Source of the DNA: a virus
Virus record (IMG/VR): IMGVR_UViG_3300027896_000011
Span: 1 to 64,000 of that record
Strand: one strand, 5' to 3'
DNA length: 64,000 nt
The position numbers were made by a program, and so were the translations under genes. How positions within the stretch are numbered: the stretch's first letter is position 1; the number at the start of each line of letters is the position of its first letter. The notes under the pieces were generated by a model, which did no database searches, had not been told where the DNA came from, and was given only the letters and a program-made list of their open reading frames with translations. Below, piece by piece: positions 1 to 64,000 of this stretch.

Positions 1-176
1 TAGTTGGTGTAAGTGATGGTTTTAAATATGGCTATGCTCTTGGTGGGAATACAGGTGATGATGTCACCACAGCAGATAGAATAGTTTTTTCTACAGGAGT
101 AACTTCTGCTAATACTGTATCGAAACTTAGTCAAGCTCGTTATATTTTAGCTGGTGTAAGTGACCATACTGTGTAA
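1..176 (+). CDS. C-terminal end of a repeat-rich tail protein (partial)
   Basis: An open frame runs in from the left edge (first full codon at base 3) and stops with TAA at 174-176, giving the last 57 residues of a longer protein. The visible part has the phrase YILAGVSD near its end and a related VGVSDGFKYGYALGG at its start, so about two copies of one repeat are seen. Between them lies DRIVFSTGVTSANTVSKLSQ. This spacing resembles Kelch/propeller-like repeats in phage tail proteins. The next gene starts about 10 bases after the stop, which puts it in the same rightward transcript. Function beyond a likely virion or tail role cannot be told because the body of the protein is outside the window. 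Confidence 0.6.
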   Translation, partial: VGVSDGFKYGYALGGNTGDDVTTADRIVFSTGVTSANTVSKLSQARYILAGVSDHTV

Positions 177-186
177 AATAAAATTA

Positions 187-1326
187 ATGATAATAGATGA
201 CAAAACAAGACAGGCATTATTGCAGGCGTTTGATGATATTCAACAGCCTCGTACTCCATTTGCTTTAGAGAAGTTAGTGGTTGGAGCTAGGTTTACTATT
301 GAACAGCAGTATGCCCAATGCGTACTAGAAATGTCAATGGCGTATGATAACCTCAGACTTGCTAAACTCAATTGTCAAAAAAAAGAACTAGAAATACAAG
401 AGCTGCCTAACACATTAGTAGGTAAGATAGACCGAGAGATGAAAGAGATTGAACTAGAACAAACTCGACGGGCTATGCTGGGAGCATCACGAGAGTTCGC
501 ATTTCTTTTTAACATGTGGCAAAGCTTTCCTAAACGCTATACCCGTGAAGAGCTGAATGATGCCTCTCCTAGAGAGTTTCAACTTCGATTACAGACACAG
601 GCCCAGCAGGATTTAGCTGCCACTGGTCGAATCGGAGTCTCTAATCTAGAAGGTCTGCGCCAGATAGGCATGACTGAGTCATTAGTGTTGTCTTCAGCAG
701 ATCATGTACAAGTATTAGATAAAATTGAGCAGAAGTATTTGGCGGAAGGTAAATGTAAAATTCTAATAGGAATTCCAACTGAAAAGAAAATTGAGGGAGC
801 TGCCAGATGCCTAGAAGGCATAAGCTTCCCAGTTGGAGCTGAAATAAAATTATTCAATAACTATGGTAATCCTGTAGCTGATGCGTATAATTTCATAGTA
901 AGAGAAGCTCTTAATGATGATGCTGACTTGTTGATCACTGTCGAGGATGATACCTTTCCACAGGCTGATGCTCTTATTAGATTAGTAGAATTTGTAAGAA
1001 GCAATCCTCGAACTGCTGTTGGAGCTTGGTATCCAAGACGGGAAGAGTATAGACAAGGTGTGCATATTATTGTAGGCAAAAATGAACGAGGACCTTTGCC
1101 GGATGACGGAAAGGTCCATGAGGTCTATACTTTAGCTATGGGCTGCTCAGTTTATCCTGTTCAAATGTTCCGGGAAATACAAGGACCATGGTTTAAAACC
1201 TCTCCACAGTTATCTCAAGATAGTTATTTTAGTCAGTTAGCTAGAGAAGCTGGTTGGAAATTGTTTGTAGATACGAATATTAAGTGTAAGCATATTGATC
1301 GGAATACTGGTAAAGTTTACGAATGA
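187..1326 (+). CDS. Glycosyltransferase (GT-A fold type) with N-terminal coiled coil
   Basis: The 379-residue product has a helical, charged N-terminal half (about residues 40-110, likely coiled coil). Its C-terminal half looks like a GT-A glycosyltransferase: a strand followed by the acidic triad E253-D254-D255 (in LLITVEDDTFP), the usual metal and nucleotide-sugar site, and a late segment QDSYFSQLAREAGWKL followed by a conserved-looking His (CKHID), as in family 2 enzymes. It would move a sugar from a nucleotide-sugar donor to an unknown acceptor, such as phage DNA, a virion protein or a host glycan. An upstream GTG at 160 is possible but overlaps the preceding gene; ATG 187 is preferred although no clear ribosome site precedes it. 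Genes downstream are virion genes. Confidence 0.7.
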   Translation: MIIDDKTRQALLQAFDDIQQPRTPFALEKLVVGARFTIEQQYAQCVLEMSMAYDNLRLAKLNCQKKELEIQELPNTLVGKIDREMKEIELEQTRRAMLGASREFAFLFNMWQSFPKRYTREELNDASPREFQLRLQTQAQQDLAATGRIGVSNLEGLRQIGMTESLVLSSADHVQVLDKIEQKYLAEGKCKILIGIPTEKKIEGAARCLEGISFPVGAEIKLFNNYGNPVADAYNFIVREALNDDADLLITVEDDTFPQADALIRLVEFVRSNPRTAVGAWYPRREEYRQGVHIIVGKNERGPLPDDGKVHEVYTLAMGCSVYPVQMFREIQGPWFKTSPQLSQDSYFSQLAREAGWKLFVDTNIKCKHIDRNTGKVYE

Positions 1327-1344
1327 ATATAGTGAGGTGAGCCT

Positions 1345-2052
1345 GTGCCAGGTAAAGATTCATATGGAACAGCTGGAAAATGGGTTCATAACAGGGCGCA
1401 TAGGCTTATGGCAGAAAGTGAAGTGCCTAAGCATATAGCGTATGCCATTGCCACCCAACAAGGACATAAGATCGGTAAGACACCTAAAGGGCATAGAACT
1501 AGAGAGGGTGTAATGGAAGCTAAACAAAAATACACAGCTCCCAAGTCGGAGTATCAAAAGACAGCAATGATTGCTGGGTTTTTGGATGAGATGGATAAGA
1601 TTGCTTTTGATGCCGCTACAGCTATGGAGGCCTTTGGTGTTCCTGGAGCTTTATGGGAGGGGCATCATAAGGGTGGATTAAAGGGGATGGCTACTACGGG
1701 GCTTGGTGCTGTAGGTGGTTTAGGTGCGGGTATGCTGGCATCACATTATGTTAAGAAGTTAACTGGTGGGCAGTGGGGGACTAACCATCCAATATTAAAG
1801 ACTATAGCTGATGCAGCACCTATTGGAATGGGTGGAGTTCTTGGTGGAGCTCTTGGTGGGCATTATACAAAAAAAATAGGACACGTAACTAAAGAGGCAT
1901 CTCTTGCTACAGAGTTACTTCTTAAGTCTGTTAAAAATGCACCTATAGCCATTCATGAAAAGAAGAATATAGAGCGGCTTCCTGAACGGATAGAGAGGGT
2001 AGAGTACGCACTTAGGAATAACGTCCCTATGGGTCTTGTTCCTATGCCATAG
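1345..2052 (+). CDS. Glycine-zipper virion protein
   Basis: Starts at GTG 1345 with a good upstream site (gtgaggtga). The 235-residue product begins with a basic segment (about residues 1-60) ending in KIGKTPKGHRT, a pattern I associate with small conserved domains in phage structural proteins. It then has LDEMDKIA and two glycine-rich stretches, around residues 111-130 and 158-175, with GxxxG spacing (GAVGGLGAGM, GGVLGGALGG). Such stretches can pack as membrane-inserting helices, so a role in a genome-ejection channel or membrane contact is possible. This is inference; no enzyme motif is seen. A second protein with the same type of glycine zippers is encoded just before the portal (43447-44292). 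It lies between the glycosyltransferase and ligase genes in one rightward operon. Confidence 0.5.
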   Translation: MPGKDSYGTAGKWVHNRAHRLMAESEVPKHIAYAIATQQGHKIGKTPKGHRTREGVMEAKQKYTAPKSEYQKTAMIAGFLDEMDKIAFDAATAMEAFGVPGALWEGHHKGGLKGMATTGLGAVGGLGAGMLASHYVKKLTGGQWGTNHPILKTIADAAPIGMGGVLGGALGGHYTKKIGHVTKEASLATELLLKSVKNAPIAIHEKKNIERLPERIERVEYALRNNVPMGLVPMP

Positions 2053-2054
2053 GT

Positions 2055-3977
2055 ATGTCTGTGTTGCCAGCAGACCATATAATGAGGAAACTGGCTGTTC
2101 AGGTTTTGACAGCCAAAAATGAGTTTGCTCCTGGTATACCGATAGCTAGAGAAACAAAGGTTATCCCTTATGTCTCTCCAGATAGCCCAGAAACTTGGCA
2201 TATTTCCACGCAAATTCATGAGGCTGAGAAGGCTGGTAGGCATCTTGATCTACGTCTCGTGTCTCCTGATAATGATGCTCATTCTTGGGCTATTCCTGCT
2301 GGTGAATTACCTAAACCTGGTCATAAAGTTCTTGCTATTAAGCAGCCTACGCATACTAAGGAGTACGCGGCCAGAAAAGGTACCTTTCAGATCGAAGAAG
2401 GATACGGAAAAGGAACTGTAACCTCTTCTGGTTTAGTTCCTGTAGAAGTAGTGAGGTCTAAACCTGGGCATATTCGTTTTAATCTATATGGCGGAAGAGG
2501 TATACAAGAGTTCAATTTAATTGATACTCCGAAGGGTACTCTTCTTCATAACATTACGTCTACTGCAGAGTCAGGTGTTCGTGGAGATAAAGGGCAGCCA
2601 ATACCGAATGCCAAACCGGATTATAAAGAGTTAAATACTGGTTCGGTGCGATTTGATAATCCTGAGGAAGTACATCAAGCAAAGGTAGATGGCGCTCATT
2701 GTACGGTTCACTTACGTCCTGATGCACCAGTCAAGGTGTTTTCTTTCAGGCCTACAGAGCGAGAGTCAGGGGTTATAGAGCATACCCATAAGCTTCCTAA
2801 TTACCGCAGTTTGATAGCTCCAAAGGAGTTGGCAGGCACTGTACTGCGTGGGGAACTTTATGGGGTAGACACAGCCACGAATCGTTCTCTCCCTGCAGAG
2901 ACGACGGGAGGGCTTTTGAATGCTTCTGTATGGAATAGTAGGGAGAAGCAAAAAGAGCTAGGGGCTGTTTTGAGACCTACTATTTTTGATGTGGTACGTT
3001 ATAAGGGTAAGGTAGTAGAAAATGCTCCGTATTCAGAGAAGTTGAGGATATTGGAAGAGGTACAGTCCAAGGTGCCTCGTTTACAGCTTCCACCTACAGC
3101 TCGAGATACAGCGGAGAAGGTGAAGTTATTTGGGCAGATACAAAGTGGGCAGCATCCAGTTACTTCAGAGGGTGTGATTATATGGAATCTTAATGATTCC
3201 CGCCCTACGAAAGCTAAATTTAGACCTGATGTAGATGTTGAGGTTGTGGGTGTGACTAAGGGGGAAGGGAAGCATGAAGGGCGTATTGGGGCTTTGCAGG
3301 TGCGGTTGCCTGGTAAGGATGCTATTACTCATGTGGGTACTGGGTTTTCTGATACACTGCGGGAGGATATTGCAAAAGACCCGCAGAAGTATATTGGTAG
3401 AGTAGCTAAGGTTCATACTATGCAAGTATTCCCAAGTGGCAAGCTTCGAGCTCCTTCTTTTGGAGGTTGGCATCTCGAGAAGGGAAAGGAAGCTAGTATA
3501 GTTAAAGAAGGGTCGGATAAGTTAAACATAGCAGCTTATGTGATTGGTCCATCTGGGGCAGGGAAGACAACTTATGTAAAGCAGCATTATCCAGCGGATA
3601 AGTATTTCATTCTTCATAGTGATAGGTACGCTAGGAAGCGTTCTAACGATACTGTTTCTATAGATTGGGAGAAAGCTTTATTGGATGGACAGATGTCTGG
3701 AAAGCCTATTGTGATAGATTCTTACCACACTAATTCAGATCTTATGAAGTTGGCTAAAGAGAAGATTCTTTTAGATCCGGGTAAGGTAATAACTCTTAGT
3801 CAGCTTATAAGCCGTAGAAAAAAATCTCTTAATGGTGTATACAAATACTCACCAGAAGAGAAGCTCGAACGATTTAATAAGAAAGCACGACCTACTGCAG
3901 AAACTCTTGGATTTAAAGAGAAGACTGCCACTATTCGTACTTTAGCGGAAAGAGTATTAAGGGGTCATCATGTCTAA
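2055..3977 (+). CDS. Phosphoesterase - ATP-dependent DNA ligase - P-loop kinase fusion
   Basis: Three modules lie in one 640-residue chain. Residues about 45-135 match the LigD-type 3'-phosphoesterase: H55, then RHLDLRL (H63, D65, R67), SWAIP, and H100-Y104 before GYGKGTV. Residues about 195-470 are an ATP-dependent ligase: motif I KVDG with K210 as the AMP-accepting lysine, RGELYG (266-270), IFDVVRYKGK (310-319), EGVI (372-375), KAKF (386-389), and an OB-fold region ending near 470. Residues about 490-615 form a P-loop kinase: GPSGAGKT (498-505) and HSDRYARKR (521-529), like the T4 polynucleotide kinase D..R motif. One protein could therefore clean 3' ends, phosphorylate 5' ends and seal breaks. 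The kinase substrate is inferred. The frame overlaps the next gene by 8 bases. Confidence 0.85.
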   Translation: MSVLPADHIMRKLAVQVLTAKNEFAPGIPIARETKVIPYVSPDSPETWHISTQIHEAEKAGRHLDLRLVSPDNDAHSWAIPAGELPKPGHKVLAIKQPTHTKEYAARKGTFQIEEGYGKGTVTSSGLVPVEVVRSKPGHIRFNLYGGRGIQEFNLIDTPKGTLLHNITSTAESGVRGDKGQPIPNAKPDYKELNTGSVRFDNPEEVHQAKVDGAHCTVHLRPDAPVKVFSFRPTERESGVIEHTHKLPNYRSLIAPKELAGTVLRGELYGVDTATNRSLPAETTGGLLNASVWNSREKQKELGAVLRPTIFDVVRYKGKVVENAPYSEKLRILEEVQSKVPRLQLPPTARDTAEKVKLFGQIQSGQHPVTSEGVIIWNLNDSRPTKAKFRPDVDVEVVGVTKGEGKHEGRIGALQVRLPGKDAITHVGTGFSDTLREDIAKDPQKYIGRVAKVHTMQVFPSGKLRAPSFGGWHLEKGKEASIVKEGSDKLNIAAYVIGPSGAGKTTYVKQHYPADKYFILHSDRYARKRSNDTVSIDWEKALLDGQMSGKPIVIDSYHTNSDLMKLAKEKILLDPGKVITLSQLISRRKKSLNGVYKYSPEEKLERFNKKARPTAETLGFKEKTATIRTLAERVLRGHHV

Positions 3978-4926
3978 TCCAGAGACAGTATCCATTATCA
4001 CCACAGATCAAGATGACGCTCCTGTATCTGGCGTGCTAGTTCGTGTTTTTGATTCTACTGGTACCTCATTTATCACTCAGCAATATTCAGCCATGGTAGG
4101 CGGTAATGCTGTTGCAGAGTTTACGTTGAATGGAAGTACTACACCTATTGTTTATACGATCAGAATGTCTAAAACTGGTGTAGCTTTCGACGGCTCACTA
4201 GGAGACTCAAGTAAATCTCCTCAATCTATTTCCGTTTATAGTCCACCTGGAACAGGCACACAGAATGTATTTAAAGTTGTGTGTGAGACTTTTGTTCGTC
4301 CTACTGCTCCAGACCCATTCATTTGTCGCTGCAGTGGTTTCTTTAAGGACATTACTGGTAATCCATTAGTATCTTTACCTATCCGGTTTATTAATGAGTT
4401 TGGACCTACGGTAGTGAGCGGATCTGCGGTACTTGGTGAAGGCATTGATATGGAAACAGATAAATACGGATATATGTCGATAGACTTATATCGTAAAGGT
4501 CTGTATATGGCTTGGGTAACTAGTGTGCAAGCTACGGATAATGATAGTGAGCATGCTATAGGTTTTCCTAGGTATATGATGGTGCCAGATCAATCCAGTG
4601 CAGATTTGCCTACATTGCTATTCCCAGTAGTAAATAGTGTAACAATTACACCTGATCCGATCAATTTGTCTGTAAATCAAAACGTAATCCCTACTGTAGT
4701 AGTGACTTCGGATGATGGACGTACTTTGATAGGTACTGCTTGTGATGACGTGTATTACGATATTGTGGATAAAACAATAGCTAGTTTAAGCGTTCAATTA
4801 GATAAACTCACTATACTCGGTGTTCAAACTGGAACTACTCAGTTGACGGCAATAAGAAAAGACCAGAGTATAGTGAAAATGCCAATAGTGCCGATATTAG
4901 ATCCAGTTACTATTACAGTTACTTGA
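3970..4926 (+). CDS. Virion protein with Ig-like domains
   Basis: The 318-residue product is rich in Ser, Thr, Val and Gly and predicted to be mostly beta strands. The N-terminal part (VSIITTDQDDAPVSGVLVRVF) looks like a carboxypeptidase-regulatory or Ig-like fold. The last 90 residues (SVTITPDPINLSVNQN, then DKTIASLSV and GVQTGTTQLTA) resemble a bacterial Ig-like group 2 (BIG2) domain. Such domains are common in phage tail and baseplate decoration proteins, where they mediate weak surface binding. It starts 8 bases inside the ligase gene and is followed by a short gene and then large baseplate genes, so a tail or baseplate location is likely. No catalytic motif is visible. Confidence 0.55.
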   Translation: MSNPETVSIITTDQDDAPVSGVLVRVFDSTGTSFITQQYSAMVGGNAVAEFTLNGSTTPIVYTIRMSKTGVAFDGSLGDSSKSPQSISVYSPPGTGTQNVFKVVCETFVRPTAPDPFICRCSGFFKDITGNPLVSLPIRFINEFGPTVVSGSAVLGEGIDMETDKYGYMSIDLYRKGLYMAWVTSVQATDNDSEHAIGFPRYMMVPDQSSADLPTLLFPVVNSVTITPDPINLSVNQNVIPTVVVTSDDGRTLIGTACDDVYYDIVDKTIASLSVQLDKLTILGVQTGTTQLTAIRKDQSIVKMPIVPILDPVTITVT

Positions 4927-4933
4927 GGTGATA

Positions 4934-5248
4934 ATGCTGATTTATGTACAACCTGTTTGTCCTGGCGGCCATGCTGAGATGCTACTTTGGGCGGCAGTAA
5001 TACGACGAGCTGCGCTAGATATAGCTTTGTATAAAGGTACAAAACGACGAAATTTTAAAAAGATTTGGGATGATGCTTATCGTTGGATATTTTCTGAGGA
5101 TACAGGGTACGAGAACTCATTCGTTAATGTCTGTTTTTGGTTAAATCAAAGACCAAATGAGCTGAGAAAGAATATTCTGGAATTAAGAAAAGAGGACGTA
5201 CGAAAGTACGATATGATTGAACGTTATGGACGCGTCCACTCTAGCTGA
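4934..5248 (+). CDS. Small conserved-looking helical protein, function unknown
   Basis: A 104-residue product. ATG 4934 follows a close GAGGTGA ribosome site; the in-frame GTG at 4928 would fall inside that site and is less likely. The protein has a helical start with AALDIALYKG, a segment WDDAYRWIFSEDTGYENSF, then VCFWLNQRPNELRKNILELR and KEDVRKYD. The second half resembles a short helix-turn-helix with paired basic and acidic residues, so DNA or protein binding is possible. I do not recognise a named family. It sits between two structural genes, and its last 23 bases overlap the start of the next gene. Confidence 0.6.
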   Translation: MLIYVQPVCPGGHAEMLLWAAVIRRAALDIALYKGTKRRNFKKIWDDAYRWIFSEDTGYENSFVNVCFWLNQRPNELRKNILELRKEDVRKYDMIERYGRVHSS

Positions 5249-7916
5249 AGAAGTAGAAGCTGCTGTACAAAAGTTTGTACAAAATGCTGTTGTAGTAAAC
5301 AAGGATACCCTTGGGCCTATCGACGTATCATCTCGTTTCGATGAGGTGATGCAATTATTCGCATCTACTCTTATTTTCGATCCAAACGCGTTATTTTATT
5401 TGATCTACTTGGCGTCTAATAAGTTGTGTGCAGATACTATATCGGCTTTAGCATTATTGACAGATGTGCAGACGGCTATAGATGAGATCAACCGGAAGAC
5501 AACTAAAATATCACAAACAACTTTATTAGGTGATGCTGCAGCTGCGCTTACGGTTATGAGTTCTATATTGGCTCAGAATTCAGCAGTAAGCACTCCGCCG
5601 TATGAGCGGTATGTTGCCGCTATAGATAAGTTTAGGGATGTGTCTTTAAAAGACAATATTCGTGACAAGAGTGGTGAGGTTCCTGTTATTGTAAGGTCCG
5701 CACCAGAGGCCAAGTTATCAGCCGTATCATCTTTATCCGGGTTAAGGTCGGCATATCCAGAGCTGTTAGCTAGGGCTGATGTATTACTGACAATGGTTGA
5801 TCAGTATACTGCTTTAAATTTACCGGCTATTTCTTTATTGCAGTCATTGCAAAAAGCCCGGCAAGATTTGATTACGCTGCAACAGGCTCTAGAAAGCCCA
5901 ACAGCAACAGAAGATCAAAAAATTGCCATGTCTAGAGACGCCTATTTGCGTATAACTGCAGGTAAGGCAGTAGTAACTAATTTACGCGGAGTGAAGAAAC
6001 CTACAGATTTGAGAATGGTATCAACTGCTCCTAACGTCGTTCCAGCAATGACTGGTTCTGTAGTGATACCTAGTGCGCCTGGTGCATTTGTTCCTGCTAC
6101 TGTACAGACGGCAGTAACAACGACAGGTTGGTCTATCACTGCGGGGATAAACGATACAATAATTATTGCGGAAGATGGAAATACAGCAACAACGTATACT
6201 ATTCCTGTAGCTGGTTTTCCTTCAATAACTAGCTTTGGTAACTCAAGTACATACCCAATTTATGGTAATGCCCCTGCGGTTATTACTACTGCAGTAGGAC
6301 CTTTTAATATACCGTCAATTAACGCTACGTTTTATGTAACTGTAGATGGTATGCTCTTTGCTGGGTCTATTACTCAAGGATCATCAGTAACTGCTGATAG
6401 TGTGGCACTTAGTTTGAGCTTACTTCAGTCAGTAAATACAGTTGGTTTTGCTTATGTATTACAGAGTTACGTTTCTATCTCTAGTGTTGGTGGAAAAGTA
6501 ACGATTAGTTCTATTGGTTCAGGTCTGCATAGTATTCAGGTGTCTGATAATGATCAGGATGGCGTCAGTAAACATAGATACTTAACTAGTTTAGGAATTA
6601 CAGTTACTAATGCCACTAGTACTGTTGCAAACAATGAATTGTGTATTGACAATCTTAACCCATTAGTGTCTTTAGGTACGATTTCGAGGAGCACCCCTAA
6701 TGTACCTATAGTGGTTGAGAAGATAAACACATGGGCGTCTACGAATAATTTACCGTATTTTGCCTCATCTGTGTATTTGACTCATGATCCTGATGAGTCT
6801 CCAATGAGGTTTAAGATCACTAAAAATGTAGCTGGTACTCAATCTATAACTATGACGTTACCCGCAGATTCTAATAGGGGTACAGTAGCAGCTGCGTATG
6901 CGTTACTTGGATTTTATGAGGGGCAGACTGATAGTTCTACATCTATATCAGCTGCGGAACTTGCTACAGTTATAAATGATCAGAATAAAGTCACAGCTAC
7001 TGTAGTTAAGGGAGTAGGAGGAGAATACGTTAAGATAGCATCTAAATCTACGGGGTTAAATACAGAGCTGGTTATAGGAGCGGGTACTGCCAATAGTACA
7101 TTGGGTTTAGTTGCTGGGGTGTATAAAGGAACTACTACAGGGTTTACTGCTTATTTATCTGGGAAGGCACAAGATCCTATAGACTATGATGTAATAATGG
7201 GAGATGTGTTTTATTTTCCGGAGAATAGTGAAAAGTCACACGGAACTATTACTTCGATCACCGGTAATGTGATAAATATAGACCCTCCCTTTTCTACTAG
7301 TGATGACGTTACTTCTTTTAAAATAGAGAGTGGCGATTATATTAAATATTTAGCTTTTGTAGGCACAATGAATGCAGCAGAAGAGAAAAGATCAACAACA
7401 AAATACGAAAGTAATACACTTGAACTAGATCGATTGATGAATCCACTGCTTCAGGCAAAAATGCCTATTGAGTCACAGGTAACTGATGCAGAGAATGGTG
7501 CAAAAGTATTACAGGGGGTGCTTGAGCAGTTAAGAGATGCACTAAAGGGATATGTCATTAATCGAGTGCCGCGTATAGACGCATGTGTTAATATGTTACG
7601 TGAGCGTGGATTAGATAGAGCGTACGATACGTTAATGCGTGGGGACTTAATTAATTTCTTCTCGTATGATAAAGATGAAGCAGCTACAGCGGCATATATG
7701 CTTAAGACTATGCGTGTATTAGCGCAGCAAGATTTGCCAATATCGAAGATAAGTGAGACGTTAGACGACACAGTATTACAGTCATCTGCCATAACCAGTG
7801 ATGCTAATTTTGATTTTAGTGATAGGGATAATGAGAATTTGAAGCTATTAGGATCTGTACCGGACCTTGATACAGATACTACCGTACCCGCTAACTACTT
7901 TAAGAGTACATACTGA
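5226..7916 (+). CDS. Large virion protein, probably baseplate or tail
   Basis: An 896-residue product. ATG 5226 is chosen over an in-frame TTG at 5217. The first 270 residues are helical (VEAAVQKFVQNAVVV, LLQSLQKARQDLITLQQAL). The middle, about 290-700, is Thr/Ser/Val/Gly-rich and beta-like with many small residues (for example YPIYGNAPAVITTAVGPF). The last 200 return to helices (ENGAKVLQGVLEQLRDAL). This helix-beta-helix plan with a large central beta insert resembles the neighbouring baseplate proteins. It stops in the TGATG overlap with the next gene. I cannot assign a specific T4 or P2 counterpart; position just before the gp25-like and J-like genes suggests a baseplate wedge or tail-tube-adaptor role. 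Confidence 0.6.
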   Translation: MDASTLAEEVEAAVQKFVQNAVVVNKDTLGPIDVSSRFDEVMQLFASTLIFDPNALFYLIYLASNKLCADTISALALLTDVQTAIDEINRKTTKISQTTLLGDAAAALTVMSSILAQNSAVSTPPYERYVAAIDKFRDVSLKDNIRDKSGEVPVIVRSAPEAKLSAVSSLSGLRSAYPELLARADVLLTMVDQYTALNLPAISLLQSLQKARQDLITLQQALESPTATEDQKIAMSRDAYLRITAGKAVVTNLRGVKKPTDLRMVSTAPNVVPAMTGSVVIPSAPGAFVPATVQTAVTTTGWSITAGINDTIIIAEDGNTATTYTIPVAGFPSITSFGNSSTYPIYGNAPAVITTAVGPFNIPSINATFYVTVDGMLFAGSITQGSSVTADSVALSLSLLQSVNTVGFAYVLQSYVSISSVGGKVTISSIGSGLHSIQVSDNDQDGVSKHRYLTSLGITVTNATSTVANNELCIDNLNPLVSLGTISRSTPNVPIVVEKINTWASTNNLPYFASSVYLTHDPDESPMRFKITKNVAGTQSITMTLPADSNRGTVAAAYALLGFYEGQTDSSTSISAAELATVINDQNKVTATVVKGVGGEYVKIASKSTGLNTELVIGAGTANSTLGLVAGVYKGTTTGFTAYLSGKAQDPIDYDVIMGDVFYFPENSEKSHGTITSITGNVINIDPPFSTSDDVTSFKIESGDYIKYLAFVGTMNAAEEKRSTTKYESNTLELDRLMNPLLQAKMPIESQVTDAENGAKVLQGVLEQLRDALKGYVINRVPRIDACVNMLRERGLDRAYDTLMRGDLINFFSYDKDEAATAAYMLKTMRVLAQQDLPISKISETLDDTVLQSSAITSDANFDFSDRDNENLKLLGSVPDLDTDTTVPANYFKSTY

Positions 7917-8308
7917 TGTCTAAACAAGCAAGCGTTTCATACACTTCTAGTGGAGAAGTATCCGTAAATTACGGAGAAGGAACAACTGGGGATACGGCTC
8001 TTAATCTAGAAATGCGTCGGATGATCAGTGACGCGTATGTGTTTGTCAGGGGTAATGATTGGAATAAATATGCAGCTAATCTAAGTTATGAGGAGTTGTT
8101 GGCATTAGCTATTGATCGTATTGATGGTAGCCAACAAATGGGCAATACTCGTGCTACTAGACTGGATAGAATAACTCGTATAAAGAATGATATAGCAACT
8201 GCGGTAACTACGGTAAAGAAGAAGCCACCAAGTGCATGGGGCTTTGCGGCTTATGATCAAGAACAAGAAGTAAGTAATGTGAATACAGCAGAAAATGAGA
8301 CACCTTAG
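7916..8308 (+). CDS. Small virion-cluster protein, function unknown
   Basis: A 130-residue product whose ATG overlaps the previous stop (TGATG), a sign of coupled translation. It has a beta-like, Ser/Thr-rich start (SVSYTSSGEVSVNYGEG), a helical middle (LEMRRMISDAYVFVRG and LSYEELLALAIDRIDG), then TRIKNDIATAVTTVKKKPPS and an acidic tail. No cysteine motif, signal peptide or membrane segment is seen. It is located directly ahead of the gp25-like gene with a 2-base gap and is probably a baseplate or assembly component. Confidence 0.55.
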   Translation: MSKQASVSYTSSGEVSVNYGEGTTGDTALNLEMRRMISDAYVFVRGNDWNKYAANLSYEELLALAIDRIDGSQQMGNTRATRLDRITRIKNDIATAVTTVKKKPPSAWGFAAYDQEQEVSNVNTAENETP

Positions 8309-8310
8309 TT

Positions 8311-8958
8311 ATGGATTTACAATTTATACAGTTCAGTGATTCTTTGCCTCTTACCGGGGTTCAAGAAGTACCAAATATGGTACCTAGGTCTCTTTTGGTA
8401 CATGGTACAGATTTGACTAGTGCTATAGAGGTCCGGGTAAATGGAGATACCTCACCATCTTTTGTAGTAGCCAACTCTGGGACTATTGTTGCTCAAGTAC
8501 CTTCTAGTTCGGCGGGTAGACTGGTAACAGACGTAGTGGTAGTGAGCTCTGATTTTACTGCGTCTCTTAGAAGCATCATAGATTTTAAGATTGGCAATTA
8601 CCCCAAAAAAGTATCAGGTGTAAAAGCTCTGATGCAGACGTGGCTCAAAATACTGCTTACGACTCCAGGATATGATTCTTTTACACAGAATTTAGGTGGT
8701 GCAGCGCAACAATACATAGGTGGACAGTATTCTGGTGGTGGTGATGCTGTTAGTGCTTCTTTTTCTATGGCAGTACAACAAGCTACTAAGCAGGTATTAG
8801 CTCTTCAATCTACTAGAGTTGGAATTCCAGATGATGAACGGCTGATAGGTACTGAGCTTATGGGTTTTACTTTCGATCCTGAGTACTCTGGCCTATTGGC
8901 AAGAGTAGCTATATACACTCAAGCTGGCAATAGAGCAATAGCCAATATGGAGCTATAG
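8311..8958 (+). CDS. gp25-like baseplate wedge protein with N-terminal Ig/TIG-like domain
   Basis: A 215-residue product. Residues 1-95 look like a beta-sandwich of the TIG/IPT type (SLLVHGTDLTSAIEVRVNG). Residues about 100-215 fit the T4 gp25 / P2 gpW family plan: LKILLTTPGYDSF followed by LGG, a helix AVQQATKQVLALQ, DERLIG, and a terminal strand pair ending in YTQAGNRAIANMEL. In that family the protein is a baseplate wedge part that helps trigger sheath assembly. The next gene, with no gap, is a J-like baseplate protein, which is the usual neighbour. The fused N-terminal domain is not usual for the family. Confidence 0.65.
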   Translation: MDLQFIQFSDSLPLTGVQEVPNMVPRSLLVHGTDLTSAIEVRVNGDTSPSFVVANSGTIVAQVPSSSAGRLVTDVVVVSSDFTASLRSIIDFKIGNYPKKVSGVKALMQTWLKILLTTPGYDSFTQNLGGAAQQYIGGQYSGGGDAVSASFSMAVQQATKQVLALQSTRVGIPDDERLIGTELMGFTFDPEYSGLLARVAIYTQAGNRAIANMEL

Positions 8959-11900
8959 ATGTCTACTGATACACTTCAAGACTTCATAGAAGCACGTTTA
9001 CGTGCCTATGACCCTTTAATTGATTTGAATCCTGGCTCCCCTGCGCAGGAACAGGTTGTGCAGCCTTTGTTAGATAGGTTTCAACCAGACCCGCTTGAGA
9101 TGAATGTTGAGGATTTTATAGTTACTAGACTGCAGCAAGAGCTGCCTGATATGAATACATCAGAGGGTACTGGTGTTCGTGATTTTTTGGTTAAACCAGA
9201 TCAAGTGCTCATAGACCCTATCATCAGAGAAGTTCAGCTTATCAAACAAGGACAATCATTACTCAATCCAGAACTCTTAGCTGATGCTGAAGCCGATGCG
9301 TTAGTGGCTAACTTTTTTATATCTAGAAATTTAGGGCAATTGGCTACTGGAAGGGTACGTCTGTATTTTAATGCTCCTATAGCTGTTAATATCACTATAG
9401 GAAATACATGTTATACAGCAGCTGGATTACGATTTTTGCCCACTACTCTTCAGAGTATTTCTGCAGAGGCGATGGCACTTAATCAATCTGGTAATCTTTA
9501 TTACTTTGATATTAACGTTACAGCAGAATCTGCTGGAGCGGATTACAATATTAGTGCCGGAGATATAGTAGGTATCACTAATCTTACTGTAGCAGTTCGG
9601 GTAACTAATTTAAATAAGTTCAGTAATGGACTAGTAGATGAAGATACTACTTCTCTTATTCAACGCGCACAGCAGAGTATAACTGAACGCTCACTAGTAG
9701 TGCCTAGGGGTACAATTGCTAGGCTGCAAGATCAGTTTAGCAACCTTTCTCAAATACAAGTTATAGGTACTTTAGACCCGGAGATGAATAGAGATATAGT
9801 TACCGGTGGGGATTTAGGAGAAATACTTTTATCAGGTAGTGATGGTTACGCGGAAGATGATGGTAAAGGGGGAACAACTACTACGCGTTTTAAGACATTA
9901 TTTGGTGATTTTACTGAGGTACTTAATATCGGCAGTGTTTCTGATGTGTATTTGATTACTAATGAGGTCGCATATGGGGCAGATGGAGAAGCGTGGGGTG
10001 TAGGGCGGTTCCATTGTGGGAGTATGGTATTTGCTGATGTAGATATAGGCGCTACTATAATTTTAGTACAGGCCGTTAACATACAGAATATGGGTGTCTT
10101 TCAAATTAGTGACGTATTTGGTATAAATACTATTGGTCTAAAAGATTCTGCTGGTTCTCAGTGGGTAGGTATTCCAGAGACTGGAGTATTTTGGGTGTTA
10201 CTTCGTGGGCAAAGACAAACATTAATTTCAGAGGTATTAAATACTAATGAGCTTTTATTGGCGGATAAAATATCTATTACGTCACATCCATTAGCTTGGA
10301 CTATCCGTCGTAAAGAATTAACTCTATCTAATATACCGGGGGGTATGTTGTTTGGTGACCAGACTAATACTATGCAGTCAAATGAGATTCATATTGGAGG
10401 GTGTACTGATTTTTATGTACGGGGTACAGATGTAACTTCTCAAACGTTGTTACTTACTGCTATAGAAGATGATTCTCCGTTAGTAGAGTCAAAAACTGGG
10501 CAAACTAATTATGTAACTAATTCCTTTTTATTTGATAATTTAGTTAATTTCGTTACTAGTGGTGTACTTCCCGGTATGCCGATGATTATTAAAAACGGTG
10601 TAAATGCTGGAACATATAAAATACTTCGTGTAGGTATAGATATTTATGGTAGTCACACTAGTATACAAGCAGCACATACTATACAGATTGACGTTACTGG
10701 GAGCCTATTTAGTGACTCAGTAGATGTGGCGGACAATAATTACGTTATTGTAAAAAGTATTACTGTGGATTTGATTAATCCACATACCATAAAGTGCTCT
10801 GGGGTATACGGGCAGTCTATACAAGCTAGTAAGGCATTTACTACCACAGATCTAGTAGATTTTGTTGCTTTAGGTGCTTCTGTAGGAGACGTATTACGTA
10901 TTAGAGAAGGTCTTGATGCAGGAGATTATTCAATCACTGCTTTTGCCGGTACAGGAAATAGAGATGTTTTGTTATCTAGAGCAACAGCGCATACTACATC
11001 AAATTTAAGCTGGCAGATATTTACAGCAAATATTGGTGTACAGCTTCCACTTGTTCGTGTGACGTCAATAGATTTACTAGATGGAGCAAACCAACCTACA
11101 GGTAACGTGATTCCTTATGCAGACCCAGTTGATGCAAGATCAACTGCTTTTTCTAATTCTGGACATGGGGTTAAGTTATCAGTATCAAATGCTCAATTAG
11201 GTATCATAGGAAATATAGATATAGCACATGATTTAAGTTATCCTCTTGCAGATTCTGCGATTTCTATTGAGGCTACTTATGGGGCATCCAATGCGGTTGC
11301 AAGTATTAATCTTAGTGGAGCAATTAATGCTGCAAGTATAGTCAATAAAATTAATGCTGTATTCCCAAATATTGCAAGCACAATTATAGAAGAGACTGTT
11401 AATACACCTACATATACTCATTTAACTCTTCGATCAAGTGATAGGTGGATACGTGTGATTGATGTGTCAGGAGTATCTGTAGGTCTGATAGCCGGGGATG
11501 ATAATAGACAAATTAAATCAAATGTAAATGATGTACAAATTGATTGGAATAGCAGTGTGTATGATTTGCGTCCAGCGATAGATGCTGTAAACATAACATC
11601 TGGAATAGACGTAGGATGTTTTTATTTAGTTGCGGTTAAAGAAGATAGGTTATTAGTAGTAGGTTTTGATGAGTCAAGCAAAGCAGTAAGATTTTTTAAT
11701 CCAAGTCTAAGTACGTCGTTGACAGTAGGTGTGCGTTCTACTGGCGTAGCTAGGGTTTACTTTCTAGAGCCGACGTCATTTGAAGTACGTGGGGCGTACC
11801 ATCCTGCATTAACTGATACTATAAGTAACCCAGCTAATAAAGCTATTAGTGAGTTTGCATCAGTATCAATTAATAGTGAGGAGCCGCCTGTTACGTATTT

Positions 11901-13287
11901 TACTGTAAATTTGAATGGATCAACATTACGCTATATCCCAGATCCATCTTTATCATACACAATAATTCCTACAGTAGATGCAGCTCCGCCTAATAATCTG
12001 ACGATTTCAACAACTGGTAATGCTACATCGGAAGTTGCGCCTTCTGGTACGCTCGGAAAGATGGGACGTAGTCCTCAAGTAAATTTTTTGGCTAATTTAG
12101 TAAAAGTGGGGGATTTAATCGATATTACCTACCAACCACTACAAGGTACAAATGATCTAACAGCATTATTAGCTGCGACACCAACAGCGTTGGTGAATAA
12201 GTATATGACTTTGAAAATAGATGGATCTAGTAAGACTATAAGATTTACTAGTGATGCTATTACTACGAGTAAGATTGCTACAGAGATTAATAATGCTGTA
12301 GGAATGGAGATAGCGTTTATAGACATAATTAATGCTGGAGAATATATTCGATTAGAAGCAGACGTACGAGTACTTATTGTGGCTGGGGATGCAATCAATG
12401 GTGCTTTATTAGGACTTGATTCTGTTTTAGATAACTTATCCTTAGCTGCAGAGTTTAATCCATATACTGTTTTTGAACAGAGATTTATGCAGATTCAGTT
12501 AAATCCATATACAATACAGATTAGAGATGTGAATGGTAATTTACCTTCAATAGTTTCAGGAAGAGAACAAGCACATCATTTTTCTATTCGTAAAGCAGGT
12601 ATGCAAAGAGTTCATTCAACTCTCATGGCCAAACAAACAGAAAATGGACTTTATTATGTAGACATAGAACTCATTTCTGATGGGTCTGGGGACGCATGGA
12701 ATATTCCAGCAGATATGCGCTTTATTGTTACTGGATATACATCGGATGGGTATAAGCTTGTTGTAGCAGATTCGAATTTAAGTTATTCAATGCTTGAACA
12801 AGTAAAGATGGTTCTATCAAGAAGTATTTTAGCTGTAGGTCAGTCTGATACTCCAACTGCGGCTATTACGTTAACCGATCAAAATATTCAAGTGAACTAT
12901 GAGAATTCAAGTATCGTTAAGAATATACAGTCGTTTACTTCAGCGGATTTGGATAGAGTATTAACAGCAAGTATCTTAGTGCGGCACTTACAGCCAGCTT
13001 ATGTTAGTTTTGATTTAGATTACACGGGTGGTTCTTCTGAAGATGTTGTAAGAGCAGATATTGAAAGTTATCTTGCAGCTCTCACTCCAAATGAGCGTGT
13101 AGAATCCTCTAGTGTGCAGGATAAACCTAAGCGTAGAGGAGCATCATTTGTTTCTAATCCGATCACACTGTTAGCAATATCACATGATGAAAATAGGAAT
13201 ATAGTAGTAGAGAGGTCTACTAATTACGTATCTCATAGTAGACTGTCTACCTTCTTCCCCGGTGTGATCAATATCCAAAAGACCTAA
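8959..13287 (+). CDS. Baseplate J-like protein, very large (gp6/J family)
   Basis: A 1442-residue product. About the first 290 residues carry the Baseplate_J pattern: a helical start with ELPDMNTSEGTGVRDFLVKP, the strand region GRVRLYFNAPIAVNI, ADYNISAGDIVG, then LNKFSNGLVDEDTTSLIQRAQ followed by RSLVVPRGTIARL. This family forms the wedge that holds the tail-tube hub and sheath base in contractile tails. After that come about 1000 residues of Ser/Thr/Val-rich beta-like sequence, and a C-terminal piece (YVSFDLDYTGGSSEDVVRAD) that again looks like the J family end. Normal J proteins are about 300-500 residues, so this one has a huge central insertion, perhaps several decoration domains. Confidence 0.8.
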   Translation: MSTDTLQDFIEARLRAYDPLIDLNPGSPAQEQVVQPLLDRFQPDPLEMNVEDFIVTRLQQELPDMNTSEGTGVRDFLVKPDQVLIDPIIREVQLIKQGQSLLNPELLADAEADALVANFFISRNLGQLATGRVRLYFNAPIAVNITIGNTCYTAAGLRFLPTTLQSISAEAMALNQSGNLYYFDINVTAESAGADYNISAGDIVGITNLTVAVRVTNLNKFSNGLVDEDTTSLIQRAQQSITERSLVVPRGTIARLQDQFSNLSQIQVIGTLDPEMNRDIVTGGDLGEILLSGSDGYAEDDGKGGTTTTRFKTLFGDFTEVLNIGSVSDVYLITNEVAYGADGEAWGVGRFHCGSMVFADVDIGATIILVQAVNIQNMGVFQISDVFGINTIGLKDSAGSQWVGIPETGVFWVLLRGQRQTLISEVLNTNELLLADKISITSHPLAWTIRRKELTLSNIPGGMLFGDQTNTMQSNEIHIGGCTDFYVRGTDVTSQTLLLTAIEDDSPLVESKTGQTNYVTNSFLFDNLVNFVTSGVLPGMPMIIKNGVNAGTYKILRVGIDIYGSHTSIQAAHTIQIDVTGSLFSDSVDVADNNYVIVKSITVDLINPHTIKCSGVYGQSIQASKAFTTTDLVDFVALGASVGDVLRIREGLDAGDYSITAFAGTGNRDVLLSRATAHTTSNLSWQIFTANIGVQLPLVRVTSIDLLDGANQPTGNVIPYADPVDARSTAFSNSGHGVKLSVSNAQLGIIGNIDIAHDLSYPLADSAISIEATYGASNAVASINLSGAINAASIVNKINAVFPNIASTIIEETVNTPTYTHLTLRSSDRWIRVIDVSGVSVGLIAGDDNRQIKSNVNDVQIDWNSSVYDLRPAIDAVNITSGIDVGCFYLVAVKEDRLLVVGFDESSKAVRFFNPSLSTSLTVGVRSTGVARVYFLEPTSFEVRGAYHPALTDTISNPANKAISEFASVSINSEEPPVTYFTVNLNGSTLRYIPDPSLSYTIIPTVDAAPPNNLTISTTGNATSEVAPSGTLGKMGRSPQVNFLANLVKVGDLIDITYQPLQGTNDLTALLAATPTALVNKYMTLKIDGSSKTIRFTSDAITTSKIATEINNAVGMEIAFIDIINAGEYIRLEADVRVLIVAGDAINGALLGLDSVLDNLSLAAEFNPYTVFEQRFMQIQLNPYTIQIRDVNGNLPSIVSGREQAHHFSIRKAGMQRVHSTLMAKQTENGLYYVDIELISDGSGDAWNIPADMRFIVTGYTSDGYKLVVADSNLSYSMLEQVKMVLSRSILAVGQSDTPTAAITLTDQNIQVNYENSSIVKNIQSFTSADLDRVLTASILVRHLQPAYVSFDLDYTGGSSEDVVRADIESYLAALTPNERVESSSVQDKPKRRGASFVSNPITLLAISHDENRNIVVERSTNYVSHSRLSTFFPGVINIQKT

Positions 13288-13625
13288 TCTTCTGGACCGT
13301 CTATAAGAGGGACAGTAGGAACAAATGCTTTACCTAAGTTACCCATTTTCAAAAGGATATTAGTGTGTGGGTCAAAAAGGCATTCGCAGTCTTTACATTT
13401 AAGGAGGAATCTAGGTAGCGGATCTTCTGGAATAAACAAGGTTTTGGGGTTTGCAACCTTAGTGAAAGTGCCCCCTCCACAACGTAAACATTGTCGGCTT
13501 TTATAAAAAGCATCTCGCTTTTCAACAAGGGGGCCGAGAATGTCTTTTTTACCTTCGAGTAGTTTTATCGTTATGCGTGGGTCTGCAGGTTTTAAATCCA
13601 TTGACCTAGAGTACCGTGTCAACAT
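13284..13625 (-). CDS. Zinc-ribbon protein encoded against the tail operon
   Basis: A 113-residue product on the strand opposite the surrounding genes; its stop overlaps the stop of the J-like gene by 4 bases. It has C46-x2-C49 and C77-x2-C80 (plus C82), with 27 residues between the pairs, a layout that fits a zinc ribbon. The rest is basic and proline-containing. A second in-frame ATG at 13601 (residue 9) is an alternative start. It is unclear which promoter drives it. The sequence is open, has a sensible composition and fills almost the whole gap between two tail genes. Binding to nucleic acid or a structural zinc role are both possible. Confidence 0.6.
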   Translation of the reverse strand: MLTRYSRSMDLKPADPRITIKLLEGKKDILGPLVEKRDAFYKSRQCLRCGGGTFTKVANPKTLFIPEDPLPRFLLKCKDCECLFDPHTNILLKMGNLGKAFVPTVPLIDGPED

Positions 13626-13682
13626 ACACTTTGTCGAGGCCTCAATGTGCTTACGAATAACAATTAGGCAGGAATACTAACC

Positions 13683-16574
13683 ATGGCAGGTTGGGGCTCA
13701 GGTTTATGGGGCGGTATGTTATGGGGGGCAGGAACCACCGAACGGGTCTTGCATATTCCTACTTCTTCCGACTTTACTCTTGCGGATGTAAGTGGGACGC
13801 AGCTAGCTCCATTTGTTTCATACGTAGAGGTAAATGCTACTAATGGTGTTCCTTGGATAACCTATGACGCTTTAACGCAGCAGTTAGTTCTTACTAGTAA
13901 CGCAGATATTTATACTTCTACTCAGATACAGGTCCCAACAACTAATACTTGGACATTAGAAGTAACCTTTCAGCCGTTATCATTGCCGACTGGGTTTACT
14001 AATTTAAACGCAAATAGATTATTTTTTGGGGCGTTCAATGCACAAGGACTTGGCGGAGGAATAGTTGTATCTCGAGAAGGTATAGCTATTGTAGATATTC
14101 TCACTGGGACGGCTTTTTCAATTCCTGGTAGTCAGAATCTTATAGCTGAGGGGGCAGATCTTTATACGTTGCGCATTGTTATGCTCGATGAAAAGATGAA
14201 CGTCTATATCACTAAAACGAGCTTACTTCCTATTAGTGGGCACGTTTTAAGATATACCGTTTATGCCTCTAATTCTCCAGCAGGAATTAGCGATGGCATG
14301 CTTATAGACCTACAGGGGTCTACTGCTAAAGATGTAACGATTGTTGCTAATGCAGTTAGATTCAGCAATCTTGCTTTGATTCCAAATAACAGGCCTATAG
14401 CAGTTCCTGGAGCGGATAGTGTTATAGCCTTAGGTTCTCTTGCTAATTTTGATGGGTCTGCAAGTTATGACCCGGAAGGGGAACCAGTAACATATTTGTG
14501 GTCCTTAATTGGAGTCACAAATGAAACAGTATTTAAAATTAATGGCACGGGGGGCAATAGCCCAGTAGGACATCCATATCTTTGGGCAGTAAGTAGTGAT
14601 GTTTTTAGCTCAACAGCTGCTCCTTTACTTCAACCTGGAGATACGCTTGTAGTTAGTGATGTGGCGTATACTGTGGCTATAGGAGAGCCTGGGCAGCCAC
14701 CTATGTGGGAAATTACTCCTAATTCGTTAGGTAAGTATTTGAGGGTATCTGGGGTATGGTCTGATGATACTATAGCTTTAACAGCACCTATAGCGCATAC
14801 TGCAACGAGCAGATCTTGGGCATTGTATTACTCTGCTACTTTCTTTAACGATCAAACTAGAGGAGTTACTTTTGCTACTCCTGATGTTGTAGGAGCGTAT
14901 AAAGTACAGTTAGTAGTTAATGATGGTCAGTTAGATAGTTTACCTGCGTGGCTTCTTGTAGATGTTTCTTTTACAGCAGCTACGTTAGGGGTGATTCCAG
15001 ATGTAAGTTGGATTTGGAGTCATCTTACAGATTTTATGAATCTATTAGAAGACCGGGATGTAGTAGAGAGGGTATGGTCTGGTTTTGCTCAAGGTGCAGC
15101 TAATGTTCTTATGACTGCCTGGCAAATTGATTATAATAAGAGTCTTAAAGACATTCAGAAGGTTTTTCAAAAGCGATGGCTTTCTTATCAGTTATTGGTA
15201 GCAGTAGATAACGATGCTGTTATTAGTGGAAATACTGTAACGACAGCAGCTTACGATCTTACAGTTTTTAAAGTACAGGCAGGAGATTTCGCTAAGTTTC
15301 AAGTAACGTCTACTGTTACAGGGTATATTCAATACGTTGTATGTCCTATACTTTCTGCTGGGCAGTATTCTTTTCAGTTTAATACTACTCCATTAGATCT
15401 GGTGTACGCTGGGTACTCGAGTAACTACACTGTTGTATTTTTTGGGGTATTAAAAGCTACTGTTTTACCAGTTTCTCCTTTAGTTGTGAATATTCCCCGA
15501 CTACAAGAGATTATTGTAGACCCACCATCATATCTTACGCAAAATCAAGATTATCATATTGATCGAACTAGTCATGTTGGCTATGTTGATATTGTATTTG
15601 AGCCAAATACGTATACGACATTAGATTATCCTCCGGATAAGTTATGGGCAGAAATTACGTATCTTGATAACAATCTTACTATCGAAGCTAATTTTGGCAG
15701 TCTAGTAGATTTAACGATAGAGGATTTTGTAAACAATACTGCGCAGTCAGTAGATAAGATTGACTATCTTTCTGCTGTTCGTGGATTATGGTATGCGTAC
15801 TTTGGTGGTCCTTCTTTTCAGAAGGTACAAGTAGGGACTCAGATTCTTTTAGGTCTTCCTTTTGCGGAGGAAGAGGGAATAGTTAGGACATTAGATCTGA
15901 ATTTTAGTCCTACTATGGGTAGGATGTTTCTAGAGGATGTTAAAGATAATACAGTAGTACGTGGTTACACGTTTGATTTGATCCCAGATCATAAGGAAGA
16001 TAGCGTAGCAATTAATACGCGTACCGGATCACCAATAAAAGTAGGAGATACGATTGGGCAGTTTGAGCCTCTTTGTAAGGGAGTTGAAGTAATAGATTAT
16101 GTAAAAGATCTTATGTGGCCTGCATCATATAGCGGGTCATTTAAAGAAATACAAAAGTTTTTCATGTTTTTGGTCAGAGTGAATGTAGATGTATTTGACC
16201 AGAAAAATCTAATTTTCGCTCTGAACTTCATTCGTAAGATCAAGCCCCACTACACACATCTATTGTTTGCTGTGCTTAAGGACGTAGACAGATGTGAGAT
16301 TGATATTCAAGAATATACCAATATGACCGTCTATCGACGGGTAGTAACATCTACAGATACAAAGAATATTGGCGGATATAGATGGGATGATAATATAGCT
16401 GGTGATTCTTTTGTCTCACCATATGCTTCTCTTAAAACAGATGGAGAAACATTTCAACATTATGATGCAGATATACCATTCTTACATGATCGACCAATTT
16501 TATTTCCTAATTCGATAGTGAGTATATACCTACATCAGATCAGCACCGATATCTATACTTTGATCGATTTATAA
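13683..16574 (+). CDS. Large tail/baseplate protein with PKD-like domain
   Basis: A 963-residue product. It begins with WGSGLWGGMLWG, a Gly/Trp repeat often seen at the start of baseplate proteins next to J-like genes. Residues about 30-230 look like a concanavalin/LamG-type beta sandwich (NTWTLEVTFQPL). Residues about 235-290 match a PKD domain (RPIAVPGADSVIALGS, then DGSASYDPEGEPVTYLWSL). From about residue 440 the sequence is helical and mixed (WIWSHLTDFMNLLEDRDVV, YNKSLKDIQKVFQKRWL), and it ends with FIRKIKPHYTHLLFAVLKDV, a pattern I associate with baseplate-associated proteins. PKD and LamG modules point to binding of polysaccharide or protein at the host surface. Confidence 0.65.
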   Translation: MAGWGSGLWGGMLWGAGTTERVLHIPTSSDFTLADVSGTQLAPFVSYVEVNATNGVPWITYDALTQQLVLTSNADIYTSTQIQVPTTNTWTLEVTFQPLSLPTGFTNLNANRLFFGAFNAQGLGGGIVVSREGIAIVDILTGTAFSIPGSQNLIAEGADLYTLRIVMLDEKMNVYITKTSLLPISGHVLRYTVYASNSPAGISDGMLIDLQGSTAKDVTIVANAVRFSNLALIPNNRPIAVPGADSVIALGSLANFDGSASYDPEGEPVTYLWSLIGVTNETVFKINGTGGNSPVGHPYLWAVSSDVFSSTAAPLLQPGDTLVVSDVAYTVAIGEPGQPPMWEITPNSLGKYLRVSGVWSDDTIALTAPIAHTATSRSWALYYSATFFNDQTRGVTFATPDVVGAYKVQLVVNDGQLDSLPAWLLVDVSFTAATLGVIPDVSWIWSHLTDFMNLLEDRDVVERVWSGFAQGAANVLMTAWQIDYNKSLKDIQKVFQKRWLSYQLLVAVDNDAVISGNTVTTAAYDLTVFKVQAGDFAKFQVTSTVTGYIQYVVCPILSAGQYSFQFNTTPLDLVYAGYSSNYTVVFFGVLKATVLPVSPLVVNIPRLQEIIVDPPSYLTQNQDYHIDRTSHVGYVDIVFEPNTYTTLDYPPDKLWAEITYLDNNLTIEANFGSLVDLTIEDFVNNTAQSVDKIDYLSAVRGLWYAYFGGPSFQKVQVGTQILLGLPFAEEEGIVRTLDLNFSPTMGRMFLEDVKDNTVVRGYTFDLIPDHKEDSVAINTRTGSPIKVGDTIGQFEPLCKGVEVIDYVKDLMWPASYSGSFKEIQKFFMFLVRVNVDVFDQKNLIFALNFIRKIKPHYTHLLFAVLKDVDRCEIDIQEYTNMTVYRRVVTSTDTKNIGGYRWDDNIAGDSFVSPYASLKTDGETFQHYDADIPFLHDRPILFPNSIVSIYLHQISTDIYTLIDL

Positions 16575-16592
16575 TATTAATGATGTATACCG

Positions 16593-16621
16593 TAGACAGT
16601 GTTGGCTATAAGTTCTATAAG
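16593..16621 (+). promoter_or_regulatory. Candidate sigma70-like promoter upstream of 16651
   Basis: TAGACA at 16593-16598 and TATAAG at 16616-16621 are separated by 17 bases; each matches the bacterial consensus at five of six positions. The predicted start of transcription would be about 20-25 bases before ATG 16651. It lies in the 76-base gap inside the tail operon, so it would boost the fibre genes downstream. Seen by eye only; phage late genes often use other promoters. Confidence 0.4.
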
Positions 16622-16650
16622 TGCGCTATACTGCATAATGAGAGGTACTA

Positions 16651-17343
16651 ATGTTTTCTACTTGCATACACGCCAAATCGAATATGTTCTTAACCGCGAG
16701 AGAGCGTGGGAAGTTGGTGCCTGCAATGTGCAGGGAAAGCCATAACATATGGGTAGATCTTGGTAAGATGTTCCTACCATATGTCATTTCACCTACTGCA
16801 GGTTTTGCTGGACGGGTGGATAATAGCGTTATCAAATACATAGGCTTTGGTATCGGCGGAAATAAACAAACAGTAGATATTGCTACTTTATATCCGACGC
16901 TAAATGCAGATTATCCAGGACAAAAAACTTATGATAAAGAGACGCATACCATCACTACTTTAGAGCGTCCAGTGCTTGTAACAGGTACTGGTGGGTCAGG
17001 AGGTAGTGGCACTTGGGCAGGAACAGTAACCGCTCCGCCGACTTTTATTTCTCCTAACAATGATGGAATAAATTCTACAGTAGAGTTTATTACTGCTATA
17101 AATGAACAAGCTGTCAATCTAAGTGGAGCATACCCCGCAGTACCGCTTAGTGAGGCTGCTTTGATCTTATCTAGCCAAGTAAATAGTATAGTTGGGGCAG
17201 CTACTGCTAGTGTGTATGACTATTCAGATCCTCCTGGGTACATTGGAGCAGGCAGAGCTACATTAGTGGCATACAACAACTTTGCGCCGGTAACAAAGAC
17301 AACAGATATAGCTTTTGAACTACGTTGGCTTTTAGAGTTCTAG
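16651..17343 (+). CDS. Tail protein, probable fibre adaptor
   Basis: A 230-residue product with a GAGAGG ribosome site 5 bases before ATG. The N-terminal third contains FLPYVISPTAGFAGRVDNS and IKYIGFGIGGNKQT. The middle is a Gly/Ser linker (GTGGSGGSGTW), and the end is beta-like, finishing in FELRWLLEF, an ending often found in phage tail and adaptor proteins. It is followed after 9 bases by a tail-fibre gene, which suggests that it connects fibre to baseplate. No enzyme motif is present. The specific role is inferred from position. Confidence 0.55.
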   Translation: MFSTCIHAKSNMFLTARERGKLVPAMCRESHNIWVDLGKMFLPYVISPTAGFAGRVDNSVIKYIGFGIGGNKQTVDIATLYPTLNADYPGQKTYDKETHTITTLERPVLVTGTGGSGGSGTWAGTVTAPPTFISPNNDGINSTVEFITAINEQAVNLSGAYPAVPLSEAALILSSQVNSIVGAATASVYDYSDPPGYIGAGRATLVAYNNFAPVTKTTDIAFELRWLLEF

Positions 17344-17352
17344 GAGATAATT

Positions 17353-19242
17353 ATGGCAACTGGACTTCCATTTCCGCATGGTGATGGCCCTGGGCAAATA
17401 GGTCACCAGGCGGATATAAGTAAAACTGATACTCCTACTTCTACTGGAGGCAGGTTCGTAGGTTTTGCAGAAATAGGTACCTCAGCTATATCTAATCGAG
17501 CAGCTTGGGCTCTATCTACTAATATCAATTACTTGTATGAGAAGGTTGTTGCTAATTCTTTAGCTGTTAATACAAGTGTAAGATTCACTTCAGTAGGAAT
17601 AACTTCATATACTTTAAATGGAGTTGTTTTCTGCGGAGATAATACATACCCAGGTGATGCAGAAGGATTACGTGCTCTTTTTTCAGTAGTAGATTTAATG
17701 GGCAATAGCCTTTTAGACACTTCTGGAAATGTAGTAGGTATTTATTCCGTTGTAGGTGGCTCTAATAGTAGTGTTTACAAACAAGGATTCATTACGAATC
17801 CTAAAGTATATTTTTGTACGTATGATATTTATGGCAATGTAGCAATATCGCCTTACACAATACCAAATAGTACTGTATTGCGATTGATTTATTCTGTACA
17901 GAGTTCCTTAGAGAGTCTACCTACGGATGCACTAACTAGGTATGTTTCACTTGGAATTGAAGACGCATTTCCTCTTGGTGTTGTATTACAAGATGGCACT
18001 AGGGCAATGACAGGGAATTTAAATATAGGTAGCCACAACATATATAATTGTCAGGTTATGAATAGTACAGCTGTGAATTGTACTAATGTGACTTGTTCAG
18101 ATATATTTGGATTAAATACAGGCGCTATTCTGAAAGCGAATAACGTTTTTACCATAACACCTACGCAAGGAACGGTAGCAACACTTACAGCTAAGTATAC
18201 TGTTAATCCTGCAGAGTCTGGTATAGTAAAAGATCTCGCTAAGCTCAGTTTAGCTGGAGGTGACGCATACACATCACGTTCTTCTATTACTTTGCAGGGC
18301 AACCCAAAGAGTGGAACATCTAAAACACGTGTATTGTGGAATGTAACTGATACTACACAAACGCCATTGGGGATGACGCTTGTATTTGATCCTACAAATC
18401 TTTATTTTGGTCCTTATGACCAAACATCCTCAAATATGTCCCTAGGAAATCAGGATCATCCTTGGTCTACGTTATGTGCTAATCTTGTAAATGCAACGAC
18501 TGCAGTTATTATTGATAGTCTTGTAGTCAATTTTGATCATTTACAAGTAGAGGATAAAAATGTTGAATATTTTTATAGACTGCCCTCTCCGCAAGATTAT
18601 CATTTTATGCAAGATTTTGGTAATGCGTCATTAAATGTAATTACTGGTGGGGGAGATATGTATGTGTCTGCTATTGATGATGCATTTTATGTGTGGACTG
18701 AAATGAATGGGCAACAACCATCTCAAGTGATGGCAACTTCACCTGTATTTGGGCGAAGTACTTTAGCAATGATAAACCCAAGTCTGTTTGGTTCATATCA
18801 AGCAAGTATTGTAGGACCGACTATAATCTCACCAAATAATAATTTTTTTACTTTACGTACAAGTATATGCTTTGGGACTGATATAGGGAATAAAGGTTGT
18901 CTTTTAGGATTTTATTATGATGTGTATACGAATCTTCATGCAGTGGAAATAAGTATTTCTAGTACTCATATTGTAGCTAGAACGTATAATAGGGCAGGTG
19001 CAGTCACAAATACACAATCATGGTATGGAGCACCACCAACTTCACAGTTTATCGATATTACTATAGCGTTTACGCCATCTAATGTTTCATTATATACTTC
19101 TCATGGGGAATATGTAGAGTTTGCATTTGTTCCAACACAAAGTAATCCCTTAACTCCAATATTGACTGCAACGAATGGTCCAATATCGGTGGATTATATA
19201 GAGTTATACTCTGAAGGGCATTTAGTACGCCCAGCTTGGTAA
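17353..19242 (+). CDS. Tail fibre protein
   Basis: A 629-residue product with a TAGGAGA ribosome site. Around residue 213 is LQDGTRAMTGNLNIGSHNI, a typical phage-fibre element that introduces the shaft. It is followed by CQVMNSTAVNCTNVTCSD, a short beta-helix-like repeat with N-C or T-C steps. The last 200 residues (about 430-629) look like a LamG or concanavalin-type sandwich (NNFFTLRTSICFGTDIG; IDITIAFTPSNVSLYTSHGE), a usual receptor- or sugar-binding end domain. It lies at the distal part of the tail operon, as expected for host-range genes. Confidence 0.7.
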   Translation: MATGLPFPHGDGPGQIGHQADISKTDTPTSTGGRFVGFAEIGTSAISNRAAWALSTNINYLYEKVVANSLAVNTSVRFTSVGITSYTLNGVVFCGDNTYPGDAEGLRALFSVVDLMGNSLLDTSGNVVGIYSVVGGSNSSVYKQGFITNPKVYFCTYDIYGNVAISPYTIPNSTVLRLIYSVQSSLESLPTDALTRYVSLGIEDAFPLGVVLQDGTRAMTGNLNIGSHNIYNCQVMNSTAVNCTNVTCSDIFGLNTGAILKANNVFTITPTQGTVATLTAKYTVNPAESGIVKDLAKLSLAGGDAYTSRSSITLQGNPKSGTSKTRVLWNVTDTTQTPLGMTLVFDPTNLYFGPYDQTSSNMSLGNQDHPWSTLCANLVNATTAVIIDSLVVNFDHLQVEDKNVEYFYRLPSPQDYHFMQDFGNASLNVITGGGDMYVSAIDDAFYVWTEMNGQQPSQVMATSPVFGRSTLAMINPSLFGSYQASIVGPTIISPNNNFFTLRTSICFGTDIGNKGCLLGFYYDVYTNLHAVEISISSTHIVARTYNRAGAVTNTQSWYGAPPTSQFIDITIAFTPSNVSLYTSHGEYVEFAFVPTQSNPLTPILTATNGPISVDYIELYSEGHLVRPAW

Positions 19243-19243
19243 C

Positions 19244-20158
19244 ATGTCAACTAAACTTCTTAAGCCTCGTGTAATTGCAGAGCCCTTTAGTGAGAACCAA
19301 GCTCAAAGTGTGCCTGGGGCTCAACTTATGGGTACTCGCATGGACGCCATTCAAGGGGATGCTGCTGGAGCAGTAGAAAAGGGTGCTGACTTCGATGGTG
19401 GAGGGTTCTTAGGTGACGGTACTAAATTACAACCAGCCTTGAATAGAATTTGGAAAGTAGGGCATGTAGTTAAACGTGCGATGTATTCTACATACGGCAT
19501 AGAAGATATGGACGCTACATATCAAAGTCGTCTTAATCCTGCTATTAAAGATAATAGAGCTACAGACGCTGGTACTCGAGAAACCTCTTTAACTCGCCGG
19601 GGAGATGATATACCGATAGATGTAGCGCATACAGACCAAAGTCACCTAGGTCCTATTAATCCAGGCGGTAATCTACAGACCACATCAGATGTAGGAGTGC
19701 AAGGGGCCGGAGTAGGTACAGGAGAGATGGAAGATAATCCTGTAACTGAGGTAGAAGAGGCAGGGCCACAAAGAGCTCGTATAAGGCAAGCTAAGGGGCT
19801 TGATAAGCGAGCTGCAGTGGCTAAGGCATGGATAGCCACCCAAACCTCTCCGGCGTTATCAAAGCTCGCACAGGTGCTGCAGGAGCGAGCTTATGATGCT
19901 ATGGATGCTGGTCCTGAACCCCCTTATGAGGGTCCTCCTATACGTTTCAAGATGCCAGGGCAAGTAAGACCAATGCATAAGGAGAGTGATGCAGAGGCTC
20001 AGCCGGGAAGAATAGAAGCAGCTACACAGGCTATGTTTGAGCCATTAGAGCCGATACAGTCGTCTAATCCTCTTGCGGAAGTAAAGAGAGACGTACTTGA
20101 TACTCGTAAAGCTGTTAAACTGGTCCGGAAGATATTAAATGATCAGCCGTTAATTTAA
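19244..20158 (+). CDS. Tail-operon protein of unknown function
   Basis: A 304-residue product starting one base after the fibre stop. It is rich in Ala, Gly, Asp and Glu, without clear domains. Visible pieces are NRIWKVGHVVKRAMYSTYGI, a Gly-rich stretch near the middle (VGVQGAGVGTGEMEDN), SPALSKLAQVL, a proline-rich part (GPEPPYEGPP), and a helical C-terminus (LDTRKAVKLVRKIL). It may be a virion-associated or assembly protein; the disordered look of the middle suggests a linker. It ends in the TAATG overlap with a very small gene. Confidence 0.5.
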   Translation: MSTKLLKPRVIAEPFSENQAQSVPGAQLMGTRMDAIQGDAAGAVEKGADFDGGGFLGDGTKLQPALNRIWKVGHVVKRAMYSTYGIEDMDATYQSRLNPAIKDNRATDAGTRETSLTRRGDDIPIDVAHTDQSHLGPINPGGNLQTTSDVGVQGAGVGTGEMEDNPVTEVEEAGPQRARIRQAKGLDKRAAVAKAWIATQTSPALSKLAQVLQERAYDAMDAGPEPPYEGPPIRFKMPGQVRPMHKESDAEAQPGRIEAATQAMFEPLEPIQSSNPLAEVKRDVLDTRKAVKLVRKILNDQPLI

Positions 20159-20289
20159 TGGCTAAGAAAAACCCAGGTGGGTTTAGTGGTGAGGACACAC
20201 CTAGGAGGTTGGAGAACCATGGTGCAGCTAGCAGCGAAGATGTATCCTCACCAAAGTACTTATACCCTGATAAGTTTATTATTTGCTAG
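20158..20289 (+). CDS. Very small protein at the end of the tail operon (43 aa)
   Basis: ATG 20158-20160 overlaps the previous stop as TAATG, which favours coupled translation. The 43-residue product starts MAKKNPGGFSGEDTPRRL and ends KYLYPDKFIIC. It is the last frame before a hairpin at 20293-20318. No known family is recognised. Confidence 0.5.
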   Translation: MAKKNPGGFSGEDTPRRLENHGAASSEDVSSPKYLYPDKFIIC

Positions 20290-20292
20290 CTA

Positions 20293-20318
20293 ACAAAAGT
20301 CACGAGTGTGACTTTTGT
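20293..20318. terminator. Hairpin between convergent operons
   Basis: Perfect 11-base stem ACAAAAGTCAC / GTGACTTTTGT with loop GAGT. It lies 3 bases after the rightward operon's last stop and 18 bases past the leftward mini-operon's last stop (20337). There is no strong U-tract on either strand, so it may be a weak bidirectional terminator or an RNA-stability element. Confidence 0.5.
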
Positions 20319-20336
20319 AGACGGGGGACTGGAGAA

Positions 20337-20399
20337 TTATTTGCCTTTTACTGTATGTAACGCAGGCATTCCCTTCTTTCCCCAGGTCTTTTTCAGCAT
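20337..20399 (-). CDS. Possible 20-residue peptide, third gene of the leftward mini-operon
   Basis: ATG 20399 overlaps the preceding gene's end as ATGCTGA. The product MLKKTWGKKGMPALHTVKGK is short and very basic. The only support is the overlapping start and the lack of other content in this gap; it could be chance. Confidence 0.3.
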   Translation of the reverse strand: MLKKTWGKKGMPALHTVKGK

Positions 20400-20518
20400 T
20401 TCCAGTTTTCCAACTCAATTTCCAGATCGTCAGCTAGACGATCTAGAGCCATCTGGTCTAAGCCAGATGACTGCTTAGATTTGAATACCTCCTCTAACTC
20501 TAACTTTTGTTTTGTCAT
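20393..20518 (-). CDS. Small acidic helical protein (41 aa)
   Basis: ATG 20518 lies 1 base past the stop of the previous small gene. The product starts MTKQKLELEEVFKSKQSSGL and ends ADDLEIELENWKC; it is amphipathic and strongly helical in appearance. A GGTG ribosome-site remnant precedes it and translation may be coupled. Family unknown. It is part of a three-gene leftward mini-operon outside the main replication block. Confidence 0.5.
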   Translation of the reverse strand: MTKQKLELEEVFKSKQSSGLDQMALDRLADDLEIELENWKC

Positions 20519-20519
20519 G

Positions 20520-20594
20520 TTACACCAGGAAGTAAATTGCGGTGAATACTATCAAAAATGTCAAATCCCATTTGTAGATCATGTTTTTGAACAT
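20520..20594 (-). CDS. Tiny single-pass membrane peptide (24 aa)
   Basis: Strong ribosome site TAGGAGG six bases before ATG 20594. The product begins MFKNMIYKWDL and continues TFLIVFTAIYFLV, a hydrophobic run long enough for a membrane helix with a basic N-terminal side. Such peptides in phages may act in lysis, superinfection exclusion or host membrane modulation. The function here is unknown. It follows a candidate promoter at 20613-20642. Confidence 0.5.
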   Translation of the reverse strand: MFKNMIYKWDLTFLIVFTAIYFLV

Positions 20595-20612
20595 GGTTTT
20601 CCTCCTATATGT

Positions 20613-20642
20613 CTTATACCGTTAATAGGAGTAGAATTTTCA
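20613..20642 (-). promoter_or_regulatory. Candidate promoter of the small-gene mini-operon
   Basis: On the minus strand, TGAAAA (20637-20642) and GGTATAAG (TATAAG at 20613-20618) are 18 bases apart. The GGTATAAG element recurs before the leftward operons at 40098 and 51629. Predicted start lies about 12 bases before ATG 20594, just ahead of the ribosome site. Confidence 0.4.
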
Positions 20643-20660
20643 TAGCTATGATCAAAAAGA

Positions 20661-20686
20661 AAGGGGGACGGTTAGTCCCCCTTTTT
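20661..20686. terminator. Rho-independent terminator ending the replication operon
   Basis: Stem AAGGGGGAC / GTCCCCCTT with loop GGTTA. On the plus strand it is followed by TTTTT (82-86 of this block). On the minus strand the hairpin is followed by TTTCTTTTTGAT, a good U-rich run. It begins 2 bases after the frameshifted stop of the last leftward gene (20685), so its main job is likely to end the leftward replication operon. Confidence 0.8.
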
Positions 20687-21373
20687 AAATTGAATGTCTA
20701 CGAATTAATGAGATGATCTTCTCTTTAGTAGATACGTCGTCATCTGTTTGATAGATCACTAATCCATTTAACAGATTTTGTAACTCCTCTACATTTAAAG
20801 TATCAAGTTGCTGAGAAGGGATACACTGTGTTTCATTTGTAGTGGGAGCCCTAAGTCCATAAGTATTAGGGCTTATTCTTTTCCCGGTTCAAAATCATTA
20901 TTGGCTTTTGTGATTTCAGCGTCTACATCAGCTGGTTCAAGGTCAGTAGTACCAAGGAACATTTTAAGCATAGCCATGAGCACATAGACTTGTCGTTGAA
21001 CGTCAATAACTTCTGACTTTAGATTCTTTTCCAACTCATCTACTGCTAATCCAAGTTTATCGATACGAGTAATAACAGCATTCTCTTCTTTCTTGGAAGT
21101 TTTAGTAGGCTTTTCTGTAGGGGTTGGAGCTACCTCTTCAGATACCTCTTCCGTCTCTGGTTCAGGCTCTGGAACTGACTTCAAGCTAGTTGTCTTTTTA
21201 CCAGGTTTTGTCTCAGCTGCGCCACCTTGCTTGCTAAGAATGAATTCAATTAGGTCTTTGGATGCAGCATTTACTGCTTCTTTTGGGGTCATACCAAATT
21301 CGTCACTAACTGCTAATGTACGAATTTCAGATCTGCGTAGTCCTTCGAGTTCTTCACGTGTGTAATTAGCCAT
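20685..21373 (-). CDS. -1 frameshift fusion product (229 aa)
   Basis: Reading starts at ATG 21373, shifts back one base at GGGAAAA (20879-20885) and continues in the -1 frame to TAA at 20685-20687. This adds 64 residues to residues 1-165. The added part (from RISPNTYGLRAP through LNVEELQNLLNGLVIY to the end KEKIISLIRRHSI) has protein-like composition and resembles a short SAP/Rho-N-type helical domain. That frame has no ATG, GTG or TTG after its preceding stop, so a frameshift is the simplest way to translate it. The fusion would carry two SAP-like ends joined by an acidic, proline-rich linker and a coiled coil. Confidence 0.75.
20847..20885 (-). promoter_or_regulatory. Programmed -1 ribosomal frameshift signal
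   Basis: On the minus strand the zero-frame codons read CCG GGA AAA GAA TAA, which contains the heptamer G GGA AAA (20879-20885), of the same type as the lambda G/GT site GGGAAAG. Five bases downstream is a perfect 8-base stem, AGCCCTAA / TTAGGGCT (20866-20873 with 20847-20854), closing an 11-base loop. Slippery site, spacer and stem are all as expected for a -1 frameshift. Confidence 0.8.
20873..21373 (-). CDS. Zero-frame product with SAP-like start and coiled coil (166 aa)
   Basis: This is the product made without the frameshift. Residues 1-50 (YTREELEGLRRSEIRTLAV, then KEAVNAASKDLIEFIL) look like a SAP or Rho-N helix-loop-helix unit. Residues about 55-100 form a Pro/Glu/Lys-rich flexible linker, and residues about 102-150 a likely coiled coil (ITRIDKLGLAVDELEKNL). 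The end is acidic (DFEPGKE). SAP-like units often bind DNA or RNA. It is the last gene of the leftward replication operon. The ATG overlaps the next upstream gene by 8 bases. Function unknown; a tail-assembly-chaperone role is possible because such genes often use this frameshift, but the location is atypical. Confidence 0.7.
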   Translation of the reverse strand: MANYTREELEGLRRSEIRTLAVSDEFGMTPKEAVNAASKDLIEFILSKQGGAAETKPGKKTTSLKSVPEPEPETEEVSEEVAPTPTEKPTKTSKKEENAVITRIDKLGLAVDELEKNLKSEVIDVQRQVYVLMAMLKMFLGTTDLEPADVDAEITKANNDFEPGKE

Positions 21374-21602
21374 TTCGGTGTCTTCTCCTCATTTTCGGCG
21401 ATGCACTCTTTACTGTTTGTAATTTAGGATTTTCGAATCTGAGCGCCCAAGATCCGAAATCCCTTTCAATCTGAAAACGTGCATTCATTTCACTTTCGGC
21501 TACACGTTCCCAGGCACTGCAATGGTACCCTGTTACTATTTTATTTTCATCAACTACCGAACAATCTTTTAGATGTCGGCATGATGTACACGCCCTCATC
21601 AC
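21366..21602 (-). CDS. Small zinc-binding protein
   Basis: A 78-residue product with C5-x2-C8, C14 and a later C28 near the start (RACTSCRHLKDCSVV, then GYHCSAWERV), followed by a basic C-terminal half. The arrangement could bind zinc or an iron-sulphur cluster. It overlaps its neighbours by 4 and 8 bases in the leftward operon. No family is recognised. Confidence 0.55.
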   Translation of the reverse strand: MMRACTSCRHLKDCSVVDENKIVTGYHCSAWERVAESEMNARFQIERDFGSWALRFENPKLQTVKSASPKMRRRHRNG

Positions 21603-21970
21603 GAATCTCTTTTTCCCCGCACCATATCCGCTTTATTCATACGTCTAAAGCCTTCGTCATGATTAATAACAGCGCAGATAGCTACTCGAGCCGGTGGACA
21701 AAGAGGACAGAAGTAATCTTCAGATTTACACTTTAATTGCCCTAATATTGTGTCAGGGTGTGTCTCCTGCATGTAAAGCATTAGTTCTCGCTCATCATCT
21801 ATAGGGTCCGGACTATCTATTTCGTCCGGAGATATAGTACCTGTGAGTAATCCTGTCAATACCTCTCTTCCCATTCCACGGTGTGCAGAAAGATGTCCAG
21901 CCTTTTTGCATAGAGCAATCAGTTCGGTTACATTTAGTTCATCGAGAGGATGTACTTTCTCTAGCATCAT
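21599..21970 (-). CDS. Cysteine-containing small protein of the replication operon
   Basis: A 123-residue product. The first 50 residues (NVTELIALCKKAGHLSAHRG, then REVLTGLLTGTI) resemble a SAP-like helical unit. The middle is acidic (SPDEIDSPDPIDDEREL), and the C-terminal part has CKSEDYFCPLCPPARVAIC, four cysteines that may form a zinc knuckle. It overlaps RusA by 32 bases and the next small gene by 4. It may help the resolvase or nucleases nearby; this is inference from position. Confidence 0.55.
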   Translation of the reverse strand: MMLEKVHPLDELNVTELIALCKKAGHLSAHRGMGREVLTGLLTGTISPDEIDSPDPIDDERELMLYMQETHPDTILGQLKCKSEDYFCPLCPPARVAICAVINHDEGFRRMNKADMVRGKRDS

Positions 21971-22403
21971 ATTGTTCCTTAGTCAGACCCACTAGGTCCT
22001 CAGTGATAGGTTGCAGGGATATATACATCCCTGGATGTTCCGGATCACAATGTTTCTCCAGAACCAACCTGAAGTTATGCTCATCCCCTATACCTATTGC
22101 CTCAGAAATGGTGTCCTCTATGAGCTTAACTTGGTTGCTAAGATCTATACGCTTATACCGCATTCCCTTCGTAGATTTCAGGTACTCAACTTGATCAAAG
22201 AATACACTTAAGCGTAGCTCATATGGTACGTTCTCTTTAAGCCCCAAAAATGCTGCTCTACCATCTTGTTGAATAGCTCGCATAGCAAAGACTTTAAACG
22301 CCCTTGCCTCTGGAGATAGAAACCGTCCCTTCCCTGGGATGTTTATGTATATTTTGTTGGATGATGGGGGTAGTTTATCTATCCACACACGTAGTTGGCT
22401 CAC
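21939..22403 (-). CDS. rusA: RusA-like Holliday junction resolvase
   Basis: The 154-residue length is close to the 120-150 of the family. The RusA signature is present: KRIDLSNQVKLIEDTISE with D87, N90, K93 and D97, followed by IGIGDEHN (D107), which supply the metal-binding acidic residues. RusA cuts four-way DNA junctions as a dimer and in phages resolves branched replication intermediates before packaging. It overlaps the next upstream gene by 4 bases. The neighbourhood (two PD-(D/E)XK nucleases, RecA-like protein) supports a recombination role. Confidence 0.8.
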   Translation of the reverse strand: MSQLRVWIDKLPPSSNKIYINIPGKGRFLSPEARAFKVFAMRAIQQDGRAAFLGLKENVPYELRLSVFFDQVEYLKSTKGMRYKRIDLSNQVKLIEDTISEAIGIGDEHNFRLVLEKHCDPEHPGMYISLQPITEDLVGLTKEQYDARESTSSR

Positions 22404-22999
22404 TGACGACCTCTCCGGAAAACAGAAAGAACATCACTTCTAGCTGGACCAGCTTTGAAATTATTGGCTTTACGTTCTCCTGTATACCTATGCCCATCAA
22501 CATTACTATTATGCTCACAACCAGTAATAACCCTAGAGATAGTCTCTATGTCCCGGTATAACCCCTCCGTAATGGCTTTGAGCATAGTATATTTGTATTC
22601 AGCTGTTTCAAGGTCTGCATTGAGCTTGATGTACCGTAGGTCTGTACGTGTAGCATCATCTTTATCAGATACTGTCTTCTCGGCTGATTTCTCTCTTCTG
22701 ATTTTAGCCCAGGCAAAATCTCTAGCAGACTCTGCTGTATTCTTTGTTATACGGGCTTTAGGAACTAGGCTATTAGAGTAGTCATACCATGCTGTATACC
22801 AGTTTAGTAGGTCTAGTAACTGAGACATAGTCAAGTCGCTTATACGTTCTGGTAGATAAGGTCTATCTGCTAGGTCTCCATCACGTCTAGGTCTTTCTGC
22901 TTGAGGAAAGCCCATCATGGACATGTCTGCGTCTCCTTTGTCTACAGCCTGTGCGTACAAAGATATCCCTTGTCCATATTCTGCTTCAGTGATTGGCAC
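22400..22999 (-). CDS. Helical protein of the recombination cluster, function unknown
   Basis: A 199-residue product rich in charged helices (LTMSQLLDLLNWYTAWYDYS, then SARDFAWAKIRREKSAEKTV and KYTMLKAITEGLYRDIE). The C-terminal end is basic (TGERKANNFKAGP ... FRRGRQ). No catalytic motif or cysteine pair is visible. It lies between RusA (4-base overlap) and the Cas4-like nuclease (no gap), so a recombination-accessory role is likely but unproven. Confidence 0.6.
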   Translation of the reverse strand: MPITEAEYGQGISLYAQAVDKGDADMSMMGFPQAERPRRDGDLADRPYLPERISDLTMSQLLDLLNWYTAWYDYSNSLVPKARITKNTAESARDFAWAKIRREKSAEKTVSDKDDATRTDLRYIKLNADLETAEYKYTMLKAITEGLYRDIETISRVITGCEHNSNVDGHRYTGERKANNFKAGPARSDVLSVFRRGRQ

Positions 23000-23878
23000 T
23001 TACTCCTCCTTTCGTCGATCACTTCGAAAGATAGTTGCTGCAAGTGGCCCTCTTGATTTTCCAGGAGGTTTACAGATTTTGGCGTATTTACAGTTCTTAC
23101 AAGTAGAGCCTATTTCCTGTTTTGGCTCTTTATTATTCATTGCACAATCACGTACATAATCTAGTTTATCCGTAATGGCTTTCCATCGATGCTCATCAAA
23201 CTCCATAACATATTCAGCTAGACTTGAATCATTTTTGTTATAGTACAAAAAGATCATTACCGGTAAGTCTAAACAAGCCTGATACACGGTCCCTTGCATT
23301 ATGTGTTCTGCATGTGGACCATTGGTTACTTTAAACCCATCCGTATTGATGGTCTTTATTTCTAGTCCGGCTCTAATATGTGCAGCAGGAGTGTTTACTT
23401 CGTACAGCCCGTCCATGTGCGCGGAGATATCATATTTATCTGCTATGATATTGTTCTCCGGACAGATTTTTACTTCATCTTCAAACTTCTCTGTCTTCTT
23501 GTGCTTCTTTGCGTACGCTATTAAATACAGCTGTAGCTGTAAGTGTATAGCTGAACCGGTATCAAAAATACGACGAAGTCTCGGATCAAATGACTTCTCA
23601 ACTTTAGCTCCAATATACCCATAATAGAGGGCTCTACCACAGCCCATTGGGTAATTACCGTCTAATGTCTTTCCAGTTAGGCTACCTATTTCTGAAGCGT
23701 GGAAGATGTGACTTCTTCGTGGAGCGTCTCCTATACATAGTTCACCACGCATTTGCAGAGGTTCTATATTTAGGTCTTCTAGGAAGGACTCAATGCGGTC
23801 TTTAATTACTATATTCTGTAGTATGCTTCTATCAAATTCCCTGCTTTGCGCAGTAGTCAGCAATTCGGCTGTATTCAT
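23000..23878 (-). CDS. Cas4/RecB-like nuclease with probable Fe-S cluster
   Basis: A 292-residue product of the PD-(D/E)XK superfamily. Catalytic elements are D156 in ISAHMDGLYEV, E173 and K175 in GLEIKTIN, and the QGTVYQACLDL helix (Q195, Q200). A four-cysteine set, C80 (MGCGRALYYGY) plus C260, C263 and C269 near the end (STCKNCKYAKIC), matches the iron-sulphur binding pattern of Cas4 and AddB. Such phage enzymes are DNA exonucleases used in recombination and end processing. The start overlaps the next upstream gene by 4 bases. No CRISPR array or other cas gene is seen, so this is a stand-alone phage version. Confidence 0.8.
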   Translation of the reverse strand: MNTAELLTTAQSREFDRSILQNIVIKDRIESFLEDLNIEPLQMRGELCIGDAPRRSHIFHASEIGSLTGKTLDGNYPMGCGRALYYGYIGAKVEKSFDPRLRRIFDTGSAIHLQLQLYLIAYAKKHKKTEKFEDEVKICPENNIIADKYDISAHMDGLYEVNTPAAHIRAGLEIKTINTDGFKVTNGPHAEHIMQGTVYQACLDLPVMIFLYYNKNDSSLAEYVMEFDEHRWKAITDKLDYVRDCAMNNKEPKQEIGSTCKNCKYAKICKPPGKSRGPLAATIFRSDRRKEE

Positions 23879-24417
23879 TTAAATTTCTCCATGAGTTCGA
23901 GGAACAGATCATAAGACAGTGTTACATATCGTTTGTCTAGCTTACGGAAGTTCAACACTAAAGCAGGTTTCTCTCCTGAGAGTTTAGCGTGTCTTGCAAC
24001 AGCTTCTAAGTCGCTGCTGTGAAGTGTGTAGCTTTTGACACTGTCTGTATATTTGTGTTCAAACCTCCACTCACCATGTACTCGAACATCATCTTTGGCA
24101 TCTTGATTTCCAGAACCTGGCTGTACAACACCATCGACGTCTATTGCTAGATTTCGTTCCATTTCTCTAGATAGGCGTACTCTTCTTGCAGCTCTTCTTG
24201 CAGCTTTTTTTGCTACTTCAGCGTCTGCATATTTGACATCGAATTTTATTACGTGGCCATTATCTTGACACTGATCACACAGACGGAAGTCTTGTAGAAT
24301 ATCTTCCGTCTGTGCGTTCCTAAGTACATACCTGGTACTTTCTCTAACTTTTCCGCAGCCATTACAGGAGAGGCCAAAACCTATGTATCTGATACCTAGT
24401 TCCAGGTTTGTACTCAT
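23875..24417 (-). CDS. Zinc-ribbon plus PD-(D/E)XK nuclease-like protein
   Basis: A 180-residue product. The N-terminus has C18-x2-C21 and C47-x2-C50, a zinc ribbon. A basic helix follows (KKAARRAARRVRLSREMERN). The C-terminal domain (about 108-180) has D109/D110, GEWRFEHKYT with E120 and K122, then a helix HSSDLEAVARHAKLSGEKPA and strands LVLNFRKL / YVTLSYDLFLELM. This is the short endonuclease fold seen in archaeal Hjc-type and phage resolvases. It would cut branched or damaged DNA. ATG overlaps the RecA-like stop by 1 base. The nuclease call rests on pattern only. Confidence 0.65.
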   Translation of the reverse strand: MSTNLELGIRYIGFGLSCNGCGKVRESTRYVLRNAQTEDILQDFRLCDQCQDNGHVIKFDVKYADAEVAKKAARRAARRVRLSREMERNLAIDVDGVVQPGSGNQDAKDDVRVHGEWRFEHKYTDSVKSYTLHSSDLEAVARHAKLSGEKPALVLNFRKLDKRYVTLSYDLFLELMEKFK

Positions 24418-25721
24418 TACTTGTACCTTATGTGCCCCTGTCCTGCGAACTTAATAGCCTCGATTCGTAAAAGAGATTGAAAGTCATTATCCTCTTCAAT
24501 TCGTCTTTGCATTTCTTCTTTACTACCGAGCTTCATTTCTCCTAATAGGAAACCCACTTTTGAGCCTCCATAGGTTATGATGTTATTAGTAACACAGTAA
24601 TTTTCTAAGTCAGCAGCAACATCAATTTGCGGAGGATTGAAATAATAGTTATATGTTCCAGTTAGTCCTTCGTGGGTACCTGCCTTACCTTTGGTCAGTT
24701 CCCATACGATCTCTTTACCTACATCTTTATCTTTAACTGTAATGGCCTTCCCTTTACGTAGTTGTATATCGATCATCTTTCCATGACGAAGAGCATAGGC
24801 TCCTGTGGTCTTATACTCCCTGGCGTGCCCATACTGCTTCAGATTAGCCCGGACTTGACGAAGACCAATGATAGTAGTTTCATTCTCCCACATATATGGG
24901 CGTTGGCCTTCCCAAGAGCAGTCTCCATTCCCACATTTATATGAGTAATTACCTTTGCCGAAGAGTTTAAAACCTAAAGGTCTATTTAAACATTCAGGAC
25001 ATATTTTTTGTGGAGAAAGAGCACCAAAGACTTTTCTCATCCAACGGGTTTGTACGTTAGATGCGTCAGCTACTTTGGCATTATCTTCCAGTTCTTTATT
25101 TTCATCAGCAATAGTCAGCATGGCGTCCCATGAGTCTATGCCTATGATCTGATAGGCGTTACAAGCTACCCAATCTACAACACCCTCTAGGATTTTCTCT
25201 GCTGCAGCACCACGGAATACATGGAAGTTTCCGATCTGTTCTCGAAATTCATCTGCTTCTTCAGAGGTGAGTTCAGGTTGTCCTTTTAGATGTCGTTCTC
25301 TACCTATTGCTTCTATTTCGTAGTTAGATAGAGCTACTTTTACACCTATAGCTCTAGCAAATAGCTTATCAAAAGCCCCTTCTAAACAAACCATGCCTAT
25401 GTTGGTACTGCCTCTGTGTATACGTTGCTGATTGGCCAGGTAGTGATTAAGAAGTAGGTTCTTTCCAATACCATCTAGCCCATCAATTTGAGAGAGGCCC
25501 CCAGCAGGAAGGCCTCCACCACAAGCAATGTCTAATTGTACAATACCACTAGGTCTACGCAGATCGAAACGCCCTTCAATCTCCTCCCCACGCTGTAGAA
25601 CAACTGCATCCCCACCTAACTTTGCTTGAAGGGCGTCTAGTAGTTCATTGGTGTCTGTTCGTGGAATTTTATTGCGGTCTATGACTTTTGTTTCAGTTAC
25701 TTCCTTTTTAACTTTCGCCAT
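24417..25721 (-). CDS. RecA-like recombinase with unusual Walker A
   Basis: A 434-residue product. The start at ATG 25721 is favoured over an in-frame start at 25781 because the upstream bases encode another small gene and a GAGAG site lies just before it. The RecA-type core has a Walker A-like GLDGIGKN (81-88), where the usual Thr/Ser after GK is Asn, and a Walker B-like strand IIGIDS (192-197). A four-cysteine insert, C241-x2-C244 and C263-x4-C268, is a probable zinc finger not found in bacterial RecA. The C-terminal part (KEEMQRRIEEDNDFQSLLRI) is helical. It is expected to form filaments on single-stranded DNA and drive strand exchange or replication restart. Confidence 0.75.
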   Translation of the reverse strand: MAKVKKEVTETKVIDRNKIPRTDTNELLDALQAKLGGDAVVLQRGEEIEGRFDLRRPSGIVQLDIACGGGLPAGGLSQIDGLDGIGKNLLLNHYLANQQRIHRGSTNIGMVCLEGAFDKLFARAIGVKVALSNYEIEAIGRERHLKGQPELTSEEADEFREQIGNFHVFRGAAAEKILEGVVDWVACNAYQIIGIDSWDAMLTIADENKELEDNAKVADASNVQTRWMRKVFGALSPQKICPECLNRPLGFKLFGKGNYSYKCGNGDCSWEGQRPYMWENETTIIGLRQVRANLKQYGHAREYKTTGAYALRHGKMIDIQLRKGKAITVKDKDVGKEIVWELTKGKAGTHEGLTGTYNYYFNPPQIDVAADLENYCVTNNIITYGGSKVGFLLGEMKLGSKEEMQRRIEEDNDFQSLLRIEAIKFAGQGHIRYK

Positions 25722-25881
25722 TGACACTCTCTTGCTTTTTTGTAGGTTCCTTTTCGTATGGAAGGCTGCCCTTCTCATCATCTAGTGGGATATTGGCGTC
25801 AGGGTTATTTGATAAGTTCTTCCCTGCTATTTTTTCTTGTTCCACTTTCTTTGGGTCGATCACTACTGCATATTTTTCCAT
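25708..25881 (-). CDS. Small charged protein between HU-like and RecA-like genes (57 aa)
   Basis: Strong ribosome site AAGGAGA before ATG 25881. The 57-residue product starts MEKYAVVIDPKKVEQEK and ends KKQESVNGES. Its last codons overlap the RecA-like start by 14 bases, and its 5' end overlaps the tail of the HU-like frame by 77 bases. The ribosome site and tight coupling make it a likely real gene. No family recognised; it is hydrophilic and probably disordered. Confidence 0.65.
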   Translation of the reverse strand: MEKYAVVIDPKKVEQEKIAGKNLSNNPDANIPLDDEKGSLPYEKEPTKKQESVNGES

Positions 25882-26215
25882 CTGCATTCTCCTTCGGTAA
25901 GTATTGGTTTATTACGTCTGGCTCCTGAAACAAAATTACGGAATTCCTAACTCCAAATTTTAGTGTTGTACAAGGCTTGAACCTTATTCTACGTCTAGCT
26001 TTAGTCCAATACCGTTCTCCGGTTTTGTAATTACGGACAGAATGAGGAGCTGCAGGTACGTTAAAGAACGTACCTACAGTATTCCATTTTACATTCTGTC
26101 CTCCAGTGAGCGCGTTATGTATTGTTGCTGCAACGATTCTTAGCAGTTTCCTAACTTCACGCTTGGTGTAGTTAGTTTCTTCAGATACTTTTGTGACTAA
26201 TTCTGAATACGTCAT
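25805..26215 (-). CDS. HU/IHF-like DNA-binding protein with C-terminal extension
   Basis: Starts at ATG 26215, one base after the DNA polymerase stop. Residues 1-90 match the HU/IHF plan: a helical dimer part (TYSELVTKVSEETNYTKREV, then LRIVAATIHNAL), then GGQNVKWNTVGTFFNV and an arm with basic residues (YWTKARRRIRFKP). HU proteins are normally about 90 residues; here 46 more follow, and the last 25 overlap another gene in a different frame. The protein should bend DNA and help replication or recombination complexes. An upstream extension of the frame to 26263 lies inside the polymerase gene and is not used. Confidence 0.75.
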   Translation of the reverse strand: MTYSELVTKVSEETNYTKREVRKLLRIVAATIHNALTGGQNVKWNTVGTFFNVPAAPHSVRNYKTGERYWTKARRRIRFKPCTTLKFGVRNSVILFQEPDVINQYLPKENADGKICSSDRPKESGTRKNSREELIK

Positions 26216-26216
26216 A

Positions 26217-28429
26217 TTAACCTTTGGCTGTAGCCCAACTATAACCACTACCACCATCAACATTTAACGGAACGGAAAGATCAAAAGGAAGTGGATGTTC
26301 CATTTTATGTTTGATGATTGGTAGCGCCTCTTCTACGGATTCTTCAGGTACCTCGAAAATAAGTTCATCATGTATTTGGAGAAGCATTTGTACTCCCAGA
26401 TTTATTAAAGTTTGATCAAATTCACATGATATCATAGCTCTTCTAGCTACATCTGCTGCAGAACCTTGAATGCGTGAATTAACTGCTTGGCGTTCTGCTC
26501 TAGCTAATTCTCCACGTTCTCTACCAGTCATCGCACTACGGTACATTCCTCCAAGAGTTTCCATACCTGGAAATCTACGAGGACGGCTGGTAACAGTACG
26601 GACCATGTGTTGCTCACGTATCGCTCTATGAGTATCTTGTATAAATTGTCTAACTTTGGGGTATGGACGGAAATAGTCTTCAATTTTGACTTTAGCGTCA
26701 TTTACAGATATGCCGAGGCTGTGTGCAAGTTTATTTGGACCTTCACCATAGGTTAACGTACTAATCCCAAGTTTCCTTGGGTACTGACTATACCTTTGAA
26801 GAGCATTGGAGTTGAGTAGTTTCCAATTACGTAACATTTTGCTCTTCTTCCACCGTATCAACAAGAAAACGTGAATGACTACACTGCTTGATTGATCAAG
26901 CTTCTTGTTGAGGACATCCTCCGGTGTCCAAGTCGATACACTACCCTTATTGGGCAGCACGGGATTGCCTTGTGCAAATGCATTTAGGTTTCCCCGTTTT
27001 GAGTGGATTTTACTTCGGCTTAACACATCGGTCTACCGAAGCCGACTGTCTTGCTAGCTTGTCGGGCAAAACACATAGCTTTTTCAGTATCATTGAGTAT
27101 TGCTTCTGGGTTCTTTTTTTTCTTTAATGCCTTATTTAGCTCATCATAATCATACCCGTACATCATGCAGGCGGTACCTGCATGAATATCCCAACCACGG
27201 TTTATGACTCCTATCATGTTCTCGTCATTAGCCCCATGTGCCAGTAAGCGCATTTCTAGTTGGCTATAATCTAGTACGATAAACCGGTATCTGTGTTTAG
27301 GAATAAATGCTTCACGTAAGTGATATATATCGTTATCAGGACGAGGAATATTTTGAAGGTTAGGATCAGTGGAACTTAATCTTCCGGTAACCGTCACATG
27401 TTGTGTAAGTGTTGGATGTATTCTTCCATCTGGATCTGCACACTTAGAAAGACCTTCTACATACGTGCTTTTGATCTTATTAACTTTGCGTAGTTGTGAA
27501 ATCAATTTACATACTTCTACACCCTCTTCCGCATATATGTTTAATGTGCTTTCATCTGTAGAGGGTAACTGCCCTTTAGTCTTTTTGATTGGTTTAAGTT
27601 TGAGCTTATCAAAAAGTAGCCAACGAAGTTGGGCAGTACTTCGTAAGTTGATCTCTTTTCCTGCCACTTTATTAATCTTCCGTTCGAGACGAACAATTGC
27701 ATCGGACATCTGAGGTTTTAAGTCTTCTAGATACCCGGTATCGACCATAATACCTCTTCGGATCATATTGTAAAGCACCCGTGTAAAAGGCATCTCAACT
27801 TCTTGAAAGTAATCCCATAAAGAGATGTTATCTACCATCTCTTCCGCAGCTAGACGTTCTCTTAGTACATCTTTTACCTTGAATGTGGCGTAGGCGTCTA
27901 GTGAAGCGTAATTGATAGCAGCCCTGAAATCTTCTTTAAGTCCGCGAAGAATACGAGTTTCAGTGCTGTCATCTTTAAACTTCTTTGCAAAGGTATCTTT
28001 GAAACTGGCCATGTTCATGTTGCAGTAATCTAGAGCAGTTTCTTTTAAACCATGGCAGCCTTGTCTGTTCTCATCATGCAGCCAGTCCATTGCAAGAGTA
28101 CAGTATGCGTTACCGATGGGGGCGCGTACTCCTGAGTTAGCTAGCATACAGAAATCGAATGTCATATTAGTGAGCCACCAAATCATGTTTGGGTCTTGAG
28201 AAAGTTCGGCATCAAAGATGCGTAACATGTCTCTACTGAAGCAGTATCGTTTTTCCGGAGAAGGACAAGCAGACCAAACTACAATATGATCTTTCCAACG
28301 GTTAAGTCCTGTGGTTTCTGTATCTATTGCACACTCTCCAGTATCTTTAGCGTGCCTTATAAATTTCATCATCTCTTCCGGGGTGTCTACCCAAACTACT
28401 GGGGGTAGTGGTTGAAGAATTCCAGCCAA
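26217..28429 (-). CDS. polA: Family A DNA polymerase, split by a group I intron
   Basis: The exons are 28429-27035 and 26756-26217; joined, they give 644 residues. Exon 1 has a 3'-5' exonuclease start (AIDTETTGL, D36 and E38), then polymerase motif A (LDYSQLEMRLLAHG, D387) and the first half of motif B (RQASKTVGFG, R456, K460). Exon 2 begins LTYGEG, restoring the motif B pattern KTVGFG-LTYGEG, and has motif C HDELIF (H594, D595, E596). No 5' nuclease domain is present, typical of phage enzymes. Translation starts at TTG 28429, eight bases after AGGAGG. Without splicing, translation would stop after residue 469, losing motif C and the rest of motif B. Confidence 0.9.
26757..27034 (-). ncRNA. 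Group I intron in the DNA polymerase gene
   Basis: The 5' exon ends CTTCGGT, and the intron contains GCCGAAG (27013-27019), giving a perfect P1 helix with the required U-G pair at the splice site. The intron ends in G, and the first 3'-exon bases TTAA can pair with TTAA next to the guide (27020-27023), giving P10. Near the 3' end is a P9-like hairpin (CCCAAGG / CTTGGG) preceded by GGTATAGTC. A core-like AAGGCAATCCCGTGC and long stems (CAACAAGAA / TTCTTGTTG; GAAGAGCA / TGCTCTTC) are present. At 278 bases it is compact and has no endonuclease gene. The P3-P7 pseudoknot was not fully assigned by eye. Confidence 0.87.
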
Positions 28430-28466
28430 AGCGCGGCCCTCCTATGGGTGTTTTGGAAAGAAGAAA

Positions 28467-28494
28467 CCCCGCCCTCTATTACTAGAGAGCGGGG
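28467..28494 (-). terminator. Hairpin terminator upstream of the DNA polymerase gene
   Basis: CCCCGC / GCGGGG with an inner CTCT / AGAG and loop, followed on the minus strand by TTTCTTCTTT. It lies just after the stop of the zinc-rich gene (28509) and before the polymerase ribosome site. It is likely an attenuator or partial terminator within the operon. Confidence 0.7.
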
Positions 28495-28508
28495 AGTTTA
28501 TGCTGCTA

Positions 28509-29642
28509 TTACTTATTGTAATTAGCTTGCCCGTACTCACGAGCTTGTGGAGCTGAATCCCTATAAGGATTCCGTATTCCAAGTATTTCTGCCTGTACGT
28601 CTAGTGGGTCCGGGCAGAATATTTCAGGGAAGTTCCAAGGCTTTGCCATTTCCAACAAGTCCTCAGATAGTACAGTTGGTGTCCAGCGTACAATTTGGAC
28701 AGTTGAGCTAGCACCTTCTCCTTGTCGTTTAATGTCGAGGTCGCAGTCGTAGATAGAGCGTGGTTTCGGATCTTGACACACCTTATTTTTATTATTGCAT
28801 TCAAGCTGAGTCAGTAGCCATCCTGTATGACCACATTTGCATTTATACGGAGAACCCGTAATGCGATAGTATTCTGCTGATTGCGTTTCATCTGCAAGAT
28901 TGAAGTCATTTACAGAAATAATAGGCTTACCACATTCCTCGCAGTCACAGGTAATTTTCTCTATAGTTCCAATTCCGCCACAAGTAGCACAATCTTTCTC
29001 AATCTCGTCAATAGCACCAACTAGATTTTGTATGTGACCAAAGCCCATACTCCAATGTACTTTCTTACCAAAGCTCTTGGGTAGTTTATCGGCACAATAT
29101 TCACATTTACGGCCTGTACATGGCAGCCTGTTAGTGATTGGTTCGCCTTTACGCTTTCCATTTTCAAACAGAACAGGCTTACCGTCACGTACTGCTGGCA
29201 CATCGTGATACCAGTCTAGGTGTATTCCAGTGAAGGCGTGCATTACGCGCATAGAGACTGTGCGGTGATTTCTATCAACACCTTCTTTAGTCTCTTTCTC
29301 GAATTCGTCCCAACCTAGACAAGTGCCACCTATCTTTTCTGGACGACCATTAACTAGTGCCCATTCTCCGGAACTAACGAAGCTCTTACTAGTACGGGCG
29401 CTATAGAAAGAGATGTATTGGTAGTATTCCTTTTCTTCCCCCGCTAAGTCTTTATAGTTGCCGGGAACAAGACGGAATTTTGCTATTGTCCCTTTAGGGG
29501 GAGCCCATCTACAACCCCACCTAATGTTGAGAGATGCTCCTCTACTTTTATTACCTCCGCCGTTAAATCCTGCATTACGGCTCGCGATGTACCCATGTAG
29601 TCCCTGGGCGGTCGTAAGTCTTCTTGTTGGTGAGTATTCCAT
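28509..29642 (-). CDS. Zinc-rich replication protein, possible ssDNA-binding protein
   Basis: A 377-residue product. Start at ATG 29642, with GGAG eight bases upstream; ATG 29660 lacks a ribosome site. It has an aromatic, basic N-terminal half (IRWGCRWAPPKGTIAKFRLV) and several cysteine pairs (RKCEYCADKL, DCATCGG, CDCEECGK, KCKCGHT). A T4 gp32-like single-strand binder uses zinc and aromatic residues similarly, and it sits between primase and DNA polymerase. I cannot show the OB-fold by eye; a helicase-loading or zinc-chaperone role is an alternative. The start overlaps the primase gene by 68 bases. Confidence 0.5.
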   Translation of the reverse strand: MEYSPTRRLTTAQGLHGYIASRNAGFNGGGNKSRGASLNIRWGCRWAPPKGTIAKFRLVPGNYKDLAGEEKEYYQYISFYSARTSKSFVSSGEWALVNGRPEKIGGTCLGWDEFEKETKEGVDRNHRTVSMRVMHAFTGIHLDWYHDVPAVRDGKPVLFENGKRKGEPITNRLPCTGRKCEYCADKLPKSFGKKVHWSMGFGHIQNLVGAIDEIEKDCATCGGIGTIEKITCDCEECGKPIISVNDFNLADETQSAEYYRITGSPYKCKCGHTGWLLTQLECNNKNKVCQDPKPRSIYDCDLDIKRQGEGASSTVQIVRWTPTVLSEDLLEMAKPWNFPEIFCPDPLDVQAEILGIRNPYRDSAPQAREYGQANYNK

Positions 29643-30633
29643 GTTCGTTTCTCCATTCATTGAATGTTTTTGCCGTATCTAGGCTTTCTTGGATTTCTTC
29701 TTTACTTAGATTGTCGGGTTGTGCGCCTTCCTCATATATGTCTGGGTAATCACATACTAGAAAGTTTAGCCCTCGATTTATCAGTCTTGGTCCTGCGTCA
29801 GCTGTTCCCTCCATTCCTGCTTTGTTTTTATCTAGGAAGAAGATGACCCAGCCATCATGCTTCGCTAGAGTTGCTTCTTGTATATCACTCATTCTACTTC
29901 CCTGTAAGGCTACAGTGTTTTCGAATCCTTGTTGTAGCATCCACAGGCAAGCTTTATATCCCTCAACTACTATAACGGTATCTAATTCGGTATGGAACAA
30001 CTTAGGGTAGACATTATGCATGTTCCATAGAAAATGATGGTTCTTTATTTCGTATTGTTTGTATTTAGCGACATCTTCGTAGTCATCGGATGCAAAACGC
30101 ATCAGATCTTCCTTCTTATACACCTTGTACCTAGGGAATGCACCAGTAACAGTACGTCCACTAATGCCCACCAAGTTACCATATAAATCCCGGATGGGAA
30201 ATGTGATTCGTTCATACTCTTTGTCAAAACCTATGTCCATTTTCTGTAGTAGTACTTCATCAAAACCGTCATCTATTAATTTGATCGGGCAATAATCAAA
30301 TACTCCTAGTAGACTCTCTTTTAGGAAATGTTTACCGTGTAGGTCTAAAGCCTTAGGTGGCGCATTTACTTTGACTTCTCTTGCCAGCTCTAATACTAGG
30401 TCTATCTTCTGTGCGCTTTCTCCCATCGCTTTAAGAAATTGAGGGAAAGTTCCTTTTTCACCACATGCATGACAGAAGTATAAACCGTTGCGGAGATTGA
30501 TATAGAAAGATGGTGTTTTTTCATTTCCATCTTTATGGAAAGGGCAAGGCCCTCCGATATTACTGTTACCGGAGGGCTTTACAAACCTTAAGTACTTCTT
30601 AGCTGACTCGAGTACTACATCAGACAGAGCCAC
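29575..30633 (-). CDS. DnaG-like DNA primase
   Basis: A 352-residue product. Residues 25-65 form the CHC2-type zinc finger (C30, H33, C54, C57). Residues about 140-290 form the TOPRIM catalytic part: VVEGYKACLWMLQQG (E224) and IFFLDKNKAG (D268; the usual DxD is D-K-N). The enzyme makes RNA primers for lagging-strand synthesis and works with the DnaB-like helicase encoded just upstream. No helicase-binding domain like that of bacterial DnaG is visible; the chain ends at about 350 residues. GTG 30633 follows AGAGGA by seven bases. Confidence 0.85.
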   Translation of the reverse strand: MALSDVVLESAKKYLRFVKPSGNSNIGGPCPFHKDGNEKTPSFYINLRNGLYFCHACGEKGTFPQFLKAMGESAQKIDLVLELAREVKVNAPPKALDLHGKHFLKESLLGVFDYCPIKLIDDGFDEVLLQKMDIGFDKEYERITFPIRDLYGNLVGISGRTVTGAFPRYKVYKKEDLMRFASDDYEDVAKYKQYEIKNHHFLWNMHNVYPKLFHTELDTVIVVEGYKACLWMLQQGFENTVALQGSRMSDIQEATLAKHDGWVIFFLDKNKAGMEGTADAGPRLINRGLNFLVCDYPDIYEEGAQPDNLSKEEIQESLDTAKTFNEWRNEHGILTNKKTYDRPGTTWVHREP

Positions 30634-33358
30634 TGGCTGGTCCTCTACGTGAGATATTGATTGCTGGTCCTTTATTCCTTAGCTCCTTTCCAGGTGTAGG
30701 AGCGTTATGATCTGGCATTTCTTCTGGTACATAGTTCTTCCAGAATATTTCTTTAATGTCTTTAGAGTCGTTAAACACTACAGGCATCATCATTGGCTTT
30801 CCATCTGCTCCTACTTTTGCCCCGCAATCGTCATACACTTGCCGGTATAATTGAGAGAAGTTAGTTGCTGGGTCTCCATGAATAGCAAATCCTGCTATAT
30901 TAGCTTCGCGGGAAGCAGTAATAGCAAGTGCTAGTTCATTATGACTAGAATCTACTCTCTTCTTTATGATTTCAATAGCTAAATCAGTATCCTGTGCATA
31001 GGAGTCTGAGAAGGACATATTGATTGCAGACTTACCTTGTTGGTCTTCTTTTTCACTAGCTCTGTTAGCTTGCAGGGTAGCTACAATTGGTCTTTTGATG
31101 TCTTGAGCTAGTTCTTTTAGGTCTTGAGAGATGGAAGCTTGATCTCCCCATTTCATAGACCTAGCACCGTTATCTCTATCATTACGCATTAGATAGACTG
31201 CATCAGCAATTATCAGGTCTGGTTTGAAATCGTCTATCTTATTTCTTAAACCACGAACGCCTCCGCCATACTTCTTATCTTGTCTATCACTGGTAATGAC
31301 TATTCCTTTTTGTTTTCCAGTTTCAAGACTACAGGTAACCTCGTCCTGTTTCATTGTTTCCATTATGGAGTAGAAGTGGTCTTCCATACTGCCACCGTGA
31401 GGATGCGGAAGTGTATGAAGTAAACCATGTTTCCATTCTCTGTATGGTGTGCCTATAAGAAGGCAAACACATCTCTCCATCATTTGTTCTGGAGCCATTT
31501 CACGGGTATAGATAAGTATCTTACGGCTGCCATAATCGTAGGCGTACATTCCTATATTCAAGGCTATCCAGGTTTTGAGACTGTTGTGTGTTATAAAGTC
31601 CTCTACTACGAATACCGGTTCTCCCTCCTCTATGGTGATGTCATAACAGTCTTTAGGCCCTAGTTTTTCAATGCTTAGTATTGGCTCCCACCGTATGTCA
31701 GAATTGGCCCAGTCAAGTAGCTCTGGAGCGTCTAAGTGCTCTGCTAATCTGCGCAATAAATGTCTACTAATGTTTCCTGTTCTTCTGAATAATTTTCCTA
31801 TGGAGAAGCCTGACCACAAGTATTTCCACTCTTTGATACCCTTAGCAGTAAGGATAGCCTGCATTAACTCATCGGAGTACGGAATACCATCATCGTGTCT
31901 TTTGCGTCTGATATCGGCTTCCGCTAATCTTTGTAGTTTCTTTGCTTTATGTCCACATTTTAGATCAAGTAGCTTGTGTAGTACTGCGTGCTGTTCTTGT
32001 GAGAATATGTGTAGATGCCATGCTGTAGTGCCGAAGTTAGTTTCTACCTCAGATATAGTTCCGGTAATGCCAAACCGTAGTAATAGGTGCTTTACGTCTC
32101 GAATTAGGTTATAGCTAGCACTACACCAGGACACAGTGCCTTTTCCTACCGTACCATCTGTATCTGTATATGCAGATAAGAAAGCCTTAATAGCGGTATC
32201 GTGGCTTCGAAATAAGACATCTGGTACGTGCTTATCCGGTCCTTTTTGACCATGACAGCCTACCCTCTTTAGTAGGTCTAGTATTGTATTTCTGCTAGTA
32301 GATTTACCAATTATTCTGTACTGTATGTCTTTACACCCATCAGGTTGGTGTAATACTGCTCCTAGTGCCTCTACGTTATCGTATAGATCACCTATTACAT
32401 CCTTGTCTTCGTTTGTGAACTGCACTTCATTTCTAGTATAGTTACCGTCTCCTATTAGATAACCTAGTACTGTAGCTTCTGCGGTACTTAGTGAGTCAAC
32501 TGCGGGAGTAATTGATGGTAGTTTTCTTGCTATGCCTATATATGCTCCGACAGATAACTCCCCGGCAGCTTTGAAAGCCATATTGGGTATCATCAGAGGG
32601 TGGTCTTCCCCTACTTCAATGGTATGGCCACTTTTAGTTGTTATTCTTACTGCATTCTTTATGCCTGCATATGTACCTGAGCACGGACCCCAAGTTAGTT
32701 TGTGCCCTTTTGTGACAGGCACGGAGTCTGGAGGTGTTTCAATGGGAATTAGGCTACCATCTTGAGCCATTACCCGTTGACCAGCTACCACACATTTTGG
32801 CCTGCCATAAAAGATGATGTATTCGCCGTCTTGCATCCCTCTAGTTTCATCGTTTAATACTTTCCAGGGGTATGGTATTCCTTTGAGTACTCCTCGATTT
32901 TTATTTTCCTCGTAGAGATACCGCACAGATTCAATAGATTCAGATACAACAATATCTGTACTTCCTCTACGTTGTTTACCTAGTTCTTTTACTTCCCGTT
33001 CAATATGAGCAATTGCTTCGTCAGGTCTATCTTTCCAATCCTCAATATATGCGGATAGTTTTAAGAGTCTAGAGGATGCATTATGTTTTTGAAAGTCCTC
33101 TATTGTTGAGGACATTTTCATTCTATCTACTGCCGGGAGATCTATTGTAGGAAAATCCGCTTCAATCTGTTCTCGAGTAGGTATGTCTCCGCCAGTTTTT
33201 ACGGCATGATAGAACTTTAACATATGGTCGAAGAGCATACGTGCATCTGAGTCAGTGAGGTGGTCTATACGTATACCGGCATCTATTACGGCCCTCATAC
33301 CGGTAGGACCGACGTCAGCTATTTTCGCTATTAACTTCAGATCTCTATTGGCAGCCAT
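30620..33358 (-). CDS. DnaB-like replicative helicase with intein
   Basis: A 912-residue precursor and 508-residue mature protein. ATG 33358 is chosen because an in-frame start at 33391 would overlap the preceding gene, which ends at 33369. Exteins show a RecA-fold helicase: the P-loop GRPK-SLKT (split by the intein), LIYTREMAPEQM, FKPDLIIADAVYLM and VATLQANRASEKE. This resembles phage DnaB/gp4-type helicases that unwind DNA at the fork. It overlaps the primase gene by 14 bases, the usual partner. The Walker A has Leu in place of Gly (SLKT). The helicase can only bind ATP after the intein splices out. Confidence 0.88.
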   Translation of the reverse strand: MAANRDLKLIAKIADVGPTGMRAVIDAGIRIDHLTDSDARMLFDHMLKFYHAVKTGGDIPTREQIEADFPTIDLPAVDRMKMSSTIEDFQKHNASSRLLKLSAYIEDWKDRPDEAIAHIEREVKELGKQRRGSTDIVVSESIESVRYLYEENKNRGVLKGIPYPWKVLNDETRGMQDGEYIIFYGRPKCVVAGQRVMAQDGSLIPIETPPDSVPVTKGHKLTWGPCSGTYAGIKNAVRITTKSGHTIEVGEDHPLMIPNMAFKAAGELSVGAYIGIARKLPSITPAVDSLSTAEATVLGYLIGDGNYTRNEVQFTNEDKDVIGDLYDNVEALGAVLHQPDGCKDIQYRIIGKSTSRNTILDLLKRVGCHGQKGPDKHVPDVLFRSHDTAIKAFLSAYTDTDGTVGKGTVSWCSASYNLIRDVKHLLLRFGITGTISEVETNFGTTAWHLHIFSQEQHAVLHKLLDLKCGHKAKKLQRLAEADIRRKRHDDGIPYSDELMQAILTAKGIKEWKYLWSGFSIGKLFRRTGNISRHLLRRLAEHLDAPELLDWANSDIRWEPILSIEKLGPKDCYDITIEEGEPVFVVEDFITHNSLKTWIALNIGMYAYDYGSRKILIYTREMAPEQMMERCVCLLIGTPYREWKHGLLHTLPHPHGGSMEDHFYSIMETMKQDEVTCSLETGKQKGIVITSDRQDKKYGGGVRGLRNKIDDFKPDLIIADAVYLMRNDRDNGARSMKWGDQASISQDLKELAQDIKRPIVATLQANRASEKEDQQGKSAINMSFSDSYAQDTDLAIEIIKKRVDSSHNELALAITASREANIAGFAIHGDPATNFSQLYRQVYDDCGAKVGADGKPMMMPVVFNDSKDIKEIFWKNYVPEEMPDHNAPTPGKELRNKGPAINISRRGPASGSV
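31583..32794 (-). mobile_element. Intein in the helicase P-loop (404 aa, LAGLIDADG type)
   Basis: It starts with Cys (CVVAGQRVMAQDGSL) and ends FITHN, followed by Ser of the host; the host sequence closes to GRPKSLKT. Block B-like EVGEDHPLMIP is present. Two dodecapeptide motifs (LGYLIGDGNYT and FLSAYTDTDGT) mark a LAGLIDADG homing endonuclease, so the intein appears complete and possibly active. Confidence 0.9.
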
Positions 33359-33368
33359 AGTACCCCTT

Positions 33369-33677
33369 TCACAGTTGACGAATAGATACAATTCCTCCTT
33401 TTGTGAAGATACGAGGGCTGTTCTTTGTTTTTTCGACTATGCAAATGCAATATCGATCTGTCCATTTCAATATACCGTCGTAGTTGAGGTCCAAAATTGT
33501 TTCTATTCTTACTTCTTTACCGTACCAACCTTTAATCTCACTGTGCCAGTTTTCATGCACATTAATGGAGTCCTTAAGTGCACTGACTTCTTTTTGTAAG
33601 TTGAAAACTGCTGATGCAAGTTGTACGTTGTCTATAATGCCACTGTCTCTACGAAAGGTTTCATGTGGTGGTCGCAT
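33369..33677 (-). CDS. Small protein upstream of the helicase
   Basis: A 102-residue product with AAGGAA before its ATG. It has a predicted coiled coil at the start (LASAVFNLQKEVSALKDSI) and a beta-like end (EVRIETILDLNYDGILK, ending GGIVSIRQL). It has no cysteine or catalytic motif. It is separated by 10 bases from the helicase start. Function unknown. Confidence 0.6.
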   Translation of the reverse strand: MRPPHETFRRDSGIIDNVQLASAVFNLQKEVSALKDSINVHENWHSEIKGWYGKEVRIETILDLNYDGILKWTDRYCICIVEKTKNSPRIFTKGGIVSIRQL

Positions 33678-33693
33678 AGTTTCCTTGAAAAAT

Positions 33694-33739
33694 ATAAGGA
33701 ACTAAGACTACATCGGTAGACGTAGCCTTAGTTCCTTAT
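33694..33739 (-). terminator. Strong hairpin terminator inside the replication operon
   Basis: 13-base stem ATAAGGAACTAAG / CTTAGTTCCTTAT with an inner CTAC / GTAG pair. On the minus strand it follows the stop at 33747 by 7 bases and is followed by ATTTTTC. It probably divides the leftward operon into two expression units. Confidence 0.7.
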
Positions 33740-33746
33740 TGTGTGG

Positions 33747-34895
33747 TTATTGCGCTACTGCAGCCAATGCAGTGAGCTTAGGTGCCATTGAAATAAATCG
33801 TCCAGCCATATCTTCAATATTCACACGCTTATCCATATCTTCATTGATATCTTTTGCTGCACGAGTAATAGCCTGTAGCACTCCGTACATGTTATCTAAT
33901 GGTTCAAGTTTGAATGCATCTTGTGCTGACTTAATGAATGTTTTACTAGCTTCTAGCTTAATCAGTTGAGCTTCAATTTCTTTTTCGGCGTTATTTACAG
34001 GAATGCTACTCAATAGTTTTAGCTTATTCCCGGTGGATACCCATTTCTTATCTATACCCGCAAATACATCATTTAATTGTCGGTCAAGCAATGCTTCCTC
34101 AATAGGACGATGTTGTCGGTATAGAAGTCGGCTCTCGCCAACACTAATAATTGCCCCATTCAAACAAACTAACCGGAAGCTGAATTCATCGATAATTACT
34201 GCGGTATACCCAACTTCAGAATTACGCATGGTTAACCCTGGATACACTAGGTCAGATGCAGGAAGCTTTCCTTCCCTTTCTGCAATATCATATATGCGTC
34301 GGACATCTGGATTAGCATGTCCACGATCAAGAGGACCTAGGTCTATTGGGTTCTTAGCTACTAATGTGTAATAGTTGCAGTGGTCATTGCCCCATTGCTC
34401 ATGCTTATTGAAGTGCCCCTTCATAAATCCGAGATTGGATAGTTCGCTGCTGAATCTACGTTCACATCGATCAAATATCTTTTCGTCATCGATGGGTTCG
34501 TATGTAGGAGACAATACAGCGCGAAGGTATCCATCTGCTTCTTTCAATCCAGGAGCACCAGGACGATATTTTTTAGTCCTGAGTTTCTTACTCTCACCAC
34601 TATGGGTGAACCTACGTTGTAGCTCTTCTTGAATTTGAGCATGGTTCACCCACTTAGTATTGAACCACTTATCCCAATGAATCCCCAAAGATTGCCCGAG
34701 TTGGAATTTAGCCCAATTAGTTATGCTGTAAGTACCGATGCCAGGAATATCCATGTTCAGCTTTTCATCAATCTGAACATCAGACATCTTTATTACTACA
34801 TCTTGATTTTTTAGATCGTGCTCTTCTGCTACTTCTTGTCTGACTGTTTCAAACTTGATCAGTTTCTTCGTGTCCTCTAATCTCAGTCCGTTCAT
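33747..34895 (-). CDS. DUF932-like phage protein
   Basis: A 382-residue product with an ACGGAG ribosome site. The segment YLRAVLSPTYEPIDDEKIF, followed by a helical part, fits the DUF932 family (phage/plasmid-related proteins of unknown function). Further on, IIDEFSFRLVCLNGAIISV is followed by a helical tail (RQLNDVFAGIDKKWV; AEKEIEAQLIKLEASKTFI). Family members are often found near replication or defence genes and may aid expression or recombination; no activity is known. The start overlaps the upstream gene by 47 bases. Confidence 0.65.
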   Translation of the reverse strand: MNGLRLEDTKKLIKFETVRQEVAEEHDLKNQDVVIKMSDVQIDEKLNMDIPGIGTYSITNWAKFQLGQSLGIHWDKWFNTKWVNHAQIQEELQRRFTHSGESKKLRTKKYRPGAPGLKEADGYLRAVLSPTYEPIDDEKIFDRCERRFSSELSNLGFMKGHFNKHEQWGNDHCNYYTLVAKNPIDLGPLDRGHANPDVRRIYDIAEREGKLPASDLVYPGLTMRNSEVGYTAVIIDEFSFRLVCLNGAIISVGESRLLYRQHRPIEEALLDRQLNDVFAGIDKKWVSTGNKLKLLSSIPVNNAEKEIEAQLIKLEASKTFIKSAQDAFKLEPLDNMYGVLQAITRAAKDINEDMDKRVNIEDMAGRFISMAPKLTALAAVAQ

Positions 34896-35181
34896 TGTTT
34901 TTCTCCGTCGTTTGAGTACGTTGAACCATAAAGTGTCTAGGTATTAAATCGAATTCCATTGATTCTAGTAGTTCTTTAAGTGTTGTGAGTGTTTCTTCAG
35001 ACCAGTTTTTAGGATTGGCAGTGCATTTACCGTGTGTATGTACGATCTTTTTTGTAACTTCGTCGTATTGAGCTAGTGCATATACAGCGTGAAGTAATAT
35101 TCCGGTGTCCGGAAAGTTGGTAACGGAAAGTTCTGTTACTTGCAAAGCGTTTACCTTACTTTCTGCATCGCAGACTCTCAT
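34849..35181 (-). CDS. Small protein of unknown function
   Basis: A 110-residue product. It has a beta-like first half (LQVTELSVTNFPDTGILLHAV) and a charged helical second half (EETLTTLKELLESMEFDLI, ending RTEIRGHEETDQV). Its stop lies inside the DUF932-like gene by 47 bases. No motif recognised; probably expressed as part of the leftward operon. Confidence 0.55.
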   Translation of the reverse strand: MRVCDAESKVNALQVTELSVTNFPDTGILLHAVYALAQYDEVTKKIVHTHGKCTANPKNWSEETLTTLKELLESMEFDLIPRHFMVQRTQTTEKNNERTEIRGHEETDQV

Positions 35182-35184
35182 AGG

Positions 35185-35550
35185 TTACCTTTTTGCGAAG
35201 TCTTGAAGGTAAGCGCCCATTTCTTCTGCACCCTCTTTTGCTTTACCTTCTGCTACGATAGCTGCTTGATCAATAGATGCCAGTATGGAGTGTATGTCTT
35301 GATTACACGCCACACTTACGGTTACGGTAGATTCAACGGTTAGTCCTGCGTCTCGAGTACTGAACCAGTTTTTGAATCCACGAGTGACACTTACGTTACC
35401 ACGTCCATCTCCTATGTCAAATGGGAATTCTATATTGTCGTCTAGATTTTTGCTGTCTCTAATTCTGCCGCCATCGGTACGTATTTTTTGTGTAGCTTCG
35501 CCTCGAATGGTAGCGCTAGCAGGCACACCTGGTACAAGTTGTTTGGTCAT
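35185..35550 (-). CDS. Small protein of unknown function
   Basis: A 121-residue product with beta-like middle (GDGRGNVSVTRGFKNWFS, then STVTVSVACNQD) and an Ala-rich helical end (IDQAAIVAEGKAKEGAEEMG). It is separated from its neighbours by 3 and 6 bases in the leftward operon. No family recognised; compact size and mixed fold suggest a real globular domain. Confidence 0.6.
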   Translation of the reverse strand: MTKQLVPGVPASATIRGEATQKIRTDGGRIRDSKNLDDNIEFPFDIGDGRGNVSVTRGFKNWFSTRDAGLTVESTVTVSVACNQDIHSILASIDQAAIVAEGKAKEGAEEMGAYLQDFAKR

Positions 35551-35556
35551 GCTTTT

Positions 35557-36051
35557 TTACTCCAATGGAAGTGCCGGAAGGGTGAAAGGTTTTGGGGTTC
35601 CTGGTATAGCTGATGGGGGTTGTGCTTTTTCATGATATGCCTGTCGTACGATGTCATTATCTACTTCCCCTTGTCGTACCATTTGTTCGAGCATAGGTTG
35701 GTTCAGCTCGTATATTATTTTTCGAGTCAGAACTAATTCTGCTTGACCTACGGGTAGGTGTTCAGACAAGAAATCTGTATCGTAATATCTTTCGGTTTTC
35801 TTTTGAGCGCCTATACCTTCGTAAACCAGTTGTCTATGATCAGATCTTTGTAGTTCTGATTTTACATCACGAATAGCTACGTCTAGTAGTTCATTCCTAT
35901 GTTTTACTAGGGCATAAAACTCTTCAAGTACTGGGCGTACATTTAAATCTTTTAAGAAGGCTACTAACTCTTCATTAGCCTCTTTGTATTTTTTAGCGTT
36001 TCTTTTTGCTGTTGTTTCTGGTGGTGCTTCAATCGGTTCTGTCTTCTTCAT
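35557..36051 (-). CDS. Helical protein of unknown function
   Basis: A 164-residue product, largely helical and charged (RNAKKYKEANEELVAFLKDL; EEFYALVKHRNELLDVAIRD), ending in a proline-rich tail (PPSAIPGTPKPFTLPALPLE). The start overlaps the uracil-DNA glycosylase gene by 23 bases. The arrangement could suit an adaptor or scaffold for replication proteins, but no known motif is seen. Confidence 0.6.
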   Translation of the reverse strand: MKKTEPIEAPPETTAKRNAKKYKEANEELVAFLKDLNVRPVLEEFYALVKHRNELLDVAIRDVKSELQRSDHRQLVYEGIGAQKKTERYYDTDFLSEHLPVGQAELVLTRKIIYELNQPMLEQMVRQGEVDNDIVRQAYHEKAQPPSAIPGTPKPFTLPALPLE

Positions 36052-36772
36052 CTAGTTCTTCCTCAAAATCTTGATCTTGTTGTTTTTGCTGTTCTACATC
36101 TGGAGGCAGAATTCCGTAGTATTTTTCTCGTAAGAAATCTAGAGCATTACAAATAGTGCCAAAGTCTTCTTCAGTTGGTCGCCAAGGACCTGTGGATTGT
36201 GTTCTATTTGAACTAGAAGCAAGTGATGCTAAGTCATGCATTGGAAATACTGCGTATCTTAATTCTGTACGTCTTCCCGGTAAGTGCATGACTTGTACTT
36301 CACCACGGGTTCTAGCTGTAACTGTTCCTTTACCGGTCAATGCTTGTAGTGCAATACGACCGAATGTTACTATGAGTAGAGGGTCTATAATATAGATCGT
36401 CTCTAATAGTCTCTCCCTACAGGCAATTCGTTCTATTTTGTTAGGCTCTCTGTATGACATAAACTTTTTACCTGTACGTTCGTCTTCTTTTTCAATTTGC
36501 GGATAACAACAAACAATGTTGGTAAGGTAAATGTCATTCTTTAGACTTAACTTTGCCCCTTGAAGAAATTGATGGAGTACTATCCCAGCATCACCTCTAA
36601 AAGGTCTACCAGAAATATCTTCTTCTTTTCCAGGGCCTCCCCCTACAAACAGTAAATCTGCATTAGGATTACCTTCTCCAAATACAACGTTTTTTCTGGT
36701 TTTGTGTAGAGGGCATTTTTCGCATACAGACCATTTATCCTCTAGTTCTTTGAGTGCTTTTTCTTTGTTCAT
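36029..36772 (-). CDS. Family 4-like uracil-DNA glycosylase
   Basis: A 247-residue product; ATG 36772 is preferred over GTG 36790. Family features: CEKCPLHKTR (C17, C20), VVFGEGNPNADLLFVGGGPG followed by KEED and GRPFRGDAG (motif A region), and cysteines C88/C89 and C118 that would complete a [4Fe-4S] cluster. The usual motif B HPS near the active site is not obvious; MHDLASL (about 200-206) takes its place. The C-terminus is a long acidic tail (QDFEEELDEEDRTD). The enzyme removes uracil from DNA, consistent with a phage that protects its own genome during replication. Confidence 0.8.
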   Translation of the reverse strand: MNKEKALKELEDKWSVCEKCPLHKTRKNVVFGEGNPNADLLFVGGGPGKEEDISGRPFRGDAGIVLHQFLQGAKLSLKNDIYLTNIVCCYPQIEKEDERTGKKFMSYREPNKIERIACRERLLETIYIIDPLLIVTFGRIALQALTGKGTVTARTRGEVQVMHLPGRRTELRYAVFPMHDLASLASSSNRTQSTGPWRPTEEDFGTICNALDFLREKYYGILPPDVEQQKQQDQDFEEELDEEDRTD

Positions 36773-36806
36773 GCTGTGCCCATACTCCACGTAATATGAC
36801 GCATCC

Positions 36807-36837
36807 GGTAGATTTCGGCACCGTGCCGAAATCTACC
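36807..36837 (-). repeat. Perfect inverted repeat in a leftward-operon gap
   Basis: GGTAGATTTCGGCA, then CCG, then TGCCGAAATCTACC: a 14-base perfect stem with a 3-base loop in the gap between two leftward genes. No U-tract follows on the minus strand, so it is less likely a simple terminator. It could be an RNA processing site or a protein-binding site. Confidence 0.7.
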
Positions 36838-36858
36838 AACTGCGTTATAAATCTTGAT

Positions 36859-37248
36859 CTAACTACTCTTTGGTAGTGATGTCGCCATCACTAATCCAGA
36901 ACTTTTAGCTCGAAGTTGTTGTTCCATGTCTTTACATGCATTCATGAGATGCTCTACTACGTCTCTTACATCCGGCTGAGCTTCTACGTCAATATACGTA
37001 GTAGCTTTTATATAGATATCTCCACCACTCATAGACAACGGGAATGGAAATATTTTGGTACTAGCAGAAATACTAGGACCTTCTGCGCTCATCAATGCAA
37101 ACAATTGGTGATGAAAAATTCTAGCATTTCTCAGAAAAATAAATTCTCCTCTATCCATACTACGAATGAGTATATCGTTATCCTCGTCAACAAATCCTAC
37201 ATACATGTGCTGTGAGTTACTGTTTCCGAGAATTACTAGTCTGCTCAT
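36859..37248 (-). CDS. Small protein of unknown function
   Basis: A 129-residue product, beta-rich (SRLVILGNSNSQHMYVGFVD; DNDILIRSMDRGEFIFLRNA; GGDIYIKATTYIDVEA) with a C-terminal helix (VVEHLMNACKDMEQQLRAKS). Its ATG overlaps the stop of the SF2 helicase gene by 4 bases. No catalytic or metal motif recognised. Confidence 0.6.
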   Translation of the reverse strand: MSRLVILGNSNSQHMYVGFVDEDNDILIRSMDRGEFIFLRNARIFHHQLFALMSAEGPSISASTKIFPFPLSMSGGDIYIKATTYIDVEAQPDVRDVVEHLMNACKDMEQQLRAKSSGLVMATSLPKSS

Positions 37249-39671
37249 TTCTTGTATCTCTCCAGTTCATCAAATGGTCGAAGGATTGTGTATTCAAATG
37301 GACCGCCTTCATCAACAGGCCATTCATTAATAAGTTTCTTTAATTGCCTACACATTTTGTGGAATTTTGGAATGAATACATGGTCGAGTATTACTACTAC
37401 TGGATGATTACCACCTCCGCGATAACCAAGTATGCGTCCCATACCTTGTTGTAGAGTGTTCTTTCCCCCCATATCAATAGCGCCACTACCAAACGGAGTA
37501 AGAAAGAACACAGTATCTAACGTTTTCTCATCTAGTGCTTCTTTAACTAATTGAAGCGTTCCAAATGTTATTTGTTTAGCCTTTAGCGTTTCTATTCTAG
37601 CTGCAGGCTTTTCATCCCCAGTACACAATCCTGAATCTGGGAACATAAGATGAAGCGCTCTTAGTTGATCTACGCTATGACTTAGAGCAAGTATCTTACG
37701 TCCTTTGCTGACTGGTAATTGAAGCTTGTCAGCAATAAACTGATTGTTGGCCGGAAGAGTACCAAGATAAGTCCTCAATTTAGGTATATTGAGTTTACCT
37801 CGAGTATCGTATACCCTGCTTGCAACTTCAGGGTCTCTCAGGTCTATTGTGATTGGGACTTCTTGAAGATAGATACGCGGCTTCACATCTTGAGCTAAAT
37901 CCCGGAAGAAGACAGGACCAATATGATATTGGTAGATAGGCTCCAGTCCATCTTCTCTATTTACTGTAGCCGTCAGTCCATATCTATTTCCATAGAACAT
38001 AGGAGCTGTGTGTATGAAGAGTGGAGCACTTAAATGATGGCAGTTATGCACCACTAGCCCATTAACCAGGTACGTATGTGTGTCTTCTACTTCAAGGTTG
38101 TAGACATAACCGTCTGGACACACCTCTCCAAATTCCGAGTCACTTCCCTGTTCGTAAACCTCAACACTGTCCACCCGAAACCATTTAGTAGCTCGTCTTT
38201 TCTCGCATCTTGGTCCTTCCTGCCCCAATGGGACCGACCATCTACCTCCACATTTATCATTCTCGATGGGCAGGCTATGTCTAGTTTGTAGTGTGTTGGA
38301 TAGCCCCCCTTGTGACGAGGTTTGTGTGTAGGCACTATGTACTCCAGGCACCAACCTTTTTGCTGTAATTGTAGAGCATCGTACAAGATCTTCTGTACCG
38401 TTGGGACGGCTGATCCATTTCCACCCCGTACTGGTGGGCGTAAATCCATGCTCTTTAGCTTCTTTTGTGTAGCTTTTCTTATCTTCAGGTCGAACATAGG
38501 ATTGTTCTTTTTCATTCTCTCTGAGAGGATGTCGGATCTCTGTATATTCGTCCTGCGCATTGTTAATGAGGATATTTTTCGACGGTACTCCATAGAGCAT
38601 GTTTGTGAACAGTAGGCTCTCCCTGATTTTTTGTAGCGGTCTATCTTGCTTTTCTGAGCCAGTATTATGCCCTTTCGGCATGTAGTGCATATTGTAGATA
38701 TGTTGTTCATTTTTAGTTCCTTTTATGTAGTCCCCTGCCGTTAAATTACCTGCTTTAACCCACCCAGTAGCAGTTAGGAATGGGTGAGGAATGGTGCAGT
38801 AGTAGGCCGCACCTTCTACATTTATCTTAACAAGGCACTTTGTTTTTCTTCTTGTTACGCCGATTACTTTTTTATCGACAAATATGTGCGTGCCTTCGTC
38901 ATATGAAGGCACAATGTCCCCAGGCACTATCTTTTCTATGGGAACTCCCCCTATAGGAGTACCTGCGATAAAGCACTCATCATAATATACACCACCAAAG
39001 TACCGATCAAATTTCTCTGGTAATTGTTCATAGCGTATAGCTAGCGTGTTAATCATCGCTAGTACTATTCCTCTTTCTTTCCAGTCCCATTTAGATGGGT
39101 CACCTTGTACCACGCCAACGCCTCCTTCAACATCTAAAAATTTCTCAATACGCTCTTTCCATTGATCTATGAGGGTGGTGTTATTTACGATCACTATTGC
39201 TGGTACACCTTTGTCGGCAATAACTTGTAAAGCTATCTGGGTTTTGCCGCGCCCACAAGCTAGATTAAGTATTCCCCCATCTATTTCTGACATAGCTTTG
39301 TGGGCTCTACGTTGTACATTTTCTTCCGGACGAAGAAAATCCAATACAATTTTGCTTTTGAATTTGATCTTAGTGTATTTAGTAGGTCCTATATCTATGA
39401 TCTGAAAAGGAGCATCTTTATATTGGCTTCTTGGTATGAATTCTCGTGGAACAATTATATGCGTGGCATTTTCTTCCCAAAGTTGCATGAACTCAACCCC
39501 AGTATCTGTCATTACAGGAAACTCGAGTCCTGCTTTTATAGACCTGGGGTTGATATGCTTTTTAGGAATCCAGAGTTGTCTTCCATAGTACCCTTTATCT
39601 GGGTCTAATTTGACTAGTCGTAATTCTGTATTATTTGAGTCGGAACACTTGCCAGAATCGATACCATTCAT
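37245..39671 (-). CDS. SF2 DNA helicase with intein (UvsW/RadD-like)
   Basis: An 808-residue precursor and 497-residue mature protein. ATG 39671 follows GGAGGA by four bases; the longer 39683 start is less likely. The extein helicase has LACGRGKTQ (Walker A, about 138-146), AIVIVNNTTLIDQW, the box VYYDE-CHH split by the intein, YGLTATVNRE (motif III), and a C-terminal helicase domain (KILALSHSVDQLRALH; NTLQQGMGRILGYRGG). T4 UvsW-like helicases unwind branched DNA and process stalled forks. It is the second gene of the leftward operon. The intein blocks ATP hydrolysis until it splices, because it interrupts the DECH box. Confidence 0.85.
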   Translation of the reverse strand: MNGIDSGKCSDSNNTELRLVKLDPDKGYYGRQLWIPKKHINPRSIKAGLEFPVMTDTGVEFMQLWEENATHIIVPREFIPRSQYKDAPFQIIDIGPTKYTKIKFKSKIVLDFLRPEENVQRRAHKAMSEIDGGILNLACGRGKTQIALQVIADKGVPAIVIVNNTTLIDQWKERIEKFLDVEGGVGVVQGDPSKWDWKERGIVLAMINTLAIRYEQLPEKFDRYFGGVYYDECFIAGTPIGGVPIEKIVPGDIVPSYDEGTHIFVDKKVIGVTRRKTKCLVKINVEGAAYYCTIPHPFLTATGWVKAGNLTAGDYIKGTKNEQHIYNMHYMPKGHNTGSEKQDRPLQKIRESLLFTNMLYGVPSKNILINNAQDEYTEIRHPLRENEKEQSYVRPEDKKSYTKEAKEHGFTPTSTGWKWISRPNGTEDLVRCSTITAKRLVPGVHSAYTQTSSQGGLSNTLQTRHSLPIENDKCGGRWSVPLGQEGPRCEKRRATKWFRVDSVEVYEQGSDSEFGEVCPDGYVYNLEVEDTHTYLVNGLVVHNCHHLSAPLFIHTAPMFYGNRYGLTATVNREDGLEPIYQYHIGPVFFRDLAQDVKPRIYLQEVPITIDLRDPEVASRVYDTRGKLNIPKLRTYLGTLPANNQFIADKLQLPVSKGRKILALSHSVDQLRALHLMFPDSGLCTGDEKPAARIETLKAKQITFGTLQLVKEALDEKTLDTVFFLTPFGSGAIDMGGKNTLQQGMGRILGYRGGGNHPVVVILDHVFIPKFHKMCRQLKKLINEWPVDEGGPFEYTILRPFDELERYKK
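38043..38975 (-). mobile_element. Intein in the SF2 helicase DECH box (311 aa)
   Basis: It starts with Cys (CFIAGTPIGGVPIEKI), has the block B-like segment TIPHPFLTATGWVKAGNL, and ends GYVYNLEVEDTHTYLVNG, then LVVHN before Cys of the host. The host closes to VYYDECHH. The middle (about 206 residues) has no LAGLIDADG or other in-frame endonuclease. Instead a separate gene (38087-38710) is read in another frame of the same bases. Confidence 0.88.
38087..38710 (-). CDS. EDxHD (Vsr-like) homing endonuclease nested out of frame in the intein
   Basis: A 207-residue product with its own ribosome site (AAGGAA, seven bases before ATG 38710). An N-terminal zinc finger (CTTCRKG ... CSQTCSMEYRR) is followed by a NUMOD3-like stretch (SERMKKNNPMFDLKIRKATQ). 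The catalytic core is Vsr-like (KLDIACPSRMINVEVDGRSH, then KDELLNGFGWTVLRF). This pattern matches the EDxHD homing endonuclease family known from phage introns and inteins. It is read in a different frame from the intein, and its stop falls inside the intein's C-terminal block. It presumably makes the cut that spreads the intein. Confidence 0.85.
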   Translation of the reverse strand: MNNISTICTTCRKGIILAQKSKIDRYKKSGRAYCSQTCSMEYRRKISSLTMRRTNIQRSDILSERMKKNNPMFDLKIRKATQKKLKSMDLRPPVRGGNGSAVPTVQKILYDALQLQQKGWCLEYIVPTHKPRHKGGYPTHYKLDIACPSRMINVEVDGRSHWGRKDQDARKDELLNGFGWTVLRFTNREVTRNLERCVQTVMSTTLK

Positions 39672-40047
39672 AGAATCCTCCACGGGCTGCCCCAGCTACT
39701 CCATCTTTTAAGAATCTAGTGATGGGGTTATCTGTTTCGCTTATAGGACCTGGAGCCCAGTTTGCGGATTCTACTCCACTACCTTGCGGTCTGTAGGGAG
39801 CAGTATACGCTCCTTGTGGGCGATAGGATGAATACGTTCTATTGGCGCTGGCCGAAGGAAATGACGATGTATAGGCAGATGCTACTCTAGGAGGTCCCAT
39901 AGCTGCGGCAGATGCTCTAGAAATCTCTGTTCTACAAGTATGTTGAAAACTACAAGCAGAGCAGTCCGCATCTCGGGTATCATAAGAGTCTGCATCCCCC
40001 CAGCAAGCTGGCCTTTCATTTACATTGACGCGATCAGCATAACTCAT
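39631..40047 (-). CDS. First gene of the leftward operon: small Cys-rich protein
   Basis: A 138-residue product. ATG 40047 lies about 10 bases after AAAGGAA. The N-terminal part has ACWGDADSYDTRDADCSACS and FQHTC, four cysteines that may bind metal. The middle is rich in Ser, Ala, Pro, Tyr and Arg (low complexity, RPQGAYTAPYRPQGSG), and the end is Gly/Trp/Phe-rich. It begins the long replication transcript from the divergent promoters, as early regulatory genes often do. Its stop overlaps the helicase start by 41 bases. Function unknown. Confidence 0.6.
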   Translation of the reverse strand: MSYADRVNVNERPACWGDADSYDTRDADCSACSFQHTCRTEISRASAAAMGPPRVASAYTSSFPSASANRTYSSYRPQGAYTAPYRPQGSGVESANWAPGPISETDNPITRFLKDGVAGAARGGFYEWYRFWQVFRLK

Positions 40048-40097
40048 TCAAATTTGGTTCCTTTCTGTTGGCGAATTAGGGGGTGTTAAGTTAAATG

Positions 40098-40126
40098 CTT
40101 ATACCCGCAATTTACAGTTATTTGCA
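40098..40126 (-). promoter_or_regulatory. Candidate promoter P2 of the leftward replication operon
   Basis: On the minus strand TGCAAA (40121-40126) and GGTATAAG (TATAAG 40098-40103) are 17 bases apart, with the first ATG about 50 bases downstream. The GGTATAAG element is shared with the starts of two other leftward operons (20613, 51629). Confidence 0.45.
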
Positions 40127-40130
40127 CATC

Positions 40131-40159
40131 CTTATAGTCTTTGTTGACATACCTTGTAA
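40131..40159 (-). promoter_or_regulatory. Candidate promoter P1 of the leftward replication operon
   Basis: TTACAA (40154-40159) and TATAAG (40131-40136) with 17-base spacing, on the minus strand; both match the sigma70 consensus well. It overlaps the -35 side of the rightward promoter at 40144-40173, so the two directions could compete for polymerase. Confidence 0.55.
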
Positions 40160-40173
40160 TAGGAACGTACTAT
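40144..40173 (+). promoter_or_regulatory. Rightward sigma70-like promoter of the head operon
   Basis: A perfect TTGACA at 40144-40149 and TACTAT at 40168-40173, 18 bases apart. The predicted start is about 15 bases before ATG 40196, with CGGAGA as ribosome site. It would let the host polymerase transcribe the first head genes. Confidence 0.65.
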
Positions 40174-40195
40174 CATAGGAAATACGGAGACCCTT

Positions 40196-41386
40196 ATGCG
40201 AACAGGCACCATCATCGACTTTTATGATGACCCTACTGGGTCTGTTCTTAAAACTAAAGTAGCTCATACACAACTACCTGATTACATCAGGTCTTCGAGC
40301 TATCAAACTGAAGAAAAGCTGGCTTCTTTGCCTGATGATGCCTTCGCTTTGATCATGGTGGATAACGGGAAGGCTATAAGAAAGTTTGCTTGTGTAGATA
40401 AAGGCAATACTGCGCTATCAACTTTGTACTTTATGGAGAACAAAGATAAGTTGCCGGAAGAAGCTATGAAGGTAGCTGCAGCAAATCTGTTTGGGTACTG
40501 CCTTGCTTTTGGAATTGAGCCCCCTTTGCAGCTCGAAAAAATAGCCAACCAGCTTCCTAAGTTTAAAGAGAAGAAGGGGGATTTGATCGGCTCAACAGTA
40601 ATGCCTCTTCAATCTAACCCTAATAAGGCTGATGATCCTGATAGTCAGCTTAATGCTACTATTAAAAAGACAGCTGCAACTTTGTATGTAGACGTGACTG
40701 GTAAGAAACCGGTTTCTAAATTCGTAAAGCAGGCGCATTCTAATTACGCTTTACATAAATACGGTCAAGGACAGTTCCCTCTTGATTCTTATGGTGATGT
40801 GCTTGAAGCTAACCGTTGGTTTGAAGAGAATGGTAAGACACTACATCCTTCTGAACGGAAAGAATACTGTACTAAGGTAGCAGCAAAAGCTGATCAATTA
40901 GGTATCTCAGTAACTAGTACTCTTCGTAAATATGCTAGTTCTTCTTTTGCTCCGGAAAATGAAATACGGGCAGCAGTTAGTACTCGTATGCAATTCTGGC
41001 AAAGTGACGCACCAGAACGTAATGTACTACAAGGTATGCTTGATAAATATGCCAGTGTAAAACCGGATGTGTTTTGTGCAGCACTTAACGCATTTGACAC
41101 CGATCACGATTTACAGCATTATTGGGATGACTACGTGATAGACCCGTGGGCCTCTACGTATGGAATGGATAAGACTGCGGAGTGGAGTTGGGAACAGGGA
41201 GCGGATAGGCTCACAGAAGATGTATTGAAGCAGGGTGTTAGAGACGGTAAGAAGATTCATGAAATAAAGGCCAAATTCGGGAACGACCTGGCGAGTGAAA
41301 TCGTTGAGAGCCCGAGTACGGTATTTGATTCCATGCCACTGGATTCAAAACGTATACTTGCCAGGATTCTCAACGACTCACAATAA
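40196..41386 (+). CDS. Probable head or virion protein
   Basis: A 396-residue product. The N-terminal half has a globular mixed fold (DDAFALIMVDNGKAIRKFAC; TALSTLYFMENKDKLPEEAM). The second half is helical (YCTKVAAKADQLGISVTSTL). It has no cysteine pair, nuclease or protease motif. It is the first gene of the rightward operon that encodes the collagen-like and portal proteins, so a capsid-associated or scaffold-like role is likely. A GGAG ribosome site lies 6-8 bases before ATG. Confidence 0.55.
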   Translation: MRTGTIIDFYDDPTGSVLKTKVAHTQLPDYIRSSSYQTEEKLASLPDDAFALIMVDNGKAIRKFACVDKGNTALSTLYFMENKDKLPEEAMKVAAANLFGYCLAFGIEPPLQLEKIANQLPKFKEKKGDLIGSTVMPLQSNPNKADDPDSQLNATIKKTAATLYVDVTGKKPVSKFVKQAHSNYALHKYGQGQFPLDSYGDVLEANRWFEENGKTLHPSERKEYCTKVAAKADQLGISVTSTLRKYASSSFAPENEIRAAVSTRMQFWQSDAPERNVLQGMLDKYASVKPDVFCAALNAFDTDHDLQHYWDDYVIDPWASTYGMDKTAEWSWEQGADRLTEDVLKQGVRDGKKIHEIKAKFGNDLASEIVESPSTVFDSMPLDSKRILARILNDSQ

Positions 41387-41399
41387 TAGGAGATAGAAC

Positions 41400-42587
41400 A
41401 TGTCCAGTAAGTCATTTGGTACGCAGTACGCAAAAATTGAGCACCTAACAGAGGGTAAGACTGGCCTTGCTGGCGAGATTGATGATCTCCGCCATGACGT
41501 AGAGGCAGGCTTCGTAAACAATGAGGCCAAAACAGGTTTCCCCTCATTAGAATGGCTGGACGGTTCAGAGCCTACGGCTTCTGGGTCTACAGTTGTTCTG
41601 CGTGGTAGTGCTCTTAATCAGAGTCAGACGTTTGATAGCTTGACCTTGGCCTCGAGCACTGCTCGTTTGGTCATCACGGCTATGAAGCCTGGTAAAAGCG
41701 GAATTAAGGTAAAATTCCTTGCTCCTGCTAGTTCAGCGTCTGTTGCGTATTCTGAGTACGATACTGTAAGTTTGACTTCTGGTTCGGCTGTTGTAACTCT
41801 TACCGCTGTAGCTCCTGGAGCTTCTGGGCTACAAGCAGAAATGCTAACACCACAGGGCACGTTAGCTGTTACGTATCATCCTGTTGGTAAGAAGATTAGT
41901 ATTCAATTGGCAGCAGCTGGTAGCACTTCGCAGCAAATTGTTGACAAACTTAATGCAGATGCTACTATCTCTGCTCTTGTCACGGCCACTGTTGGTAACG
42001 CAGCAACTGCAAGCACAGCAGTAGCAGCTACTGCTCTTGCTAACGGTCGTGTACTTATTGTTCAACTTGCAGCATCTACTGGTAATACTGCTTCGGAAAT
42101 TGCTACATTGATCAACGCAGATAATGCTGCGTGCTTAGGTAAGTTGTGGGCAAGTGTGACCGTTGGTGATGCTACTGCGTTTACTGCAGCAATAGCAGCT
42201 ACGCCGCTTACTGGTGGTGCAGGGCATTATGATGGTAACGCTGTTCTCTTCTCTGGTGTAGAAGGCTTACCAAAGAATACAACTGGTGCGACCGGAACAG
42301 CAAAATGGACAGATACTGCAATTACTGTAACCTCCCCAGATTTGACAGCCGCTAGTCCAGCACGTGCAACTGGAGATGTGATTACGATTGTAGTTAAGTC
42401 TAATGGTGTACGTACCAATTCATTAACTTCTCAGCTTGGTGGTGGAATCGCTGGTCCTCAAGGTAACCAAGGCAACCAAGGCAACCAGGGTAACCAAGGC
42501 AACCAGGGTAACCAAGGCAACCAGGGTAACCAAGGCAACCAGGGTAATCAAGGTCTGCAGGGCGCTCAAGGCCTACAGCACGCTTAA
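41400..42587 (+). CDS. Virion protein with collagen-like tail
   Basis: A 395-residue product. The N-terminal 50 residues are helical, then there are repeated beta-like Thr/Ala/Ser-rich units (TARLVITAMKPGKSG; SAVVTLTAVAPGASGLQAEM; RVLIVQLAASTGNTASEI) that may be duplicated domains. The end, about residues 352-395, is a collagen-like repeat, G-x-x with GNQ and GLQ/GAQ units. Collagen-like regions in phage proteins often form trimers in fibres or decoration proteins. It is probably exposed on the capsid or a fibre. An AGGAG site lies about 8 bases upstream of ATG. Confidence 0.7.
   Translation: MSSKSFGTQYAKIEHLTEGKTGLAGEIDDLRHDVEAGFVNNEAKTGFPSLEWLDGSEPTASGSTVVLRGSALNQSQTFDSLTLASSTARLVITAMKPGKSGIKVKFLAPASSASVAYSEYDTVSLTSGSAVVTLTAVAPGASGLQAEMLTPQGTLAVTYHPVGKKISIQLAAAGSTSQQIVDKLNADATISALVTATVGNAATASTAVAATALANGRVLIVQLAASTGNTASEIATLINADNAACLGKLWASVTVGDATAFTAAIAATPLTGGAGHYDGNAVLFSGVEGLPKNTTGATGTAKWTDTAITVTSPDLTAASPARATGDVITIVVKSNGVRTNSLTSQLGGGIAGPQGNQGNQGNQGNQGNQGNQGNQGNQGNQGNQGLQGAQGLQHA
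42460..42563 (+). repeat. Tandem repeat coding for the collagen-like segment
   Basis: About five copies of an 18-base unit, GGTAACCAAGGCAACCAG (with small variations), each made of two 9-base GNQ triplets. The repeat ends with diverged GGTCTGCAG-type units. It encodes the G-N-Q triplets of the collagen-like tail and would be prone to length change by slippage or recombination. Confidence 0.9.
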
Positions 42588-42598
42588 TTTGGGGCAGG

Positions 42599-43450
42599 GT
42601 GACAGATCACGAATCAAGTCTGCTGGCCGTCTTACAAAAGGTCGGCCAGCAGTCACCCACAATATCGGTAGACGAGTCAGCTGTACTCGATGCAGCTACC
42701 ATTGTTTCTACAACAGACAGATACAAAATAAACTTACCGGAACCTTCTTTTATTCCGCCATTAACAGTGCCGGATTTAAATACTAGGAAGGTTACCCCGA
42801 TAACGAATAAGAATCTGTTTGTACACCATGATGCTCACCCCGTGGTGTTTGATATTGTTCTATTAAAAAAATATAAAGCAGAGTGGTTTGAATGGCAGCC
42901 GGAGACTTTGTGGAAAGAGATCAAAGAGGATTTTAGAGTTCCTTCTATCTCAGATCACGCAAAGGCTAAAATTCAAGCAATTAGAACACTCCATATAGGA
43001 GAGATGTTCTGGAAGAGTTGGGAGTCGTTTTGTTGGATTACCCAAGCGCTGAATAATAACATTCCAGATTGGCATGTTCTACAAAAGCCTTCTCTTTCTC
43101 AATTGATTAGTAGTGTTGATATATCAGAAATAATAAGAGCTGGAGAGGTTTTTGCTCTTGAGGTTACTAGTTTTATAGCTGCTAGTGTGCTTGATGAGGG
43201 TGTTTTTTATGCCCCCCATCCTATTTCTTTTTGTCAAAGTGAGATAGACCGGTATTTAGATAGCAAAGGAATAGAGCATACAGAGATAGCTGCGGCGGTT
43301 CAAAAGAAGTATCGTGATGTAATAAAAACTTCTGGTATGCCTTTAGAAGAAAATATAGTAGATATTCAGGTAGCTAAATTGAAGGTGGCGTGGGATTATC
43401 AAGCTATGAGAGGGAGGCAGTTGAAAGAACAACTGCAGCTACTTACATGA
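42599..43450 (+). CDS. Head-operon protein of unknown function
   Basis: A 283-residue product starting at GTG 42599 after a GGGGCAGG site. The first 90 residues are proline-rich and extended (LPEPSFIPPLTVPDLNTRKV). The remainder is helical (VLLKKYKAEWFEWQPETLWK; ISEIIRAGEVFALEVTSFI; IAAAVQKKYRDVIKTSGMPL). It lacks catalytic motifs. It precedes the glycine-zipper and portal genes, so it may be an assembly, neck or internal head protein. Its stop overlaps the next start as ATGA. Confidence 0.55.
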   Translation: MTDHESSLLAVLQKVGQQSPTISVDESAVLDAATIVSTTDRYKINLPEPSFIPPLTVPDLNTRKVTPITNKNLFVHHDAHPVVFDIVLLKKYKAEWFEWQPETLWKEIKEDFRVPSISDHAKAKIQAIRTLHIGEMFWKSWESFCWITQALNNNIPDWHVLQKPSLSQLISSVDISEIIRAGEVFALEVTSFIAASVLDEGVFYAPHPISFCQSEIDRYLDSKGIEHTEIAAAVQKKYRDVIKTSGMPLEENIVDIQVAKLKVAWDYQAMRGRQLKEQLQLLT

Positions 43451-44292
43451 AGCACATTACTGAATTACATTTGGCTGGTATGCTAAGCGAGCTAAAAAAA
43501 GAAGCTGGTGTTGCATCAGATATTGCTTCACGTGGTCTTCAAATGCTTCGCAAGGTACCTACGTTACCACTTGTGAGTAGGATTCCTGGTATAAATTCTA
43601 GAGTAGGACAGACCCTTGCTGGCGGTGCATTAGGTGGTGCTATCGGTGCTGCTACTGGTGAAGAGGGCGATAGACTTCATAGAGGTGTAATGGGTGGGTT
43701 GTTAGGAGCAAGTGCTGTAGGTCTTGGGCACATGGCTACACAGAGTGGTAGAGATGCTGCAAAGAAATCTATGGGGAATTTATGGCAGAGGTCTAAATAC
43801 CAATTTACTGGTAAAGGTCTAGAAGGTACGCCGGAAGCTAGGATATTAAAGGCCAGAGAGATTGGTCTTATTCCTGAAGCAGGTAAAAATAAAGCTGTAG
43901 ATGCTGCACAAGAACATGCATTGAAAAATGATTGGTTATCATTACCTGGTGCGGTACATGGTCTAGTTACTCAACCCGGACAAGTATTAAAGAATTCTTG
44001 GAATAGAATGGATACAATGGGTAAAGGGCTTACTGCTGCAGGTGGAGCGATTACTGCCGCAGATATGATACAAAAGCCAACTCCAGAAGGTCCCGGTAGA
44101 TTAGAAAAGGGATTGGGTGGATTAGCTTCAACTATAGGCTTTACTGCAGGACCTGCAGGTATCTTACCGGGCATGTTGATGGGTAGTTGGGCAGGTAAGG
44201 CAGGACAAAGGGTTGGACGTGTGGGGGATAGATTGTTAGGGTACAACCCTGCAGCTGAGGCAGCGCCTATGTATGAAGGGGCTGTACAATGA
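43447..44292 (+). CDS. Glycine-zipper virion protein next to the portal
   Basis: A 281-residue product; ATG 43447 is inside the ATGA overlap with the previous gene. An upstream in-frame start at 43390 lies within that gene and is not used. It has GGALGGAIGAATG and GGLLGASAVGLG, then GKGLTAAGGAITAADM and GFTAGPAGILPGMLMGSWAG: four Gly/Ala segments that could form membrane helices or a pore. A basic linker lies between (MGNLWQRSKYQFTGKG). Proteins with this architecture in phage head operons may be injected with the genome. It overlaps the portal gene by 4 bases. Confidence 0.55.
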   Translation: MKHITELHLAGMLSELKKEAGVASDIASRGLQMLRKVPTLPLVSRIPGINSRVGQTLAGGALGGAIGAATGEEGDRLHRGVMGGLLGASAVGLGHMATQSGRDAAKKSMGNLWQRSKYQFTGKGLEGTPEARILKAREIGLIPEAGKNKAVDAAQEHALKNDWLSLPGAVHGLVTQPGQVLKNSWNRMDTMGKGLTAAGGAITAADMIQKPTPEGPGRLEKGLGGLASTIGFTAGPAGILPGMLMGSWAGKAGQRVGRVGDRLLGYNPAAEAAPMYEGAVQ

Positions 44293-47200
44293 GTGTAGGT
44301 TTAGGCGGCGCAGATTCCTCTGCACTTCGTTTCTCTAGAACTCGAGGTCGTACTGGAGCTTCTTCTGATTACGGGCTACAGTACCCTAGTCCTTTTTTTG
44401 ATATCGGGCAAACGTATTTACCCGCCACTATTAAACAGATGTTTAGGTGGTGTCGGTATTACTTCTTAGTTAATCCATTGATCAATGCAGTGGTAGCTAA
44501 GATGGCGGATTATCCTGTTACTGATATTATTCTAGATACTGACAAGCCGGATTTAAAAGAAAAGTGGTATCACTTTTTAGATTCACAGCTTAGGTATCGT
44601 CCTTTTCAGATTGAACTAGGACTTGACTTTTATGCCTATGGTAATGCTTTAGTTAGTATCTTTTATCCGTTTATAAAGATGCTTAGGTGTAAACGTTGTG
44701 GGCATGAGAAACCTGCAGCGGATGCTACATATCGATTTCAGAATTTTGAATTCCACTGGGAGTGTTCTAAGTGTAGCCATGCTGATATTGCTACTGTAAG
44801 AGACCATTACGTTAAGGCACCTAAAGGTATACGTCTTTTACGTTGGAACCCGGAAGATATAGATATCAGATATAATGATATTACTGGGGATACGGAATAC
44901 TATTATACGATTCCGGTACAGATCAAAAATGATATTATTATGGGGAAGAAGTCTACTGTAGAGACTATGCCTCAGCTCTTTATCGATGCTTTAAGGCTAA
45001 GAAAAGCCGTAGTGTTTTCTCGAGACAACATCTATCACTTCAAGCGGCCTACATTGGCCGGAAAAGATAGAGGTTGGGGTACTCCTTTAATACTGCCAGT
45101 ACTTAAGGATACCTACTACCTCCAGGTCCTGCGAAAAGCTCAGGAATGTCTTACACTTAGCTCTCTTTTAGAGAGGCCATTTGATCTTTGTAAAGCAAGC
45201 GAGATTAGGATTGGAGACCTAGTAAAGACGCATACAGGAGCGTATAAACGGGTAACAGATATTCGTCCTAAGCTCATAAACGAACAAAACGGTGGTTTTA
45301 CGGTACAAGTAGCTACTAAGGCTATGAAAGCTTTTCCGACCGGTTATTCTGACAATCATCCTCTCTATGTATTGCGGAGAGAAGAATTGGCCACTGGGTG
45401 TAGGGCGAATAAGCACATCAATACTAAGTATGTTCGGCGTTATACAGACGAGTATGCGCCTAAATGGGTAAATGCTGGAGATGTCAAACTTGGTGAGTAC
45501 GTAGTTTATCCTATAGATAGGCTAAAGAACACATCCGGGGAGGTATTGGATATATCACAGTATACTGGATTGCCAGCAACAACAGACTGGGTATATCAGC
45601 AATCATCTAAAGAAACAGTAGATGCGTACGAGGCTCTTGAGCAGGGAGACGAACTTCCGTGGGCTGATAACGCCCAACATGCAGCGCATACCCTTCATAA
45701 TAGGGGAAAGACGCCTCCACGGGTAAAGAGGTATATCTCATTAGACGAAGATCTTGCTTACTTATCCGGGTGGTTCATCGGAGACGGCAGTACAGGTGAC
45801 CGACAAATAAGCATAGCTCTAGGGCTTAAGGACGATTATAAGCTTCTTGCTAAGGCATTTAAAAAGGTATTTGGTAAGGAGCCTAAAATCTCTAAGAGTA
45901 AGAGATTTAATGGTCGTTTACTTGTTCACAGTGATGTGATTGCGACTAAATTTATGCGTGGTTGGATACCTGGTGATGCACACACTAAGAGCCTGCCAAA
46001 AGAAATTCAGCAAGCTCCAGACCAAATATTATTGTCTTTCCTACGAGGATATGTTGAGGCAGATGGGTGCTTTCATAACGACCTTGATCGAGTAACATTT
46101 ACTTCGGTAAGTCCTCAGCTTGCTTATCAAGTATGGAAGCTTCTTATTTCTCTTCGATGTGTGGCTAGGGTATCCAAGAGAAAAGAATCGCAATCAATTA
46201 TTGAGGATAAGCTTGGACGTAGAAACAAGGCTATAAGTGGTGTCTCTTATGATATAGTCTTAGATGGGTCATCTGGACGTAGATTACGTGCGCTTTTGTA
46301 TGGTGGAGAAGTTGAAGACGCAGCCGGAGGGCATACAGGATTTTTTCACGGGGATTATTTTGCCTCTCCTATTTGTAATTGGGAACGCCTAACAGAACAG
46401 CACGTATTGAGTTTTGAAGTAGAAGATGATCATACTTTTTGCACTCCAGGAATGGTGACGCATAACAGCATCGCGCTCGAGCACATTGTGCCGCTACGCG
46501 TCTTATTCCCACAAGCCGGGTCGGCCTCCTCGGACCCATACTGCGTTGCGTTAGATAGCCTTGTAGAGACTCGAGAAGGAATATTTCCTGCTGGGGAAGT
46601 CAAGAAGGGTGACTGGCTAAAGACACATACAGGTGCGTGGAAGCCTGTTGAGGCCGCCGTAGATCGTAAAATTCGTACTGGTGAGAAGGTATACGAATTT
46701 TCTATTGCTTCTCTTAGTGCCTTTCCATTTAAGGTATCTGAGGAGCACCCAATACTCGCTGTAAAGCGGCCCTCAAGATTTAGAGGCTATGAGAGCCTTA
46801 CCGAAGAACCGGACTATATTGAGGCCAAGAATATTGACGAGGGGGACTTTGTTTGTTACCCCAAGCATAGAACCGTTTGGGATAGTCTTGACCTAGATCT
46901 TCACGAGTACTGTCCTGAGCGTGCATTCACTGCTGAGTATATGTACCGTAGGTTAGATCAACAGTCTGCGGACATCTATGAGTACTTTGAGGCTAATGGT
47001 GTGCCTAGCTTTGCTCATGGAGAACGTAAGACCTTCTTGGCCGACAAAGGTTGGACCGAAGATTACTACAATAATGCTAAGGCGGTGTTTAGCCAGCAGG
47101 AAGCTGTTGATAGGATTCCTAGGTATCTGCCAGTTACAAAAGACCTGGCGTACGTAGTAGGTATGTATGCGGCTGAAGGTAGTCAGAAGGATTTAGGTAT

Positions 47201-50200
47201 TTCTTTTAGTCTTAATGCGGCTGAAGATTCCATCATGGGCGCTTTGGACTCTGCGCTACAAGGGATGGGGTTTGCTAGTGGGCACAGATACATACGAGAT
47301 AACTCCGCGCAGTACGATGTTGGTGATGTATTTTTGGGCAGCTTACTGCCTCAGCTGTGTGGCAAAGGTGCCCAAAATAAACGATTACCAAGGTTTATTG
47401 TTGAGGCTCCAGAAGAGATTGCGCTTCGTGCAGTAGAGGCAGTGTTTCTAGGTGATGGTTGTTCAATAAATAGTAAAACTCGTAGAGAAGGATTAAAGAC
47501 TGTCAGCCCTCAGTTAACTATAGACGTGCGTGCCATACTACTTTCTTTTGGTCTAATAGCTAATGTACAAAAGAGTATTCCTGGGGAGCACGAGATAGCT
47601 AAACTTCCGTACTACCAAGTCAATTTAAACGGATCACAGGGAGACGCCTTCGCTAACCTGTGTAGTAGCGGAACGCGTACACACAAAGGATTCAGTAGGT
47701 GTGGGTTTGTTCGTGGTGATTATGTCTATCTGCGGGTAAGTAAAAAATCAGAATCTCCAGATGTCAAAGTAGTACGTGGCTTCCAAATCAAAGGAGATAA
47801 GTCCTTCTGTATTGTTGGCGTAGCTACGCACAATACGAGCGTGAATCTTCAAGATTGGCACGATCAGATCGCAGGAGAATTACGTCGTTGGAGAAGCGAT
47901 AATTCGTATATTCCTATTCTTCCGTTACCTATTGGACAACAGACCATAGGTGGTGATGGTAGAGCTCTGCTTCTTTCACAAGAAATACGAGTATGGAGCG
48001 AACATATTATTGCGGGTATGGGTGTCCCAACGGAGCTCATTTTTGGTGGTCTCTCGTATTGTCAAGCTCCTGATACTCTCTTGTTTACGTCTCACGGTCT
48101 CGAGACATTAGAAGAGCTGACCCCAGCTGAAGAGGGGCAAGGGACATCAAATCGCAAAGTAGTAAGCCATATGGGCGTGAGAGACGTTGTTAGAACGCAT
48201 CACGTAGGTCTTAAAAAGGCAGCGTCGGCAAAAACTAGGCTTGGTCTGGAACTTACTGGAGCGTATACGCACCCCGTGTATGTACTACAGCCAGATTTAA
48301 CTATGGCATTTAAAACTATGGAGGAATTGAAGCCAGGAGATAGAGTGGCTGTAAAAGCGGGAGCTAACCTTTGGCCTAAGGACACACCTAAAATTGACTT
48401 TCATACGACAAAATCTGGAGACCGGTTTGAGGACGTTACTATCCCACAGGAGTTAACTCCAGAATTAGCCAGACTTTTGGGATATTTAATAGCAGAAGGT
48501 TCTTGTACTGAGGCGCGTAGAATTGGCTTTGGAAATTCTGATCAAGAAGTAAATACTGACTTTGCAGATTGCGTAGAGGCTGTGTTTGGATACCGTCCAA
48601 AGTTCCATCTAAATCTAAGTATGCCTGTAACCACCAAACCATTTTATCAGACTGAGATATCAAGGCAGCAGGCAACTGAGTTTCTCTACGCATTAGGTAT
48701 CGGTGGTTATGCTGCTGAAAAAACGGTACCTAGAATTATACGTCTTGCTCCTAAGCATCTTGTAGCAGAGTTTTTACGAGCTTATTTTGAAGGAGATGGC
48801 GGGTCAGAGGACGTAGAAGACAAACAAGCAGTTACCGCCTGTTCAATGTCGGGTAGACTCCTTCAAGAAATACAGCTATTGATGCTGAATATGGGTATTG
48901 TTACTTCTAGGTATTTCCCAAGAGTTAAGTCAACGTTCACACTACAAGCCAGGTCAGAGTATGTAGATATTTTTGCAAAAGAGATTGGGTTTATTTCCAG
49001 CTGTAAAAAAAGAATACTTTCACAGAGAACCCCTACTAGAGGATCTTCTTGTCTATCATCTCAAATTCCATATCTAAAAGAGAGATTAGAGGAGTTTAGA
49101 GATCGTCATTTTGAGAATAGGTCTTCGTGGAAGTTTGAATCTGTAAACGTTGAGTTGCTGCAGGAACAGTATACTGTTGATGAGATTGCAGTACTTACAA
49201 ACAGGGAACGCTCTACTATATTGCTGCACATTAATTCTGGAGCACTTACAGCGGTAAAGCAGCCATCTGTACAAGGTAGATTTGCTGCATATACTGTCAG
49301 TCGTCAAAATTTAGAATATTTTCTTAAACATCATGGTTTAGGTAGACGTAGAACAACACCAAAGAGTTTCTGGGGCATGAGCTATGAGAAGCTAGCTACT
49401 AAAGATCTTTCTTTTATTAAAGAAAAAGAGCCTGATTTTGCTCGGCGTATAGAAAATTTAGCTGAGATGCGTTTAATCTGGGATGAGGTACAGGAAGTAA
49501 ATCTTTTGGATATAGAAATTCCTATGCGTGATTTGACGGTGGATGAGGCTTCTACGTACCAAGGTAACGGTGTAATTAGCCATAATTCCGGATCAAATGT
49601 ATCTTTACGTATGCTTGAGAATATGTTCCTTGGTTATCTTTCCGATCAATTAGCTTTACTTCGTTGGATAATCGAAAAGACTGCCTCATACCTTGGTTGG
49701 GCTAAAGTAGGAGCTAGGTTCAAGCCATTTAAGATGGCAGATGATCTGCAGAGAAAGGCATATCTATTCCAGCTTAATCAAGCCGGAAAGATATCAGATG
49801 AGTCTCTTTGCTCTGATGCTGATTATGATTCATCTAAAGAAGATGCGATCATGGAGAACGAAGCTACTCGTCGCATAGGAGCGATGAAGAAGCAACGATT
49901 GCTTCAAGCAGAGATGGAAGGCGAAGCAGCTATGGTCCAGCAGAAGTGGCAGACCAAAGCACAGAATAAAGCTATGTCAGAACAAATGGCTATTCAAGGA
50001 GAAGCGGCTAAAGATCAAATGGCATTCCAATCTCAGATGCAAAATGGAATGATGCAAGATCAAATGGCTGTTCAAACAGGACAAGAAGCGCCACCTAAAA
50101 CTCCAGATATGATGCCTGCTCCTCGAGACCCATCGTTGTTATCTGTACCTAAGGGGATTACCTCTCCATTAACACTACAAAGTGTTCAACAGCATCCAGT

Positions 50201-50471
50201 TTCTGCGTCTAATGCAGATATAGCTGGTGGGCAAAATGTAGACCTGTTGTTTATGGCTAGAAAATTAGCTGATAAGTTTTCTAGACTTAACCCCGGAGAG
50301 AAACCAGTAATGTTAAGTAGGCTTAAAGAACTTAATCCTATACTGTATTCTACGGTTACAGGGCTAATGATGAGCGGAGGGAATGGACCCACCGCTGCAG
50401 CTCAAGCCTCTGCGAGGCCGTTGCCATTGCAACGAACACCCCGCAGAGGATCTGAAGCTGCTCAAATCTAG
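44289..50471 (+). CDS. Portal protein precursor with three inteins
   Basis: A 2060-residue precursor; the three inteins (1380 residues) leave a 680-residue mature portal. The extein sequences join well: RKAQE-SIALEHIVPLRVL, SSDPY-TSVNLQDWHDQI and FGGLSY-SGSNVSLRMLENM. The pattern MGVPTELIFGGLSYSGSN with its long following helices fits the portal family. A zinc-type insert (CKRCGHE ... ECSKCSH, about 134-162) lies near the front. The C-terminal part is Gln/Met-rich and helical (MSEQMAIQGEAAKDQMAFQS). The portal is the dodecameric DNA gate of the capsid; splicing is needed before assembly. GTACAATG has no strong ribosome site, so translation is probably coupled to the preceding gene. Confidence 0.88.
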   Translation: MSVGLGGADSSALRFSRTRGRTGASSDYGLQYPSPFFDIGQTYLPATIKQMFRWCRYYFLVNPLINAVVAKMADYPVTDIILDTDKPDLKEKWYHFLDSQLRYRPFQIELGLDFYAYGNALVSIFYPFIKMLRCKRCGHEKPAADATYRFQNFEFHWECSKCSHADIATVRDHYVKAPKGIRLLRWNPEDIDIRYNDITGDTEYYYTIPVQIKNDIIMGKKSTVETMPQLFIDALRLRKAVVFSRDNIYHFKRPTLAGKDRGWGTPLILPVLKDTYYLQVLRKAQECLTLSSLLERPFDLCKASEIRIGDLVKTHTGAYKRVTDIRPKLINEQNGGFTVQVATKAMKAFPTGYSDNHPLYVLRREELATGCRANKHINTKYVRRYTDEYAPKWVNAGDVKLGEYVVYPIDRLKNTSGEVLDISQYTGLPATTDWVYQQSSKETVDAYEALEQGDELPWADNAQHAAHTLHNRGKTPPRVKRYISLDEDLAYLSGWFIGDGSTGDRQISIALGLKDDYKLLAKAFKKVFGKEPKISKSKRFNGRLLVHSDVIATKFMRGWIPGDAHTKSLPKEIQQAPDQILLSFLRGYVEADGCFHNDLDRVTFTSVSPQLAYQVWKLLISLRCVARVSKRKESQSIIEDKLGRRNKAISGVSYDIVLDGSSGRRLRALLYGGEVEDAAGGHTGFFHGDYFASPICNWERLTEQHVLSFEVEDDHTFCTPGMVTHNSIALEHIVPLRVLFPQAGSASSDPYCVALDSLVETREGIFPAGEVKKGDWLKTHTGAWKPVEAAVDRKIRTGEKVYEFSIASLSAFPFKVSEEHPILAVKRPSRFRGYESLTEEPDYIEAKNIDEGDFVCYPKHRTVWDSLDLDLHEYCPERAFTAEYMYRRLDQQSADIYEYFEANGVPSFAHGERKTFLADKGWTEDYYNNAKAVFSQQEAVDRIPRYLPVTKDLAYVVGMYAAEGSQKDLGISFSLNAAEDSIMGALDSALQGMGFASGHRYIRDNSAQYDVGDVFLGSLLPQLCGKGAQNKRLPRFIVEAPEEIALRAVEAVFLGDGCSINSKTRREGLKTVSPQLTIDVRAILLSFGLIANVQKSIPGEHEIAKLPYYQVNLNGSQGDAFANLCSSGTRTHKGFSRCGFVRGDYVYLRVSKKSESPDVKVVRGFQIKGDKSFCIVGVATHNTSVNLQDWHDQIAGELRRWRSDNSYIPILPLPIGQQTIGGDGRALLLSQEIRVWSEHIIAGMGVPTELIFGGLSYCQAPDTLLFTSHGLETLEELTPAEEGQGTSNRKVVSHMGVRDVVRTHHVGLKKAASAKTRLGLELTGAYTHPVYVLQPDLTMAFKTMEELKPGDRVAVKAGANLWPKDTPKIDFHTTKSGDRFEDVTIPQELTPELARLLGYLIAEGSCTEARRIGFGNSDQEVNTDFADCVEAVFGYRPKFHLNLSMPVTTKPFYQTEISRQQATEFLYALGIGGYAAEKTVPRIIRLAPKHLVAEFLRAYFEGDGGSEDVEDKQAVTACSMSGRLLQEIQLLMLNMGIVTSRYFPRVKSTFTLQARSEYVDIFAKEIGFISSCKKRILSQRTPTRGSSCLSSQIPYLKERLEEFRDRHFENRSSWKFESVNVELLQEQYTVDEIAVLTNRERSTILLHINSGALTAVKQPSVQGRFAAYTVSRQNLEYFLKHHGLGRRRTTPKSFWGMSYEKLATKDLSFIKEKEPDFARRIENLAEMRLIWDEVQEVNLLDIEIPMRDLTVDEASTYQGNGVISHNSGSNVSLRMLENMFLGYLSDQLALLRWIIEKTASYLGWAKVGARFKPFKMADDLQRKAYLFQLNQAGKISDESLCSDADYDSSKEDAIMENEATRRIGAMKKQRLLQAEMEGEAAMVQQKWQTKAQNKAMSEQMAIQGEAAKDQMAFQSQMQNGMMQDQMAVQTGQEAPPKTPDMMPAPRDPSLLSVPKGITSPLTLQSVQQHPVSASNADIAGGQNVDLLFMARKLADKFSRLNPGEKPVMLSRLKELNPILYSTVTGLMMSGGNGPTAAAQASARPLPLQRTPRRGSEAAQI
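45147..46466 (+). mobile_element. Portal intein 1 (440 aa, LAGLIDADG type)
   Basis: Residues 287-726 of the precursor. It begins CLTLSSLLERPFDLCKASEI, has block B-like GYSDNHPLYVL, and ends DHTFCTPGMVTHN before Ser. LAGLIDADG motifs: LSGWFIGDGSTGD and FLRGYVEADGCFHN. Complete and apparently intact. Confidence 0.9.
46542..47834 (+). mobile_element. Portal intein 2 (431 aa, LAGLIDADG type)
   Basis: Residues 752-1182. It begins CVALDSLVETREGIFP, has block B-like VSEEHPILAV, and ends KSFCIVGVATHN before Thr. LAGLIDADG motifs: VVGMYAAEGSQKD and VEAVFLGDGCSIN. It sits only 25 extein residues after intein 1. Confidence 0.9.
48060..49586 (+). mobile_element. Portal intein 3 (509 aa, LAGLIDADG plus HTH)
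   Basis: Residues 1258-1766. It begins CQAPDTLLFTSHGLETLEEL, has block B-like TGAYTHPVYVL, and ends TYQGNGVISHN before Ser. LAGLIDADG motifs: LLGYLIAEGSCTE and LRAYFEGDGGSED. A helix-turn-helix-like segment (QYTVDEIAVLTNRERSTILL) lies after them and may help DNA targeting; it is absent from the other two portal inteins. Confidence 0.88.
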
Positions 50472-50806
50472 TGTGTACACGCACACGTACATGTTTTAGC
50501 GTGAGCACTAGCTTGATCCATCAATGATGTTGAGAAAGATTTCTCAGCATTGTAGATATTAACTACTTTCTGGACTTCTTGGTCTCCTGATAGACCAAGC
50601 TCTTTCTGACGTTTGAAGTAGTCAACTGCCCTTATTGCGTTCTCTTTAGGAAACCAATAAGTTTCTGCTCTAGTTGGCGCTATTAGCTGAATTCGATGTT
50701 CATCTTTTGCCAACCAGAGGTACGTGTTCGTTGCTCTGCTTGTCACTAGTAATGCCTCTGTTGCCATGCTACAAAATTTGCAGTTTTTGCATTTATCGTT
50801 TTTCAT
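50468..50806 (-). CDS. Cys-rich small protein downstream of the portal
   Basis: A 112-residue product, convergent with the portal gene (stops overlap by 4 bases). It has a strong GGGGAGGGG ribosome site. N-terminus KCKNCKFCSM and C-terminus KTCTCACTH each hold cysteines that could bind metal; the middle has RIQLIAPTRAETYWFPKENA. No family recognised. It is the last gene of a three-gene leftward cluster, opposite the flanking virion operons. Confidence 0.6.
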   Translation of the reverse strand: MKNDKCKNCKFCSMATEALLVTSRATNTYLWLAKDEHRIQLIAPTRAETYWFPKENAIRAVDYFKRQKELGLSGDQEVQKVVNIYNAEKSFSTSLMDQASAHAKTCTCACTH

Positions 50807-50845
50807 AATCCCCTCCCCTTATTTAGGGGGTTACATCCCATTTAG

Positions 50846-51400
50846 TTAGTTTTCAGTTGTTCTTTCATACAATATGACATCTCCTTCTGCTTCATCACCC
50901 TCTCCCAATATCTTTCTGATACAACTTGGGCAAAGGATCAGTTTTTCACAAGTAGCATCCAGAGTGTATTCTGGATTGCCGTTTTCTACTTCTGCTGCTT
51001 TCTCAGGGCACCATACGGTGACCTGGTATACTCTATGTCCCAGATCTAGACACCTACGACAAGCATCACAATGTCTAGAATCTCTATCATCTGGTGCTAC
51101 AATCTCGTCATCTAACGTTCCACAGTTACTTATGAAACAATCATAATGAGCAAAGATGGTAGTTACACACGCATCTTCTGGCAATGCATTGGTAGGCAAA
51201 TCTGCCCATGATTGGAACCGTAAGAATCGCGGGTCCTTTCTCATAGACAGCATTTGCCCACCTTCTATGACTACCATTTGATGCCCAGCAATCTGGGTAT
51301 CACACTCACAACTTAGGCAATCTGGAGCATCCGGACAGTCCGGACAATGTTCCCTTGGACAAATCGGACAATAATTAGTTATACGAACTACAGGGACCAT
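50846..51400 (-). CDS. Cysteine-rich protein, probably multi-zinc
   Basis: A 184-residue product with many cysteines: YCPICPREHCPDCPDAPDC and LSCECD at the start, then HCDACRRCLDLGH in the middle, and CEKLILCPSCIRKIL near the end. This suggests two or three zinc sites. The remaining sequence includes TVWCPEKAAEVENGNPEYTL. Such proteins may bind nucleic acid, host RNA polymerase or other proteins. No strong ribosome site is visible, so translation may depend on the upstream acidic gene. Function unknown. Confidence 0.6.
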   Translation of the reverse strand: MVPVVRITNYCPICPREHCPDCPDAPDCLSCECDTQIAGHQMVVIEGGQMLSMRKDPRFLRFQSWADLPTNALPEDACVTTIFAHYDCFISNCGTLDDEIVAPDDRDSRHCDACRRCLDLGHRVYQVTVWCPEKAAEVENGNPEYTLDATCEKLILCPSCIRKILGEGDEAEGDVILYERTTEN

Positions 51401-51448
51401 GGCTTATTAATGAGGCAAATAAGGCCGATAAGAACGCAAAAATAAATA

Positions 51449-51583
51449 TCAATTTTCTTCGTTTCCTTCCTCTTTTTCTTCTTCTTCTTCTTCTTTGTTT
51501 TCGCCTCCAATTTCGTCTTCGAAACGATCTGACAGATCGCTCAAAGAATTCTCACTCTTCTCTTCTTCTTCTTCTGGTCGCAT
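51449..51583 (-). CDS. Highly acidic small protein (44 aa)
   Basis: An ideal AAGGAGG ribosome site precedes ATG 51583. The product starts MRPEEEEEKSENSLSDLSDR and ends KEEEEEEKEEGNEEN, so half its residues are Glu. It is divergent from the RNA polymerase gene and first in the leftward three-gene cluster. Its acidity could mimic DNA or bind a basic partner such as polymerase or a nucleoid protein. No family recognised. Confidence 0.6.
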   Translation of the reverse strand: MRPEEEEEKSENSLSDLSDRFEDEIGGENKEEEEEEKEEGNEEN

Positions 51584-51597
51584 AAGTCCTCCTTTTT

Positions 51598-51622
51598 GTA
51601 GAAGCGAAATACGTTCTTCTAC
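51598..51622 (-). promoter_or_regulatory. 5' leader hairpin ahead of the acidic gene
   Basis: On the minus strand GTAGAAG / CTTCTAC forms a 7-base stem around an 11-base loop. Its 5' edge coincides with the predicted transcription start (about seven bases after TATAAG), and its 3' edge is six bases before the AGGAGG ribosome site. A 5'-end hairpin like this commonly protects mRNA from decay. Confidence 0.55.
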
Positions 51623-51628
51623 ACAATA

Positions 51629-51657
51629 CTTATACCCTTAAGCGTCGTATAATTTCA
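51629..51657 (-). promoter_or_regulatory. Candidate promoter of the leftward Cys-rich/acidic cluster
   Basis: TGAAAT (51652-51657) and GGTATAAG (TATAAG 51629-51634) with 17-base spacing on the minus strand. It shares the GGTATAAG element with the sites at 20613 and 40098, and it overlaps the rightward TATAAT. Confidence 0.4.
51648..51653 (+). promoter_or_regulatory. Candidate -10 element for the RNA polymerase gene
   Basis: A perfect TATAAT at 51648-51653, 66 bases before TTG 51719. No good -35 is seen at 16-18 bases upstream, so the promoter may be weak or use another factor. It is nearly back to back with the leftward site. Confidence 0.35.
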
Positions 51658-51718
51658 TGCCCATATTCCTGTAATTCTGATACCTTAAGGACAACACACA
51701 TAAACAAGCGAGGAATTC

Positions 51719-54700
51719 TTGGCACGCATTGCACCGGAAGAGGGGTTTGAACTCCTCAAAGACCGAGTACAAAAAGCAGTCAGTGGATTCTTCCCCATAA
51801 TCGGGCGGAAGAATACGCTAGAGCTCCATGATATATCGGTTAAAGATAACCTGAATATCGATGATATTAGGTCCCAGAAACACGCTAAGTTGAGTGGTCG
51901 TTCCTGGACTGTACCAGTAGAGGCAACTATTGCCCTAAAGGACAATACTACTGGGTCGATAATCGATAAACAGAAGATGAACTTGCTTAACCTGCCTAAG
52001 GTTACAAGACGCTATGGCCATATCGTAGATGGCCAGGAGTATCAGATAGATAACCAGTGGCGCTTAAAGCCCGGTATCTATAACATGGTTAAACAAGACG
52101 GAGCTATTGAGTCTCACTTTAATGCGGCAGGAGGCTTTAAGATACATTTTGATCCAAAGTCTCGTCAATTTACATTGAACTATGGTAATTCTAATATGCC
52201 TCTTAGACCCTTCTTACACGCCATGGGGGTGTCTGAAGAGGAAGTAGAAAATCGTTGGGGTAAAGATATCGCTACGGTTAATCATGCTGATAGTTCTAAA
52301 GAACTTATTAAGTTTTATAGAGCATCCACTGGGGATAAGACCGTTAAGCCCACTATAGATGAGGCAAAGTCTCATTTGTGGGATGTAATGCAAAAGACGG
52401 TACTACGTCCGGAAGTAACTAAATTTACTCTAGGTAAAGAATATACAAACGTTACTGGGCATACGCTTTTAGATGCGTCAGATAAATTATTGAAGATATC
52501 TAGAGGCGAAGCGCAGCCAGACCCTAGAGACGCTTTGATGTTTAAAGATCTCCATTCAATTGAAGATTTTGCAGCAGAACGTCTTATTAAAGGTTCTAGA
52601 GAAATTCTTCGTAAAGTAAATAATAATATTGATCGTAAAGATAAAGTACGAGACATCATAGCTCCAGAAATATTTAATCGTCCGATCAAACAGATGTTTG
52701 GAAAGAATTCCTTAGCAATTGTTACTGATCAGACTAACCCGTTAGAGATGTTCTCCGCTAATATGAAGACCACCATTATGGGAGATGGTGGTATTAAATC
52801 AGAGCATACTGTTTCAGATGAGGCGAAACTTATAGATCCGTCTCATTTAGGATTTCTTGATCCAATACACACTCCCGAAGGATGTTACGATTCTGAGACA
52901 GAGGTCTACACAAAGACTGGCTGGAAGAAGTGGATAACCGTAACAGAGCAAGATCAATTAGCTTGTCGAGTAGACGGTAGATTAGAGTTTCACCTCCCTA
53001 CAAATCTGATCAATGCCCCATATAAGGGGAAAATGTATGGGGTAAATACCGCACGAAACAAGCAGCGTAGAAAGAGAGAAATTGATTATTTAGTAACGCC
53101 CAATCATAGAATCTACTGTCGTACTAGAGACCTCAGGGGAAAGGCCCTATTTCGTATAGAGACCGCAGACGTGGTGCACGGTAAAGCTAGAGACTTAGAA
53201 CTTGGGCATGACCCGTATCTAGGTTCCAAAGAAACGGGCGTATTTCATTTGCCTTACGTAAAGGGAAACAACTCTTCAAAGAACGTAGACGAGATCAACA
53301 TAGGTGACTGGGCTCAATTTATAGGGTGGTTCCTGTCTGAGGGGAATTGCACGTATGATGATGTAGGTTCCCACTATAGTGTCTGTATTTCACAGAGTAT
53401 AGTTACGTCTAGAACTAACTGCGAAATTATTGAGGCGCTGCTCGATAGGTTACCCTTTGCTTGGAGTTTTTCTGAAAGAGAAGATGGTAAACGCACCTAT
53501 CGGGTAAGTACAAAGCAGCTAGCGCATTATGTCTCTCAGTTTGGACTTAGTTACAATAAGTCCATACCAGAGTACTTTTTCGAATGTTCTGTGGAAACAC
53601 GAGAATATTTATTAGAAGCACTGCTGTTGGGGGATGGCAGGAAAAACTCACATAGGGCTACTGGCGCATCTTATAAACAGCTAGTATACTGCACAGTTAG
53701 TCCACAACTCGCTCTAGATGTGGAGCGCTTAGCAATAAGCTTGGGGCGTCCCGTATCTATGTGCCGGTATGCAGATGACCGAGAAGAGCGATATAGAGAC
53801 GTTTATGAGGTACGTTTACTGTGTCAAACAAAACGAGAAATTCAAGGCGCTAAAGGACACTTTTATACCTCTGAGTACGACGGCACTATTCACTGTGCAA
53901 CTGTTCCAGGAGGGCTACTGTACGTACGCAGGGGAACGGGGTTAGCACACTGGAGCGGTAATAGCGCCACAGGTATCACACTGCGTTTACCTTTAGGTGT
54001 ACATAAAATAGGGCATGATGTTGCTATTAAAATGTACAATACAAAAACTGGAAAAGTTGAAAACGTCAATCCTACTGTCGCTTATAAATCTCATATAGCT
54101 CTGCCAGATCAAATTACTTGGGAGGGCAATAAACCTAAAGCTGCTGGTAAAGTTGTAAAAATTAGTGGGCCGGGTAATGAAATATATGATGGTACGTTAA
54201 AAGATGCTGATTATGTAATGAAGAGTCCGATGCAGATGTTTTCCATCTCATCTAACATGATTCCTTTCATGCCGTCAGATCACCCTAATCGTAGTACCAT
54301 GGCCGGAAGACAGATGGAACAGGCTATCTCTCTAAAACATAGAGAAATCCCCTTAGTACAAAGCTTGGCCGGTAAAGAAAGTTTTGATCGTATACTTGGA
54401 AGCTTTGCCAGTCATAGCGCAACTGTTAGTGGTACAGTATCAAAGATAAAACCAGACGCTATAGTAATTAAGAGACCTAACGGTACTAAGGAAGAAGTGT
54501 TCATTTATGATCACTTTCCACTTAATGAAAATAAAGCGTTTATGCATGCAGAGCCTTTAGTAAAGGTCGGAGATAAAGTAACTAAAGGGCAAGTTATAGC
54601 TGATACAAATTACACTAAAGATGGCGTATTAGCTATAGGTACTAATTTACGTACAGGGTTTATGCCTTATAAAGGATATAACTTTGACGATGGTATTGTA

Positions 54701-57700
54701 GTCAGTGAGAGTGCAGCTCAAAAATTAACCAGTGAACATCTTCATAGACATTCATTAGAACGAGATGTATCTCACATTTTGGATAAGAAGAAATTTACGG
54801 CTTATATGCCTACTGTACTGAATAAAACTCAGTACGATAAATTAGATGAAGAAGGCGTAATCAAACCAGGCACTGTCGTAATGCCGGGAGATACTCTAAT
54901 AGCAGCATTACGTGCTTCAAATAATCCGGAACGTAAAGAAGATTTAGAACTTTCAAAGTTACATAAGTCTATTGTTAAACCATATAAAGACTCGAGTATT
55001 AAGTGGGAAAGCGATTACCCAGGAGTAGTTAAAGAAGTAGTTAAGATTGGTAAGAATGTTTCTGTACACGTAAAAACTGAAGAAGCCTTAGACATCGGAG
55101 ATAAGCTCTGTTACGACGAAAAGCACGAACTATTGACTACTCGTGGATGGGTTCCGGTAAAGGACGTAAAGGTATCTGATGAGGTGTGTTCACTCAACCC
55201 GGAGACTGACGCGATAGAGTACCTGTGCCCGGAGAAGACAGTCAGCTATGATTGTGTAGAGGATGATCTGTACGTCTTGGAGACTACACAAGTGTCTATG
55301 GCTGTCACCATGGAGCACAAAACATATGCAAAGCCTAGGGGAGCGGATAGGCACAGCCTAATTCCAGTCTCTCAGTTAGTAGGTAAGCGTTATCATTTAA
55401 AGCAGCACGGTAAATGGGTGGGGGAAGACAGAGAGACATTTGAGTTCCCCTCTATGGTAGTCAAGGCTGGGCAGAGTGGTAATGGTACCAGAGTGCTGCC
55501 ATCAATACAGATGCCGATGGACACATTCTTAATGCTTCTAGGAATGTACTTGTCGGAGGGCAACAATTATGGTGGTAACGGCGACTACTACATAGAAATC
55601 ACTCAAATAAAGCAACCAGGAAGAGCTCAGACAGAGGAGGCTCTGGCATTAGCAGGAATACGTTTTACGCGTACTCCTGAAAAGATACGCATACACGGTA
55701 AGCAGCTGTATGAGTATTTCGTGCAGTTTGGGCATGCGGTAAATAAATTTATTCCTGATTGGATTTTTCAGCTTCCGAAAAAACGGTTACAGGTTCTGTA
55801 TAAATGGTTAATGTGGGGGGATGGCTGTGAAAAAGGAACCACACACGTATACACCACTATATCCCCTCAGCTAGCCGATGATGTACAGCGTTTAGTTTTC
55901 CATCTTGGTAAGGCAGGCAGAGTGGTGTGGGAGCCTGGTTATCGTGGCCAGATAGAGGGCAGGTATTACGATTTTAAGCCTAGATATAGAGTTAGGGTAA
56001 TACGCACTAAATTAGAGCCCACAATAAATCACGGGCACTCTAATTCACAAGGCGGACAAAAAGAAACTATAGAGAAGTACACCGGTAAGGTGTACTGCGT
56101 GGCTCTTCCACGTAATCACGTACTCTACACACGTCGAAATGGTAAATGCCACTGGTCTGGTAATACGGCGCGCCACGGCAATAAAGGCATAGTGACACGG
56201 ATCATACCTGATCATGACATGCCCCATACTAAAGATGGTAAGCATTTAGAGGTGTTGTTAAACCCGTTAAGTGTTATGGGTAGAACTAACTTAGGTCAAG
56301 TATTAGAGGTTGCTGCAGCCAAAGTGGCGGAGAAGACTGGTAAACCTTATATGGTTAAGAACTTTTCTCCGAATACAGATTTACATGCCCAAGTCACTGC
56401 TGACTTAGCCAAGCACGGTTTGACGGATAAAGAAGAAGTTATAGACCCCGTTACAAATAGAGTAATGGGTAATGTGCTTGTAGGACCTATGCACATTTTT
56501 AAGCTCCACCATCAGGTGGAAAAGAAGCTTAGTGCTCGAGCAGGTGGTTATGGGTATGACTACGATAAAGATATGATTCCTAAAGGTGGTGGCCCACGAG
56601 GAGCCAAGTCTCTCGGAACACTAGGCCTTTATTCTATGCTGGCGCATGGAGCGACATCTAATCTGCGGGAAATGCAGACTTATAAAAGCGATGCGTCACA
56701 AGGTGATCAATTCTGGTCTGCTCTCCAAGCTGGAGAGATGCTTCCTACTCCTAAGCCGACCTTTGCTTACAATAAATTTCTTGGGTACATCAGAGGACTT
56801 GGTGTAAATGTTCAGAAAACAGGTAATAACCTTACGCTTATGCCTATGACTGACAAGCAGATCATAGAACAAAGCAATGGTGAGATTACCGACCCCGCTA
56901 AGTCAGTCACAGCTAAAAATATGAAGCCTGAAATAGGGGGATTATTTGATCCTAAAGTTACAGGTGGTATTGATGGTACAAAATGGGGCTTTTACACACT
57001 CCCAGAATCTATGCCTAACCCCGTATTCGAAAGTGCTATTACTCGTTTGTTGGGAATGAAGCAAAAAGAGTTTGCAGGCTTAATTGGTGGTACGTTAGCA
57101 GTAGACCCAAAAACCGGAAAGATAGGAGATTCTCAAAAAATTGAGGGAGGGCTGGTTGGTGGTAAAGCCTTTGCTCATATGCTTAGTAAAATAGATGTGA
57201 AAAAGGATTTAGCTGCTGCCAAAGTAGCGCTAGATAAACCGACATTAAGAGGGACGTATCTTGATCATGCTAATAGTAAAGTAAAACTACTAGAGGCTTT
57301 AAACAAGGTTGGTATGACGCCAGTAGAAGCGTACATGTCTAAAGTCATTCCTATATTACCGCCATCTATGCGACCTGTTCCAGTGTTGCCTAATGGTACT
57401 ATTAGTGAAGAAGATTTGAACGGTCTTTATAAGAATCTTCATTTGTCTGCGTCTAGATACGCGAAGATGTCTCCATTGATTCCAGAAGATGATCAATCTA
57501 AAGTAGAGATTCGACAAGAAGTCTATGATGGTTTACGAGCAATAGCTGGACTTGGTGGTTACCCACATCAAATTCGTAGAGGAATCTTAGACTACATACA
57601 TGGTAAGAAGATGGACACTCGTACGGATGCTAAGATAGGTTCTCCTAAAGAAGGATTCTTTCAAGATAAATTGGTTGAACGTAAGCAAGATATGTCTATG

Positions 57701-60025
57701 CGTGGAACTATTATCCCTGAACCATCTTTAGGTCTGGATGAAGTAGGTCTCCCAAGAGAAGCAGCGATTGAAGTATATAAGCCATTTGTAATTCGTGAAT
57801 TACGAAATCTATTGGGAATACCGCCTTTACAGGCGCAAAAAAAATTGGCGGAAGGTGGGGAGATAGTAGACCGTGCTTTACAAAAAGTTATATCTACTAG
57901 GCCTATTTTGCTTAAACGTGATCCGGTACTACATAAGTACGGGGTACAAGCGTTTAAGCCACGTATAGTTGGTGGTAAAGCTGTACAGGTTCACCCTCTA
58001 GTTACCAGTGGTTTTAACGCAGACTTTGATGGCGATGCAATGGGTGCTTTCGTACCTGTAAGTATGGATGCTGTAGCAGAAGCATATAAAATGCTTCCAT
58101 CTAGGAACCTATTCAGTCCGTCTAGCGGGGAGATCATGTATGCTCCCACTAACGAGAGCAGATTAGGTCTATATGGTATTACTCAGACTGGTAAAGATAC
58201 TAATCATAAGTTCACTAATATGCAGGACTTAGAGACTGCTATTAGAACAGGCGCAGTAACCTTTACAGATCAAGTAACCGTTGGCGGTATTAAATCAAGC
58301 GCTGGTAAGTTTATGGTTGCTGGAGCCCTTCCAGAAACTATGCGTAGAGAAATATTAGAACGAAAAACACCTCTAGATAAAAAAGCACAAGAAGAACTCT
58401 TTACTCAAGTAGCTAGAGAACACAAGAATGATTATGGTGAAGTAGCTAATAAGCTAAAAGATCTGGGCAATAAGTGGGCTACAGACACTGCCTTCTCTTT
58501 CGGTATGACAGATATTGCGCCGGAACGACAAGTAAGAGATAGGATTCTTGCTGCTGCAGATGCTCAAGTTCATAAACTCACTGGGGCAAATAAAGATAGT
58601 AAAAAGATAGACATATACTCCAAGGCAACGGAGGAAATGAATAAGCATTTGAAGGCAACTCCTGAAAGCCAAAACAACATTATGATTCTACATAATGTGG
58701 GCATGAAAGGAGGCACGGATACTTTGAGACAAATACGTGCTACTCCTATGCTTATGAGTAATCATAAAGGAGAAATCCTCCCTAATCCTATCCGCAAATC
58801 TTATGCCGAAGGATTGGATGTTGCAGACTACTGGACGGCTATTAGTGGTGGTCGTAAAGGTATTATTCAGAAAGTTCAATCTGTTGCCGAACCTGGTTAT
58901 ATCAGCAAACAGGTAATGAACTCTGTTATGAATAACCTTATCTTAGATCATGATTGTGGTACTGATAAAGGCATCTCTTTGCCGGTAGATGAAAAAGATA
59001 TTTTAGGTAGATTTACTGCTGCGGATATTAATGTAGGCGGACATGTAATAAAATCTGGTGCATTAATTACCCCAGAAATGCGTAGTACGCTACGTAATAA
59101 TAATATTGGTAAAGTAGTAGTCAGGTCTCCTTTGCGTTGTTTACATGGTCCTGGTCTTTGCCAGAAATGCAACGGATTAACGGAGAATGGAGAATTACCA
59201 GCAAAAGGTTTGAACGTAGGTGTATTAGCTGGTCAAGCATTAGGAGAACGTAGCGTACAGTTGGCTATGAAGGCTTTCCATAGTGGAGGTAGCGCTGCTT
59301 CAAGGAGTGGTTTAGTTGATGATTTTGAACGTGTAAAAAATCTACTATCATTCCCGAAAATACTTCCTGGTTCTGCTACGCTTAGTGAGTTGAATGGTAA
59401 GGTAACAAAAATAGCTCCCTCACCTGCTGGTGGTCATGAAGTAAGCATAGAAGACAAAGTACACTATATTCCTCACGCGTTAGGGGCTCCTGTATACAAT
59501 GGACAACCTTTAAAAGTTGGTACGGAAGTAAAAAAGGGGAGTCCTATCTCTAACGGATTGATAAACCCTCATGAGATGTTAACGCTTACAGGAGTAGAGC
59601 CAGTACAACTTCATCTCGCTAGTGAGCTAAGTAATGCTTATGCAGATTCCGGAATCCGTAGAAGAAATCATGAAATTGTAGTTAAAGCACTAACTAATCT
59701 CACTAAGGTCAAAGACCCTGGCTCTTCATCCGGACTTATCCGTGGTGATTTTGCTTCTACAACATATGTATCTAACATTAATAGAAACATGCCAAAAGGC
59801 TCTAGACCTATAGTACATGAGCCCATACTTAAAGGCGTTAATGTGCTACCTTTGGAAATGCAAGAAGACTGGATTGCAAAACTTAATCATGAGAATCTAT
59901 CGGAAACCATTATAGATGCAGCTCAAAGAGGATGGACTAGTAGCTTACATGGACTACATCCTATTCCAGCTGTAATTTATGGAGCTGAGATTGGATTACC
60001 CGGTAAAGGAAAGGTCGGATATTAA
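51719..60025 (+). CDS. Fused beta/beta-prime RNA polymerase with two inteins
   Basis: A 2768-residue precursor and 2056-residue mature chain. It follows both bacterial subunits in order. Beta: DPIHTPEG (385-388 end), SISSNMIPFMPSDHPNRSTM, YKGYNFDDGIVVSE, IGDKL, and RHGNKG (1485-1490). Beta-prime: KWGFYTLPESM, DLNGLYKNLHLSASR, the active-site NADFDGD (2100-2106, three Asp for catalytic Mg), NPIRKSYAEGL with DYW, SPLRCLHGPGLCQKC (zinc site near 2474-2484) and GQALGERSVQLAMKAFHSGG. The beta-prime N-terminal zinc domain was not found, and the total is about 700 residues shorter than E. coli beta plus beta-prime. TTG 51719 has an AGGA site. Its place among virion genes suggests a virion-carried or late enzyme. 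Confidence 0.93.
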   Translation: MARIAPEEGFELLKDRVQKAVSGFFPIIGRKNTLELHDISVKDNLNIDDIRSQKHAKLSGRSWTVPVEATIALKDNTTGSIIDKQKMNLLNLPKVTRRYGHIVDGQEYQIDNQWRLKPGIYNMVKQDGAIESHFNAAGGFKIHFDPKSRQFTLNYGNSNMPLRPFLHAMGVSEEEVENRWGKDIATVNHADSSKELIKFYRASTGDKTVKPTIDEAKSHLWDVMQKTVLRPEVTKFTLGKEYTNVTGHTLLDASDKLLKISRGEAQPDPRDALMFKDLHSIEDFAAERLIKGSREILRKVNNNIDRKDKVRDIIAPEIFNRPIKQMFGKNSLAIVTDQTNPLEMFSANMKTTIMGDGGIKSEHTVSDEAKLIDPSHLGFLDPIHTPEGCYDSETEVYTKTGWKKWITVTEQDQLACRVDGRLEFHLPTNLINAPYKGKMYGVNTARNKQRRKREIDYLVTPNHRIYCRTRDLRGKALFRIETADVVHGKARDLELGHDPYLGSKETGVFHLPYVKGNNSSKNVDEINIGDWAQFIGWFLSEGNCTYDDVGSHYSVCISQSIVTSRTNCEIIEALLDRLPFAWSFSEREDGKRTYRVSTKQLAHYVSQFGLSYNKSIPEYFFECSVETREYLLEALLLGDGRKNSHRATGASYKQLVYCTVSPQLALDVERLAISLGRPVSMCRYADDREERYRDVYEVRLLCQTKREIQGAKGHFYTSEYDGTIHCATVPGGLLYVRRGTGLAHWSGNSATGITLRLPLGVHKIGHDVAIKMYNTKTGKVENVNPTVAYKSHIALPDQITWEGNKPKAAGKVVKISGPGNEIYDGTLKDADYVMKSPMQMFSISSNMIPFMPSDHPNRSTMAGRQMEQAISLKHREIPLVQSLAGKESFDRILGSFASHSATVSGTVSKIKPDAIVIKRPNGTKEEVFIYDHFPLNENKAFMHAEPLVKVGDKVTKGQVIADTNYTKDGVLAIGTNLRTGFMPYKGYNFDDGIVVSESAAQKLTSEHLHRHSLERDVSHILDKKKFTAYMPTVLNKTQYDKLDEEGVIKPGTVVMPGDTLIAALRASNNPERKEDLELSKLHKSIVKPYKDSSIKWESDYPGVVKEVVKIGKNVSVHVKTEEALDIGDKLCYDEKHELLTTRGWVPVKDVKVSDEVCSLNPETDAIEYLCPEKTVSYDCVEDDLYVLETTQVSMAVTMEHKTYAKPRGADRHSLIPVSQLVGKRYHLKQHGKWVGEDRETFEFPSMVVKAGQSGNGTRVLPSIQMPMDTFLMLLGMYLSEGNNYGGNGDYYIEITQIKQPGRAQTEEALALAGIRFTRTPEKIRIHGKQLYEYFVQFGHAVNKFIPDWIFQLPKKRLQVLYKWLMWGDGCEKGTTHVYTTISPQLADDVQRLVFHLGKAGRVVWEPGYRGQIEGRYYDFKPRYRVRVIRTKLEPTINHGHSNSQGGQKETIEKYTGKVYCVALPRNHVLYTRRNGKCHWSGNTARHGNKGIVTRIIPDHDMPHTKDGKHLEVLLNPLSVMGRTNLGQVLEVAAAKVAEKTGKPYMVKNFSPNTDLHAQVTADLAKHGLTDKEEVIDPVTNRVMGNVLVGPMHIFKLHHQVEKKLSARAGGYGYDYDKDMIPKGGGPRGAKSLGTLGLYSMLAHGATSNLREMQTYKSDASQGDQFWSALQAGEMLPTPKPTFAYNKFLGYIRGLGVNVQKTGNNLTLMPMTDKQIIEQSNGEITDPAKSVTAKNMKPEIGGLFDPKVTGGIDGTKWGFYTLPESMPNPVFESAITRLLGMKQKEFAGLIGGTLAVDPKTGKIGDSQKIEGGLVGGKAFAHMLSKIDVKKDLAAAKVALDKPTLRGTYLDHANSKVKLLEALNKVGMTPVEAYMSKVIPILPPSMRPVPVLPNGTISEEDLNGLYKNLHLSASRYAKMSPLIPEDDQSKVEIRQEVYDGLRAIAGLGGYPHQIRRGILDYIHGKKMDTRTDAKIGSPKEGFFQDKLVERKQDMSMRGTIIPEPSLGLDEVGLPREAAIEVYKPFVIRELRNLLGIPPLQAQKKLAEGGEIVDRALQKVISTRPILLKRDPVLHKYGVQAFKPRIVGGKAVQVHPLVTSGFNADFDGDAMGAFVPVSMDAVAEAYKMLPSRNLFSPSSGEIMYAPTNESRLGLYGITQTGKDTNHKFTNMQDLETAIRTGAVTFTDQVTVGGIKSSAGKFMVAGALPETMRREILERKTPLDKKAQEELFTQVAREHKNDYGEVANKLKDLGNKWATDTAFSFGMTDIAPERQVRDRILAAADAQVHKLTGANKDSKKIDIYSKATEEMNKHLKATPESQNNIMILHNVGMKGGTDTLRQIRATPMLMSNHKGEILPNPIRKSYAEGLDVADYWTAISGGRKGIIQKVQSVAEPGYISKQVMNSVMNNLILDHDCGTDKGISLPVDEKDILGRFTAADINVGGHVIKSGALITPEMRSTLRNNNIGKVVVRSPLRCLHGPGLCQKCNGLTENGELPAKGLNVGVLAGQALGERSVQLAMKAFHSGGSAASRSGLVDDFERVKNLLSFPKILPGSATLSELNGKVTKIAPSPAGGHEVSIEDKVHYIPHALGAPVYNGQPLKVGTEVKKGSPISNGLINPHEMLTLTGVEPVQLHLASELSNAYADSGIRRRNHEIVVKALTNLTKVKDPGSSSGLIRGDFASTTYVSNINRNMPKGSRPIVHEPILKGVNVLPLEMQEDWIAKLNHENLSETIIDAAQRGWTSSLHGLHPIPAVIYGAEIGLPGKGKVGY
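52883..53962 (+). mobile_element. RNA polymerase intein A (360 aa)
   Basis: Residues 389-748, inserted after TPEG, a highly conserved beta motif near the active centre (the E. coli IETPEGPNIG region). It begins CYDSETEVYTKTGWKKW and ends LLYVRRGTGLAHWSGN before Ser. LAGLIDADG motifs: FIGWFLSEGNCTYD and LEALLLGDGRKNS. The penultimate residue is Gly rather than His. Confidence 0.9.
55109..56164 (+). mobile_element. RNA polymerase intein B (352 aa)
   Basis: Residues 1131-1482, inserted in beta motif IGDK(L)-xxRHGNKG, which carries two active-site lysines. It begins CYDEKHELLTTRGWVPVKDV and ends VLYTRRNGKCHWSGN before Thr. LAGLIDADG motifs: LLGMYLSEGNNYG and YKWLMWGDGCEKG. It also ends SGN, so the two RNAP inteins are probably related. 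Confidence 0.9.
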
Positions 60026-61227
60026 TGGGGTCAACGTTTCATAACTCTGTAACAACTACCGGAAACAGAGCTCCAAGACTTGAAACAGGTATAGTGTCTA
60101 GCGTCAACCCACAGAACATGACACTAGATTGGGTGGCCCAACATACCGGAAAACAACAAGCTGGGGTTCAAATTATGACCCCTTATATTCATTATAATAA
60201 CGGCGAGGGCTTTACCTGTTTGCCAGAGCCAGGTGCTGTTTGTGTTTTATGTTGGCCCTCAGATGAAGAATCTCCCTTTGTTATGGGGTTTATTACCCCA
60301 CCAGAATCGGCCCCAGCTAATGCCGGTAGTACAGATAAAAGTGCTTCTCCACCTGTAGTTAAAACTGCTTCATCTACTGGAGCTGCAACACCAGCATTAT
60401 CAGACGCTAGCTATAGGTGCAATAGACCTGTCTTGAATCCAGGAGATATGCTGTGGCAAGGTAGAGATGAGAATTTTATAGCTTTGCGTAGGGGTGGTGT
60501 TCTTCAGATAGGTTCTACCAACATTTGTCAACGGGTGTATATTCCTGTTGGAAATTATATTAGAGATTTTTGTGAAAATTGGGAGGTGAATACTGCTGCA
60601 GGTTCTATGAGCTGGGTAGTGCACCCTTCTGAAAGTACCCCGGAAAGTAATGCTCCTACAGAATTCTCTCTTATAGTCAGAGAATATGCTCAAGATAAAA
60701 TGGCCTCTATTAAGGTAAGTGTAGGTTCTTTATTCAATGAACCTAAGTTGCCTAGCGGAGTAGATTCTTTTTTAGAGATTATTATTGCTCCAGATAACAT
60801 TGATCCAAAAGATGGAACTGTATCGAGTCCCTTGTACACACTACGTATAGGTAAAGATGGTAGTACTGAAACAATTCAGGCTGATCGAAAAGTAACTATC
60901 AACGGTAAAGATAATCTAGACGTTGAAGGAGATCAAACTATCTATGTAAAAGGGGATAGAGCATTGACTGTAGATGGCGCAATTACAGAAGCAGTCAAAG
61001 GTGCATATAGCATCACCGGAGAAAAAGGAAGTGCAGAGATTTGGCATGAGGTTAAGTCAATAGATGCTGCTGCCGTGAAACTAGGTTCAGCAAGCGCTTC
61101 CGAGCCAGCTGTTCTTGGATTACAATTATTAAATTGGCTCGCAACGCATACGCATGTGCCTAATGGACCACCTACAAGTTCCCCCACATTATCTAGTATT
61201 CTTGCCAAGAAAACTTATGTAGCGTAA
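60025..61227 (+). CDS. Baseplate spike protein (gpV/gp5-like)
   Basis: A 400-residue product starting within the last base of the polymerase stop. Residues 1-95 form an OB-fold-like domain (GIVSSVNPQNMTLDWVAQH; NNGEGFTCLPEPGAVCVLCW), typical of phage gpV spikes. A beta-helix-like shaft follows near residues 280-335 (TINGKDNLDVEGDQTIYVKG; DRALTVDGAITEAVKGAYSI). The end LLNWLATHTHVPNGPPTSSP resembles the HTH-x-P-x-G ending of spike proteins. Spikes pierce the host envelope during contraction. No lysozyme domain like that of T4 gp5 was recognised. Confidence 0.75.
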   Translation: MGSTFHNSVTTTGNRAPRLETGIVSSVNPQNMTLDWVAQHTGKQQAGVQIMTPYIHYNNGEGFTCLPEPGAVCVLCWPSDEESPFVMGFITPPESAPANAGSTDKSASPPVVKTASSTGAATPALSDASYRCNRPVLNPGDMLWQGRDENFIALRRGGVLQIGSTNICQRVYIPVGNYIRDFCENWEVNTAAGSMSWVVHPSESTPESNAPTEFSLIVREYAQDKMASIKVSVGSLFNEPKLPSGVDSFLEIIIAPDNIDPKDGTVSSPLYTLRIGKDGSTETIQADRKVTINGKDNLDVEGDQTIYVKGDRALTVDGAITEAVKGAYSITGEKGSAEIWHEVKSIDAAAVKLGSASASEPAVLGLQLLNWLATHTHVPNGPPTSSPTLSSILAKKTYVA

Positions 61228-61230
61228 ATC

Positions 61231-61527
61231 ATGCCTTTAAATCCAAATACACTTTCAGGTAATATACACTCATTGCTGAGGGCTACACCTATAGGGCAGT
61301 CCCCAGTTACTGCGGTTGATAAAACTTCAAATGCTGATGGAACAATTACAGTTAAAACATCAGTAGGGTCTATGCAAGACATCATTATGCCAGACCCTAT
61401 GGCACAGGTTATAGCTGATGCAGTAGCTAAAGCAGTGATAGCATATTTTCAAACTGAGGCTGTTATAGTAGGCACATGCCCTCCTGGAACAGCGGGTGGC
61501 CCGTTACTAGCAGGAAAGATTACGTAG
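61231..61527 (+). CDS. Small tail/baseplate protein
   Basis: A 98-residue product three bases after the spike gene. It has an extended start (LNPNTLSGNIHSLLRATPIG), a beta part (DGTITVKTSVGSMQDI), a helix (MAQVIADAVAKAVIAYFQTE) and a Pro/Gly-rich end. It may cap or connect the spike; function is inferred from position. Confidence 0.55.
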   Translation: MPLNPNTLSGNIHSLLRATPIGQSPVTAVDKTSNADGTITVKTSVGSMQDIIMPDPMAQVIADAVAKAVIAYFQTEAVIVGTCPPGTAGGPLLAGKIT

Positions 61528-61535
61528 GAGAAATC

Positions 61536-63563
61536 ATGGACCTCTTTTTAGATCAAAATCCAATTCATATTGAGAAACTAGGTATGGAGTGCCTATTAAG
61601 TGAGGATGCTAACGATTGGCCTCAACAAATTCTAGATGAGCTATATCGTCAGGTCCCTTACGCTAGTGAGTATGCTCCTAAAGTTGTTCTTCGTGTAGTG
61701 GATTCTGATAGACGATATGGTCTTGGACATATCGAATTACTCAATAAGATGGCAATTAACCCACGAGATGATGATACCCCTGCTACATTAAAGGGTCGTC
61801 AAAAGGCAATAATTCCTGTCATTATTCAGGACGGAAAATTAAAGCAATTAGACGTATTGGTTTACGATGGTAAAGTAGAGCCACTCACGGAAGAACGTTT
61901 AAGAAGGGCTTTGTTCCGTCCCAATCTATTTGAAGCCATTCGTGAACGTCCTGGTGATGTGAGCCTTATTGAACAACTCTATCCGCCACATCGGCAATAT
62001 GGTGGTGCCCGTGGACCTATGATGGCAGATGTTGGTGCAGCAGGAGGGATAGGTAAAGAAAGCAGTGTTCATAGTGAATTTCTGTTTGATGCTATACTGC
62101 CTACCATTACTAGAGAGCAAGCTAATGAAGTTCTCAGTAAAGTAGGCGGGGATACTTCAGATGCATATAGCTTGGCAGGTACTTTGGCTAAGAATGCTGC
62201 GGCTAAAGAGATCATAAGCAAACTAGCTAAAATAGCTTCTGGCAATATTGTTACGGGAGAAGATTACCTACGAAAAATTGCTAGTTCTATTAAACCAAAC
62301 GTAGTTCAGGTTCGTAGAGTAGATAATGGTTTCCGTATCAAGACAGCTAATTCTGAAGCATTTATACCTGATGCCCAAGATATTCCTCGCCCTGCTGCTG
62401 TAGGTGCTCTTGGCGGAGATATGGTATCAAAAGTAGAAACTGATGGGACTACGACTATCACTACTCAGCCTGCTGTAAAACAAACATTAACTGATTTAGT
62501 GATCGAAGTAGTTAACAAGTTTGGGGTATATAAAGTCAAAACTCAAAATGAAAATCGTGAATTGATCGGATGGGTATTCCCTAAGATCATGGATTTTGAT
62601 GGCACACTACTACCTATGGCGCTGTTCACTAATGGTAGTGAATCTGCGGTACAAGAAAATATTGCAGGGGTGGCTGTTGCTAAGACTTCAGATCTTATTG
62701 ACGTAGACCCTGAAGGACTTGGCTGTTTCTATTACGCATCCTCAGAAGGCGCAATTGCATTTACCCCAGTTAATGTTACTGCAGTAGAAGAGACCCCGCA
62801 TGGTAGTAGCTTTCATTGTGATACTACTTTAGGGGAAAAGGTCATGGTTACTAAGGTACCTGGATTAAAAACCTCTGCCATGATTGAAGAAGGTCATTTC
62901 GGTATTCCAGAAGAGTGTGGATTTATCTCATTTAATAAGACTGTAGATTTAGCATCCTCTCCTGATGAGTTCACTAAAGTCGGTCAAGCACTTGCTATGA
63001 CTAATGCGGTACGTGTGATCACAGACGGTACTACATATACTTTTGAAGGACAAGTGATTGATAAGATTGCTAGTGTTACTCCTACGGAGTTTTTGGATAA
63101 AGATGATACTGTGTTCTTAGGTGCTGTACTCGGACAAGACCCAGATCAGTTCTCTAAAGATTTAGATACAATGCATAAGAGGGCAAGTCAAGAGCTTTGG
63201 TTTTCTTCTCGTCCAGTAACTTTAATGAGCGAGAGATATGCTAAAGCTAAGACTGCTGCAGCTACTCATCTTAATGGCTTACCTCTTCTTCGAGCATATT
63301 TATTAAAAGAAGCAGCACTTCTAGAAGACCCGACGGCAGTAGATAAAGTATTATCACTAGGGTTTATTACCCCTGAAAATGTTTCAATCTTTGCCGGGTA
63401 TATTCCAGAGTTTGAAACAGTTATACGGAAGTTAGCAGAATTACTAGTGGCTACAAGAATGGGTCTACATACCGTAGATGAAGGGGCGTTACAAAGGTCT
63501 TTGGTGCATCTAGATAAGGTAGTGAGCGGGTTAAAAACACTAGATGCGGCTCCACAGGCCTAA
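61536..63563 (+). CDS. Large virion-associated protein
   Basis: A 675-residue product. AGGAG lies six bases before ATG 61536; the longer in-frame start at 61476 overlaps the previous gene and is rejected. Features are a mixed globular N-terminal domain (VLRVVDSDRRYGLGHIELLN; KAIIPVIIQDGKLKQLDVLV), a Gly/Ala linker (MMADVGAAGGIGK), a long helical part (AGTLAKNAAAKEIISKLAKI), then beta-like segments and a helical C-terminus (ILPTITREQANEVLSKVG). No known catalytic motif. It probably belongs to the tail or internal virion proteins. Confidence 0.55.
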   Translation: MDLFLDQNPIHIEKLGMECLLSEDANDWPQQILDELYRQVPYASEYAPKVVLRVVDSDRRYGLGHIELLNKMAINPRDDDTPATLKGRQKAIIPVIIQDGKLKQLDVLVYDGKVEPLTEERLRRALFRPNLFEAIRERPGDVSLIEQLYPPHRQYGGARGPMMADVGAAGGIGKESSVHSEFLFDAILPTITREQANEVLSKVGGDTSDAYSLAGTLAKNAAAKEIISKLAKIASGNIVTGEDYLRKIASSIKPNVVQVRRVDNGFRIKTANSEAFIPDAQDIPRPAAVGALGGDMVSKVETDGTTTITTQPAVKQTLTDLVIEVVNKFGVYKVKTQNENRELIGWVFPKIMDFDGTLLPMALFTNGSESAVQENIAGVAVAKTSDLIDVDPEGLGCFYYASSEGAIAFTPVNVTAVEETPHGSSFHCDTTLGEKVMVTKVPGLKTSAMIEEGHFGIPEECGFISFNKTVDLASSPDEFTKVGQALAMTNAVRVITDGTTYTFEGQVIDKIASVTPTEFLDKDDTVFLGAVLGQDPDQFSKDLDTMHKRASQELWFSSRPVTLMSERYAKAKTAAATHLNGLPLLRAYLLKEAALLEDPTAVDKVLSLGFITPENVSIFAGYIPEFETVIRKLAELLVATRMGLHTVDEGALQRSLVHLDKVVSGLKTLDAAPQA

Positions 63564-63578
63564 GTACTTGAGGGTACC

Positions 63579-64000
63579 GTGGCAGATCCAAAACACAGCC
63601 CCTGCGAATTCTTCTGCAAGTTCCTGATTTCAAAACGGGAATACGATATAGGTACGCTTATGGCTATTCTTGAGGACCATCAGTTAGCGTCTTTAGGTAG
63701 ACGCTACCTGGAGGAACTCAAAGAAAAGATGGAGCCATTCCCAGACCCATGGGTAACTACACCTACCGGGGAGGAAGAAAACTATAAGATAACTATGGAT
63801 TATCTGCGGAAACAGAATATCTATGAGTTATGGTTTCCTACCCCGGCAGTAAATGAAGCATTCAAAATACTTGGAGACCCAAGATTAAGAGAAAATACTG
63901 AACAGCTAATACTGTCTTCTTTACGCTTCGAAGAGATCGTAGCTAAACTCAATAAGTATCACGTTACTACTCTTACCGTAGAAGGCGTCTCTGCTTTCCA
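63579..64000 (+). CDS. Start of a further virion-operon gene (partial, right edge)
   Basis: GTG 63579 follows TTGAGGG by about five bases, and the frame is open to the right edge (140 residues and two bases). The product begins MADPKHSPCEFFCKFLISKR, then EYDIGTLMAILEDHQLASLG. It is helical and charged, with no motif visible in the part present. Confidence 0.65.
   Translation, partial: MADPKHSPCEFFCKFLISKREYDIGTLMAILEDHQLASLGRRYLEELKEKMEPFPDPWVTTPTGEEENYKITMDYLRKQNIYELWFPTPAVNEAFKILGDPRLRENTEQLILSSLRFEEIVAKLNKYHVTTLTVEGVSAF

Follow-up and report, generated by a model that had tools for sequence, protein, structure and literature searches.

The replication operon and its last gene

The stretch of DNA analysed here (hereafter the window) comprises 64,000 nucleotides and forms part of a virus record of 168 kb. 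Its minus strand carries a replication operon encoding a DnaB-like helicase, a primase, DNA polymerase I, HU and a RecA/UvsX-like recombinase, together with a Holliday-junction resolvase, a Cas4-type exonuclease and RusA; tail and baseplate-type genes lie on the opposite strand and converge on it. The final gene of the operon encodes a protein of 166 aa, and its ATG overlaps the stop of a 78-aa gene upstream, a coupling by overlap that is also used by the neighbouring genes. The features of this gene and its 3' end are the following:

20873..21373, minus strand: 0-frame gene, 166 aa; homologous genes occupy this position in 16 loci
21215..21364, minus strand: N-terminal Rho-N/SAP-like helical domain, residues 4-53 (AlphaFold2 pLDDT about 80-86)
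20951..21097, minus strand: long helix, residues 93-141, a probable coiled coil or oligomerisation element (AlphaFold2 model)
20879..20885, minus strand: slip site G GGA AAA, phased for tandem -1 slippage
20847..20873, minus strand: hairpin with a perfect 8-bp stem, putative stimulator (-11.0 kcal/mol)
20685..20879, minus strand: -1 frame extension, 64 aa plus stop (protein-level conservation; pN/pS below 1 in the -1 frame)
20688..20822, minus strand: predicted C-terminal Rho-N/SAP-like domain, frameshift-only (model and profile matches)
20654..20684, minus strand: intrinsic operon terminator, immediately 3' of the -1-frame stop

Read on the minus strand, the gene ends with ...TTT GAA CCG GGA AAA GAA TAA, the heptamer lying 10 nt ahead of the point where the 0-frame sense codons end. 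A spacer of 5 nt (GAATA) separates it from the stem, whose arms AGCCCTAA (20873-20866) and TTAGGGCT (20854-20847) pair around a loop of 11, and the 0-frame stop TAA (20875-20873) shares the first stem base. The hairpin energy corresponds to a z of -2.7, with 0.6% of dinucleotide shuffles equally stable. These elements, namely the in-phase G GGA AAA, the 5-nt gap and the perfect 8-bp stem at 20847-20885, had been proposed as a -1 frameshift signal in an earlier reading of the sequence without database searches (the sequence-only reading), and all of them proved correct. The probability, calculated from the protein and the local codon usage, that any canonical heptamer falls within the last 8 codons is 0.05 for the window alone. 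No Rfam family reached its gathering score near the site, and the sub-threshold matches there were judged to be chance.

After a slip, the -1 frame would be translated as RISPNTYGLRAPTTNETQCIPSQQLDTLNVEELQNLLNGLVIYQTDDDVSTKEKIISLIRRHSI and stop at TAA 20687-20685, giving a predicted fusion product of 229 aa, so that the 64-codon open frame and the product length given by the sequence-only reading hold. In the window, no more than 3 nt of open -1 frame precede the heptamer; the shift must therefore occur at the heptamer, the sole useful site. The terminator stem (20684-20660) starts at the base right after the -1-frame stop. It had been noted that the extension ends before the operon terminator, which is correct, but the stop directly abuts the terminator rather than lying two bases from it.

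Neither the 166-aa gene nor the window RecA had a DNA or protein match among cultured phages, the RecA of locus L029 giving a single cultured-phage match (27%), and the GTDB genomes searched yielded no match. The 166-aa protein falls into no family of Pfam, PHROGs or NCBIfam. The phages carrying this gene form a little-known uncultured lineage.

Three further features of the window were recorded. The DNA polymerase I gene (26217-28429, minus strand) is interrupted by about 250 nt within a conserved motif (...ASKTVGFG / LTYGEGPNKLA...), a site at which L016 and L017 are continuous and L022 seems interrupted likewise; the insert motifs CAATCCCGTGCT and GGTATAGTC suggest a small group I intron, but Rfam gave no match for the insert even at E 10. 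On the plus strand, a single ORF of 2768 aa (51719-60025) contains Rpb2 domains 3 and 6 and Rpb1 domains 1, 2, 3 and 5, and is a phage-encoded, fused beta/beta-prime RNA polymerase of the multisubunit type. A plus-strand ORF of 2060 aa (44289-50471) with LAGLIDADG and intein-splicing domains and weak terminase/helicase-type matches is probably an intein-containing structural or packaging gene.

Conservation of the slip site and of the extension

Direct searches identified two relatives, with best-segment identities of 67% and 57%; in each of them a G GGA AAA in the right phase precedes the stop by 1-4 nt, and the -1 extension is homologous. Further loci were collected by using the upstream recombinase gene as an anchor, down to about 36% recombinase identity, and the comparison set consisted of 16 non-redundant loci with the whole gene, window included. 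Gene order around the 166-aa gene is identical in the relatives.

The arrangement of a slip site followed by a -1 extension is present in 15 of these 16 complete loci. Sorting by heptamer revealed that (i) 12 loci have a canonical in-phase GGGAAA[A/C/G], in the form GGGAAAA in the window, L016, L017, L019 and L043, GGGAAAC in L022 (and its near-identical L029), L026, L030, L040, L045 and L048, and GGGAAAG in L025 only, (ii) 3 loci have weaker, non-canonical variants, GGGTTCC in L020 and L021 and GGGGGAA in L035, on which P-site re-pairing would be possible and the A site would need a G-U-type mismatch at codon position 2, and (iii) one locus, L049 (11608-12500), has lost the arrangement, its homologue ending at the 0-frame stop with the terminator directly behind and no extension. 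L049 is a natural loss, so that not all phages of the lineage need the long form. The heptamer types lie scattered within one clade of the recombinase tree, the pattern that would result from an ancestral shift whose exact site drifts. L016 and L017 are richer in GC, and of the 18 and 17 lysine codons of their genes, respectively, the one in the slip site alone is AAA.

The extension is homologous in all 15 loci having one. In the window, L043, L035 and L016 the -1 frame opens just 0-9 nt upstream of the heptamer, and this late opening pins the shift site. In almost all of the other relatives the terminator coincides with the -1-frame stop or follows it closely, rather than following the 0-frame stop. 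When searched across 2.9 million viral contigs, the extension was found only as this extension and never as a separate gene, and extension-only searches added no family members. Relatives without the heptamer, or with stops in the -1 frame, would have spoken against the sequence-only reading, which withstood this comparison with one loss (L049) and three members whose slip sites are non-canonical.

At two much more distant loci (RecA about 27%), L055 (12574-13889) and L052 (5926-7424), an ORF in the -1 frame, with a similar C-terminal domain, lies behind a proline-rich gene 3' of RecA, and in L055 a 12-bp hairpin follows the stop. No convincing slip site could be recognized in either, and both were left out of the counts.

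Hairpins and selection on the -1 frame

Stems of at least 6 bp, starting 5-9 nt behind the heptamer and differing in sequence, are found in most members, for instance GCGACGAG/CTCGTCGC in L022, GCCTAGTT/AACTAGGC in L025 and GCCGGGC/GCCCGGC in L020; the hairpin is weak, doubtful or absent in L016, L019, L040 and L043. The hairpin energies of 15 sequences, which are related and so not independent, combine to a z of about -5, and in 9/15 the energy is in the lowest tenth of same-locus gene-end controls. Conservation of heptamer and stem had been suggested as a check, and its outcome is a canonical heptamer in 12/16 loci together with a hairpin in most relatives whose sequences are unlike one another.

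The -1 frame of the extension contains 0 stops, and each other frame contains several. In the close pairs L026/L030 and L020/L021, pN/pS is 0.22 in the -1 frame, whereas the remaining frames of these stretches give 0.58-2.74. More distant pairs are near saturation and give 0.50-0.68 in the -1 frame, with changes concentrated at third positions; overall, the other two frames mostly reach 1 or more. For two distant window pairs the 0-frame ratios (0.58 and 0.70) are similar to those of the -1 frame, so that the close pairs carry the selection test. Judged from these substitution patterns, the extension is under purifying selection in the -1 frame. At the level of sequence, comparison of the loci thus shows a conserved site, a conserved extension, selection on that extension and a terminator positioned behind it.

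Two ends with a similar predicted fold

An AlphaFold2 model built on the family alignment predicts a four-helix N-terminal domain, a disordered acidic linker (51-91) and a 49-residue helix; the extension, modelled alone, forms three helices (mean pLDDT 68). The Rho N-terminal domain was the leading consistent structural match at both ends, with Z 7.7 and rmsd 2.1 over 46 residues for the N-terminal domain and Z 5.2 and rmsd 1.3 over 41 for the extension, values (Z 5-8) at which chance matches also occur. SAP-type domains (including SAP domain 2do1 for the N-terminal domain), FAN1 and T4 endonuclease VII appear among the lower-ranked structural matches. At the level of profiles, the extension shows weak sequence matches to two Rho proteins (E 0.07 and 0.6), and the N- and C-terminal domains match each other with a probability of 91.8. 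The Rho_N and SAP models matched neither end in any of the 15 members, and no other Pfam model scored for either domain. The two SAP-like ends that the sequence-only reading had described are therefore supported by the models as a Rho N-terminal/SAP-type fold, not as membership of a family, and the protein probably binds nucleic acid.

Proposed mechanism and alternative explanations

We favour, with a probability of about 0.82, a programmed -1 frameshift that would set the ratio of one-ended to two-ended subunits and most likely thereby control bridging. As the ribosome finishes the 166-aa gene, the tRNA pair on G GGA AAA would re-pair from GGA-AAA to GGG-AAA, with the help of the hairpin that starts five bases further on. 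Some of the ribosomes, presumably a minority, would then continue for 64 codons and yield the 229-aa protein, and those that do not shift would terminate one codon past the heptamer and yield the 166-aa protein. Both products would contain the N-terminal Rho-N/SAP-like domain, the acidic linker and the long helix, through which they probably oligomerise, and only the 229-aa form would carry the second Rho-N/SAP-like domain. Mixed oligomers would differ in the number of nucleic-acid strands held, and the ratio fixed by the frameshift would most likely govern the bridging strength of the oligomer in phage replication, recombination or transcription. The comparison of loci supports the frameshift well; that slippage occurs, and its rate, as well as oligomerisation, nucleic-acid binding and bridging, are what we infer. 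Transcriptional slippage is unlikely, the run being just three or four A.

The main functional rival accepts the frameshift and has the protein act on transcription, as a Rho-like decoy or antitermination factor, perhaps with the fused RNA polymerase. The leading matches of both ends to the Rho N-terminal domain and the presence of a fused beta-beta' RNA polymerase in the genome speak for such a role; the fold, however, is common to many DNA-binding SAP-type domains (SAP, FAN1, T4 endonuclease VII), and the gene is located among replication and recombination genes. We regard this alternative as unlikely, though worth keeping in mind.

Considerably less probable still is coupled reinitiation close to the 0-frame stop, which would make the -1 ORF a small gene in its own right. 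That stop does lie near the start of the ORF, and genes of the same operon are coupled by overlap. However, the window has no ATG, GTG or TTG before the domain, and the sole start-like codon of its extension is a GTG at codon 41, within the domain and without a Shine-Dalgarno sequence, in agreement with the sequence-only reading that the frame has no start of its own. In the relatives, whose extensions have no conserved start codon or Shine-Dalgarno sequence, start-like codons occur at unrelated positions, mostly within the domain. Reinitiation would moreover leave the conserved in-phase heptamer and the hairpin unexplained. Gene callers would overlook an extension of this kind, which lacks a start codon.

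A relocated tail assembly chaperone of the lambda G/GT type, residing inside the replication operon, would share the slip-site class, a similar extension length and the production of a short and a long form. Against this, the gene stands at the 3' end of a helicase/primase/polymerase/RecA/nuclease/HU operon and not beside a tape measure; it does not lie between a major tail protein and a tape measure and is on the strand opposite the tail and baseplate genes. Both of its ends resemble Rho-N/SAP. Known chaperones are very divergent, and the lack of any match above noise for the 166-aa protein (PHROGs, Pfam, NCBIfam) speaks neither for nor against this identity. Nor is it the only chaperone-like frameshift gene of the genome. 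A genome scan detected a 351-aa gene (genome 142615-143670; L059:18615-19670, plus strand) that ends with A AAA AAC TCT TAG and is extended in the -1 frame by at least 112 residues. This gene lies about 122 kb from the 166-aa gene, on the strand of the structural genes, with a tape-measure-like ORF of 1207 aa about 11 kb downstream, and it is also present in four relatives, the genome of L035 having A AAA AAT there; no family model matched it. By resemblance, the 351-aa gene is likely a tail assembly chaperone. The doubt already voiced in the sequence-only reading, that the frameshift gene of the replication operon may not be a tail chaperone, is thus strengthened by the operon, by the Rho-N/SAP-like ends and by this other candidate; the gene is probably not a tail chaperone, an identity to which we give very little credence. 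In these phages, -1 frameshifting seems to serve two unrelated genes.

A single gene with a canonical heptamer near its stop is not rare (P 0.008-0.2 for every one of the 11 canonical loci besides the window, which, being related, are not independent), and the genome scan shows other accidental in-phase sites. One of these, a GGGAAAA in phase within the neighbouring gene of 123 aa (minus strand, 21982-21602), we rejected as a slip site: it is unconserved, and the gene downstream has its own start. That the heptamer and the open frame coincide by chance, or that one gene was split by an assembly error, nevertheless has a negligible probability, since the sharing of the arrangement by 15 loci from different metagenomes excludes an assembly error, and selection in the -1 frame, hairpins of unlike sequence and the 123-aa gene, a natural control whose heptamer is not kept in the relatives, stand against chance.

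Returning to the programmed frameshift, we propose a wider picture, as a tentative one that falls short of even odds: these genes may form a family of replication/recombination factors in which a frameshift-dosed second binding domain tunes a DNA/RNA-bridging scaffold, the same phages possibly using a second, independent -1 frameshift for tail assembly.

Comparison with known systems

Frameshifting to -1 via G GGA AAN is already known: G_GGA_AAG is a highly shift-prone site in E. coli, and the G-T genes of archaeal viruses employ G_GGA_AAC and G_GGA_AAG (PMC5009743). Among phages, tail chaperones and capsid proteins are the best-known cases of programmed frameshifting. In a survey of phage frameshifts (PRFect data), tail chaperones account for nearly all annotated cases (2397, beside 79 hypothetical ones; PMC10885494). 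A limited literature search found no conserved frameshift in a phage replication operon that adds a second domain of the N-terminal type. As a non-tail case in a replication operon, the gene described here would extend the control of subunit ratios by frameshifting to genome processing, and it offers a natural series of slip sites at one homologous position (GGGAAAA, GGGAAAC, GGGAAAG, GGGTTCC and GGGGGAA), accompanied by unlike hairpins.

The assignment of the site to the lambda G/GT type, made from the window alone, stands for the G GGA AAN class, a slip site with its extension being found in 15/16 loci. As in lambda G/GT (Xu, Hendrix and Duda; reviewed in PMC5009743), a G GGA AAN -1 slip near the end of a small gene would add a C-terminal domain to a fraction of the product, and the slip site drifts among related heptamers while the shift is kept. 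In contrast to lambda G/GT, the phage gene lies in a replication operon and not in the tail module, its ends are Rho-N/SAP-like, the extension resembles the protein's own N-terminal domain, a hairpin is present in most members, and a separate chaperone-like frameshift gene exists. In IS3-type OrfA/OrfAB (PMC5009743), too, the short product binds nucleic acid, as is predicted here, and the shifted product gains a second domain; the domain added in the phage protein, however, is a second one of the binding type and not a catalytic one, and the gene is not part of a mobile element. Frameshifts extending capsid proteins (T3/T7 gene 10; phage A2; PMC5009743) likewise place a C-terminal domain on a minority of subunits, but they concern structural genes and Ig-like or other surface domains.

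The Rho N-terminal and SAP-type helix-extended-helix domains resemble both ends of the phage protein in fold and in weak sequence similarity; unlike Rho, the phage protein has neither OB-fold nor ATPase, and it would carry two copies of the domain per chain, flanking a long helix. In dnaX, a -1 frameshift in a replication gene sets the ratio of two subunits, tau and gamma. The gene described here resembles dnaX in that a -1 shift in a replication gene would determine a subunit ratio in an assembly. The shift gives the short form (gamma) in dnaX and would give the long form here, and the proteins are unrelated, that of the phage being without AAA+.

Follow-up and report, generated by a model that had tools for sequence, protein, structure and literature searches.

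How much of a cellular RNA polymerase (RNAP) can a phage carry in one polypeptide, and which of its genes might such an enzyme transcribe? The question is raised by a single reading frame in the window, by which we mean the whole 64,000-nucleotide stretch analysed here, from an IMG/VR virus record of 167,997 bases. A first-pass annotation had read this frame as a beta/beta-prime fusion interrupted by two inteins, lacking the beta-prime N-terminal zinc domain and lying among virion genes. The frame runs for 2768 codons with no internal stop, from a TTG start with GAGG 5 nt upstream, and is composed as follows (window positions).

51719..60025, plus strand: single-chain beta-beta-prime RNAP gene; precursor of 2768 aa, 2056 aa after two splicing events
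51719..52882, plus strand: extein 1, the beta N-terminal part, 388 aa, ending ...DPIHTPEG and holding the aligned Rif-pocket/fork region
52883..53962, plus strand: intein 1, 360 aa, insertion point TPEG|S, with LAGLIDADG-like motifs
53963..55108, plus strand: extein 2, mid-beta, 382 aa, with GYNFDD at about 54674-54691
55109..56164, plus strand: intein 2, 352 aa, insertion point GDKL|T just ahead of RHGNKG
56165..60022, plus strand: extein 3, the beta C-terminal part and all of beta-prime, 1286 aa

Both inserts begin with Cys (C1) and end in HWSGN, which is followed by Ser after intein 1 and by Thr after intein 2. They share 28% identity with each other, and one relative (L028) carries, at the site of intein 2, an intein of 73% identity to it. 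Pfam intein models score only weakly on either (LAGLIDADG_3, E about 0.03); their identity as inteins rests on the termini, the mutual similarity, the L028 intein and the empty sites in relatives. Since the protein of relatives at about 32-87% identity runs uninterrupted across both points, the intein boundaries and the fusion are real and the inserts are facultative inteins, and the mature length that we compute is the 2056 residues of the first-pass annotation. Chains above 2300 aa, with inteins or large inserts, account for 18 of 129 complete relatives (about one in seven), the insertions falling at several distinct positions within conserved catalytic segments. Portal (window 44289-50471), the large terminase subunit and a protein resembling a head protease (contig 65107-68223 and 71321-74275) likewise have intein/LAGLIDADG matches and make up an unusually intein-rich virion gene block.

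Pfam places Rpb2_3 and Rpb2_6, then Rpb1_2, Rpb1_3 and Rpb1_5, in the one chain. Searched by profile, the beta half finds PDB beta chains (1e-141) and the beta-prime half finds PDB beta-prime chains (1e-167), and the chain can be aligned along most of both bacterial subunits at about 28% identity. At the level of sequence, this confirms a two-barrel, cellular-type RNAP with beta and beta-prime as one polypeptide, as the succession of beta and then beta-prime motifs in a single frame had first indicated. The structural side of the expected likeness to bacterial RNAP was borne out in part: Foldseek matched AlphaFold models of the two halves to beta and beta-prime chains, the same kinds as the profile matches, and only these fold matches were used, the models themselves being modest (pLDDT 60-66, poor global geometry, assembled active site not displayed). 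The landmarks of the spliced enzyme are these.

56174..56188, plus strand: beta HGNKG, the active-site lysine loop (by alignment)
56759..56831, plus strand: fusion junction, from the beta C-terminus TFAYNKFLGYIRGLGVNVQ to the beta-prime N-terminus LTLMPMTDKQ, with a linker of few residues
56945..56986, plus strand: FDPKVTGG-DGTKW, the gap replacing the four-Cys beta-prime zinc ribbon (by alignment)
58016..58036, plus strand: NADFDGD, the catalytic Mg-binding motif of beta-prime
58955..59170, plus strand: second beta-prime zinc site, retained (C..., CLHGPGLCQKC; by alignment)
59243..59281, plus strand: trigger-loop motif GERSVQLAMKAFH

By alignment, beta runs to about residue 988 of the mature chain and beta-prime begins at about 993, which leaves practically no linker. 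The conserved basic residues of the beta barrel, GDK...RHGNKG, are present. In every fused protein aligned, the zinc ribbon FC..IFGP..CxCG...CxxCG has given way to FDPKVTGG-DGTKW, a clean deletion that accounts for the absent N-terminal zinc domain. Several contact positions of the Rif pocket, corresponding to E. coli Q513, H526, R529 and S531, carry substitutions, and transcription by the single-chain RNAP is therefore predicted to be rifampicin-resistant. Repeated intein invasion and loss of the zinc ribbon could be imagined in a degenerate or non-transcriptional relative, e.g. a primase-like or regulatory protein. We hold this to be very improbable, since the catalytic Asp triad, the lysine-loop motif and the trigger loop are kept down to about 37-40% identity (the second zinc site in most members) and since the inteins sit at conserved catalytic positions, where a useful spliced product is required.

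The fused frame is also widespread. Non-redundant IMG/VR loci numbered 137, made up of 129 single chains (median length 2107 aa), eight loci cut by contig ends and none that was split. The same frame in 129 loci rules out the assembly chimera that the first-pass annotation had allowed for; that rpoB and rpoC are separate genes merged by assembly or annotation, for which we found no point in favour, is next to inconceivable, the more so as the cultured Salmonella phage Arash (OQ632216) has beta and the N-terminal part of beta-prime in one gene. Arash and the Vibrio phages D181, D148 and D69, at about 31-34%, are the nearest kin among 50,697 annotated phage records. The C-terminal part of beta-prime in Arash lies in another gene (gp206 + gp216); beta-prime is split in the same way in D181, after the active-site barrel, and a group I intron breaks up the beta part there. 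The split point is identical in the two phages, just past the barrel, and jumbo phages and cyanobacteria are reported to split beta-prime there as well (PMC7598289). D181 carries two group I introns in all (L002 6432-6639 and 10229-10509), near homing endonuclease genes, one being that within the RNAP beta part. Certain 'phage' records with rpoBC, e.g. Acinetobacter MD-2021a, were excluded as phage RNAP on their bacterial gene neighbourhood.

The phylogenetic comparison proposed at first pass was made with a quick beta-prime tree with long branches, covering only phage sequences and 26 bacterial ones (rpoC from a scan of GTDB genome contigs, which gave bacterial rpoC only). In it the fused chains form one group (SH-aLRT 94), joined with Arash/D181 (100*) and standing apart from the 26 bacteria (100*). 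Both subclades have the beta-beta-prime join, so it probably predates the split of beta-prime.

The surroundings of the gene, and the sigma factor gene encoded elsewhere on the contig, are as follows.

44289..50471, plus strand: portal gene, homolog of Arash gp204; neighbours RNAP on its upstream side, a conserved arrangement, and carries intein and LAGLIDADG matches
50846..51253, minus strand: small divergent gene beside RNAP, kept in close relatives, with a weak GFA-domain match
60025..61227, plus strand: gp5-like spike/baseplate gene directly downstream, sharing one base with the RNAP stop codon; conserved neighbour
contig 163568-164332: sigma-70-family gene (Sigma70_r3 5.8e-7, Sigma70_r2 weak, PHROG sigma family 1.4e-16)

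The order portal, RNAP, gp5-like spike, two more genes, terminase recurs here and in most relatives examined, and the location among virion genes, with portal on one side and a gp5-like spike/terminase block on the other, is as had been claimed. Homologs in Arash or PHROGs gave portal, terminase, capsid and sigma their names. The terminase scores highest with GpA_ATPase (PF05876), PF03237 being weak in some relatives and above cut-off only in Arash, and the capsid has no Pfam match. In the sigma protein, region 3 is above the Pfam cut-off and the PHROG match extends to the C-terminus; the region 4 model PF04545 was not found in it, a region-4-like C-terminus being seen by eye only. Of 13 fused-RNAP records tested, 10 have a sigma gene, as do Arash (two annotated sigma genes) and D181; the three records in which none was found are of 62-134 kb and are possible fragments. 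The 168-kb contig, which may be incomplete, gave no match to alpha or omega, and either could have been missed. Elsewhere in the genome, a family A DNA polymerase occurs as two adjacent genes (window 26217-28429, minus strand), whose Arash homologs are annotated as two separate polymerase proteins; a Cas4-like exonuclease gene lies within the replication cluster (window 23000-23878, minus strand); and 23 tRNA genes are clustered with an RtcB RNA ligase gene (contig 118270-131790).

If the polymerase has a sigma factor of its own, does the genome have promoters to match? A k-mer screen of upstream regions yielded GGTATAAG, and from it the promoter class GnAAA-N16/17-GGTATAAG-N5-TG. On the 168-kb contig, a GnAAA box stands 14-17 bp ahead of GGTATAAG at 13 sites against 0.6 expected (at most 2 in 60 simulations); all 13 of these promoter-like sites are intergenic, 12 have a spacing of 16-17, and most lie ahead of non-structural genes. 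The core GGTATAAG-N5-TG has 47 matches in 12 fused-RNAP records, with at least one in 11 of them, and the reversed control has none. In Arash, the strand with the non-structural genes has 30 copies of GGTATAAG and the opposite strand a single one, with about 2 expected per strand; D181 has no excess of the motif. Sites of the sigma70 type, judged by the E. coli consensus, are if anything rarer than in shuffles. The sites that bear on the window, with the leader of the RNAP gene, are listed here.

51676..51713, plus strand: RNAP leader, with conserved TCTGnTAnnnT, ACACATA (51696-51702) and Shine-Dalgarno GAGG (51710-51713); specific to the RNAP gene
51629..51657, minus strand: promoter-like site TGAAAT-N15-GGTATAAG, a variant copy, facing away from RNAP towards 50846-51253
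40098..40105, minus strand: GGTATAAG promoter-like site ahead of the replication gene cluster
20613..20620, minus strand: GGTATAAG promoter-like site, with a second copy at 20259-20266 (minus strand)

The CTTATA core of the site at 51629..51657 is invariant in 10 relatives. The sites at window 20259-20620 point left, with no called gene of at least 45 aa downstream, and perhaps serve a short gene or antisense RNA. Two elements of the RNAP leader were rejected as wider signals: ACACATA as a genome-wide promoter, for which there was no enrichment, and TCTGnTAnnnT as a general late promoter, since it occurs at no gene start other than that of RNAP.

We propose, and consider reasonably probable, that the single-chain RNAP works with the phage sigma at phage promoters, its alpha scaffold replaced by the fusion. 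The two inteins must splice out of conserved catalytic segments, and the covalent join of beta to beta-prime would stand in for the alpha-dimer scaffold, so that one chain and sigma would make up a complete holoenzyme. Chain and sigma would start at promoters with a GnAAA box, 16-17 bp spacing and GGTATAAG, mostly at non-structural genes, which would free phage transcription of at least one gene class from host RNAP. The pairing of phage sigma and single-chain core with GGTATAAG promoters is one of association only, and the motif could instead be read by host core with phage sigma.

Phage sigma factors commonly redirect host RNAP, and this lends some weight to a different reading, in which the phage enzyme is a non-virion polymerase for middle or late genes only and GGTATAAG is read by host RNAP, which the phage sigma may redirect. 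Jumbo phages that lack an RNAP are treated in PMC7824862. TTGACA-type boxes at a few structural transcription units would suit this reading as well. We nevertheless think it unlikely: searching de novo for motifs ahead of late genes brought out only a ribosome-binding-type sequence, and sigma, promoter core and unusual RNAP recur together in most members. A late-gene polymerase was one of two roles suggested at first pass, and the phage's own sigma and a promoter class ahead of non-structural genes argue against a purely late-gene role.

The other role was that of a virion enzyme: the chain, with sigma, would be made late, packed, injected and set to transcribe early genes from GGTATAAG in the next host. 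RNAP is flanked by portal and spike/terminase genes in nearly all of the relatives looked at, the sigma gene lies within the virion-gene region both here and in Arash, GGTATAAG sites are mostly upstream of non-structural genes, and host-type sigma70 promoters are few, all of which would fit an injected enzyme. However, the RNAP gene has its own conserved leader and does not follow directly on the portal gene, and the Arash record tags many proteins 'structural', gp206, gp216 and sigma gp10 not among them (portal and capsid are untagged too). We therefore regard packaging as a tentative possibility that falls short of an even chance. The fuller proposition, that a widespread tailed-phage lineage packs the chain and a sigma-70-type factor in the virion, injects them and reads GGTATAAG without host RNAP or alpha, we consider distinctly doubtful.

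In the reading that we prefer, a single-chain core with its own sigma, the phage would provide a natural minimal cellular RNAP: one chain, sigma alongside, and alpha and omega not found in the contig. This makes it possible to test directly to what extent a covalent join takes over from the assembly subunits, whether the enzyme can do without the beta-prime zinc ribbon, and how a reduced core initiates with sigma. Arash, as a cultured relative, gives a handle on the biology, and a recombinant sigma-programmable polymerase is a possible tool. The findings also refine what is known of the build of a large, little-studied group of RNAP-encoding phages.

How, then, does this enzyme compare with those already described? 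Bacterial RNAP has the zinc ribbon, alpha and omega, whereas the window chain is without the ribbon and its contig without a match to either small subunit. Helicobacter and Wolbachia have natural rpoB-rpoC fusions, joined directly as here; these are cellular enzymes that retain alpha, omega and the zinc ribbon. Arash and D181, the sister clade in the beta-prime tree, have the beta-beta-prime join, a portal gene just upstream and a sigma homolog in common with the contig (Arash also the GGTATAAG core), but unlike the window chain they continue beta-prime in a second gene.

The mReC phages (2020, Weinheimer and Aylward) are likewise contigs of tailed phages in IMG/VR, whose beta and beta-prime are recognisable and form one clade apart from bacteria. 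Their main text gives beta and beta-prime as two subunits, mentions fusion for crAssphage only and is without sigma or promoters (PMC7481178). The hallmarks given there are terminase PF03237, capsid PF07068 and an RNAP branching apart from all cellular RNAP (PMC7481178); the terminase here is instead best matched by GpA_ATPase, and the capsid is without a Pfam match. The samples of two named mReC representatives (3300017989, 3300000786) were absent from our IMG/VR scans. Phages with the fused chain probably belong to or overlap the mReC lineage. The first-pass view of the arrangement as new or nearly so needs amending in that it is no one-off, at least 129 viral contigs having it, although the mReC main text reports no such fusion. 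Among the openly readable papers searched, none was found to describe a phage enzyme with near-cellular beta and beta-prime in a single chain.

The two-barrel RNAPs known from phages are either split multisubunit enzymes (PMC7598289, PMC7824862) or diverged single chains (PMC10770324), and the window chain, a recognisable full fusion as the first-pass annotation had said, is neither. The jumbo phages phiKZ and AR9 resemble it in encoding beta/beta-prime homologs without alpha or omega, but theirs comprise 4-5 separate polypeptides with no sequence-recognisable sigma, in place of one chain and a sigma-70-family protein (PMC7598289); no sigma factor was found in group 1 jumbo phages with multisubunit RNAP (PMC7824862). 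The crAss-like phi14:2 gp66, P23-45 gp64/gp96 and YonO hold both barrels in one polypeptide, as here, and some of them are virion enzymes (PMC10770324, PMC5467207). Those chains are highly diverged from cellular RNAP (PMC10770324, PMC5467207), whereas the window chain can be aligned along most of the cellular subunits.
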